Origin: Gemmatimonadales bacterium
GTDB lineage: Bacteria > Gemmatimonadota > Gemmatimonadetes > Gemmatimonadales > JACORV01
DNA: 37,214 bases
Direction of reading: 5' to 3'
NCBI GenBank assembly: GCA_017881505.1
Contig: JADGQW010000004.1
Location: forward strand, 1 to 37,214
The notes beneath the pieces were generated by a model. That model did no database searches. It worked only from the letters and a program-made list of their open reading frames with translations, and was not told the origin of the DNA. Every line of letters begins with the position of its first letter. Position 1 is the stretch's first letter. Made by a program: the position numbers and the translations under genes. Shown here in pieces: positions 1 to 37,214 of this stretch.

Positions 1-2
1 TC

Positions 3-1025
3 GCCCTCCAGCCGGTGACCGATGCGCAGGTCGTCGCCATCCGCGGCGGCATCGAGCAGAACAACCAGGACGCGGTGATCCTGGAGCGCGTCCCCCGGGT
101 CGCGATCTACTCGCCTCCCTTCGCCGCGCCCTGGGACGATGCGGTGACGATGGCGCTCCAGTACGCGGAGATCCCCTTCACGAAGATCTGGGACGCTGAC
201 GTGATGGGGGGGCGGCTGCACGACTTCGACTGGCTGCACCTGCACCACGAGGACTTCACCGGCCAGTACTCGAAGTTCTACCTCAACTACTCCGGCGCCA
301 CCTGGCTCGCCGAGATGGTGAACGCCAACCAGGCGATGGCGCGCCGCCTCGGGTTCCCCCACGTCCCGGCGCTCAAGAAGGCCGTGGCGCGGCACATCCG
401 CGACTACGTGGACCAGGGGGGGTTCCTCTTCGCGATGTGCCTGGCGACGGAGACGCTGGAGCTGGCCCTCGCCGCCCACGACGTGGACATCGCCGCCGCC
501 TTCGCCGACGGGTCGCCGATGGATGCCGACGCCTCCGCGCGGATGGACTGGTCCGCGGCGATGGCCTGCCGCGACGCGCAGCTCGAGACGGCGCCCGCCA
601 TCCCCGCCTTCTCCGACATCGACGGCCACCAGGTGGACTACCCCGGCCGCCGGCAGCCCCTCGGCGCCTTCGAGCTGTTCAACTTCAGCGCCAAGATCGA
701 CCCGGTGCCGGCGATGCTGGTCCAGTGCCACCGGCAGGTGATCCCCGACTTCTACGGCCTGACGACGAGCTTCACCCGTCGCACCCTGAAGCACAGCGTC
801 ACCATCCTCGCCGAGGAGCCGGGCGCGCCGTGGGTCAAGTACATCCACGGCGACGTGGGGCGCGGGACGTGGACCTACTTCGGCGGCCACGACCCCGAGG
901 ACCCGCAGCATCAGGTCGGCGACCCGCCCACCGACCTGTCCCTGCATCCGACCTCGCCGGGGTACCGGCTGATCCTCAACAACGTCCTCTTCCCCGCGGC
1001 GCGGAAGCGGGAGCTCAAGACGTGA
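3..1025 (+). CDS. Conserved hypothetical protein (LHLHHEDFTGQ motif; family often labelled 'asparagine synthetase B'), 5' end probably outside window
   Basis: ORF open to window start (GTG possible at 15); no convincing RBS visible; stop overlaps next GTG (GTGA). Confidence 0.6.
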   Translation, partial: ALQPVTDAQVVAIRGGIEQNNQDAVILERVPRVAIYSPPFAAPWDDAVTMALQYAEIPFTKIWDADVMGGRLHDFDWLHLHHEDFTGQYSKFYLNYSGATWLAEMVNANQAMARRLGFPHVPALKKAVARHIRDYVDQGGFLFAMCLATETLELALAAHDVDIAAAFADGSPMDADASARMDWSAAMACRDAQLETAPAIPAFSDIDGHQVDYPGRRQPLGAFELFNFSAKIDPVPAMLVQCHRQVIPDFYGLTTSFTRRTLKHSVTILAEEPGAPWVKYIHGDVGRGTWTYFGGHDPEDPQHQVGDPPTDLSLHPTSPGYRLILNNVLFPAARKRELKT

Positions 1026-3544
1026 GCGGCGCGCGGCTGGCCGACGGGGCCCGCGAGACCATCGCGCGCGCGGTCGCCGAGGCGGGGGGCCGTGAGGTGG
1101 CGTTCGTCGCGGACGTGGACGCCGACGGCACCGTGACGGCGGCGGAGGTCGTCGCGCGCGGCACCGCGGAGATGGTGCTGGCCCTCCCGGGGGCGGCGGG
1201 GCGCGGGCAGATGGCGCTCCACAACCATCCGAGCGGCGTGCTCGAGCCCTCGGGTGCGGACCTCGACGTGGCGGTGCGCCTCCACGACGCGGGCGTCGGC
1301 TTCGGCATCGTGAACAACGAGGCGACGGCGCTCTACGTCGTCGTCGAGGTCCCGAAGCCGCGCGAGACGGAGCCGATAGACCCCGTCGCCACCGCCAACC
1401 TGCTGCGGCCGACGGGGCGGGTGGCGCGCCTCCTCGGCACCCCGGAGGACCGGCCCTCGCAGCGCGACATGGCCGCCTACGTCGCCGACACCTACAACGA
1501 AGGGGGCGTCGCGCTCCTCGAGGCGGGGACGGGCGTCGGGAAGTCGTTCGCGTACCTGGTCCCGGCGATCCTCTGGGCGGTGAAGAACGGGGAGCGCACC
1601 GTCGTCTCCACCAACACCATCAACCTCCAGGAACAGCTCGTCGGCACCGATCTGCCGATCCTGGCGAAGGCCCTCGGCACCGCCGACCGGCCGGTGCGCT
1701 TCGCCCTCCTCAAGGGGTGGCGGAACTACCTCTGCCTCGCGCGGCTGCAGCAGGCGCAGGGCGGCGTCGGCACCCTCCTCGAGCCGGAGCGCCGCGACGA
1801 GCTGGAGGCCGTGGCCGCCTGGGCGAAGACCACCACCGACGGCAGCCTCTCCACCCTCGCGTTCGAGCCGAGCGACGAGGTGTGGGACGAGGTCGCCGCC
1901 GAGTCGGACCTCTGCACCCGCCTCCGCTGCCCGCATTTCAACGCCTGCTTCGTCTTCGCGGCGCGGCGGCGCGCCGCCGACGCCGACATCGTCGTGGTGA
2001 ACCACCACCTCCTGGCGAGCGACCTGGCCGTGCGGCAGGCGCAGGGGAACTGGGAGGACGCGGCCGTTCTCCCCCCGTACCGCCGGCTGGTGCTCGACGA
2101 GGGGCACCACCTCGAGGACACCGCCGCCGACCACCTCGGCAAGCAGGCCACCTCGCGGGGGGTGGAGCGGCTCCTGGGCCGACTCGAGCGCGGGAACCGC
2201 GGCGTGCTCCCGGCGCTCCGCGCGGCGCTCGCCGACGTGGACGACCTGGCGCGCGAGGACGCGCTGGCGATCATCCGCGAGCGGCTCCAGCCGGGTCTCG
2301 CCGAGGCGCGGCGCGCGGCCGAGCAGATCTTCCGCCTCCTCGAGGCGCACCTCGCCGGCCAGCCCGAGAACGTCCTCCGCCTCACCGACGCCTTCGCCGA
2401 CGGGCCCGTGTGGGCCGCCGGCCTGGGGGACGCCCTCACCAACCTCGGCTTCACCTTCGGCCGCGTGCGCGACGCGGTGGTGGCGCTCATCGAGCGGCTC
2501 ACCCGCGACACGCCGCCGGGTGACCGGCTCGCCCAGCTTCTCGCCGAGCTGCGGGGGATCGCCGGGCGCCTCGACGCCGCGCGCGACGCCGTCGCCACGG
2601 CGCTGAAGCCGCCGCCCAACGCGCCGCCGCTGGTGCGGTGGCTGGAGCGGCGGGGCGGGGCGCACATCGCGCTCGCCGCGATGCCCCTCGAGCTCGCCCC
2701 CCTCCTCAAGCAGATCCTCTTTGACCGGGTGGACACGGTGGTGGTGACGAGCGCCACGCTGGCCGTGGGGGGGGAGTTCGGCTTCCTCACCGGGCGCCTC
2801 GGCCTCGACCTGCCGCTGGTGCGGCCGGGGCCGCGGGAGGTGCTCCCCTCGCCCTTCAACTTCCGCGACCAGTGCCTCTTCCTCGTCCCCGACGATCTCC
2901 CCGAGCCGCGCGGCGACGCCGAGGGGCACGCGGGCGCCACGGTGGACGTGGTCTGCGACGTGGCGCGGGCCTCTGACGGAGGGCTCTTCGTCCTCTTCAC
3001 GAGCCACCGCGCCCTGCGCGCGACGGCGGCGGCCCTCCGCGCGCGAGCCGACGTGGCGGGGCGCTGGCCCCTCCTCGTCCAGGGGGAGCAGCCGCGCGAC
3101 CTCCTCCTCCGCCGCTTCCGGAGCGCCGGCTCGGCGATCCTCCTCGGCACCGACTCCTTCTGGGAGGGGGTGGACGTGCCGGGCACCGCGCTCCGCGCCC
3201 TCGTCATCGCGAAGCTGCCGTTCCGCGTGCCGAGCGAGCCGGTGACCGCCGCGCGGCTCGAGATGATCGAGGCGCAGGGGGGCGATCCCTTCAACGACTA
3301 CCTCGTTCCCCTCGCCGCCCTCAAGTTGAAGCAGGGGTTCGGGCGGCTCATCCGCTCGCGCACCGACGTCGGGGTCATCGTCCTCCTCGACCGCCGGGTG
3401 CTCACCAAGCGATACGGCGCGGCGCTGCTCACCGGGCTGCCGCCGGCCGAGCGGAGGGTGGGGCCGTGGGGCGTGCTGAGGGAAGCGATGGGGGAGTTCT
3501 TCGCGCTCCACGGCATCGGTGAGCCGGTCGGGGAGACGGACTGA
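1022..3544 (+). CDS. DinG/XPD-like ATP-dependent helicase with N-terminal JAB/RadC-like domain
   Basis: N-terminal HNHPSGVLEPSGADL (JAB H-x-H-x7-S-x2-D); Walker A EAGTGVGKS; DEGHH box; four Cys (NYLC, LCTRLRC, NAC) as in Fe-S DinG helicases; GTG start overlapping upstream stop. Confidence 0.85.
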   Translation: MSGARLADGARETIARAVAEAGGREVAFVADVDADGTVTAAEVVARGTAEMVLALPGAAGRGQMALHNHPSGVLEPSGADLDVAVRLHDAGVGFGIVNNEATALYVVVEVPKPRETEPIDPVATANLLRPTGRVARLLGTPEDRPSQRDMAAYVADTYNEGGVALLEAGTGVGKSFAYLVPAILWAVKNGERTVVSTNTINLQEQLVGTDLPILAKALGTADRPVRFALLKGWRNYLCLARLQQAQGGVGTLLEPERRDELEAVAAWAKTTTDGSLSTLAFEPSDEVWDEVAAESDLCTRLRCPHFNACFVFAARRRAADADIVVVNHHLLASDLAVRQAQGNWEDAAVLPPYRRLVLDEGHHLEDTAADHLGKQATSRGVERLLGRLERGNRGVLPALRAALADVDDLAREDALAIIRERLQPGLAEARRAAEQIFRLLEAHLAGQPENVLRLTDAFADGPVWAAGLGDALTNLGFTFGRVRDAVVALIERLTRDTPPGDRLAQLLAELRGIAGRLDAARDAVATALKPPPNAPPLVRWLERRGGAHIALAAMPLELAPLLKQILFDRVDTVVVTSATLAVGGEFGFLTGRLGLDLPLVRPGPREVLPSPFNFRDQCLFLVPDDLPEPRGDAEGHAGATVDVVCDVARASDGGLFVLFTSHRALRATAAALRARADVAGRWPLLVQGEQPRDLLLRRFRSAGSAILLGTDSFWEGVDVPGTALRALVIAKLPFRVPSEPVTAARLEMIEAQGGDPFNDYLVPLAALKLKQGFGRLIRSRTDVGVIVLLDRRVLTKRYGAALLTGLPPAERRVGPWGVLREAMGEFFALHGIGEPVGETD

Positions 3545-3545
3545 T

Positions 3546-3610
3546 GGGCGTGAGAGGGTGAGACGTGAGGGGTGAGACGTGAGGGGTGACGCGGTGAGCG
3601 CAGTGGCAAT
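3546..3610. repeat. Degenerate GTGAGGGGTGAGAC-type intergenic repeat
   Basis: Direct reading: GGGCGTGAGAGGGTGAGACGTGAGGGGTGAGACGTGAGGGGTGACGC; first 18 nt identical to 31074-31091. Confidence 0.7.
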
Positions 3611-3652
3611 CTGATGGCTGACGGCTGATGGCTGACGGCTGATGGCTGACGG
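3611..3652. repeat. Tandem repeat, three copies of CTGATGGCTGACGG
   Basis: Three perfect consecutive 14-bp copies. Confidence 0.9.
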
Positions 3653-3662
3653 CGGAGGCTGA

Positions 3663-4292
3663 GTGCGGATCCCAAGGCCCGGCAAGATCGTCTGCGTGGG
3701 GCGCAACTACGTCGAGCACGCCAAGGAGCTGGGGAACGACGTCCCCGAACGGCCGCTCCTCTTCCTCAAGCCGCCGTCCGCGCTCCTCGGCGACGGCGAG
3801 ACGATCGTGCTCCCGGCGGCATCCTCCCAGGTGGAGCACGAAGGGGAGATCGGGGTCGTGATCGGCCGCGCGCTGCGGAACGCCGACGAGCGGGCGGCGC
3901 GCGAGGCGGTCGGCGGCATCACCTGCGTGAACGACGTCACCGCGCGCGACCTCCAGAAGACCGACGGGCAGTGGACCCGCGCCAAGGGGTTCGACACCTT
4001 CTGCCCCGCGGGTCCGGTGGTCTGGACGCCGCCCCCCGACTTCGACCTCCGCCTCCTGCGGATCTTCTGCCGGGTCAACGGGACGGTGCGCCAGGCGGGC
4101 AAGGCCGCGGACATGGTGTTCAGCATCCCGGCGCTGTTGTCGTACATCTCGCAGGTGATGACGCTGGAGCCGGGGGACCTCGTCTCCACGGGCACGCCGG
4201 CGGGCGTGGGGCCCCTCGTGGCGGGCGACGTGGTCGAGATCGAGATCCCGGGCGTCGGCGTGCTGCGGAACCCCGTGGCGTCAGCGGTCTAG
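3663..4292 (+). CDS. Fumarylacetoacetate hydrolase family protein
   Basis: GKIVCVGRNYVEHAKELGN, FLKPPSALLG, EGEIGVVIGR, NDVTARDLQ, GDLVSTGTPAGVG typical of FAH family. Confidence 0.9.
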   Translation: MRIPRPGKIVCVGRNYVEHAKELGNDVPERPLLFLKPPSALLGDGETIVLPAASSQVEHEGEIGVVIGRALRNADERAAREAVGGITCVNDVTARDLQKTDGQWTRAKGFDTFCPAGPVVWTPPPDFDLRLLRIFCRVNGTVRQAGKAADMVFSIPALLSYISQVMTLEPGDLVSTGTPAGVGPLVAGDVVEIEIPGVGVLRNPVASAV

Positions 4293-4388
4293 TAGTAATA
4301 AGGAAAGGCGGCTTCCAGGGTAGATTCCGGACGGACAACGTCGTCCGGTGTCCATCGTCCAACAGTCGTGCGGGGAGGTACAGCCAGG

Positions 4389-5561
4389 GTGAAGCCGCGG
4401 ATCGCCGACCGGGTGGGGCAGCTGCCGGGATATCCCCTGGCCAGGATCCCGCAGCGGAAGCGGGAGCTGATCGCCAAGGGGATGGACCTGATCGACCTGG
4501 GCGCCGGCGATGACAACATCGCGCCGCCCGCCGTGGCGGTGCAGGCCCTCGAGGAGGCGCTCCGCGATCCCGCGATGAGCCGCTACGGGTTCCAGCTCGG
4601 CCTCCCGGCGTTCCGCCAGGCGGTGAGCCGCTACCACCGGCGCCGGTTCGGCCACGAGTTCGACCCGATGGCGGAGGTCCTCCCCCTCCTCGGCTCGAAG
4701 GAGGGGCTCGCGCACCTCGCGCTCGCCACCTGCAACCCCGGCGACGTGGCCATCGTGCCCGAGCCCGGCTACCAGTGCTACGTCGGCGGCGCGATCGGCG
4801 CCGGCGCCGACGTGCACTTCTACCCGCTCACCCCGCGCACCGACTTCCTCGTGGAGCTGGGGGAGCTGCCGAAGGACGTGCTGCGCCGCACCCGCCTCGC
4901 GTTCCTCAACTACCCGAACAATCCGACCGCCGCCGTCGCGCCGCGCGATTACCTGGAGCGCACGGTGGCGATCTGCCGCGAGTACGGCATCACGCTCGCC
5001 TACGACAACCCGTACGTGGAGATCACCTTCGACGGCTACCGGGCGCCGAGCATCTTCGAGATCGAGGGGGCACGCGAGGTGGCGCTCGAGTTCCACTCGG
5101 TGTCGAAGTCGTTCACGCTCACCGGGTGGCGCCTCGGCTGGGTCGTGGGAAGCGCCGAGCTCATCAAGGCGCTCACCACCGTGAAGTCGTACTACGACAC
5201 CGGCCCCTTCCTCGCCGTGCAGCACGCCGGCGCGGCCGTCCTCGACTGCGCCGAGTCCATCGTGGCGCCGGTGGTGGCGCGCTACCAGGCGCGGCGCGAC
5301 ACGGCGGTGGCGGCGCTGCGCACGGCGGGCTTCGACGTGCCGGTGCCGAAGGCCACGCTCTACCTGTGGATCCCGCTCCCCGAGGGGGTCTCCTCGGCGA
5401 AGTTCCAGACGACGGCGATGGAAGAGGAGGGGGTCGTGGTCCTCGGCGGCCACTCCTTCGGCGCCTCGGCCGACGGCTTCTTCCGGATCGCCCTCACCGC
5501 GCCGGAAGCGCGACTCGAGGAGGCCGCCACGCGGCTCGGGAAGGTGCTTGCGCGCTCCTGA
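4389..5561 (+). CDS. Pyridoxal-phosphate aminotransferase class I/II (LL-diaminopimelate aminotransferase-like)
   Basis: NYPNNPTAA, AYDNPY, SVSKSFTLTGWRLGW (PLP Lys); GGGGAGGT RBS upstream of GTG 4389. Confidence 0.85.
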   Translation: MKPRIADRVGQLPGYPLARIPQRKRELIAKGMDLIDLGAGDDNIAPPAVAVQALEEALRDPAMSRYGFQLGLPAFRQAVSRYHRRRFGHEFDPMAEVLPLLGSKEGLAHLALATCNPGDVAIVPEPGYQCYVGGAIGAGADVHFYPLTPRTDFLVELGELPKDVLRRTRLAFLNYPNNPTAAVAPRDYLERTVAICREYGITLAYDNPYVEITFDGYRAPSIFEIEGAREVALEFHSVSKSFTLTGWRLGWVVGSAELIKALTTVKSYYDTGPFLAVQHAGAAVLDCAESIVAPVVARYQARRDTAVAALRTAGFDVPVPKATLYLWIPLPEGVSSAKFQTTAMEEEGVVVLGGHSFGASADGFFRIALTAPEARLEEAATRLGKVLARS

Positions 5562-6420
5562 GGGGCGCTTCGTCTTCCCCCGGACGCCGTCCGGGTGGTC
5601 GCCGCGCTGGACCGTGGTCTCGGTGCTGGCGCACGCCGTCGTGCTCGCCATCTGGGTGACGTCGAACGCTCCCCGCGCGGTGCCGATGACGGGGCGGGCG
5701 CCGATCCTCCTCCTCAACGTGCCTGCCGAGGAGCATTACCGTCCCGTGCTTCCGGCGCTCCGCCCGGCGCCGCCTCCCCCGGTGGACCGCTACCGGCCGC
5801 TGGTGCTGGGGCGCGGCGTCTCCCCGCTGCTCGACACGCTGTCGCGCCTCCCCGCGGGCAAGCGCCGCGACAGCACGGGCACCGGCGCCGGGAACCTCGC
5901 CGGGGGCGGCGTCCCGGGAGGCACCGGGCGGCGCACCCTCGCCGACCTCGGCCCCGCGTACGGGAACGGGGAGCTGTGGGTGCCGCCGATGTACCTCGCC
6001 CCCGACGGCGGCCGCCCGATCCGGATGGACTCGGTCGTCGCCACGCGGATGCTCGCCCTCGCGGACTCCATCGAGCAGCATCCCTCCGAGGACCCGAACG
6101 CCAACCCGTACGTCTCCCGCGGCTGGACGTTCCGGCGGAACGGGAAGACCTACGGCTGGGACGCGGCGGGCCTCCACCTCGGGAACTTCACGATCCCCAA
6201 CGTCGTCCTGGCGTTCCTCTCCTTCCCGCAGGGGAACATCGACCAGGCGCGGGCCAACAACGCGCTGATGGCGATGCGCGCGGACATCATGCGCGCGGCG
6301 GCGCGGGCGCAGGCGGAATCGGACTTCCGGCAGGCGGTGCGGGAGATCCGCGCGCGGAAGCAGAAGGAGCGGGACCTCCAGCAGGCGCGGGACTCGGCTC
6401 GTGCGCGGCTGACGCCGTGA
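5548..6420 (+). CDS. Hypothetical protein with one N-terminal transmembrane segment
   Basis: Continuous ORF overlapping upstream stop and downstream start (GTGA); TTG start possible; hydrophobic segment TVVSVLAHAVVLAIWV. Confidence 0.6.
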   Translation: MRAPEGRFVFPRTPSGWSPRWTVVSVLAHAVVLAIWVTSNAPRAVPMTGRAPILLLNVPAEEHYRPVLPALRPAPPPPVDRYRPLVLGRGVSPLLDTLSRLPAGKRRDSTGTGAGNLAGGGVPGGTGRRTLADLGPAYGNGELWVPPMYLAPDGGRPIRMDSVVATRMLALADSIEQHPSEDPNANPYVSRGWTFRRNGKTYGWDAAGLHLGNFTIPNVVLAFLSFPQGNIDQARANNALMAMRADIMRAAARAQAESDFRQAVREIRARKQKERDLQQARDSARARLTP

Positions 6421-6851
6421 GCTCCGGGAAGGTCGTGGACACCGACGAGACGGTCCTCATCGTCACCGGGTCGGAGATCGACGCGGAGATGAACGACCGC
6501 CCGGTCGCCTACCTGCTGAAGGAGGAGATCGACCGCCGCGGCGCGGGGCGCGCCTTCCGCCGGGCCGTCGTCGTCTCCGACACCTGGTACGCGCAGAACC
6601 GCATCTTCCACCTCTGCCCGACGGTGGCGATCGGCGGCCCCGGCGTGAACCGCCTCGCCGCGGCGTTCGTCGCCGAGCTGCCGATGCTGGTGCAGCGGGG
6701 CGACCGGATGTTCATCCAGGGGGCGTGGGACGGGGAGTCGAAGCGGGCCAGCCTGTGGGGCGCCGATCGCGACGCGACGGCGGAGGCGGTGGAACGGTTC
6801 ATGGGGGACGGGCTGTGCGCGCAGTTCCTGGAACAGGTGTGGAAGAACTAG
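6417..6851 (+). CDS. Hypothetical protein (~144 aa)
   Basis: ORF beginning with overlapping GTGA, coding-like composition. Confidence 0.6.
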   Translation: MSSGKVVDTDETVLIVTGSEIDAEMNDRPVAYLLKEEIDRRGAGRAFRRAVVVSDTWYAQNRIFHLCPTVAIGGPGVNRLAAAFVAELPMLVQRGDRMFIQGAWDGESKRASLWGADRDATAEAVERFMGDGLCAQFLEQVWKN

Positions 6852-6885
6852 AAGCCAGGAGCCAGGAGCCAGACGCCCAGCGGAG

Positions 6886-8181
6886 CTAGCTCGACTGGAT
6901 CGCCGCCTCGAGTCGCGCCAACGCCGCGTCCTTTCCGATCAACACCAGCAGCTCATTCACCGCCTCGCTCACCGTCGCCCCCAGGAGGGCGACGCGCACC
7001 GGCTGCATCACCGCGCCGACCTTCATCCCCTTCGACTCGGCCAGCTGGCGGAGATGTGCGTCGAGGCCGGCGACGCTCCAGTCCGTCGTCCCGCGCAGCG
7101 AGTCCGCGACCAGGCGCAGCGCCGCCCGGTAGCCGTCCGGGTCCTTCGCAACGTAGGCCGCGGCCTTCTCGTCGGGCACGGCCGGGTCCAGCCCGGCGCG
7201 AACTCGCGAGCGGCTCACGACGTCCAGCGTGGTGCGGGCCCGCGGCAGGACCGCGGCGATCAGCTCGGCCGCGCGCTCGGGGGCGAGTCCCGGCAGCTCC
7301 GCGGCGAGCTGCGCGGCGAGGCGCGGCGCGCCGACGTGCCGCAGGTACTCGCCGTTCATCCACTCCAGCTTCTGCGTGTCGAAGACCGCCGACTTCTTCT
7401 GCACGCCCGCGAAGGTGAACGCCTCCACCAGCTCCGCCACGTCGAAGAAGAGCTCGCGGTCGCGGCCCGGGCTCCAGCCGAGGAGCGCGAGGAAGTTCAC
7501 CATCGCCTGCGGCAGGATCCCCTCGTGCTGGTAGTCGGCCACCGCCGTCGCGCCGTGGCGCTTGCTCAGCTTCTTGCCGTCGGCGCCGAGGATCATCGGC
7601 ACGTGGCCGAACACGGGCACCGGGACGCCGAAGGCGCGGTAGAGGAGGATCTGCTTCGGCGTGTTGGAGATGTGGTCGTCGCCGCGGAAGACGTGCGTGA
7701 TGCGCATCGCGATGTCGTCGGAGACCACCGCGAAGTTGTAGACGGGCGTGCGGTCGGCCCGCAGGATGATGAAGTCCTCGAGGTCCTTCCCGTGGAAGGT
7801 GATCGGCCCGTGGACCGCGTCCTCCCACGTCACTTCCTCGTGGTTCACCCTGAAGCGGATCGCGCCGTCGTCGAGGAACGCCTTCCCCTCGTCGAGGAGG
7901 CGCTGGGCGTCGGCCTGGTGCCGCGCGAGGCCCTCGGCCTGGAAGAGGGGGCCCTCGTCGTACGACAGGCCGAGCCAGCGCATCCCGTCGAGGATGACCT
8001 GCGTGAACTCGTCGGTGGAGCGCTGCTTGTCGGTGTCTTCGATGCGCAGGATGAACGCGGCGTCGGGCTCGCCGCCGAACCGGCGGGCGTGCTCGACGAA
8101 GAGCCAGTTGAAGAGCGCGGTGCGCGCGCCCCCGACGTGCAGGCTGCCGGTGGGGGAAGGGGCGAAACGGACGCGGATCAC
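6886..8181 (-). CDS. gltX: Glutamyl-tRNA synthetase
   Basis: RFAPSPTGSLHVGGARTALFNW (HIGH-like) and KKLSKRHGATAV (KMSKS-like). Confidence 0.96.
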   Translation of the reverse strand: MIRVRFAPSPTGSLHVGGARTALFNWLFVEHARRFGGEPDAAFILRIEDTDKQRSTDEFTQVILDGMRWLGLSYDEGPLFQAEGLARHQADAQRLLDEGKAFLDDGAIRFRVNHEEVTWEDAVHGPITFHGKDLEDFIILRADRTPVYNFAVVSDDIAMRITHVFRGDDHISNTPKQILLYRAFGVPVPVFGHVPMILGADGKKLSKRHGATAVADYQHEGILPQAMVNFLALLGWSPGRDRELFFDVAELVEAFTFAGVQKKSAVFDTQKLEWMNGEYLRHVGAPRLAAQLAAELPGLAPERAAELIAAVLPRARTTLDVVSRSRVRAGLDPAVPDEKAAAYVAKDPDGYRAALRLVADSLRGTTDWSVAGLDAHLRQLAESKGMKVGAVMQPVRVALLGATVSEAVNELLVLIGKDAALARLEAAIQSS

Positions 8182-8184
8182 AGC

Positions 8185-8274
8185 GGAGTGGGAGGGATTC
8201 GAACCCTCGATACAGGTATTAGCCCGTATGACGGTTTAGCAAACCGTTGCCTTCAGCCTCTCGGCCACCACTCC
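8185..8274 (-). tRNA. tRNA-Ser(GCT)
   Basis: Reverse complement GGAGTGGTGGCCGAGAGGCTGAAGGCAACGGTTTGCTAAACCG...GGTTCGAATCCCTCCCACTCC; long variable arm; anticodon loop TTTGCTAAA. Confidence 0.95.
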
Positions 8275-8336
8275 AGCAGCCAGTTGCCAGACGCCAAGAC
8301 GCCAAGGGGTCCAGCCGCCGCTGAGGGATAAACGTC

Positions 8337-8357
8337 GCCACCGCGGGGCGCGGTGGC
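8337..8357. other. Perfect 8-bp hairpin GCCACCGC-GGGGC-GCGGTGGC
   Basis: Read directly; lies between the divergent tRNA-Ser/gltX and hydrogenase operons. Confidence 0.5.
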
Positions 8358-8758
8358 AACCCTGCGCGGCGCGCTGCGGAGCGGCGCCTCCCTCCGGCCG
8401 CTCCACATCCCCGCGATCGCAACGACGACACAATCAGTCGTCATTCGATAATGCCGGCGCCAGCAGCGCGTTGGCGCGCCGTCGCCCGAGAACGCCGTGC
8501 GCGGTGGGCGGTGATGTCCCAATCGTCCGGCGCGCGATCGCGCTCGCGCACGAATCCAGCGGCACACGTGCGTGGAAGTTCGGAGCAGGTGCTCCGTAGG
8601 AATCCCGATGCCAGGCGCGTCGATGGTGCTCAACATCGCCCGAAAGACCTGCATCCGCGCGCCATCGCGTGTGCGTCGTGTGCGAATCCGCGCCTTCGCA
8701 CGGCGCGCGCGAGGGCGCCGTCGGAAGCGCGCATCGCTTAGGGACGCAAGCGGTTCCA

Positions 8759-8774
8759 CGGCATTCTTCTTGCC
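8759..8774 (+). promoter_or_regulatory. Candidate sigma-54 -24/-12 element (CGGCATT-CTTC-TTGCC)
   Basis: GG-N10-GC spacing with TTGC at -12, AT-rich spacer in a GC-rich context, ~38 bp upstream of ATG 8812. Confidence 0.4.
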
Positions 8775-8811
8775 TTCCTCGGGGCAGTCGCTTTCGCTGC
8801 GAGGGAGCTCC

Positions 8812-10389
8812 ATGAGCACCGCGCTGGCGCCCGCCGACACCGCCGTGAACCTCACGGCCTGTCCGTTCTGTGGTTCGGGCTGCACGCTGACCCTGGCGGA
8901 CGCCGAGGCGTTCCCGGTGCTCGGCGATCCGGTGACCCGCGGGGCGCTGTGCCTCCGCGGCTGGAGTGCCGGGGAGCTGCTCGACTCTCCCCTCCGCGTC
9001 CTCTCCGCGCGGATGCGCATCCGCGGCAGCCCCCTCGCCAAGGCCCCTCTCGAGACCGCGCTCGACCACGCCGCGTCGCGCCTCGCCGCGATCCGCGCGA
9101 AGCACGGACCGGCGAGCATCGGCATCCTCGCCTCCGCGCGCCTCACCCTCGAGGAGCTGCACCTCCTCGCCGGCCTCGCCCACGCCATCGGCACGCCGCA
9201 CCTCGACGCGCTGCAGCGGCTCGGCACCGTGCCGGGCCCGTCGCTCGGGCTCGACGCCATCGCGCTTGCCCAGGGCATCCTCGTCGTTGGCACCGACCTC
9301 AGCGTGCGCCACCCGCAGGTCCACCGCCGCGTCCTCCAGGCGCTCGGGCGTGGCGTGCCGGTGCGGTTCGTCGGGGCGAACGCCGGCCCCCTCGCGACGC
9401 TCGCCACCGAGTGGATCCGCCGCCTTCCCGGCCGCGAGGTGGAGGCGGCAGTGCTGGCGGCGCGCCCCGACGACCTGGTGCTCTGGTCGTCGGAGCTGGC
9501 CCTCCACGGCCAAGGCGGGCCCGCGCTGCGGCGGCTGGGCGGCGCGCACTCCTGGCGTCTCCCCGACTTCGTGAACCAGCTGGGACTGCAGGAGGCCGGC
9601 ATCCATCCGCGCGCGGGCGGCCTCGCCGCGTACGAGATGCTGCAGCGGGCCGCCGCGGGCCAGCTGAAGGCCCTCCTCGTCTTCGCCGACGATCCCTTCG
9701 AGTTCTTCCCCGCGCTCGCCGCGCGCGCCTTCCAGGGCGCCGAGTTCGTGCTGGTGACCGACGCGGTGGCGACCCGCGCGGCGGAGGCGGCGGACGTGGT
9801 CCTCCCCGGGTCGCTGCTCGCGGAGAAGGCGGGCACGCTCCTCGCCGCCGATGGCTCGCGGCGCGCCATCGAGGTGGCGCACGTGGCCCGCGCCGGCATG
9901 TCCGAGGGAGAGGTCGCGCGCCGGCTGGCCGCGGCGTTGGGCGGCAAAGCCGGTCCCGCCCCACGCGCCGCGGCGTTCGCGCCGGGGCCCGACGGCGCCG
10001 CGCCCGACGCCCCGACTCCCGACTACCCCCTCATCGCGGCGCTCGACGGCGCGACGCTGTGGAGCACCCATCCCCTCGTCGGCGCGACGGTCACCGCGCG
10101 CCGGGAGGTGTGGGGTCCGCGCACCGACTTCCCCGACGGCTGGGTGACCATCCACCCCGCCGCCGCGAAGGCCCTCGGCGTGCGGCACGGCTGGACGGTG
10201 CGCCTGGAGAGTGACTGTGGCGGCCTGCTGCTGGCGGTGCGGACGGACCCGCACGCCGCGCCGGGCACCGCCCTGGTCCCGATGCACTGCTGGGAGCGCG
10301 CCGGCACGGCGCTGGGCGCGCTCGAGGTGGATCCGTGTCTCCGCATCCCCGTCTTCCGGCCGCGCGCGGTGCGCATCGGCCGGCAGTAG
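8812..10389 (+). CDS. Short molybdopterin oxidoreductase-like (MopB/NuoG-like) Fe-S subunit of hydrogenase complex, lacking catalytic Cys/Sec motif
   Basis: ACPFCGSGC...LCLRGW [4Fe-4S] motif, internal MopB similarity, C-terminal molydop-binding-like region WVTIHPAAAKALGVRHGW; ~525 aa. Confidence 0.8.
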   Translation: MSTALAPADTAVNLTACPFCGSGCTLTLADAEAFPVLGDPVTRGALCLRGWSAGELLDSPLRVLSARMRIRGSPLAKAPLETALDHAASRLAAIRAKHGPASIGILASARLTLEELHLLAGLAHAIGTPHLDALQRLGTVPGPSLGLDAIALAQGILVVGTDLSVRHPQVHRRVLQALGRGVPVRFVGANAGPLATLATEWIRRLPGREVEAAVLAARPDDLVLWSSELALHGQGGPALRRLGGAHSWRLPDFVNQLGLQEAGIHPRAGGLAAYEMLQRAAAGQLKALLVFADDPFEFFPALAARAFQGAEFVLVTDAVATRAAEAADVVLPGSLLAEKAGTLLAADGSRRAIEVAHVARAGMSEGEVARRLAAALGGKAGPAPRAAAFAPGPDGAAPDAPTPDYPLIAALDGATLWSTHPLVGATVTARREVWGPRTDFPDGWVTIHPAAAKALGVRHGWTVRLESDCGGLLLAVRTDPHAAPGTALVPMHCWERAGTALGALEVDPCLRIPVFRPRAVRIGRQ

Positions 10390-10398
10390 GAGACGACC

Positions 10399-11574
10399 GT
10401 GTCTGACGCGCGCTACTGGGCGAGCGCCGCGGCGCTCGAGGGGATCCTCGACCGGCTGGCGGCGGAGCGCACGCTGATCGGCCCGGTCCGTCGCGGCGGC
10501 GACGTGTACTTCCGGCCGGTGCAGCGGGCGGCCGACCTCTGCCGCGACTACGTCAACGCGCTGGAGCCCCCCAAGCGGTGGTTCCTCCCGACCCCGGAGC
10601 GGCTCGCGCGCTACCGGCTCCCGGGCGGCGTGTCGGTGCCGGGCGGCGACACGCCGCGCGAACTGGTCTTCTTCGGCATCCGCAGCTGCGACGTGGCGGG
10701 CCTGGCGCAGCTCACCCGGTTCTTCTCGGGCGAGACGGTCGGGCGTCCCGACGTCGCCGACGGCCCCTTCATGGCGCGGCGCGAGCGGACCACCATCCTC
10801 AGCGTAGTCTGCCAGGATCCCGCCGAGACGTGCATGTGCGTCTGCTGCAAGGGCGGGCCGGCGCTGGACGCCGGCTACGACTGGCAGCTCACCGCGCTCA
10901 CGAGCGGGTGGCTGATCGAGGTCGGGAGCGCGAAGGGCCGGGAGCTGACGACGCGCTTCGCCTCGTCGCTCGCCCCGGCCGGAGAGCGTCAGCTGGCCGA
11001 GCAGGCCGGGCGCATCGCAGGCGTGGTGGAGAGCTTCCACCGCCACAGCACGCGGCGCGTCCAGTCCATGGCCGCCGGCCGGATGGTCTCCCAGGGCCGC
11101 CTCCCCGAGGCGTTCTGGTCGGCGCTGGGGGAGCGGTGCGTGGAGTGCGGCGGCTGCGCCTTCGTCTGCCCCACCTGCAACTGCTTCAACGTCGTGGACG
11201 CGCCCGAGGCCGGGAGCGGCGTGCTCCCGCCGGCGGGAGGGCCCGAGCCGGCGGTGCCCGGTGGGCCGGTGGCCACGGGGGCGGAAGGCACCTTCGAGCG
11301 GATCCGGCTGCGCGACAGCTGCCAGCTCGCCGGGTTCGTCCGGCAGTACGGCGGCTCGTATCCGCGCGCCACCTGCGGCGAGCGCTGCCGCACCCGCTTC
11401 TTCCACAAACTCTCGTGGCAGTTCGTCGCCCGCGTGGGGACCCTGGGCTGCACCGGCTGCGGCCGCTGCGTGCAGGTGTGCCTCGGCGGGATCGGCATCG
11501 ACGCGGTGTCCCAGCGGATGACCGACGCGCTGGTGGGCGCCCCCGCCGCGGCACCCGCCGCGAAAGGAGCGTGA
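10399..11574 (+). CDS. 4Fe-4S protein, sulfhydrogenase beta / anaerobic sulfite reductase A-like (HydB/AsrA family)
   Basis: FFGIRSCDVAGL, CVECGGCAFVCPTCNCFNV and CTGCGRCVQVC motifs. Confidence 0.85.
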   Translation: MSDARYWASAAALEGILDRLAAERTLIGPVRRGGDVYFRPVQRAADLCRDYVNALEPPKRWFLPTPERLARYRLPGGVSVPGGDTPRELVFFGIRSCDVAGLAQLTRFFSGETVGRPDVADGPFMARRERTTILSVVCQDPAETCMCVCCKGGPALDAGYDWQLTALTSGWLIEVGSAKGRELTTRFASSLAPAGERQLAEQAGRIAGVVESFHRHSTRRVQSMAAGRMVSQGRLPEAFWSALGERCVECGGCAFVCPTCNCFNVVDAPEAGSGVLPPAGGPEPAVPGGPVATGAEGTFERIRLRDSCQLAGFVRQYGGSYPRATCGERCRTRFFHKLSWQFVARVGTLGCTGCGRCVQVCLGGIGIDAVSQRMTDALVGAPAAAPAAKGA

Positions 11575-11577
11575 CCG

Positions 11578-12468
11578 ATGGCCGTGGCCACGCACCCCGT
11601 GCACGACGCGAGCGACCTGTACGTCCCGCGCCCCGTCCGCATCCTCCGCGTCCGTGAGGAGGTCGCCGCCGACGTGGCGACGGGGACGAAGCGGGTGGTG
11701 ACTCTCGACCTGGACCGCGGGGACCTGGACTATCTCCCCGGCCAGTTCCTGCAGGTGACGGCCTTCGGCGCCGGCGAGGTGCCGATCTCCATCTCCTCCC
11801 CCGGTGGCCTGCCGGGCGCGCTCTCCCTGACCATCCGCGACAACGGCGTGATCTCGGGGATGCTGGTCGCCTCGAAGGCGGGGGACACGATCGGCGTGCG
11901 GGGTCCCTTCGGCAACCACTTCGACCTCGACGCGCACCGCGGCCGGGACCTCCTGTTCGTGGGCGGCGGCATCGGCCTCGCGCCGCTCCGCGGCGTGTAC
12001 TGGCAGGCGCTCCTCCGGCGGGGCGACTTCGGCCGCATCGTGTTGCTGCACGGGTCGCGCTGCCCCGGCGAGCTGCTCTACAGCTGGCAGTGGACCGACT
12101 ACGAGCGCCAGGGAGTGGAGATCCTCGTGAGCGCCGACCGCGCTGACGACTGCTGGGCGCACGAGGAGCACCCGAAGCGCTGCGTCGGCCTGATCACGAA
12201 GCTGTTCGACGAGGCGCGGATCGCCCCCGGGCGCACCAGCGCCTTCCTGTGCGGGCCGCCGATCATGATCGAGAACGGCGGCCGCGAGCTGGTGCAGCGC
12301 TTCGGCCTGGCGCCGGAGCGGGTCCTCACGACGTGCGAGCGCCATATGAAGTGCGGCGTCGGGAAGTGCGGGCACTGCGTGGTGGTGGATCGCTACGTCT
12401 GCATCGACGGGCCGGTGTTCAGCTACGAGGAGCTGGCCGCGCTCGGGGCGATCGAGCCGGCGTGGTAG
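11578..12468 (+). CDS. FAD/NAD(P)-binding oxidoreductase, sulfhydrogenase gamma / AsrB-like
   Basis: LPGQFLQV, GPFGNHF, LLFVGGGIGLAPLRG nucleotide-binding loop, C-terminal [2Fe-2S] CERHMKCGVGKCGHC...C. Confidence 0.9.
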   Translation: MAVATHPVHDASDLYVPRPVRILRVREEVAADVATGTKRVVTLDLDRGDLDYLPGQFLQVTAFGAGEVPISISSPGGLPGALSLTIRDNGVISGMLVASKAGDTIGVRGPFGNHFDLDAHRGRDLLFVGGGIGLAPLRGVYWQALLRRGDFGRIVLLHGSRCPGELLYSWQWTDYERQGVEILVSADRADDCWAHEEHPKRCVGLITKLFDEARIAPGRTSAFLCGPPIMIENGGRELVQRFGLAPERVLTTCERHMKCGVGKCGHCVVVDRYVCIDGPVFSYEELAALGAIEPAW

Positions 12469-12472
12469 CTCG

Positions 12473-12961
12473 ATGACGCACTCCGACGCCGACCGGCTCA
12501 CCGCCCTGGTGGCGGACGAGGGGGCGCTCGTCGTCGGCGTGGGCCATCCCCTCTGCGGCGACGACGCCGTGGGCTCCGTGATCGCGGGCTGCCTCGCTGC
12601 GCGCTTCCCCGACCGCGTCATCGACGCCGGGAGCGTCCCCGAGAACTTCTTCGGCCCGCTGGCCGCGGTGGAGGGGCGCCCCGTGGTGTTCCTCGACGCC
12701 GCCGCCGGGGCCGGGGAGCCCGGGAGTTGGTGCCTCGCCGGCGCCGATGCCCTCGTCGGCCGTGCCCCCGATACGCACCGCGCCTCCCTGCGGCTCCTCG
12801 CGGGGCTGCTCGCCGAGCGCGCCATCCCGACCTGGATCGTGGGCATCGCGCCGGCATCTCTCGCACCGGGCGCGCCGCTCACCTTCCCGGTCGCCCGCGC
12901 CGCGGACGACCTGGTCGCGCTGCTGACCGCCGCCCTCGTGGAGGCGCCTGTCCATGTCTGA
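12473..12961 (+). CDS. [NiFe] hydrogenase maturation protease (HycI/HyaD family)
   Basis: VVGVGHPLCGDDAVGSVIA start, internal IDAGSVPENF and Asp motifs; located in hydrogenase operon. Confidence 0.85.
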   Translation: MTHSDADRLTALVADEGALVVGVGHPLCGDDAVGSVIAGCLAARFPDRVIDAGSVPENFFGPLAAVEGRPVVFLDAAAGAGEPGSWCLAGADALVGRAPDTHRASLRLLAGLLAERAIPTWIVGIAPASLAPGAPLTFPVARAADDLVALLTAALVEAPVHV

Positions 12962-14471
12962 CGCCGTGGTGTGGGGATTCCTCCTCCTCGTCCTCGTCCC
13001 CCTCGCGGGCGCGCTGCTGGTCCGGGCGGCGCCGCGCCGGGCCGCCGACACGATCGCGATCGCGACGGCGCTCGTCGTCGCCGTCGTCGCCGTGTGGATG
13101 GTGGCGGCCTACGGGATCCGGGGCGCGTCGCTCCCCCTCGGCGGCCTGGCGGTGGTGGACCGCGTGCTGGCGCACCCGGTCGCGCTCTTCGGCTTCCGGC
13201 TCGACGCCCTCGCCAGCCTCGTCCTCCTCGCCAACGCCCTCATCGGCGTGGCGTGCGTGATCTACGCCTCGGCGTACGTAGGCCCGAAGAACCGCGAGAT
13301 TCCCGCGAGCGACGACCGCCGGAGCTTCTACTTCTGGCTCCTCCTCTTCGTCGGCGCGATGTCGGGGCTCGTCACCTCGGCCACGCTCCTCCAGCTCTTC
13401 CTCTTCTGGGAGATCACCACCCTCTGTTCGTGGGCACTGATCGGCTACTACCAGGAGGAGCACGGGGCGCTCGCCGCGGCGTACAAGGCGTTCCTGATGA
13501 CGGGGGGCGGCAGTCTCGCCCTCCTCGCGAGCGTGATCATCCTCCTCGCGGTCACGGGCTCGGTGGACTTCGGCGCCCTCGCGCAGCTGAGTGCGGGCGG
13601 CCGAGCGGGGCTCGCCACCGTGCTCTGCGTGTTGCTCTTCGTGGGGGCGTGGGCGAAGTCGGGGCAGGTGCCCTTCCACACCTGGCTCCCCGACGCGATG
13701 GTGGCGCCGAGCCCGGTGAGCGCCTACCTGCACGCCGCCTCGATGGTGAACGCGGGCGCGTACCTCCTCCTCCGCGTGGTGACGGCGTCCGGCGCGACCG
13801 GCCCGGGCACGGGGCTCCCCTCCGGCGCAGTGACCCTCGCGCTGGTGATGGGGGTGCTGACGCTGGTCGTCGCCGTGGCGCAGTTCTCCTACCAGACCGA
13901 CCTCAAGCGCCTCCTCGCCCTCTCGACGATCGCGGGGCTCTCGTACGTGTTCATCGGCGCGGCGCTCGGGGCCGCCGGCTCGCCCCTCGCGGCGCAGGGC
14001 GGCGCGCTCCACATCCTCGCCCACGGGGCGGGGAAGGGGCTCCTCTTCCTCGCGGCGGGGACGCTGAGCTACGCGTGCGGCACGCGGAGGATCGCCGACC
14101 TCTCGGGGGTGCTGCGGCGCCAGCCGGTGGCCGCGGTGGGCTTCCTCGTCGGCGCGCTGACGGTGACGGGCGTCCCGCCCTTCGCGGGGTTCTGGAGCAA
14201 GTTCACCCTCATCTCCGGCGCGGTGCAGCTCGGCGGGACGGGCGTCCTCGTCGCGGTCGTCCTCCTCCTCGAGAGCGTCTTCGCCTTCGCGTGGTTCCTC
14301 TGGGTCGGCCACCGCGTCTTCCTGGGAACGCCGTCCCCGGCGGTGGAGGCCTCCTCGCCGCCCTCGAGGGCGATGGACCTGGCCCTCATCCTGCTGATGG
14401 TGCTCTGCCTCGCCGTGCCGCTCGCCGGGCTTCCGCTCGCGTCGGCGATCGGCCTCGGTCCCGGGAGGTAG
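12954..14471 (+). CDS. Antiporter-like membrane subunit (NuoL/M/N, HyfD/MrpD-like)
   Basis: Multi-TM; GAWAKSGQVPFHTWLPDAMVAPSPVSAYLHAASMVNAGAYLL signature. Confidence 0.9.
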   Translation: MSDAVVWGFLLLVLVPLAGALLVRAAPRRAADTIAIATALVVAVVAVWMVAAYGIRGASLPLGGLAVVDRVLAHPVALFGFRLDALASLVLLANALIGVACVIYASAYVGPKNREIPASDDRRSFYFWLLLFVGAMSGLVTSATLLQLFLFWEITTLCSWALIGYYQEEHGALAAAYKAFLMTGGGSLALLASVIILLAVTGSVDFGALAQLSAGGRAGLATVLCVLLFVGAWAKSGQVPFHTWLPDAMVAPSPVSAYLHAASMVNAGAYLLLRVVTASGATGPGTGLPSGAVTLALVMGVLTLVVAVAQFSYQTDLKRLLALSTIAGLSYVFIGAALGAAGSPLAAQGGALHILAHGAGKGLLFLAAGTLSYACGTRRIADLSGVLRRQPVAAVGFLVGALTVTGVPPFAGFWSKFTLISGAVQLGGTGVLVAVVLLLESVFAFAWFLWVGHRVFLGTPSPAVEASSPPSRAMDLALILLMVLCLAVPLAGLPLASAIGLGPGR

Positions 14472-14474
14472 ACG

Positions 14475-16280
14475 ATGGTGACCGCGCTTCCCCCGCTCGC
14501 CCAGCTCCTCGCCCAGTGGCGGCTCGACGCCCTCGGCGCGGCGTTCGCCATCCCGACCGTCGTCCTGGTCGTCGTCGCCGCCGTCTACGCGCCGCCGTAC
14601 CTGGCGCAGGAGCGGTACCGCTCGGAGAGCCCGCGGCGCTTCTGGCTCGCGTACGCCCTCTTCGCCGCGGGGATGCTCGCCGCGGTGGCGGCGTGGGACC
14701 TGCTGCTCTTCGTGGCCAGCTGGGAAGTGATGACCCTCGCCTCGTACGTGCTCGTGGCGCACGAGACGTCGGAAGCGGGGGCGACGCGGGCGGCGTTCAA
14801 GTACTTCGTGATGACGCACGCCGCGTCGGCGTGCCTCCTCCTCGCCGTGATGCTGCTCTGGGCGGAGGGCGGGGCGCTCGGCTTCGATGGGCTCCGCACG
14901 ACGCTGGCAGCGCTGGCGGCCGACCGGCCGCTCCTCCTCCACGTGGTGCTCGGCCTCCTCTTCATCGCCTTCGCCACCAAGGCGGGACTGTATCCCCTCG
15001 GCGACTGGCTCCCCGACGCGCATCCAGCCGCGCCGGCGCCCGTCTCGGCGGTGCTCTCCGGCATCATGGTGAAGATCGGGCTGTACGGCTTCGTGCGGTT
15101 CTTCGTTTGGGGCCTCGCGGCGGCGGCGCCGGCGGTCGCGGCGGCGTGGGGTTATCCCCTCGCGGCCGCGGGCATCGTATCGGCCGTCCTCGGCGGCTTC
15201 GCCGCGTGCGCCGCGGGGGACACCAAGGTCCTCCTCGCGTATTCCTCCATCGCGCAGAGCGGTCTCATCGCCCTCGGGATCGGCGCGGGCCTCGTCCTGG
15301 CTCCGCAGCATCCGGCCCTCGCGCAACTCGCGCTTCTCGGCGCGCTCTTCCATACGGTGAGCGACGCGGCGGTGAAGGCGCTCCTCTTCCTCGTCGCGGG
15401 CTCGCTCCAGTACCGCACGGGCAGCCGGCGCCTCGACGCGATGGGCGGCCTCTTCCACGCCATGCCCGTGACGGCGTGGACGGCGCTCGCGGCCTGCCTC
15501 GCCATCGCCGGCTTCCCGCCGCTCACGGCGTTCACCGGGAAGTGGCTGATGCTCCAGGGGACGGTGCTCTCCGGCTCGGCGCTCCTGGTCGGCGCCGGGA
15601 TCGCGCTCCTCGTGGCGAGCGTCCTCTCCATCCTCTACGCCCTCAAGTTCTTCTCGGGCGCCTTCCTCGCGGGGCCGGTGCGCGCGGGCGCGCTGGAGGT
15701 GCCGGCGGCGATGGCCGGCGCGCAGGTCGCGCTCGCGGTCATCATCCTCGCGCTCAGCGTGACGCCGGGGCTCTGGCTCGGCCTCCTCTCGGGCGCGCTG
15801 CCGGGGCCGACCTTCGGTGCGGCGGCGGTGCCCTCGGGATGGGGCGTGTTCGCCGTCGGGCCGGTGACGGGCTCGTACGCTCCCCTTCTCCTCGTCGTGG
15901 CGGGGGCGTGGACCTGCGGCCTCGCGATGGTCGCGATCGGCCGACGCCGGAAGGCGCCGCGCGCCGTGCGCACCTGGATGGGCGGCTCGGCGCTGGGCGC
16001 GTCGCTGGCGCCGGTCTCCGCGAGCGGGTTCTTCGTGCCGATGCGGGAGCAGATGGGGGGCGCATACGCGGGGCTGCGGTTCCACGCGGTGCGGATGCCG
16101 GCGTGGGTGGTCCCGTCGGTGAACGTGGACCGGTGGGTGTTCGGCCCGGCGGTGCGCGCCGGGCTCGGCGTGGGCGCGGCGCTCCAGCGGATGCACACGG
16201 GCACGGCGCACCGCTACATCATCTGGCAGCTCCTCGGCGCGGCGGCGCTGATCACGCTGCTGTTCGTCGTACGGGCGTAG
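14475..16280 (+). CDS. Antiporter-like membrane subunit (HyfB/HycC-like)
   Basis: Multi-TM; FIAFATKAGLYPLGDWLPDAHPAAPAPVSAVLSGIMVKIGLYGF signature; ~601 aa. Confidence 0.9.
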   Translation: MVTALPPLAQLLAQWRLDALGAAFAIPTVVLVVVAAVYAPPYLAQERYRSESPRRFWLAYALFAAGMLAAVAAWDLLLFVASWEVMTLASYVLVAHETSEAGATRAAFKYFVMTHAASACLLLAVMLLWAEGGALGFDGLRTTLAALAADRPLLLHVVLGLLFIAFATKAGLYPLGDWLPDAHPAAPAPVSAVLSGIMVKIGLYGFVRFFVWGLAAAAPAVAAAWGYPLAAAGIVSAVLGGFAACAAGDTKVLLAYSSIAQSGLIALGIGAGLVLAPQHPALAQLALLGALFHTVSDAAVKALLFLVAGSLQYRTGSRRLDAMGGLFHAMPVTAWTALAACLAIAGFPPLTAFTGKWLMLQGTVLSGSALLVGAGIALLVASVLSILYALKFFSGAFLAGPVRAGALEVPAAMAGAQVALAVIILALSVTPGLWLGLLSGALPGPTFGAAAVPSGWGVFAVGPVTGSYAPLLLVVAGAWTCGLAMVAIGRRRKAPRAVRTWMGGSALGASLAPVSASGFFVPMREQMGGAYAGLRFHAVRMPAWVVPSVNVDRWVFGPAVRAGLGVGAALQRMHTGTAHRYIIWQLLGAAALITLLFVVRA

Positions 16281-16293
16281 GAGGGGGGCGGCG

Positions 16294-18015
16294 ATGACCA
16301 CCATGTCCATCGAGCGGACCGATCGGGTCGCGGGCAGCCTGGTGTCCGCGCTGGGCGAGCATCTGCTCCACCTCGACCGGCCCGCGCCCGACCGCATCTA
16401 CTGCGACGTCGCGCGCGACGCCAGCGTGGCGGCGGTGAAGGCGCTGTTCGAGGGGCTCAAGGCCCGGTACGTGATCTCCGTGGGCCTCGACCGCCGCGGC
16501 GAGGGGGCAGGGTTCGAGGTGCTTCACTGCTTCGCGATGGACGAGGAGCACGTGCGCTGCGCGCTGCGCGTCGCGCTGAGCCCGGAGCACCCCTCCATCC
16601 CGTCCATCACCCCGGTCATCCCGGGCGCTTCGTGGGCGGAGCTCGAGATCCGCGACCTCTTCGGCATCGGGATCGAGGGCCATCCCGACCCGCGCCGCCT
16701 CGTGCTCCCCGACGGCTTCCCCGACGACGTCCACCCGCTCCGGAAGGACTTCCCGTACGACGCGAAGCCGCCGCTCGACGGCCCTTCGCGCCCCTTCACC
16801 CCCGCGCCCCCCGGCACCACCGAGGTGCGGCTGGGGCCGTTCTTCCCGGTGCTCGAGGAGCCGTCGCAGTGGCGGCTGTTCGTGGACGGCGAGCGCATCG
16901 TGGGGACCGACTACCGCGGTTTCTACAGCCATCGCGCGATCGAGAAGCTGGCGGAGGCGAAGCTCTCTTACAACCAGGTGATCTCCCTCGCCGAGCGGAT
17001 CTGCGGCATCTGCGGGTGCGTGCACTCGACGTCGTACGTCCAGGCGGTCGAGGAGGCAGCGGGGCTCGCGGTGCCGCGGCGGGCGCGGGTCATCCGCTCC
17101 CTGGTGCTGGAGCTGGAGCGGCTGCAGAGCCACCTCCTGTGGCTGGGCATCGCCTGCCACATCCTCGGTTTCGACTTCGTGTTCCAGCAGTCGTGGCGGG
17201 TGCGGGAGCCGCTGATGACCCTCGCCGAGGCGCTGACGGGGAGCCGCAAGCACTTCCAGGTGAACGTGGTGGGGGGCGTGACCTTCGACGTGACGGCGGC
17301 GGGGCAGGAGCGGATCCTGGAGACGCTCACGGGCGTCGAGCGGGAGACGAGCGCGCTGGTGAAGGCGCTGGAGGGGGACCAGGCGCTGGTCCAGCGGCTC
17401 CAGCACGTGGGGATGTTCACGCCGGAGGAGGTGCGGCTCTCGGGCGCGGTGGGGCCGACGGCGCGCGGCAGCGGCGTCCCGGTGGACGCGCGGAAGGACC
17501 ACCCGTACGCGGCGTACGACGAGCTCGACTTCCAGGTGGTCACCCACGACGGCTGCGACAACTGGGGCCGGACGGTGGTGCGCATCGGCGAGGCGTTCGA
17601 ATCGGCGAAGATGCTGCGCCAGTGCGTCGCGCTGCTGCGGGAGATGCCGGAGGGGGGTCTCGTGGCGGACGTCCCGGACCGCCTGCCGCCGTTCCGCGAG
17701 GGGATGCACGGGGTGGAGGCGCCGCGCGGGGAGGTGTTCCACTACGTGCGCACCGGCTCGGGGAACGGCCCCGACCGCTGGCGGGTGCGGGCGCCGAGCT
17801 ACCAGAACATCCAGGCGGTCCCGACGATGCTGAAGCCGGGGACCACCGTGGCCGACGTGCCGATCACCCTCGGCAGCGTGGACCCCTGCTTCTCGTGCAC
17901 CGAGCGGATGGAGGTGCTCGACCTCGGGGCGCGCACGCGCCGGGTGCTCGACGCCGGCGAGATCCGGGAGCTCGCGCGCTCCGGGCGGATGCCGCCCGAG
18001 CGGAGTGCCCGGTGA
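16294..18015 (+). CDS. Group 4-type [NiFe] hydrogenase large subunit, NuoC-NuoD fusion (HyfG/HycE-like)
   Basis: N-terminal NuoC-like region, L1 ERICGICGCVHS, L2 DPCFSCTER (all four Ni-ligand Cys), C-terminal extension after L2. Confidence 0.93.
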   Translation: MTTMSIERTDRVAGSLVSALGEHLLHLDRPAPDRIYCDVARDASVAAVKALFEGLKARYVISVGLDRRGEGAGFEVLHCFAMDEEHVRCALRVALSPEHPSIPSITPVIPGASWAELEIRDLFGIGIEGHPDPRRLVLPDGFPDDVHPLRKDFPYDAKPPLDGPSRPFTPAPPGTTEVRLGPFFPVLEEPSQWRLFVDGERIVGTDYRGFYSHRAIEKLAEAKLSYNQVISLAERICGICGCVHSTSYVQAVEEAAGLAVPRRARVIRSLVLELERLQSHLLWLGIACHILGFDFVFQQSWRVREPLMTLAEALTGSRKHFQVNVVGGVTFDVTAAGQERILETLTGVERETSALVKALEGDQALVQRLQHVGMFTPEEVRLSGAVGPTARGSGVPVDARKDHPYAAYDELDFQVVTHDGCDNWGRTVVRIGEAFESAKMLRQCVALLREMPEGGLVADVPDRLPPFREGMHGVEAPRGEVFHYVRTGSGNGPDRWRVRAPSYQNIQAVPTMLKPGTTVADVPITLGSVDPCFSCTERMEVLDLGARTRRVLDAGEIRELARSGRMPPERSAR

Positions 18016-18920
18016 GCCCCGCGCTCGGGGCGGTGGTGTGGCTCCTCCTCGGGCCGGCGCTGGTCCTCGCGGCGGGGCCGTGGCTCGACGGCTTCGGCCG
18101 CCGGGTGCGGGCGCGGCTCGAGTCGCGGCGCGGCCCGCCGATGGTGCAGGGGTACCTCGACCTCGCCAAGCTCGCCACGAAGGAAGGGCTCGTCGCCGTC
18201 ACGAACCCGGTGACCGCGGCGGCGCCGTGGGTGGCCCTGGCGGCCGCGGTCACCGCGGGGGTGCTGGTGCCCCTCGGGGGCGCGACGCCGCTCGGCTTCG
18301 CGGGGGACATGGTCGTTGTGCTCTATCTCCTCGGCGTCTCGGCCGCGGCCGTCGCGCTCGGGGGCGCGTCGGGGGCGAGCGCCTACGGCTTCCTCGGCGC
18401 CAGCCGCGAGCTGCTGCTCCTCCTCCTGGTGGAGCCGGTGGTGGCGGGGGCGTTCCTGGTCGTGGGGCTCCAGGCGGGGACGTTCCGCCTCGGCGGGATG
18501 GCGGCGTGGGAGCTGGCGCACGGCCCGACGGTCGCGTCGGTGCTCGCGGGCGTGGCGGCCGGCGTGGCGCTCCTCGCGTACCTGGGGCGTGTGCCGTTCG
18601 ACCTCTCGGAGGCGGAGCAGGAGCTGACGGGGGGCGCGCTGGTGGAGTTCGGCGGCCGGCCGCTCGCGCTCTTCCGCTGGGCGCTCTTCACGCGCTGGCT
18701 CGTGGCGGCGTGGGTGGTGGTGGAGGTCTTCGTCCCGACGCCGCTCCGCGGGCCGGCGGGCGCCGCCGCGTCGGCGGGGCTGGTGGTGGTGCTGTTCGGC
18801 GTCCTGTCGGTGCTCTCGACGCTGATCGCGCGGCTGCGGATCGACCAGGCGCGGGTGTTCCTGGTGCAGATCGGGCTGCTGATGCTGTTCGCGTTCACCT
18901 TCGCGGTGATGGGCGCGTAG
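18012..18920 (+). CDS. NuoH-like membrane subunit (HyfC/HycD)
   Basis: RRGPPMVQGYLDLAKLATKEG, GRVPFDLSEAEQEL; GTG overlapping upstream TGA. Confidence 0.9.
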   Translation: MSPALGAVVWLLLGPALVLAAGPWLDGFGRRVRARLESRRGPPMVQGYLDLAKLATKEGLVAVTNPVTAAAPWVALAAAVTAGVLVPLGGATPLGFAGDMVVVLYLLGVSAAAVALGGASGASAYGFLGASRELLLLLLVEPVVAGAFLVVGLQAGTFRLGGMAAWELAHGPTVASVLAGVAAGVALLAYLGRVPFDLSEAEQELTGGALVEFGGRPLALFRWALFTRWLVAAWVVVEVFVPTPLRGPAGAAASAGLVVVLFGVLSVLSTLIARLRIDQARVFLVQIGLLMLFAFTFAVMGA

Positions 18921-18928
18921 GAGGCGAG

Positions 18929-19399
18929 ATGCTGGCGGCGAAGATCCGGCAGTTCCGGCTGGGGCTCAACACGGAGCGGGCGACGGTGGCGTACCCGTTC
19001 GCGCCGCACCCCGCCGAGCCGAACGCCCGCGGCCAGGTGGTCGTGGACACCGATAAGTGCACCGGGTGCGGCGGGTGCGCCGACGTCTGCCCCAGCCGCT
19101 GCATCCTCATCACCGACCTCGCGCCCCACTGGCGGATGCTGCGCCGCCACCTCGAGCGCTGCATCCACTGCGGCCGCTGCGAGGCCGCTTGCGACTACGG
19201 CGCCGTCGCCCTGACGCCCGAGTACGAGCTGGGGACCACCGACCGGGCCGACCTCCTCGTCGAGCAGCGGCTCTTCATGGGCGTGTGCGACCGGTGCGGG
19301 CGCTGCTACGTCCCGGGGCACCCCCTCGACGGGCTGAAGGCGGTGGGGACGCGGGTCGAGGAGCCGGCGCTGCTGGCCCTCGCGGGCGGGGGGCGGTGA
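18929..19399 (+). CDS. NuoI-like 2x[4Fe-4S] subunit (HyfH/HycF)
   Basis: CTGCGGCADVCPSRC and CIHCGRCEAACDYG; C-terminal CDRCGRC knuckle. Confidence 0.9.
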   Translation: MLAAKIRQFRLGLNTERATVAYPFAPHPAEPNARGQVVVDTDKCTGCGGCADVCPSRCILITDLAPHWRMLRRHLERCIHCGRCEAACDYGAVALTPEYELGTTDRADLLVEQRLFMGVCDRCGRCYVPGHPLDGLKAVGTRVEEPALLALAGGGR

Positions 19400-20055
19400 T
19401 GGAAGCCGTCATCCGCACTCTCTCGCTGGGGATGATCCTGACGTCCTTCGTGGCGGTGGAGTCGCGCAGCATGCGGCGGGCGCTCTACGCCTACATGGGT
19501 CAGGCGCTCCTGATGGTGGCGGTCATCGCCTGCTTCGCCACGTACCACGAGGCGCTGGCGCTGTGGGCCGCGACGGCGTTCGTGACCAAGTTCGGCCTCA
19601 TCTCCTGGCTGCTGTTCCGCGCCGTCCGGCGGGGGGACGACCAGGAGTGCCCGCCGCGCGTCGGGCAGGTGACGTCGGCCGTGGTGATCGGCGCGCTCGC
19701 CATCGCGGCGTACGCGCTGGTCCACCGCAACGTCGCCTTCCTCGCGCCCACGCCGATCGCGGAGATGGAGCCGTACCGGACCAACGTCGCGGTCGCCCTC
19801 ACGCTGCTCGCGGTCGGCATCTACGCGATCGTGACGCGACGCGACGCGCTGAAGGTGGTCCTCGGCGTCTGCCTGATCGAGAACGGGGCGCACCTGTCGC
19901 TCGTCTCCCTGGCCACCACGATGCACGAGACGGTCCTGATCGGCATGGTGACCGACGTGGTGCTCGCCGTGTTCATCCTGCTCATCCTGATCCGCGGCAT
20001 CGAGGAGCGGACCGGGTCGCGGGACACCAGCCGTCTGACGCTGCTGCGAGGGTAG
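19399..20055 (+). CDS. Hydrogenase-4 component E-like membrane subunit (HyfE)
   Basis: Multi-TM ~218 aa with NuoK-like C-terminal half (LGVCLIENGAHLSL); position in operon. Confidence 0.8.
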   Translation: MEAVIRTLSLGMILTSFVAVESRSMRRALYAYMGQALLMVAVIACFATYHEALALWAATAFVTKFGLISWLLFRAVRRGDDQECPPRVGQVTSAVVIGALAIAAYALVHRNVAFLAPTPIAEMEPYRTNVAVALTLLAVGIYAIVTRRDALKVVLGVCLIENGAHLSLVSLATTMHETVLIGMVTDVVLAVFILLILIRGIEERTGSRDTSRLTLLRG

Positions 20056-20064
20056 GGGGCTCCC

Positions 20065-21531
20065 GTGCTGCCGATCGCCGTCCTGGCAATGCCGCTCCTG
20101 ACCGCCGCCGCCGTCTGGCTCACGCGGGGCGTGCGCCTCCGCGCGTGGGTGTGGGTGGGCGGCTCCGCCGTCTCCCTCGTCCTCGCCGCGGTGCAGGCGT
20201 CGCGCGTCGTCGCCGATGGACCCATCTCGGCCCTCGGCGGGGAGCTGCTGGTGGACGGGCTCGCCGCGCTGATGGCGCTGCTCGTCGGCTTCCTGGCCTT
20301 CGCCTGCGCCGTCTACGCGGCGGGATACCTCCCCGGCGTGCATCCCCTCGAGGCGAGCCGGCGCGAGATCCTCGAGCGCCGCACCCCGATGTTCCAGGCC
20401 CTCTTCCCCGTCCTCCAGTCCACGCTGCTGTGGGTCGTGATGACCAACAACATCGTGCTGCTCTGGGTGGCGCTGGAGGCGACCACGCTCGCGTCGGCGC
20501 TCCTCGTCTCCTTCTACTGGGACGGCCGCGCCATCGAGGCGGGCTACAAGTACCTCCTCCTCCTGACGGTGGGGATCACCGCCGCCTTCTTCGGGTGCGT
20601 GCTCCTCTACTCCGCCGCCGCGCCGCACCTGGGCTCCTCCTCGGCGCTCCTCATCAGCAACCTGCGCGGGGTCGCCGACAAGATCCCCCGCGACATCGCC
20701 CTGCTGGCCACGGTGCTGCTGCTGATCGGCTTCGGGACCAAGGCCGGGCTCGCGCCCTTCCACCCGTGGGTGGCCGACGCGTACGCGGAAGCGCCGGCGG
20801 TGATGAGCGCTTTCCTGGGGAGCGTGATCTCGAAGGTGCCCTTCATCGGGATCATCCGGGTGTGGCAGATCCTCGGACCGCAGCATCCCGAGCTGAACAC
20901 GCTGCTCCTGTGGCTGGGCGTGTTCACCATCGTGGTGGGGGGCTTCCTCGCGCTGGCGCAGGACGAGCTGAAGCGGATGCACGCCTACTCCAGCGTGGCG
21001 CAGTACGGCTACGTGGCGCTCGCGCTGGGCACGGGGGGCTACCTCGGCTACTACGCGGCGGCGCTCTTCATGGTGAGCCACGCCCTGACGAAGGGGCTTC
21101 TCTTCTTCACCGCCGGCTCCGTCATCTACGCCACGAAGGGCCAGCGCTCGATGTCGGCACTCGGCGGGCTCGGGAAGAAGCTCCCCGTCACCGCGGCGTG
21201 CAGCCTCGCGGGCGCCCTCTCGCTGGCCGGGCTCCCCCCCTTCAGCGGGTTCGCCGGGAAGGCGGCGGTGGTCTTCGCCGCCGCGACGAGCGCGCAATGG
21301 GTGCCGTTGGGCATCGCGGTCGGGATGAGCCTCGTCACGATGGCGTACATGATCGGGATGACGCAGCGCGTGTTCCGCGGGGTGGCGCCGGCCGCGATCG
21401 ACCTGGACACGGTGCGCGAGGTCCCCGCGACGATGCGGGTGGCGATGATGCTCCTGGCGGCCGCGATGCTCGCGGTCGGCCTGCTGCCCGGACTGCTCGA
21501 CCCGCTCCTCGACCTCGCGGCGCGGACCTGA
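20065..21531 (+). CDS. Antiporter-like membrane subunit (HyfF/NuoL-M-like)
   Basis: GFGTKAGLAPFHPWVADAYAEAPAVMSAFLGSVISKVPFIGIIR signature. Confidence 0.9.
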   Translation: MLPIAVLAMPLLTAAAVWLTRGVRLRAWVWVGGSAVSLVLAAVQASRVVADGPISALGGELLVDGLAALMALLVGFLAFACAVYAAGYLPGVHPLEASRREILERRTPMFQALFPVLQSTLLWVVMTNNIVLLWVALEATTLASALLVSFYWDGRAIEAGYKYLLLLTVGITAAFFGCVLLYSAAAPHLGSSSALLISNLRGVADKIPRDIALLATVLLLIGFGTKAGLAPFHPWVADAYAEAPAVMSAFLGSVISKVPFIGIIRVWQILGPQHPELNTLLLWLGVFTIVVGGFLALAQDELKRMHAYSSVAQYGYVALALGTGGYLGYYAAALFMVSHALTKGLLFFTAGSVIYATKGQRSMSALGGLGKKLPVTAACSLAGALSLAGLPPFSGFAGKAAVVFAAATSAQWVPLGIAVGMSLVTMAYMIGMTQRVFRGVAPAAIDLDTVREVPATMRVAMMLLAAAMLAVGLLPGLLDPLLDLAART

Positions 21532-21544
21532 GGGAGGTGGCCCC

Positions 21545-22105
21545 GTGCTGAAGAACGGCATCCTGCAGCAGCTCTTCCCCAAGGCGGGGCTCCGCTCCCT
21601 CTGGGTGTTCCACACCAACGTGGGCGCCTGCAACGGGTGCGACATCGAGATCCTCGACGCGCTGACGCCGTACTTCGACGTGGAGCGGTTCGGGATCAAG
21701 CTGATCGGCTCGCCGCGCCACGCCGACGTGCTGCTGGTGGCGGGGCCGGTCACGCGGCCGATGGAGAAGCCGCTCCGGGAGCTCTACGAGGCGGTGCCCG
21801 ACCCCAAGATCGTGATGGCGATCGGGGCGTGCGCGGTGGGCGGGGGCCCGTGGTTCGACACCTACAACGTCGTGGGCGGCGTGGACAAGGTCATCCCGGT
21901 GGACATCTACATCCCCGGCTGTCCCGCGCGGCCCGAGGCGATCATCAACGGCGTGGCGCAGCTCCTGGCGCTGGCGGAGAAGAAGATCTTCCCGGTGAAG
22001 GAGTCGCAGGAGTCGCCGGAGGAGCTGGCGGCCGTGGGGCGGGTCCCGCCGCGCGTGGGCGCGATGCTGCCGGCGGACGTGGTGGCGGCGCTGATGAAGC
22101 ACTAA
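21545..22105 (+). CDS. Hydrogenase small subunit, NuoB-like (HyfI/HycG)
   Basis: GACNGCDIEI, GACAVGGG, PGCPARPE proximal [4Fe-4S] ligands. Confidence 0.92.
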   Translation: MLKNGILQQLFPKAGLRSLWVFHTNVGACNGCDIEILDALTPYFDVERFGIKLIGSPRHADVLLVAGPVTRPMEKPLRELYEAVPDPKIVMAIGACAVGGGPWFDTYNVVGGVDKVIPVDIYIPGCPARPEAIINGVAQLLALAEKKIFPVKESQESPEELAAVGRVPPRVGAMLPADVVAALMKH

Positions 22106-22128
22106 GGGAGCCGAGAGCCGGGAGCGCT

Positions 22129-22152
22129 CGGCCATCCGCCATCAGCCATCAG
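22129..22152. repeat. Intergenic CCATCCGCCATCAGCCATCAG repeat, inverted relative of the 3611-3652 element
   Basis: Reverse complement CTGATGGCTGATGGCGG matches the CTGATGGCTGACGG unit closely. Confidence 0.6.
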
Positions 22153-22159
22153 TAGCACG

Positions 22160-22192
22160 AGCGCCCCGCACCGGCTTTCGGTGCGGGGCGCT
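22160..22192. terminator. Strong hairpin terminator, possibly bidirectional
   Basis: Perfect 13-bp stem AGCGCCCCGCACC/GGTGCGGGGCGCT with 7-nt loop GGCTTTC, short T run after; between convergent genes. Confidence 0.85.
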
Positions 22193-22234
22193 TTCACGTG
22201 TGGACTCGCGACGTTGCGCGCGATCGGCTAACGG

Positions 22235-23206
22235 CTATCGGCTTCCCGCTGCCGACGTCACCGCCTTCGGTGGCTCCGGCGGCTTCATGCCCTTCATCAC
22301 GTTCATCGCCAGGGCGATCATCGAGCCCACGTCGGAGAGGCTGGCCGGCAGGACCACGGTGTTGCTGCTCTTGGCGATGTGGCCGAACTGCTCGACGTAC
22401 TTCTCCGCCACGCGGAGCTGCACCGCCTCCACGCCCCCTTCGCTGTTGATGGCCTCGGCCACCTTGCGCAGTCCTTCGGCCGTCGCGGTGGCGATGGCCT
22501 GGATGGCCTGGGCCTGGCCCTCCGCCTCGTTGATCTGCTGCTGGCGCTTGGCCTCGGAGGCCTTGATCACCTGCTGCTTCTGGCCTTCGGCGCTGTTGAT
22601 GGCGGCGTCGCGCTCCCCCTCCGACGCGAGGATGACCGCCCGCTTCTCGCGCTCGGCCCGCATCTGCTTCTCCATCGCGGCCAGCACGTCCTTCGGCGGG
22701 GTGATGTTCTTGATCTCGTAGCGCAGGACCTTGACGCCCCACGGCGCCGAGGCCTTGTCGAGCTCGGTCACCAGCATGGCGTTGACGTTGGCGCGCTCCT
22801 CGAAGGTCCGGTCGAGGGTGATCTTGCCGATCTCGCTCCGCAGCGCCGTCTGCGCGAGCTGGCTGATGGCGTAGTAGTAGTCGGAGATGCCGTAGCTGGC
22901 CCGCTCCGGGTCCAGCACCTTGAGGTAGATGAGCCCGTCGATCCCCACCTGCACGTTGTCGTTGGTGATGCAGATCTGCTCGGGGATGTCGATCGCCTGT
23001 TCCTTCAGCAGCTGCTTGTACCGGATGGCGTCGACGAAGGGGAGCAGGATGTGGAAGCCGGCGTCGAGCACGGCGTTGAACTTGCCGAGCCGCTCCACCA
23101 CGAAGGCGTTCTGCTGGGGCACCACCACCGCGGTCTTGACCACCACGATGATGGCGAACACGGCGAGCACGAGGGCGATGACGAGGCCGACGCTGACATT
23201 GTCCAT
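22235..23206 (-). CDS. SPFH/band 7 (stomatin/QmcA-like) membrane protein
   Basis: VVVPQQNAFVVERLGKF...YKQLLKEQAIDIPEQICITNDNVQVGIDG, Ala/Gln/Glu-rich coiled-coil. Confidence 0.93.
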   Translation of the reverse strand: MDNVSVGLVIALVLAVFAIIVVVKTAVVVPQQNAFVVERLGKFNAVLDAGFHILLPFVDAIRYKQLLKEQAIDIPEQICITNDNVQVGIDGLIYLKVLDPERASYGISDYYYAISQLAQTALRSEIGKITLDRTFEERANVNAMLVTELDKASAPWGVKVLRYEIKNITPPKDVLAAMEKQMRAEREKRAVILASEGERDAAINSAEGQKQQVIKASEAKRQQQINEAEGQAQAIQAIATATAEGLRKVAEAINSEGGVEAVQLRVAEKYVEQFGHIAKSSNTVVLPASLSDVGSMIALAMNVMKGMKPPEPPKAVTSAAGSR

Positions 23207-23240
23207 GCTGGGTTCCTCGGTCGGGTGACGGGGGGCGCCG

Positions 23241-23660
23241 CTACTCGACGTCCACCCACAGCGTGAGCCCGTCCACCCGCTCGACGAGGCAGCGCTGCCC
23301 GGTCCGGAGCGGGAGTTCGGAAGAGGTCCGTACGGTCCAGGTCGTGCCCCGCAGCTCGGCCTTCCCCTCCGTGCCGGCCGGCAGGTCGGTCAGGAGGAGC
23401 GCCTGCTCCCCGATGAGGTCGGCCTGGGCGGTGGGATGGCGCGAGAGCCGGCGCAGGAGACGCCCCCGCAGCGTGATCAATCCCGCCAGCGACAGGACGG
23501 AGAAGGCGAACCACTGCACCGCCTCGGGGAACCCGAACGCGGCCAGCGGCGCCACGATCAGCGCGCTCACGCCGAAGAAGAGGGCGAAGAGCCCCCCCGG
23601 CGTGGCCATCTCGAAGGCCAGGAGCAGGATCCCGGCTAGCAACCACAGCCACCAGATCAT
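23241..23660 (-). CDS. NfeD family protein
   Basis: Short protein with TM helices then OB-like C-terminus (GEQALLLTDLPAGTEGKAELRGTTW); paired with SPFH gene. Confidence 0.85.
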   Translation of the reverse strand: MIWWLWLLAGILLLAFEMATPGGLFALFFGVSALIVAPLAAFGFPEAVQWFAFSVLSLAGLITLRGRLLRRLSRHPTAQADLIGEQALLLTDLPAGTEGKAELRGTTWTVRTSSELPLRTGQRCLVERVDGLTLWVDVE

Positions 23661-23791
23661 GACGTCAGTCCCCTCTCATACCGCGATGATATGCACTGCG
23701 GCGCGCCGTTTCGCCACCTCGACGGCGAGCGGGCATCGAGGTCGGCGCTTGCGCGATCACGAGTGGCCGAAGGGGGAGGCGAGGCGGGAGC

Positions 23792-23874
23792 GGAGGGCGG
23801 GGGACTCGAACCCCCACGGGCTTGCGCCCAGCGGTTTTCAAGACCGCCGCCTTACCAGTTAGGTCTAGCCCTCC
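23792..23874 (-). tRNA. tRNA-Ser(TGA)
   Basis: Reverse complement has 7-bp acceptor GGAGGGC/GCCCTCC, anticodon stem GCGGT-CTTGAAA-ACCGC, long variable arm, T arm GGGGGTTCGAGTCCCCC. Confidence 0.92.
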
Positions 23875-24082
23875 GCAGGAGAAGCTACGGTCCTTCGGCG
23901 GCCCGCGGCAACACAGCGCGCTCCGCCGCGCGCGGGTCGTTCCGTCCCGCGAGCGACCGCGCAAGGCGCCAGCGCCACGTCGCGGCGCTGGTGCATTCGC
24001 ATCATTGAGCTTCGTGCCCCGACCGTCGAATTTGCTCCGATCCGTGCGGCGGAGGGCTCGCCGGGCGGGAATTACGACTAAT

Positions 24083-24098
24083 TGGCACGGAATTTGAG
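24083..24098 (+). promoter_or_regulatory. Candidate sigma-54 -24/-12 promoter (TGGCACG-GAAT-TTGAG)
   Basis: Near consensus TGGCACGNNNNTTGCW, in an AT-enriched island 74 bp upstream of the cytochrome operon ATG 24172. Confidence 0.5.
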
Positions 24099-24171
24099 GT
24101 TGCCTTTGATCGGCGGTCCATGCACCTAAGTGGGTGCGCAGAGGCCTGACATTCCAACGGAGGGTTCAGCG

Positions 24172-24486
24172 ATGAGCGTGAAGCGTGTGATGGTCGGCGC
24201 GGCAGTCCTAATGGTGTTCGCGGCGAGCGCCGCGCAGGCGCAGACGCCGGCGCAGCTCTACGCGACGAACTGCTTGATGTGCCACGGCGCGACGGGGACC
24301 CCGGCGGCCGGGATGGTGCGCTCGATGGGCGCGATGCCCGACTTCGCGACGGTCGTGGCGCCGGCGGACAGCGTCTGGGTGCGCGCGATCACGGCGGGGA
24401 AGGGGAAGATGCCGGCGATGGGCGGCCGTCTGCAGCCCGCGCAGGTCCGCGCCCTGGTGGCGTACCTCCACACCCTGAAGAAGTAG
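24172..24486 (+). CDS. Small exported monoheme cytochrome c
   Basis: Signal peptide (VMVGAAVLMVFAASAAQAQ) and CLMCH; C-terminal MPAMGG Met ligand. Confidence 0.9.
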   Translation: MSVKRVMVGAAVLMVFAASAAQAQTPAQLYATNCLMCHGATGTPAAGMVRSMGAMPDFATVVAPADSVWVRAITAGKGKMPAMGGRLQPAQVRALVAYLHTLKK

Positions 24487-24511
24487 CAAGGCCCAGCGCA
24501 GGGAGAGTATC

Positions 24512-25294
24512 GTGGCACGTCCGTTCGCACCGTGGCGGGGCTTCGCCGCCATGCCGCAGCAGGTCCGCCGCCTCGCGGTCGTGATCGTGCTGCTCGTCGC
24601 CGCGTACTTCACCGCGCGCCATTTCCTGGTGCCGCGGACCTTCGGCGAGAAGGGGCACTACCGCGCGGCGGCGGTGGACAGCATCGCCGTGCTCCCGATC
24701 CATTACGCGGGGCGCGAGGCGTGCGCGATGTGCCACCCGGCGGAGGTGGCCAAGAAGGCCGGCTCCTTCCACCGGGGCGTGTCGTGCGAGGCGTGCCACG
24801 GGCCGGAGGCGGCGCACACCACCGACCCGATCGGCCACAAGCCCACGGCCCCGAGGGACCGCGCCTTCTGCGTGCGGTGCCACGCGTACGATCCGGCGCG
24901 GCCGACCGGCTTCCCGCAGATCGACCCGGTGCTGCACAACCCGGTGCGGAACTGCTTCACCTGCCACAACCCGCACGACCCGACGCCCCCGCGCCCGCCC
25001 GAGACGTGCGCGGCATGCCATGGCGAGATCGCGCGGACGAAGGCGGTCTCCCCCCACGCGCAGCTCGCGTGCACGGAGTGCCACACCGCCGACCCACGCC
25101 ACGCGCAGGCGCCGCGGCAGTTCCTGCCCTCGAAACCGGCGAGTCGCGAGTTCTGCGGGCGCTGCCACGCCAGCGATGCCCCGCCGCCGGCGCACCTCCC
25201 CGACGCGCGGCCGCCGAAGGTGGACCTCGCGACGCACGGCCCGCGGTACGTCTGCTGGCAGTGCCATTACCCCCACTACCCCGAGGCGCGCTGA
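24512..25294 (+). CDS. Membrane-anchored octaheme cytochrome c
   Basis: Eight CXXCH: CAMCH, CEACH, CVRCH, CFTCH, CAACH, CTECH, CGRCH, CWQCH; N-terminal TM helix. Confidence 0.92.
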   Translation: MARPFAPWRGFAAMPQQVRRLAVVIVLLVAAYFTARHFLVPRTFGEKGHYRAAAVDSIAVLPIHYAGREACAMCHPAEVAKKAGSFHRGVSCEACHGPEAAHTTDPIGHKPTAPRDRAFCVRCHAYDPARPTGFPQIDPVLHNPVRNCFTCHNPHDPTPPRPPETCAACHGEIARTKAVSPHAQLACTECHTADPRHAQAPRQFLPSKPASREFCGRCHASDAPPPAHLPDARPPKVDLATHGPRYVCWQCHYPHYPEAR

Positions 25295-26109
25295 TGGCCG
25301 ACGAGCGCCCCACCCCCGGCGGGATCGACCGGCGCGCCTTCGTCGGCGCGTGCGTGGCGGTCGCCGCGCCGCTCGTCCTGAGCGCCGCGCAGCAGGCGGC
25401 CCCCGCGGCCCCGGACACGGCGCACGCGGCGCCCGACAGCGCCCAGGGCGCGACCGGCACGCCGCGCTACGACCCGCGCACCCACTACTACGGGATGGGC
25501 GTGGACGTCTCCAAGTGCATCGGCTGCGGCCAGTGCGCGGCGGCGTGCAAGGCGGAGAACAACGTCCCCCTCGACCCGCACCACTTCCGCACCTGGGTCG
25601 AGCGGTACGTGATCCACGAGAACGCCGAGGCCACGGTGGACAGCCCGAACGGCGGCATCGACGGCTTCCCCGCGCCCGTGGCGGAGGGGGGCGTGGTGCG
25701 GAGCTTCTTCGTCCCGAAGCTCTGCAATCACTGCGCGAACCCGCCCTGCGTGCAGGTCTGCCCCGTCGGGGCGACCTTCAGCACCGAGGACGGCGTGGTG
25801 CTGGTGGACGAGTCGTACTGCATCGGCTGCCGCTACTGCATCCAGGCGTGCCCCTACGGCGCGCGCTTCCTGCATCCGGTCAGCCACACGGCGCAGAAGT
25901 GCACCTTCTGCTACCACCGGGTGGTGCAGGGGATGGTCCCGGCGTGCGTCGAGGTGTGCCCGACGGGGGCGCGGGTCTTCGGCGAGGTGCACCGGCCCAG
26001 CAGCCCGCTCACCCGGTTCCGTCGCTTCAACGCGATCCAGGTGCTGAAGCCGCACCTGAACACGGAGCCGAAGGTCTTCTACGCGAACCTCGACGGACAG
26101 GTGCGCTAG
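25294..26109 (+). CDS. TAT-exported 4Fe-4S ferredoxin-type subunit (HybA/PsrB/DmsB-like)
   Basis: DRRAFVGA twin-Arg signal; CIGCGQCAAAC, CNHCANPPCVQVCP, CIGCRYCIQACPYG, CTFC...CVEVCP. Confidence 0.92.
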   Translation: MADERPTPGGIDRRAFVGACVAVAAPLVLSAAQQAAPAAPDTAHAAPDSAQGATGTPRYDPRTHYYGMGVDVSKCIGCGQCAAACKAENNVPLDPHHFRTWVERYVIHENAEATVDSPNGGIDGFPAPVAEGGVVRSFFVPKLCNHCANPPCVQVCPVGATFSTEDGVVLVDESYCIGCRYCIQACPYGARFLHPVSHTAQKCTFCYHRVVQGMVPACVEVCPTGARVFGEVHRPSSPLTRFRRFNAIQVLKPHLNTEPKVFYANLDGQVR

Positions 26110-26112
26110 GCC

Positions 26113-27336
26113 ATGCAAGGCTACATCTATCCGAACGAGTTCGAGCTCCAGTGGAGCCTGCTGATCGTCGTCTACCCGTACCTCACGGGGCTCGTGGCGG
26201 GGGCGTTCATCCTCGCCTCCCTGGCGCGGGTGTTCAACGTGAAGGAAGTGCAGCCCACGTACCGGCTCTCGCTCCTCACCGCGCTGGCCTTTCTCATCGC
26301 CGCGCCGCTCCCGCTCCTCGGCCACCTCGGCCACCCGGAGCGCGCGTACGAGATCCTGATGACGCCGAACACGCGCTCCGCGATGGCGATGTTCGGGTTC
26401 GTGTACCTGTGGTACCTGATGATGGTCCTGCTGCTCGAGATCTGGTTCGACTACCGCAAGGACCTCGTCGTCTGGTCGCGAGGGAAGACGGGCGTCCTCG
26501 CCTCGTTCCGCCGGCTGTTGACGCTGGGCGTCACCGACCTCTCGGAGGACGCGCTCCGGTTCGACCGGAGGGCCGGCAAGCTGATCACCATCATCGGCAT
26601 CCCTTCCGCGTTCCTCCTGCACGGGTACGTGGGCTTCATCTTCGGCTCGATCAAGGCCAACCCGTGGTGGAGCAGCGTGCTGATGCCGGTGGTGTTCCTC
26701 TTCTCCGCCATCGTCTCCGGCATCGCGCTGATGCTGGTGATCTACTTCTTCTCGACGATGCTGCGGAGCCGGCCGGTGGACATGGCCTGCATGGACAAGC
26801 TGGGCTCGTTCCTGCTGTACGCCCTGATCGTGGACTTCTCCCTCGAGATGCTCGACTTCACCCAGCGGCTGTACGAGGCCGAGGAGTCCATCAGCATCCT
26901 CGGGCAGATGCTCTCGAGCCGCCTGGTGCTCAGCCTCATCATCCTCCAGGTGCTGATCGGCACCATCGTCCCGCTCGTCACCCTCTTCCTGGTGGCGCCC
27001 ACGGTCCGCAAGCGGGGCTTCCTCAAGGTCCCCGACGAGTTCCGCCGCCTGCTGTACTTCGTGGTGGCGGTGTTCATCCAGATCGGCATCTTCAGCACCC
27101 GGTGGAACGTGGTGATCGGCGGCCAGCTCTTCTCCAAGAGCCTGCGCGGCCTGACCACCTTCAAGGTCGGGCTGCTGGGCATCGAGGGGATCCTGGTGGC
27201 GGGGGCGATCATGCTCCTTCCGCTGGTAATCCTGTACATTCTGGTGAAGGTGGTGCCGCCATGGCCCGATGCCGAGGCCGTGGTGGAGTCGGAACTGACC
27301 GGCGCCGACCCGGTGCCGGCGGTGCAGCCGTCCTAG
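26113..27336 (+). CDS. NrfD/PsrC-family integral membrane quinone-interacting subunit
   Basis: Multi-TM; LGHLGHPERAYEILMTPNTRSAM pattern; adjacent to Fe-S subunit. Confidence 0.9.
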   Translation: MQGYIYPNEFELQWSLLIVVYPYLTGLVAGAFILASLARVFNVKEVQPTYRLSLLTALAFLIAAPLPLLGHLGHPERAYEILMTPNTRSAMAMFGFVYLWYLMMVLLLEIWFDYRKDLVVWSRGKTGVLASFRRLLTLGVTDLSEDALRFDRRAGKLITIIGIPSAFLLHGYVGFIFGSIKANPWWSSVLMPVVFLFSAIVSGIALMLVIYFFSTMLRSRPVDMACMDKLGSFLLYALIVDFSLEMLDFTQRLYEAEESISILGQMLSSRLVLSLIILQVLIGTIVPLVTLFLVAPTVRKRGFLKVPDEFRRLLYFVVAVFIQIGIFSTRWNVVIGGQLFSKSLRGLTTFKVGLLGIEGILVAGAIMLLPLVILYILVKVVPPWPDAEAVVESELTGADPVPAVQPS

Positions 27337-27352
27337 CGACCACGGTGGCCCG

Positions 27353-28189
27353 ATGCCTCCAACGAACCCGCGCCCGCTGACGTCCGGCGGGCGGCTGCTG
27401 CGCGTCCTGGCGCCCGGCCTCGCGCTGCTCCTCGGCGCGGGGAGCGCGAGCGCCCAGGCGCGGCGCGCCCCCGCCCCCGACCAGTGCGTCACCTGCCACG
27501 CCCGGCTCCCGGAGACCTCCGGCGCGGGGCACGGCTTCGCGGCGTGGCGCGGCTCGCCCCACGCGAAGGCGGGCGTCGGCTGCGAGGCGTGCCACGGGGG
27601 CAATCCCGCCGCGGCGAGCGCCGCCGAGGCGCACCGCGGCGTGGTGCGCTCGGGGGACACGGCGAGCACCGTGTTCTTCGCCCGCATCCCCGCGACCTGC
27701 GGCCGGTGCCACGCCGCCGAGGCGGCGTACTTCCGCTCCAGCGTGCACTACGCCCGCCTCCGGAGTGATGGCCACGGGCCGAACTGCGTGACCTGCCACG
27801 GCTCGATGGCCACGACGGTCCTCACTCCCGAGCGGGTGCTCGGCACCTGTTCGGCGTGCCACTCCGCCGCGGGCGTCGCGTCGGTCGGGAAGTCCCGCGA
27901 GGCGGCGCAGGTGCTCGCCCTGGTGCGGGCGACCAGCGTCCTCTACGACGTGGTCTCCACGTCGGCCGGGGCGCGTGCGGCGGGGACCCCCGCGCGGGCC
28001 CGGACCCTCATCGCCGACGCGGAACGGCACCTCGCCGCCGCCGCCGAGGTGTGGCACTCGTTCCGCCTCGATTCCGCCGCCGCGCGCCTCAACGCAGCCC
28101 GCGGCGACCTCGTGGGCGCGTGGGTGGCCCTCGGGCACCCGGCGCCGCGGGAGACCGGTGTCCGCATCCCCGCCCGGGGGCCCCGGTGA
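27353..28189 (+). CDS. Exported pentaheme cytochrome c
   Basis: Signal peptide then CVTCH, CEACH, CGRCH, CVTCH, CSACH. Confidence 0.9.
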   Translation: MPPTNPRPLTSGGRLLRVLAPGLALLLGAGSASAQARRAPAPDQCVTCHARLPETSGAGHGFAAWRGSPHAKAGVGCEACHGGNPAAASAAEAHRGVVRSGDTASTVFFARIPATCGRCHAAEAAYFRSSVHYARLRSDGHGPNCVTCHGSMATTVLTPERVLGTCSACHSAAGVASVGKSREAAQVLALVRATSVLYDVVSTSAGARAAGTPARARTLIADAERHLAAAAEVWHSFRLDSAAARLNAARGDLVGAWVALGHPAPRETGVRIPARGPR

Positions 28190-29181
28190 GCCGCGAGACC
28201 GACCGCTTCCCCCTCGTGGCGCTGCTCGGCGCCGCCGTGCTCGGCCTCGCGCTCGCCTTCCTGCTCCACCTGCCGCAGGCGCTGTGGGGGCTCATCTCCC
28301 CGCGCACCGCCGTGCACCAGCTCGACGGGGTGGCCACGCCGGGCGAATACCGCTTCGCGTGGAACGACGAGGCCAGCAAGCTCACCTTCCGCTGGAGCAT
28401 CGTCGGCGACCGCCTCATCGCGGCGGTCTCGACCCCCGACACCGGGTGGGTCGCGGTGGCGTTCGGCGGCGCGGGACCGCTGATGTACGGGGCCGACATC
28501 GCCATCGGCTGGGTGGACGCGCACGGCGCGCACGTCGAGGACCACTACGCCAACACCCCGACCAGCCACGTGGCCGACACGACCATCGGCGGCCACAACG
28601 ACATCCTCGCCTCCGCGGGCGCGCAGACGGCGGAGGGGACGACCATCGAGTTCGAGCGGCCCCTCGCGGCGCACGACAGCACCGACCAGGCGATCGTGGC
28701 CGGCCAGACGAAGGTGATGATCGCCTCGGCGGACGCCGACGACCCGATGGCGTACCACATCTCGGGGCACAAGGCGGTGGCGCTCCTCGACCTCTTCGCG
28801 GGACCGCCCGCCAGGGCGGCCGCCGGCGCGGGCCTCCCCGACCACCTCAGCGACGTCGAGATCATGCTGGCGTGCTGGATGGCGGTGTTCCTCATCATCG
28901 GCATCCACGGCGTGGCCTCCGGCTGGGCCGAGCGCCCGGGCGAGGACGCCGCGCAGCCCTCGGGCTTCGCCGTCGCGCTCCTCGTCCTGCTGGTGCTCCT
29001 CGAGGTCGCGGCGCTCGGGACCTTCGCGGTCGGGGTCGGCCGCGCGTCGCCGGTCTGGCTCCTCGGCTCGTCGCTGGCGGTGGGGCTCCTCGCCCTCGCG
29101 GGGATCATCGTCGTGTACACCCGTCTCTTCGTGCGGTGGCAGACCATCCGCACGGAGCGCGACGACGGGATCCCCTGGTAG
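28186..29181 (+). CDS. DOMON-domain (heme b-type) membrane protein with N- and C-terminal TM helices
   Basis: FAWNDEASKLTFRWSIVGDRLIAAVSTPDTGWVAVAFGGAGPLMYGADIAIGWVD typical DOMON; GTG overlapping upstream TGA. Confidence 0.8.
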   Translation: MSRETDRFPLVALLGAAVLGLALAFLLHLPQALWGLISPRTAVHQLDGVATPGEYRFAWNDEASKLTFRWSIVGDRLIAAVSTPDTGWVAVAFGGAGPLMYGADIAIGWVDAHGAHVEDHYANTPTSHVADTTIGGHNDILASAGAQTAEGTTIEFERPLAAHDSTDQAIVAGQTKVMIASADADDPMAYHISGHKAVALLDLFAGPPARAAAGAGLPDHLSDVEIMLACWMAVFLIIGIHGVASGWAERPGEDAAQPSGFAVALLVLLVLLEVAALGTFAVGVGRASPVWLLGSSLAVGLLALAGIIVVYTRLFVRWQTIRTERDDGIPW

Positions 29182-29237
29182 GCGCGTGACGCGCCGCCGT
29201 CCGGCGGCGCGGTCGGCATTCGCTTCGGAGGTCGGGC

Positions 29238-29810
29238 GTGGATCGCAGACGGTTCGCTGACTGGTCGTTGAAGGTGGGGATCGGGGCCGCCATCGCCTCC
29301 GCCATCCCGGGGGTGCTCACCCTCCGCGGGAAGGCGCGCTCGGCGGCCACCAAGGCGGTCGAGCCGGGGGACCGGCTCGTCTTCGCCCTCGGCCAGAACG
29401 CCGGCCAGCCCGTGACACGCGGCGGCTTCTCGCAGAACGAGGCCGTGCTCGCCTACCCCGAGGGGAAGTCGGACAACCACGAGAACCTCGTGCTGGTCGC
29501 CAAGCTCGACCCGGCGGAGCTGGGGCCCCCGCTCGACATGACGGGCACCGCGGAAGGGGTGGTAGCGTACAGCGCGATCTGCACCCACCTCGGCTGTACC
29601 GTCCGCTTCTCGGAGGAGCCGATGGACGCGGCCCCCTTCCCGCACATCCACTGCCCGTGCCACAGCGCGCTGTTCGACCCGCGGCACGGCGGGGTCGTGA
29701 TGGGCGGGCCGGCGCCGCGGCCGCTGCCGCAGCTCCCCGTGCGGCTCAACGACAAGGGCGAGGTGGTCGTGAGCGGGCCCTTCACGTCGCCGGTGGGGGT
29801 CAAGGCGTGA
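29238..29810 (+). CDS. Rieske [2Fe-2S] protein
   Basis: CTHLGCTVRF...HCPCHSALFDPRHGGVV; N-terminal RRRF/TM. Confidence 0.93.
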   Translation: MDRRRFADWSLKVGIGAAIASAIPGVLTLRGKARSAATKAVEPGDRLVFALGQNAGQPVTRGGFSQNEAVLAYPEGKSDNHENLVLVAKLDPAELGPPLDMTGTAEGVVAYSAICTHLGCTVRFSEEPMDAAPFPHIHCPCHSALFDPRHGGVVMGGPAPRPLPQLPVRLNDKGEVVVSGPFTSPVGVKA

Positions 29811-31063
29811 GCGGCGCGCGCATGAGCATCGGCGGCTGGGTGACGGGGCGGCTCGGGCTCGACCGGCTCCGCGCCAAGTATCTGGGGAAGCCCTTCCCGG
29901 TCCACTCGACCTTCTTCCTGGGCGAGATCGCCCTCTTCTGCTTCGTGGTGCTGGTGGGCACCGGGATGTACCTCGCGCTCTTCTACGAGCCCTCGGCGGC
30001 GAGCATCACCGGCGGCGCGGGGCCCATGCCCTTGGCATACGCCAGCATCGTGGCCATCGACGCGACGCCGTTCGGCGCCCTGGTGCGGCGGATGCACCAC
30101 TGGGCCGCGCAGTTGATGATCGCGTCCATCGTGCTGCACCTCATGCGGATCTACTTCACCGCATCGTACAAGAAGCCCCGCGAGGTGAACTGGATCCTCG
30201 GGCTGGTGCTCCTCGGCGCGACGATCGGCGCCTCGTTCGCCGGCTACCTCCTCCCGTACGACCAGTTCTCCGTGACGGCGACCGCCATCGGCTACGGCAT
30301 CGCGCGCTCCGTCCCGTGGGTCGGCCCGGCCCTCGCGGACTACGGCTTCGCCGGCGCCTTCCCCTCGCCGAGCAGCGTGCCGCGGTTCTTCGCGTACCAC
30401 GTGGTGTGGGCGCCCCTCGCCCTCAGCGGGCTGATCGCGCTGCACCTCGTGATCCTCCTCAAGCAGAAGCACACGGAGCCGGCGGCGGCCCGGGCGGTCC
30501 GCGCCCCCGCCGACGCGCACCTGATCGAGGGGGTGCCCCTCTGGCCGCAGCAGGCGTCGCTGATGGCGGTGCTGATGCTGGTGGTGATCGCGGTGACGGC
30601 GGTGCTCTCGGCGTTCCTCCCGGTGCACCCCTCGGCGTTCTACGGGCCGCCGCAGCCGATCACGCCCGAGGTGAAGCCCGACTGGTACCTCCTCTGGGTG
30701 TACGGCGCGCTGCGGCTCATCCCCGGCGGGCTCAGCTTCCGCTTCCTGGGGGCCACCATCGGCTCCGAGGCGATCGGCGCGATGCTGGTGCCGGGCATCC
30801 TGGCCCTCGCGATCGTCCTGGTGCCGTGGCTCGATCGGGGGACGTCCTCCCTCTACTACGCGGAGTCGCCGACGGCGAGCCCGCGACGCCTGGCCTTCGG
30901 CCTCGCGGTGGTGACGCTCTTCCTGGCGCTGTCGCTGGCGGGATTCGGGGCGGAGCTGGGATTGGGCGTGCCGGTGCTGTGGGTCATCACGCTGGCGGCG
31001 CCGCTCTTGGTCTGGTGGGGTTCCTATCTGCTCGCCGGAGGGCGGCGCGGCGCGGGAGCGTAG
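29807..31063 (+). CDS. Cytochrome b (fused b6 + subunit IV-like)
   Basis: Heme ligands RRMHHWAAQLMIASIVLH and YHVVWAPLALSGLIALH; Qo motif PDWY; stop-start overlap with Rieske gene. Confidence 0.92.
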   Translation: MSGARMSIGGWVTGRLGLDRLRAKYLGKPFPVHSTFFLGEIALFCFVVLVGTGMYLALFYEPSAASITGGAGPMPLAYASIVAIDATPFGALVRRMHHWAAQLMIASIVLHLMRIYFTASYKKPREVNWILGLVLLGATIGASFAGYLLPYDQFSVTATAIGYGIARSVPWVGPALADYGFAGAFPSPSSVPRFFAYHVVWAPLALSGLIALHLVILLKQKHTEPAAARAVRAPADAHLIEGVPLWPQQASLMAVLMLVVIAVTAVLSAFLPVHPSAFYGPPQPITPEVKPDWYLLWVYGALRLIPGGLSFRFLGATIGSEAIGAMLVPGILALAIVLVPWLDRGTSSLYYAESPTASPRRLAFGLAVVTLFLALSLAGFGAELGLGVPVLWVITLAAPLLVWWGSYLLAGGRRGAGA

Positions 31064-31073
31064 CTCCGCGCGA

Positions 31074-31184
31074 GGGCGTGAGAGGGTGAGAGGTCAGAGG
31101 TGAGAAGTCAGAGGGGACGCGGAGGGCCGGCTACTCGGCCCGTCTCGCGTCCCCTCTCACTTCTGACCCCTCACCCCCTCACGC
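31074..31184. repeat. Large imperfect inverted repeat / bidirectional terminator-like element
   Basis: AGAGGGGACGCG (31110-31121) perfectly complementary to CGCGTCCCCTCT (31146-31157); inner GGGCCG/CGGCCC; outer arms (GCGTGAGAGGGTGAGAGGTCAG vs GCGTGAGGGGGTGAGGGGTCAG) also pair; between convergent genes. Confidence 0.8.
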
Positions 31185-31193
31185 CTTTCGCAC

Positions 31194-32066
31194 TCATGCC
31201 GGCGTGTGCTGCCTCCCTCGCAGGTACACGAACCAGTAGACGATCCCCACCAGCACCGCGCCCCCGATGATGTTCCCGATCGTCACCGGCAGGAGATTGC
31301 CGACGACGAACCGTTCCCAGGTCAGGTTGGGATAGTCGGCCGGGGAGCGCTGGACCTGCGTCCAGAACGCTTCCGACGCGCCCGCCTTGATGAACAGTCC
31401 CGTGGGGATGAAGTACATGTTCGCCACGCTGTGCTCGAAGCCGGCGGCCACGAACGCGGCGATGGGAGGGACGATGGCCAGCACCTTGTCGGCCACCGTC
31501 CGGGCGCTGAGGGTGAGCCACACGGCGAGGCAGACGAGCGCGTTGCACAGCGTTCCGAGCGCGACGGCCTGCACGAAGCCCAACCCCGTCTTCGCGTTGG
31601 CCGTCGCGAGCGCCGCCACGCCGACGGCGCCGCTCCCGAAGGTGTGGGTGCCGCCGAGGTAGACGAGCACCGCCGTCCCGATCGCCCCCACGAAGTTCCC
31701 GACGTAGACCACCAGCCAGTTGCGGAGGAGGAGGCCGGTCGTGACGCGGCGGCTCGCCCACGCCATCACGATGAGGTTGTTGCCGGTGAAGAGCTCGGCG
31801 CCGCCCACCAGCACGAGGATGAGGCCGAGGGAGAAGACGGTCCCGGCGAGGAGGCGCACGACGCCGAAGGGCAGGGTGCCGGCGCCCCCCGCGACCACGG
31901 TGGTGGCGAACACCGCGCCGAGGGCGATGAACGCGCCGGCCAGCACGGAGAGGGTGAAGGAGCTCGCGAGGTCGAGGTGGGCCTTCCGTACTCCGCTCAG
32001 CTCGGCCTTCTCGGCCATCTCAGCGGGGAGCAGGGCGTCGAACGAGAACGTAGTGCCGGTGGACAC
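31194..32066 (-). CDS. Formate/nitrite transporter (FNT) family channel
   Basis: GGAELFTGNNLIVMAW, CNALVCLAVW, GFEHSVANMYFIP (central His); AGGAGG RBS before GTG. Confidence 0.92.
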   Translation of the reverse strand: MSTGTTFSFDALLPAEMAEKAELSGVRKAHLDLASSFTLSVLAGAFIALGAVFATTVVAGGAGTLPFGVVRLLAGTVFSLGLILVLVGGAELFTGNNLIVMAWASRRVTTGLLLRNWLVVYVGNFVGAIGTAVLVYLGGTHTFGSGAVGVAALATANAKTGLGFVQAVALGTLCNALVCLAVWLTLSARTVADKVLAIVPPIAAFVAAGFEHSVANMYFIPTGLFIKAGASEAFWTQVQRSPADYPNLTWERFVVGNLLPVTIGNIIGGAVLVGIVYWFVYLRGRQHTPA

Positions 32067-32077
32067 GGATCGGCCTC

Positions 32078-32839
32078 CTAGAGGGCTTTCGGGACCAGGC
32101 CGGCCGAGACGCCGAGGTGGATCAGCCAGAGGTGCGTCTCGCTGGTGATCGGGTGGATGAGGGGCGGGCTGACGCTGGTGTCGATGCTCCCCGGACGGAG
32201 GTACGACACCCGTCCGTTCCACACGTACTGCGCGCCGAGGTCCAGCCAGATCGGCGTGCGCCCGCGCCCGACCTGGACCCACACCCCGCCGCCGGCCCGC
32301 ACCGCGAAGGTCCCGTCGCCGAAGTTGGTGCTGCTCGCGAACGGCTGGTTCGACTGGTCGCTCCCGCTCACCGACGAACTCGTCCAGAAGTACGAGAAGC
32401 CGACGCCCCCCATGGCGTATGGCCGGACCGGCCCGCGCGTCGCGGTGAGCTGCGGCCCGAAGTTCAGGCTGAAGATGGTGTTCGACGTGGTGACGTCTAC
32501 GGTGATGAGGGAGAGGGGGCCGCTCCCGAGAGGGACGCGCCGCGACTCGGCCCCGTAGAGGAGGAAGGTCCCGTCGAGCCGCAGACTCAGCGCGCCCGCG
32601 GGATCGAGCTTGATCGCGGCGAAGCCGTTGAGTCCGCCGCCCACGTGCACGTAGTTCTTGAATTCCCCGGTGGGGAGCGCCAGCACGAGGCTGCCGCCCG
32701 CCCAGCCGAAGGAGCGCACCGGCGCGTACTCGGGGGGCGGAGGGGCGTCCGGCACCGGCCTCGGGGTCTTCTGGGCGCGCGCCGCCACGGGGGCGAGCGC
32801 GAGGAGGAGGAAGAGGGCGGCGAAGGGGCGGATCGTCAT
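32078..32839 (-). CDS. Exported outer-membrane beta-barrel-like protein
   Basis: Signal peptide (LLLALAPVAARAQ) and alternating amphipathic strands with Gly/aromatic residues. Confidence 0.65.
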   Translation of the reverse strand: MTIRPFAALFLLLALAPVAARAQKTPRPVPDAPPPPEYAPVRSFGWAGGSLVLALPTGEFKNYVHVGGGLNGFAAIKLDPAGALSLRLDGTFLLYGAESRRVPLGSGPLSLITVDVTTSNTIFSLNFGPQLTATRGPVRPYAMGGVGFSYFWTSSSVSGSDQSNQPFASSTNFGDGTFAVRAGGGVWVQVGRGRTPIWLDLGAQYVWNGRVSYLRPGSIDTSVSPPLIHPITSETHLWLIHLGVSAGLVPKAL

Positions 32840-32893
32840 CGGGTCCTCAGCAGGGGCCGGGGCGGCGCCGGGCGCCGCCCCGCCGCGCAGGGT

Positions 32894-34357
32894 TCAGGGA
32901 CGAAGGGCGCGCCGCACCCACGGGCAGATCTCGAGCTCGGCGCCCGGGGCGCGCCGGGTGGGTGCCTGCGACGCGACGCGCACGGTGGGGCGCGGTACCC
33001 ACTCGATGGGCACCTGCGCGCTGTGCGCGCGGCCGCCGCGGCGGTAGTCGATGGAGGCGAGCTCCGCCGGCAGGTGATCGGAGAAGTCGAAGAAGAGCTG
33101 CCGCGTGGGGAGGAGGAGCCCGCCGGCCGAGATGCTGTCGTCGTCCACGGACACGACCGTGTCCCCCACCGTGAGGCCCTTGGCGCGGAACGGGGAGTCG
33201 GGCGCCATCCAGCCCACGACGGCGCGGCTCCGCCCCGCCGCGACCAGGGCGACGCCGGGGCTCGGCGCCGCGCGGCAGGTGTCCATCGGGATGGCGTCGA
33301 GCGCCTTCGCCAGCTCGCCGGCGAAGGCGGAGAGCGTCGGATAGGTGCTGCGCGCGGCCTCGTACCGCTCGAGCGCGGCCTCCAGCCACGGCACGAGCGC
33401 CATGTTGGTGTTGAGCGCCTCGGTGCGGGCCGCCCAGAGGTTGCTCGGGCTCGCCCGGCTCATGATCCGCACGGTGATCGCGCGGGCCAGCTGCTCCCCC
33501 ACCGCCTCGTCGGCGAAGAGGGCCTCGTACCCGGCGTGCACCATCGAGCCCTCGACGGCCTCGCGCAGGCGGACACTGTGCTCCACCAGCTCCGGGTGCT
33601 CGGCGAAGAGGCGCCGCACCACGACATGCGTCATCTGGTGGCCGAGGGCGAGCCAGAGGTAGCTCGGCGAGCGGTAGGCGCGCACCGGGAAGACGGGGTC
33701 CGGGGCGAGGTAGAGGTGCGTCGTGTCGCCGGCACGCGAGCCGCCGGGATCCATCGTCGGCGTCGTCTGCCCCGTCGGGAAGGTGCGGGCGAGGGTGACG
33801 TCGTACATCGCCTCGGGGTAGCCGCTGTAGGCGGCGACCGCGCTGTCGAGCGAGAGCTTGTCGGTGAGGGCGGCGTAGGCGTCGGAGAGGTCGCGGCGCC
33901 GGGCGTCGCCGTTCAGCCCCTCGAGGGCGAGGGAGGCGGTGCGCGGGGCGAAGGCGCGCGCGGCCACGATGAAGCGCCACGCCGCGGTCCGCGTGGCCGC
34001 GTTCCCCGCGAAGCAGCGGCGGGTGTCCGCGGCGACGAGTCCGCAGGACGAGTCGCCCGCCGCGGCGCCGGCGCCGTAGGTCTCGAGGATGGCGCCCACC
34101 GGCGCCGGCCCGATGTCGCGGGCCAGGGCGAAGGTCGAGTCGCCGAGCTCCGTGGCCATCGCCGTCATCCAGCGGTGCGCCGGACCCACCGGCGGCACCG
34201 CCGCCGTGTCGGCGAGCTGGAAGACCGCGCCCACCAGGTCGAGGGTGGAATCCACCCGCACCGTGGTCCGGCCCGCGGTGAACGCATTCGTGCCCGGCGG
34301 CAGCTGGGAGGAGCAGGCCGCCGCGGCCAGCGCGAGGACGATCGGGAAGCGCTTCAT
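32894..34357 (-). CDS. Putative lipoprotein with degenerate zincin motif (HQMTH) and C-terminal PDZ-like domain
   Basis: Lipobox-like LALAAAACSS; GHQMTHVVV; PDZ-like GWMAPDSPFRAKGLTVGDTVVSVDD. Confidence 0.7.
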   Translation of the reverse strand: MKRFPIVLALAAAACSSQLPPGTNAFTAGRTTVRVDSTLDLVGAVFQLADTAAVPPVGPAHRWMTAMATELGDSTFALARDIGPAPVGAILETYGAGAAAGDSSCGLVAADTRRCFAGNAATRTAAWRFIVAARAFAPRTASLALEGLNGDARRRDLSDAYAALTDKLSLDSAVAAYSGYPEAMYDVTLARTFPTGQTTPTMDPGGSRAGDTTHLYLAPDPVFPVRAYRSPSYLWLALGHQMTHVVVRRLFAEHPELVEHSVRLREAVEGSMVHAGYEALFADEAVGEQLARAITVRIMSRASPSNLWAARTEALNTNMALVPWLEAALERYEAARSTYPTLSAFAGELAKALDAIPMDTCRAAPSPGVALVAAGRSRAVVGWMAPDSPFRAKGLTVGDTVVSVDDDSISAGGLLLPTRQLFFDFSDHLPAELASIDYRRGGRAHSAQVPIEWVPRPTVRVASQAPTRRAPGAELEICPWVRRALRP

Positions 34358-35884
34358 CTAGTGCCTGAACTGCCGGTGTCCGGTGAAGACCATGGCCATG
34401 CCGTGCTCGTCGCACGCCTGGATCGTCTCGGCGTCGCGCACCGAGCCCCCCGGCTGGATGATGGCGGTGACGCCGGCCTTCGCCGCCTCGTCCACCCCGT
34501 CGCGGAAGGGGAAGAAGGCGTCCGACGCGAGCACCGCGCCCGCGGTGTCGAAGCCGGCGGCCTTCGCCTTGTGCGCGGCCAGCATCGAGCTGTCCACGCG
34601 GCTCATCTGTCCCGCCCCGATGCCGATCGCCTGGCCGTCCCGCGCCAGGAGGATCGCGTTCGACTTGACGCTCATCACCGCCGCCCACGCGAAGCGCAGA
34701 TCGTGCAGCTCCCGCGCCGTGGGGGCGCGCGCGGTCGCGACCTTCCAGCCGCTCTCGTCCGCGTCGTAGCGGAACCGCTCCTGCGCCAGGAAGCCGCCCC
34801 GCACCCGCTTGAAGTCCAGCGCCGCAGTATCCGTGCCCGCCGGGATCTCCACCACGCGGAGGTTCTTCCGCGCGCGGAGCGCCTCGAGCGCCTCCGGGGT
34901 GAAGCCGGGCGCGACCAGGACCTCGATGAACAGGTCCTTCATCGCGGCCACCGCGTCCGCGTCCACCGCGCAGGGGAAACCCACCACCGAGCCGAAGGCC
35001 GACACCGGGTCGGTCGCCAGCGCCCGCTGGAACGCCTCCGCCGCGGTCGCCCCGAGGGCCAGGCCGCACGGCGTGGTGTGCTTGATGATGACGCACGCCG
35101 TGGTCCGGTGCCACGGCTCCAGCGCGAGCAGCGTGGCGTCCACGTCCAGGAGGTTGTTGAACGACAGCTCCTTGCCGCCGTGCTGCGTCATCCCGGCGAG
35201 CCCCTCCGCTTCCTCCGTCACGTAGAAGGCCGCGGCCTGCTGCGGGTTCTCGCCGTACCGCAGCGCCTGCCGGCGCTCCAGCGAGAGGGTGAGGGCCGGG
35301 GGGAGCGCCTCGCCGGCGCCGAGGTAGGACGCGATGGCGCCGTCGTACGCCGAGGTGTGCCGGAAGACCTTCGTCGCCAGCTCCCGCTTGAGGTTCACGG
35401 GGACCTCCCCCGCCTGCAGCGCCTCGAGCACCCGCGGGTAGTCGTCGGGGTCCACGAGCACCACCACCGATTGGTGGTTCTTCGCCGCCGAGCGGAGCAT
35501 CGACGGCCCGCCGATGTCGATCTGCTCGATCGCGCCGGCGAGGGTGACCCCCGGCCTCGAGACCGTCTCGCGGAAGGGATAGAGGTTCACCGCCACCAGG
35601 TCGATGGTCTCGAACCCGTGCGCCTTGAGCGCGGCGAGGTCCTCGGCGACGTCGCGGCGGGCCAGCAGGCCGCCGTGCACCGCCGGATGCAGCGTCTTCA
35701 CCCGGCCGTCCATCATCTCGGGGAAGCCGGTGAGCTGCTCGATGGGCGTGACCGCCACGCTGGCGTCGGAGAGGGCGTGGGCCGTGCCGCCGGTCGAGAC
35801 GAGGTCCCAGCCGAGGGCCACGAGGCCTTGGGCGAAGGGGACGAGTCCCCGCTTGTCGGAGACGGAGAGGAGGGCGCGAGGCAT
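34358..35884 (-). CDS. purH: Bifunctional AICAR formyltransferase/IMP cyclohydrolase
   Basis: MPRALLSVSDKRGLVPFAQGL, RVKTLHPAVHGGLLARR, RYGENPQQ, KHTTPCG. Confidence 0.97.
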   Translation of the reverse strand: MPRALLSVSDKRGLVPFAQGLVALGWDLVSTGGTAHALSDASVAVTPIEQLTGFPEMMDGRVKTLHPAVHGGLLARRDVAEDLAALKAHGFETIDLVAVNLYPFRETVSRPGVTLAGAIEQIDIGGPSMLRSAAKNHQSVVVLVDPDDYPRVLEALQAGEVPVNLKRELATKVFRHTSAYDGAIASYLGAGEALPPALTLSLERRQALRYGENPQQAAAFYVTEEAEGLAGMTQHGGKELSFNNLLDVDATLLALEPWHRTTACVIIKHTTPCGLALGATAAEAFQRALATDPVSAFGSVVGFPCAVDADAVAAMKDLFIEVLVAPGFTPEALEALRARKNLRVVEIPAGTDTAALDFKRVRGGFLAQERFRYDADESGWKVATARAPTARELHDLRFAWAAVMSVKSNAILLARDGQAIGIGAGQMSRVDSSMLAAHKAKAAGFDTAGAVLASDAFFPFRDGVDEAAKAGVTAIIQPGGSVRDAETIQACDEHGMAMVFTGHRQFRH

Positions 35885-36999
35885 CACCAACGCTCCACGA
35901 TGGCCTGGATGAGGTCGGACAGCGACAGGAGGTCGCGGAGATCGAGGACCTCCGCGGGGGAGTGCGAGGCGAGCCCCGGCCAGCCGATCGGCACGTCGGG
36001 GACGCCCCAGCGCGTGAACACCGAGCCGTCGTTGCCCCCGTTCGTCGTGCCGACCTGGAGGGGGATGTGCCGCTCCCGCGCGAGCGCGCGGAGCGAGTCC
36101 ACCAGGAGGGGCGGCGTGACGGAGCCGTTGTCCACCGCGCGCGCCACGACGCCCATGCCGAGGGGAGCGACGGCGAAGCTCTGCGGATCGAGGGGCGTCG
36201 CGCTCGAGACGAAGGTGTCCACCGCGTGCACGCGCACCGGGTGCTCGGGAGCGAGGACGCGGGCCGCATAGCGGGCCCCTTCCAGCCCCGTCTCCTCGCG
36301 CACCGAGAAGATGACGATCGCCTCCCGGCGCACCGCCCGCGGGTCGAGGTGGCGGAGCGCGAGGATCTGCGCGGCGCAACCGACGCGGTCGTCGAACGAG
36401 CGCCCCGTGGCGAGGGTCCGCGCGAGGGACACGTACGCCTTCGGCATCGTCACAGCGTCCCCCTCGCGGATGCCGAGGGCTTCGGCGGCGGCGCGGGTGC
36501 GCGCCCCCACGTCGGCGCGGAGGGCGGGCGGCGTCCGGCGCGCCGCGGTCCCGGCGCTGTCCCGCACGGCGAACACCCCCGGCACGGGGCCGGTGGCGGT
36601 GTGCACCAGCGCGGGTTCTCCCTCGAACAGCGACGGGTAGAAGCCGCCCCGCGTGCGGAGCTCGAGGCGGCCGTCCTCGCGGATGCGGGTCACCTCGAAG
36701 CCGATCTCGTCGAGGTGCGCGACGAACACCGCCAGCGGCGCCCCGTGGCCGAAGCGCACGATGACGTTCCCCGCCGAGTCCACCGTCGGGCTCGTCCACG
36801 GCGGGAGGAGCCGGATGACGAGGGCGCGCACCGCCTCCTCGTGCCCGCTCACGCCGTACGTCTCCACCAGCTGGCGCAGGACGTCCCGCGCCTCGTCCAT
36901 CCGGGCGGCGTCCTGCGCCAGGACGGGGCGCGCGGCGAGCGCGAGGAGCAGCCCGCACGAGCCGAGGGCGCGGCGGACCACTGCGATGCGCGGCGTCAC
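35884..36999 (-). CDS. Exported M42-family metallopeptidase
   Basis: VAHLDEIGF, SFDDRVGCA, REETGLEGA, VDTFVSSATP, SHSPAEV metal/catalytic motifs; start GTG 36999 followed by signal-like segment; ATGA overlap with purH. Confidence 0.88.
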   Translation of the reverse strand: MTPRIAVVRRALGSCGLLLALAARPVLAQDAARMDEARDVLRQLVETYGVSGHEEAVRALVIRLLPPWTSPTVDSAGNVIVRFGHGAPLAVFVAHLDEIGFEVTRIREDGRLELRTRGGFYPSLFEGEPALVHTATGPVPGVFAVRDSAGTAARRTPPALRADVGARTRAAAEALGIREGDAVTMPKAYVSLARTLATGRSFDDRVGCAAQILALRHLDPRAVRREAIVIFSVREETGLEGARYAARVLAPEHPVRVHAVDTFVSSATPLDPQSFAVAPLGMGVVARAVDNGSVTPPLLVDSLRALARERHIPLQVGTTNGGNDGSVFTRWGVPDVPIGWPGLASHSPAEVLDLRDLLSLSDLIQAIVERW

Positions 37000-37214
37000 C
37001 GTGGCCCCGACAGGAACGCGGCCAGCCGTTCGGCCAGCGCGGCGACATCCGCCACGGCGATCGTCTCGACGGGCGAGCGGGCGTAACGGGTGGGGAGGTC
37101 CCACGCGCCCATCGGCTGCACGCCCCATCCCGTGCTCACGCTGTCTGTGCGCAATCCCAGCGCCCCATATCCGAGTGAATCGCTCGTCAATGCGCCCCCC
37201 AGGAGCACTCCCTG
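36996..37214 (-). CDS. C-terminal part of second M42-type peptidase (5' end outside window)
   Basis: PTRYARSPVETIAVADVAALAERLAAFL resembles M42 C-terminus (PTRY-HSPVE); ORF open to window edge. Confidence 0.65.
   Translation of the reverse strand, partial: QGVLLGGALTSDSLGYGALGLRTDSVSTGWGVQPMGAWDLPTRYARSPVETIAVADVAALAERLAAFLSGPR

Follow-up and report, generated by a model that had tools for sequence, protein, structure and literature searches.

A predicted NAD(P)H-linked, complex I-related [NiFe] hydrogenase whose formate dehydrogenase-like subunit lacks the catalytic residues

We identified a 12-gene operon in a Gemmatimonadota genome (positions 8812-22105, forward strand, of a 37,214-nucleotide window, the whole stretch of DNA analysed) whose product is probably a membrane-bound [NiFe] hydrogenase related to complex I. 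The enzyme would interconvert H2 and NAD(P)H reversibly with ion translocation, and its molybdopterin-type subunit, Mop, would be non-catalytic. The genes, all on one strand, run in the order mop-hydB-hydG-protease-hyfD-hyfB-hyfG-hyfC-hyfH-hyfE-hyfF-hyfI (Table 1). Neighbours overlap slightly or lie no more than about 15 bases apart, matching the twelve tightly packed, partly overlapping genes of the first-pass annotation. Purine-rich stretches resembling ribosome-binding sites precede most starts, and the domain E-values of the products reach down to 1e-140. The starts of hyfC, hyfH and hyfE are most plausibly GTG 18012, ATG 18929 and ATG 19399, respectively, and a strong hairpin stands 3′ of hyfI, the last gene. 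Chance or an assembly artefact as the source of the operon was ruled out because the identical gene order occurs in independent genomes. When the flanks were compared for signs that the operon had been inserted there, the contigs of relatives were seen to end at this point, and no family member had a close homologue of the Band-7 gene.

Table 1 Features of the operon and the evidence for each assignment
Feature	Position	Strand	Evidence
Mop, MopB formate-dehydrogenase fold, 525 aa	8812..10389	+	Pfam Molybdopterin / Molydop_binding / Fe4S4; residue analysis; AF2, Foldseek
HydB, sulfhydrogenase beta / AsrA-like Fe-S subunit	10399..11574	+	Profiles, PDB 9nez_B, Foldseek 9nf0_B
HydG, sulfhydrogenase gamma / AsrB-like FAD/NAD(P)-binding [2Fe-2S] subunit	11578..12468	+	Domains, profiles, PDB 9nez_C
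HycI/HyaD-family hydrogenase maturation protease	12473..12961	+	TIGR00072, 63.9 bits, above cut-off
HyfD, antiporter-like membrane subunit	12954..14471	+	Hydrogenase 4 subunit D, 467 bits, above cut-off
HyfB, antiporter-like membrane subunit	14475..16280	+	Hydrogenase 4 subunit B, 337 bits
HyfG, [NiFe] large subunit with fused NuoC-like N-terminal domain	16294..18015	+	Profiles, motifs, HycE match in PDB
HyfC, NuoH/HycD-like membrane subunit	18012..18920	+	Position and conserved ORF at same place in relatives only
HyfH, 2x[4Fe-4S] electron-transfer subunit, HycF/NuoI-like	18929..19399	+	Formate hydrogenlyase Fe-S subunit, 93 bits
HyfE, membrane subunit	19399..20055	+	Hydrogenase 4 membrane subunit, 132 bits
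HyfF, antiporter-like membrane subunit	20065..21531	+	Hydrogenase 4 subunit F, 281 bits
HyfI, NuoB-like small subunit, proximal [4Fe-4S]	21545..22105	+	Pfam Oxidored_q6, E 4e-33
G+C-rich hairpin then TTT, probable transcription terminator	22161..22191	+	z = -6.1

The first-pass annotation had recognised a Hyf/Hyc-type membrane [NiFe] hydrogenase with three antiporter-like subunits, joined to a HydB/HydG-type NAD(P)H head, and both parts are supported here. HyfG carries the nickel-binding motifs L1 (CGICGC) and L2 (DPCFSC) with all four cysteines kept. Its 32-residue C-terminal tail resembles that of E. coli HycE, which is also its best PDB match (HycE of formate hydrogenlyase, 383 bits), and a HycI-type protease is encoded within the operon; HypD and HypF are encoded elsewhere in the genome. 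Going by its sequence, with both nickel motifs and a predicted cleavable tail, we conclude that HyfG is a genuine [NiFe] group 4 large subunit. Ehr, a hydrogenase-related complex that is not a hydrogenase, was ruled out because all four nickel-ligand cysteines are present. Both motifs are found in 62 of the 63 related loci that encode HydB and HydG, the exception (L094) having broken frames. The membrane arm of group 4 enzymes is represented by HyfB, HyfD, HyfE and HyfF, recognised by hydrogenase 4 profiles, and by HyfC, recognised by conserved position only. HyfD has the TM5 Glu, TM7 Lys and TM12 Lys, and sequence comparison indicated that HyfB and HyfF keep their pumping residues. Among homologues, the eight cluster cysteines of HyfH and four cysteines of HyfI are conserved.

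The head resembles the beta and gamma subunits of the group 3b NADP-linked sulfhydrogenase of P. furiosus (SHI, HydABGD; PDB 9nez/9nf0), the structure of which has been solved with NADPH. HydB scored highest with the ShyB profile (122 bits), followed by HydB (106) and AsrA (83); it matches 9nez_B in sequence and 9nf0_B in fold (Foldseek TMt 0.84), and 15 of its cysteines are invariant in 59 homologues. HydG matches 9nez_C (E 1e-44) and contains a FAD/NAD-binding domain pair that is conserved in all homologues, together with four [2Fe-2S] cysteines (61/61). Both proteins fall far short of all the NCBIfam equivalog cut-offs (122 of 690 and 167 of 600 bits), and the substrate is therefore not transferable by name. 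The nicotinamide determinant of HydG is ambiguous between NAD and NADP, with an invariant Asp187 followed mostly by Arg188. In contrast to SHI, the hydrogenase of the operon is a membrane group 4 enzyme, and HydA and HydD are absent from the operon. An AsrABC-type anaerobic sulfite reductase was ruled out because the operon has no siroheme subunit AsrC; AsrA and AsrB scores were 83/323 and 155/289 bits.

The first-pass annotation had tied its reading to conservation of HydB/HydG beside the hydrogenase in relatives. We found hydB and hydG together next to hyfG in at least eight phyla, at 63 distinct loci (about 75 assessable), and a search for the gene order recovered the identical 12-gene arrangement in five other Gemmatimonadota loci, with HyfG identity of about 50%. 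The mop gene adjoins hydB/hydG wherever a locus extends far enough, except in L023. With mop-hydB-hydG-protease linked to hyfG and an inactive-type Mop, the window's operon fits this widespread 63-locus group. E. coli HycE and HyfG fall outside the whole set of 88 related sequences in our tree. The window's copy, sister to Armatimonadota, was probably acquired horizontally. Neither the operon nor any other HydB/HydG locus examined encodes a HycB/HyfA-type 4x[4Fe-4S] linker, whereas such a ferredoxin is present in 9 of 12 assessable loci without HydB/HydG (Fisher p = 2e-9, without correction for descent). When the swap was tested with descent taken into account, only two contrasts were informative, and both pointed the predicted way.

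Mop is the most informative part of the operon. The MopB-like assignment of the first-pass annotation held at the level of fold: the AF2 model (pLDDT 89.5) was matched best by formate dehydrogenase (FDH; Foldseek TMq 0.80) and also by NuoG (0.74), and FDH alpha is the closest curated family (128 bits versus 56 bits for NuoG). The loss of the FDH active site is a point beyond that annotation. Together with retention of the four [4Fe-4S] cysteines in 56 Mops from HydB/HydG loci, and with a formate/nitrite-transporter gene at 31194-32282 of the window, the kinship to FDH could suggest a formate hydrogenlyase in which Mop still oxidises formate and HydB/HydG merely add an NAD(P)H branch. We consider this very unlikely and rejected it because the FDH catalytic residues are missing: the window's Mop lacks Sec/Cys140, His141 and Arg333, which occur in 2, 1 and 0 of the 56 Mops, respectively. 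The full catalytic set is present in none of these proteins but is kept in E. coli FdhF and in five FDHs from loci without HydB/HydG. The window's Mop also falls about 190 residues short of FdhF in length and retains 33% of the columns that do not vary among real FDHs, and the genome encodes a separate full FDH on another contig, C8 (748.7 bits). Judged by these residues, Mop is not a formate dehydrogenase. Some members of the molybdopterin superfamily have no protein ligand to the metal, and Mop might instead be an active molybdo- or tungstoenzyme that links another reductant to NAD(P) and H2. Typical relatives of about 680 aa would be compatible with this, retaining about 60% of FDH-invariant columns and replacing Lys44 conservatively with Arg. 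However, no single residue substitutes for the ligand at position 140 (Y in 39 Mops, otherwise G, F, S, V, H, Q or T), and the Mops of the window and of L020 are degraded further, the former lacking the DPR motif. Catalytically inactive FdhF-like domains are moreover known from the NAD(P)H-dependent StnABC and NfnABC transhydrogenases (PMC10482914; Foldseek), which, unlike the operon's enzyme, are bifurcating and have no hydrogenase. Activity on another substrate thus seems unlikely.

By analogy with Mbh/Ech or bifurcating enzymes, the real partner might be ferredoxin, either by itself or in electron confurcation with NAD(P)H, but this too is unlikely. HydB has many cluster cysteines, and ferredoxin-coupled group 4 classes are listed in the available part of the HydDB paper (PMC5037454). 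Matheus Carnevali et al. 2019 (PMC6349859) described, in the available text, an 'enigmatic' group 4 hydrogenase in Saganbacteria RX5A, with relatives in Zixibacteria and Omnitrophica, and favoured an Mbh-like function. By that description, the Saganbacteria region shares with ours the hydrogenase, antiporter-like subunits, an unclassifiable molybdopterin oxidoreductase, asrA and asrB; it differs in having an extra cooF gene, and loss of FDH residues is not reported in the same text. Against a ferredoxin partner stand the conservation of the nucleotide-binding domains and [2Fe-2S] cysteines of HydG, and the operon encodes no second flavoprotein or NuoF-like subunit (NuoE is likewise absent). 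The head gene order hydG-mop-hydB in L056 would suit a separate soluble Mop-HydB-HydG enzyme that is just co-transcribed with an ordinary membrane hydrogenase. This we regard as extremely unlikely, given the tight linkage of head genes to the hydrogenase across phyla and the absence from HydB/HydG loci of the HycB ferredoxin that would otherwise feed HyfH.

In the H2:NAD(P)H reading that we prefer, the subunits would assemble into one complex in which HydB and HydG occupy the place of HycB and FdhF in formate hydrogenlyase. NAD(P)H would dock on HydG at its FAD, and electrons would pass from the HydG [2Fe-2S] cluster through the [4Fe-4S] clusters of HydB and possibly the N-terminal cluster of Mop; HyfH and then HyfI would hand them on to the HyfG [NiFe] site. 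HyfC would couple HyfG to the three antiporter-like subunits. Electron partner, direction and pumping are predicted from homology. The enzyme would probably run either way: H2 oxidation may drive NAD(P)+ reduction while ions are exported, and at low H2 pressure ion flux may drive the release of H2 as an outlet for electrons from NAD(P)H. Ion pumping by formate hydrogenlyase-type enzymes is itself unsettled. With E. coli formate hydrogenlyase (Hyc/Hyf, group 4a; PDB 7z0s/7z0t) the operon shares the NuoC-fused large subunit and its C-terminal tail, the small subunit, HyfH, the membrane subunits and the HycI protease, but it lacks a HycB/HyfA ferredoxin, its FdhF relative has no FDH active site and HydB/HydG are added. 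Respiratory complex I (NuoA-N) has in common a presumed NAD(P)H head, a non-catalytic FDH-fold subunit (NuoG) and an antiporter-like arm, whereas the operon keeps the [NiFe] ligands where complex I has its quinone site, has HydB/HydG rather than NuoEF and encodes a Mop closer to FDH alpha than to NuoG. Mop would be an FDH descendant whose present role is structural or in relaying electrons, like that of NuoG in complex I.

The arrangement is not new as such, one Saganbacteria locus having been reported in 2019 (PMC6349859), and it is widespread. The first-pass annotation had allowed that it might already be characterised biochemically; our literature search on HydDB subgroups and on HydB/HydG with group 4 hydrogenases found no such biochemistry, and the only relevant papers were the Saganbacteria study and one on peatland Acidobacteria, in which an fdhF-hyf operon was interpreted as formate hydrogenlyase. 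Group 4 classes 4a to 4e, as set out in the available part of the HydDB paper (PMC5037454), include no NAD(P)H-linked member, and such enzymes therefore risk being taken for formate hydrogenlyases, and their hosts for formate oxidisers. We tentatively suggest, as a possibility more than an expectation, that these enzymes form a broad lineage within the complex I superfamily and work as H2:NAD(P)+ ion pumps. FDH would have become a non-catalytic, NuoG-like subunit as HycB gave way to the HydB/HydG flavin module, and formate hydrogenlyase would have given rise to an NAD(P)H-linked ion pump along a second, parallel path. If the preferred H2:NAD(P)H reading is right, many uncultured Verrucomicrobiota, Acidobacteriota, Armatimonadota and others would use a direct, energy-coupled exchange to balance NAD(P)H against H2. 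An FDH-type subunit related to NuoG/NDUFS1 features in the proposed origin of complex I (PMC9474812), and the lineage would then represent an independent re-run of that step and a testable model for it.

The operon runs in a single direction as mop, hydB, hydG, a HycI-type maturation protease gene, hyfD, hyfB, hyfG, hyfC, hyfH, hyfE, hyfF and hyfI, with gene starts that overlap or nearly touch the preceding stops and purine-rich stretches ahead of most. Gene calls, profiles and motifs confirmed the first-pass annotation of twelve tightly packed genes combining a Hyf/Hyc-type hydrogenase with HydB, HydG and a MopB-like protein.

Features of the window and of two homologous loci (positions in L020 and L056 are their own)
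Feature	Position	Strand	Remark
1035-aa ORF	437-3541	+	helicase C-terminal, DEAD-like and RadC-like matches; family members share it, along with the FAH and aminotransferase genes downstream of it
gltX		-	left flank, outside operon
tRNA-Ser (GCT)	8183-8274	-	left flank, outside operon
Twelve-gene operon	8812-22105	+	
mop	8812-10389	+	first operon gene
Hairpin	22161-22191		very stable; 3′ of last operon gene
Band-7, NfeD		-	right flank, outside operon
tRNA-Ser (TGA)	23790-23874	-	right flank, outside operon
Cytochrome cluster	24130-31063		separate; cytochrome c, ActB-like Fe-S protein, NrfD, multiheme cytochrome, DOMON protein, cytochrome b; largely equivalent genes together in family members L137 and L138
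Formate/nitrite transporter family gene	31194-32282	-	near operon, outside it
L020 mop	2252-3991		close relative; C42 to F
L056	2515-6476		Aminicenantes; order hydG-mop-hydB

Scanning genome contigs yielded 80 loci. Among about 75 with sufficient flank to judge, hydB and hydG lie beside the hydrogenase in 63 distinct loci (counting the window and omitting one contig fetched twice), so the predicted conservation of this pairing in relatives holds. Wherever the sequence reaches that far, mop adjoins hydB/hydG, except in L023, where none was found upstream of them. NCBI labels span Armatimonadota, Acidobacteriota, Verrucomicrobiota, Lentisphaerota, Spirochaetota, Omnitrophota, Methylomirabilota, Planctomycetota and Gemmatimonadota, a few possibly mis-binned. 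Most Verrucomicrobiota and Acidobacteriota loci have a compact layout with HyfB alone; in the window and the Gemmatimonadota loci the layout is large, with HyfD, E and F besides HyfB, and the exact 12-gene order recurs in five further Gemmatimonadota loci (L113, L114, L117, L118 and L119/L044). Multiple frames are broken in hydB, hydG, hyfB, hyfG and hyfI of the Verrucomicrobia locus L094, probably through assembly errors or decay of the copy.

HyfG carries both nickel motifs (CGICGC and DPCFSC) and, as in E. coli HycE, a 32-residue tail beyond the second; HycE, of formate hydrogenlyase (FHL), is its top match among solved structures (383 bits). Cluster cysteines are retained in HyfI and HyfH, as are the antiporter-type TM5 glutamate, TM7 lysine and a TM12 lysine in HyfB, HyfD and HyfF, and HypD and HypF are encoded elsewhere in the genome. 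By these motifs the predicted enzyme is a genuine [NiFe] hydrogenase. A second hydrogenase locus (L139; genome G000, contig C204) encodes a Vhu/Mvh-like large subunit, an HdrB-like protein, HypD and HypF.

In sequence, HydB and HydG match the beta and gamma subunits, respectively, of P. furiosus sulfhydrogenase (SHI), and the HydB model (pLDDT 82) has SHI beta as its top structural match (TM-score 0.84, target length). Their cluster cysteines are nearly all invariant across about 60 homologues. Homology and conservation thus support the proposed sulfhydrogenase-type head. The resemblance is distant, every score falling far below the NCBIfam equivalog cut-offs, so the NADPH specificity of SHI cannot be transferred; where nicotinamide specificity is presumably set, an invariant Asp is followed mostly by Arg in the family, versus Thr-Arg in SHI gamma.

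An arrangement of this make-up has a precedent: Matheus Carnevali et al. (2019; PMC6349859) described an 'enigmatic' group 4 hydrogenase region in Saganbacteria that combines antiporter-like subunits, a molybdopterin oxidoreductase they could not classify, asrA and asrB, and they favoured an Mbh-like function. A peatland Acidobacteria fdhF-hyf operon has been interpreted as FHL (PMC6018796), and the HydDB description ties class 4a to formate (PMC5037454). Judged by its residues, Mop is not a formate dehydrogenase (FDH): among 56 Mop proteins, all from HydB/HydG loci, the catalytic Sec/Cys140 persists in two, His141 in one and Arg333 in none. In 53 of the 56 Arg replaces Lys44, and 54–55 still have the four N-terminal [4Fe-4S] cysteines. 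E. coli FdhF and five FDHs from loci without HydB/HydG have all surveyed residues, with Cys or Sec. Our peat-bog Acidobacteria locus, L087, has a Mop of the inactive type. A typical Mop retains about 60% of FDH-invariant columns and the window Mop (525 residues) 33%, with further segments and a DPR motif missing. Its model (pLDDT 89.5) has the FDH fold, with FDHs as top matches (TM-score 0.80, query length), and also matches complex I NuoG (0.74) and Nfn/Stn transhydrogenases; the authors of the Stn structure regard its FdhF-like domain as catalytically inactive (PMC10482914). The genome encodes a separate FDH, above the family cut-off, on contig C8. The new element here, as read from sequence, is the loss of the FDH active site throughout the Mop family. 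The L020 Mop also lacks the fourth [4Fe-4S] cysteine and may be able to do without this cluster as well; the L056 Mop, with Cys140-His141 and no Arg333, is perhaps an intermediate state.

Of the 12 loci without HydB/HydG that could be assessed, 9 have a HycB/HyfA-type ferredoxin (every one of the five with intact FDH, plus L050, L096, L029 and L039), against none of those with HydB/HydG. Kinship inflates the strong raw association (p = 2e-9); just two independent contrasts are informative, both as predicted. HydB/HydG would have taken over from HycB as electron input to HyfH, the FDH partner then decaying to a structural subunit, Mop. The Gemmatimonadota genome G330 has three hyfG paralogues (L114, L115 and L116), only one of them with the HydB/HydG head; the surroundings of the other two yielded no HycB-like ferredoxin.

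The host genome (2.8 Mb, 289 contigs; the window is C282) is assigned to Gemmatimonadota because its RpoB is closest, at 71% identity, to a named Gemmatimonadetes MAG (carrying L044) and two same-order genomes, versus mostly 46–64% over long stretches for other named phyla sampled. Besides the window's, seven of 395 Gemmatimonadota genomes gave matches, six at 49–54% identity, and none above 36% appeared among the main hits in 40 sampled same-order relatives. In the HyfG tree the window groups with two Armatimonadota MAGs (SH-aLRT 100), apart from the clade of remaining Gemmatimonadota copies (SH-aLRT 99). This placement, with the lack of close same-order matches, indicates horizontal acquisition; the window's long branch leaves the exact donor unsure.

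A literature search for biochemistry on such HydB/HydG group 4 enzymes found none. With the H+/H2 couple at about -414 mV (1 bar) and NAD(P)+/NAD(P)H at about -320 mV, reduction of NAD(P)+ by H2 could fund ion export; H2 formation from NAD(P)H would require low H2 or the ion gradient. Our preferred reading is an H2:NAD(P)+ ion pump that works reversibly, whose assembly, electron partner and pumping we infer from homology.
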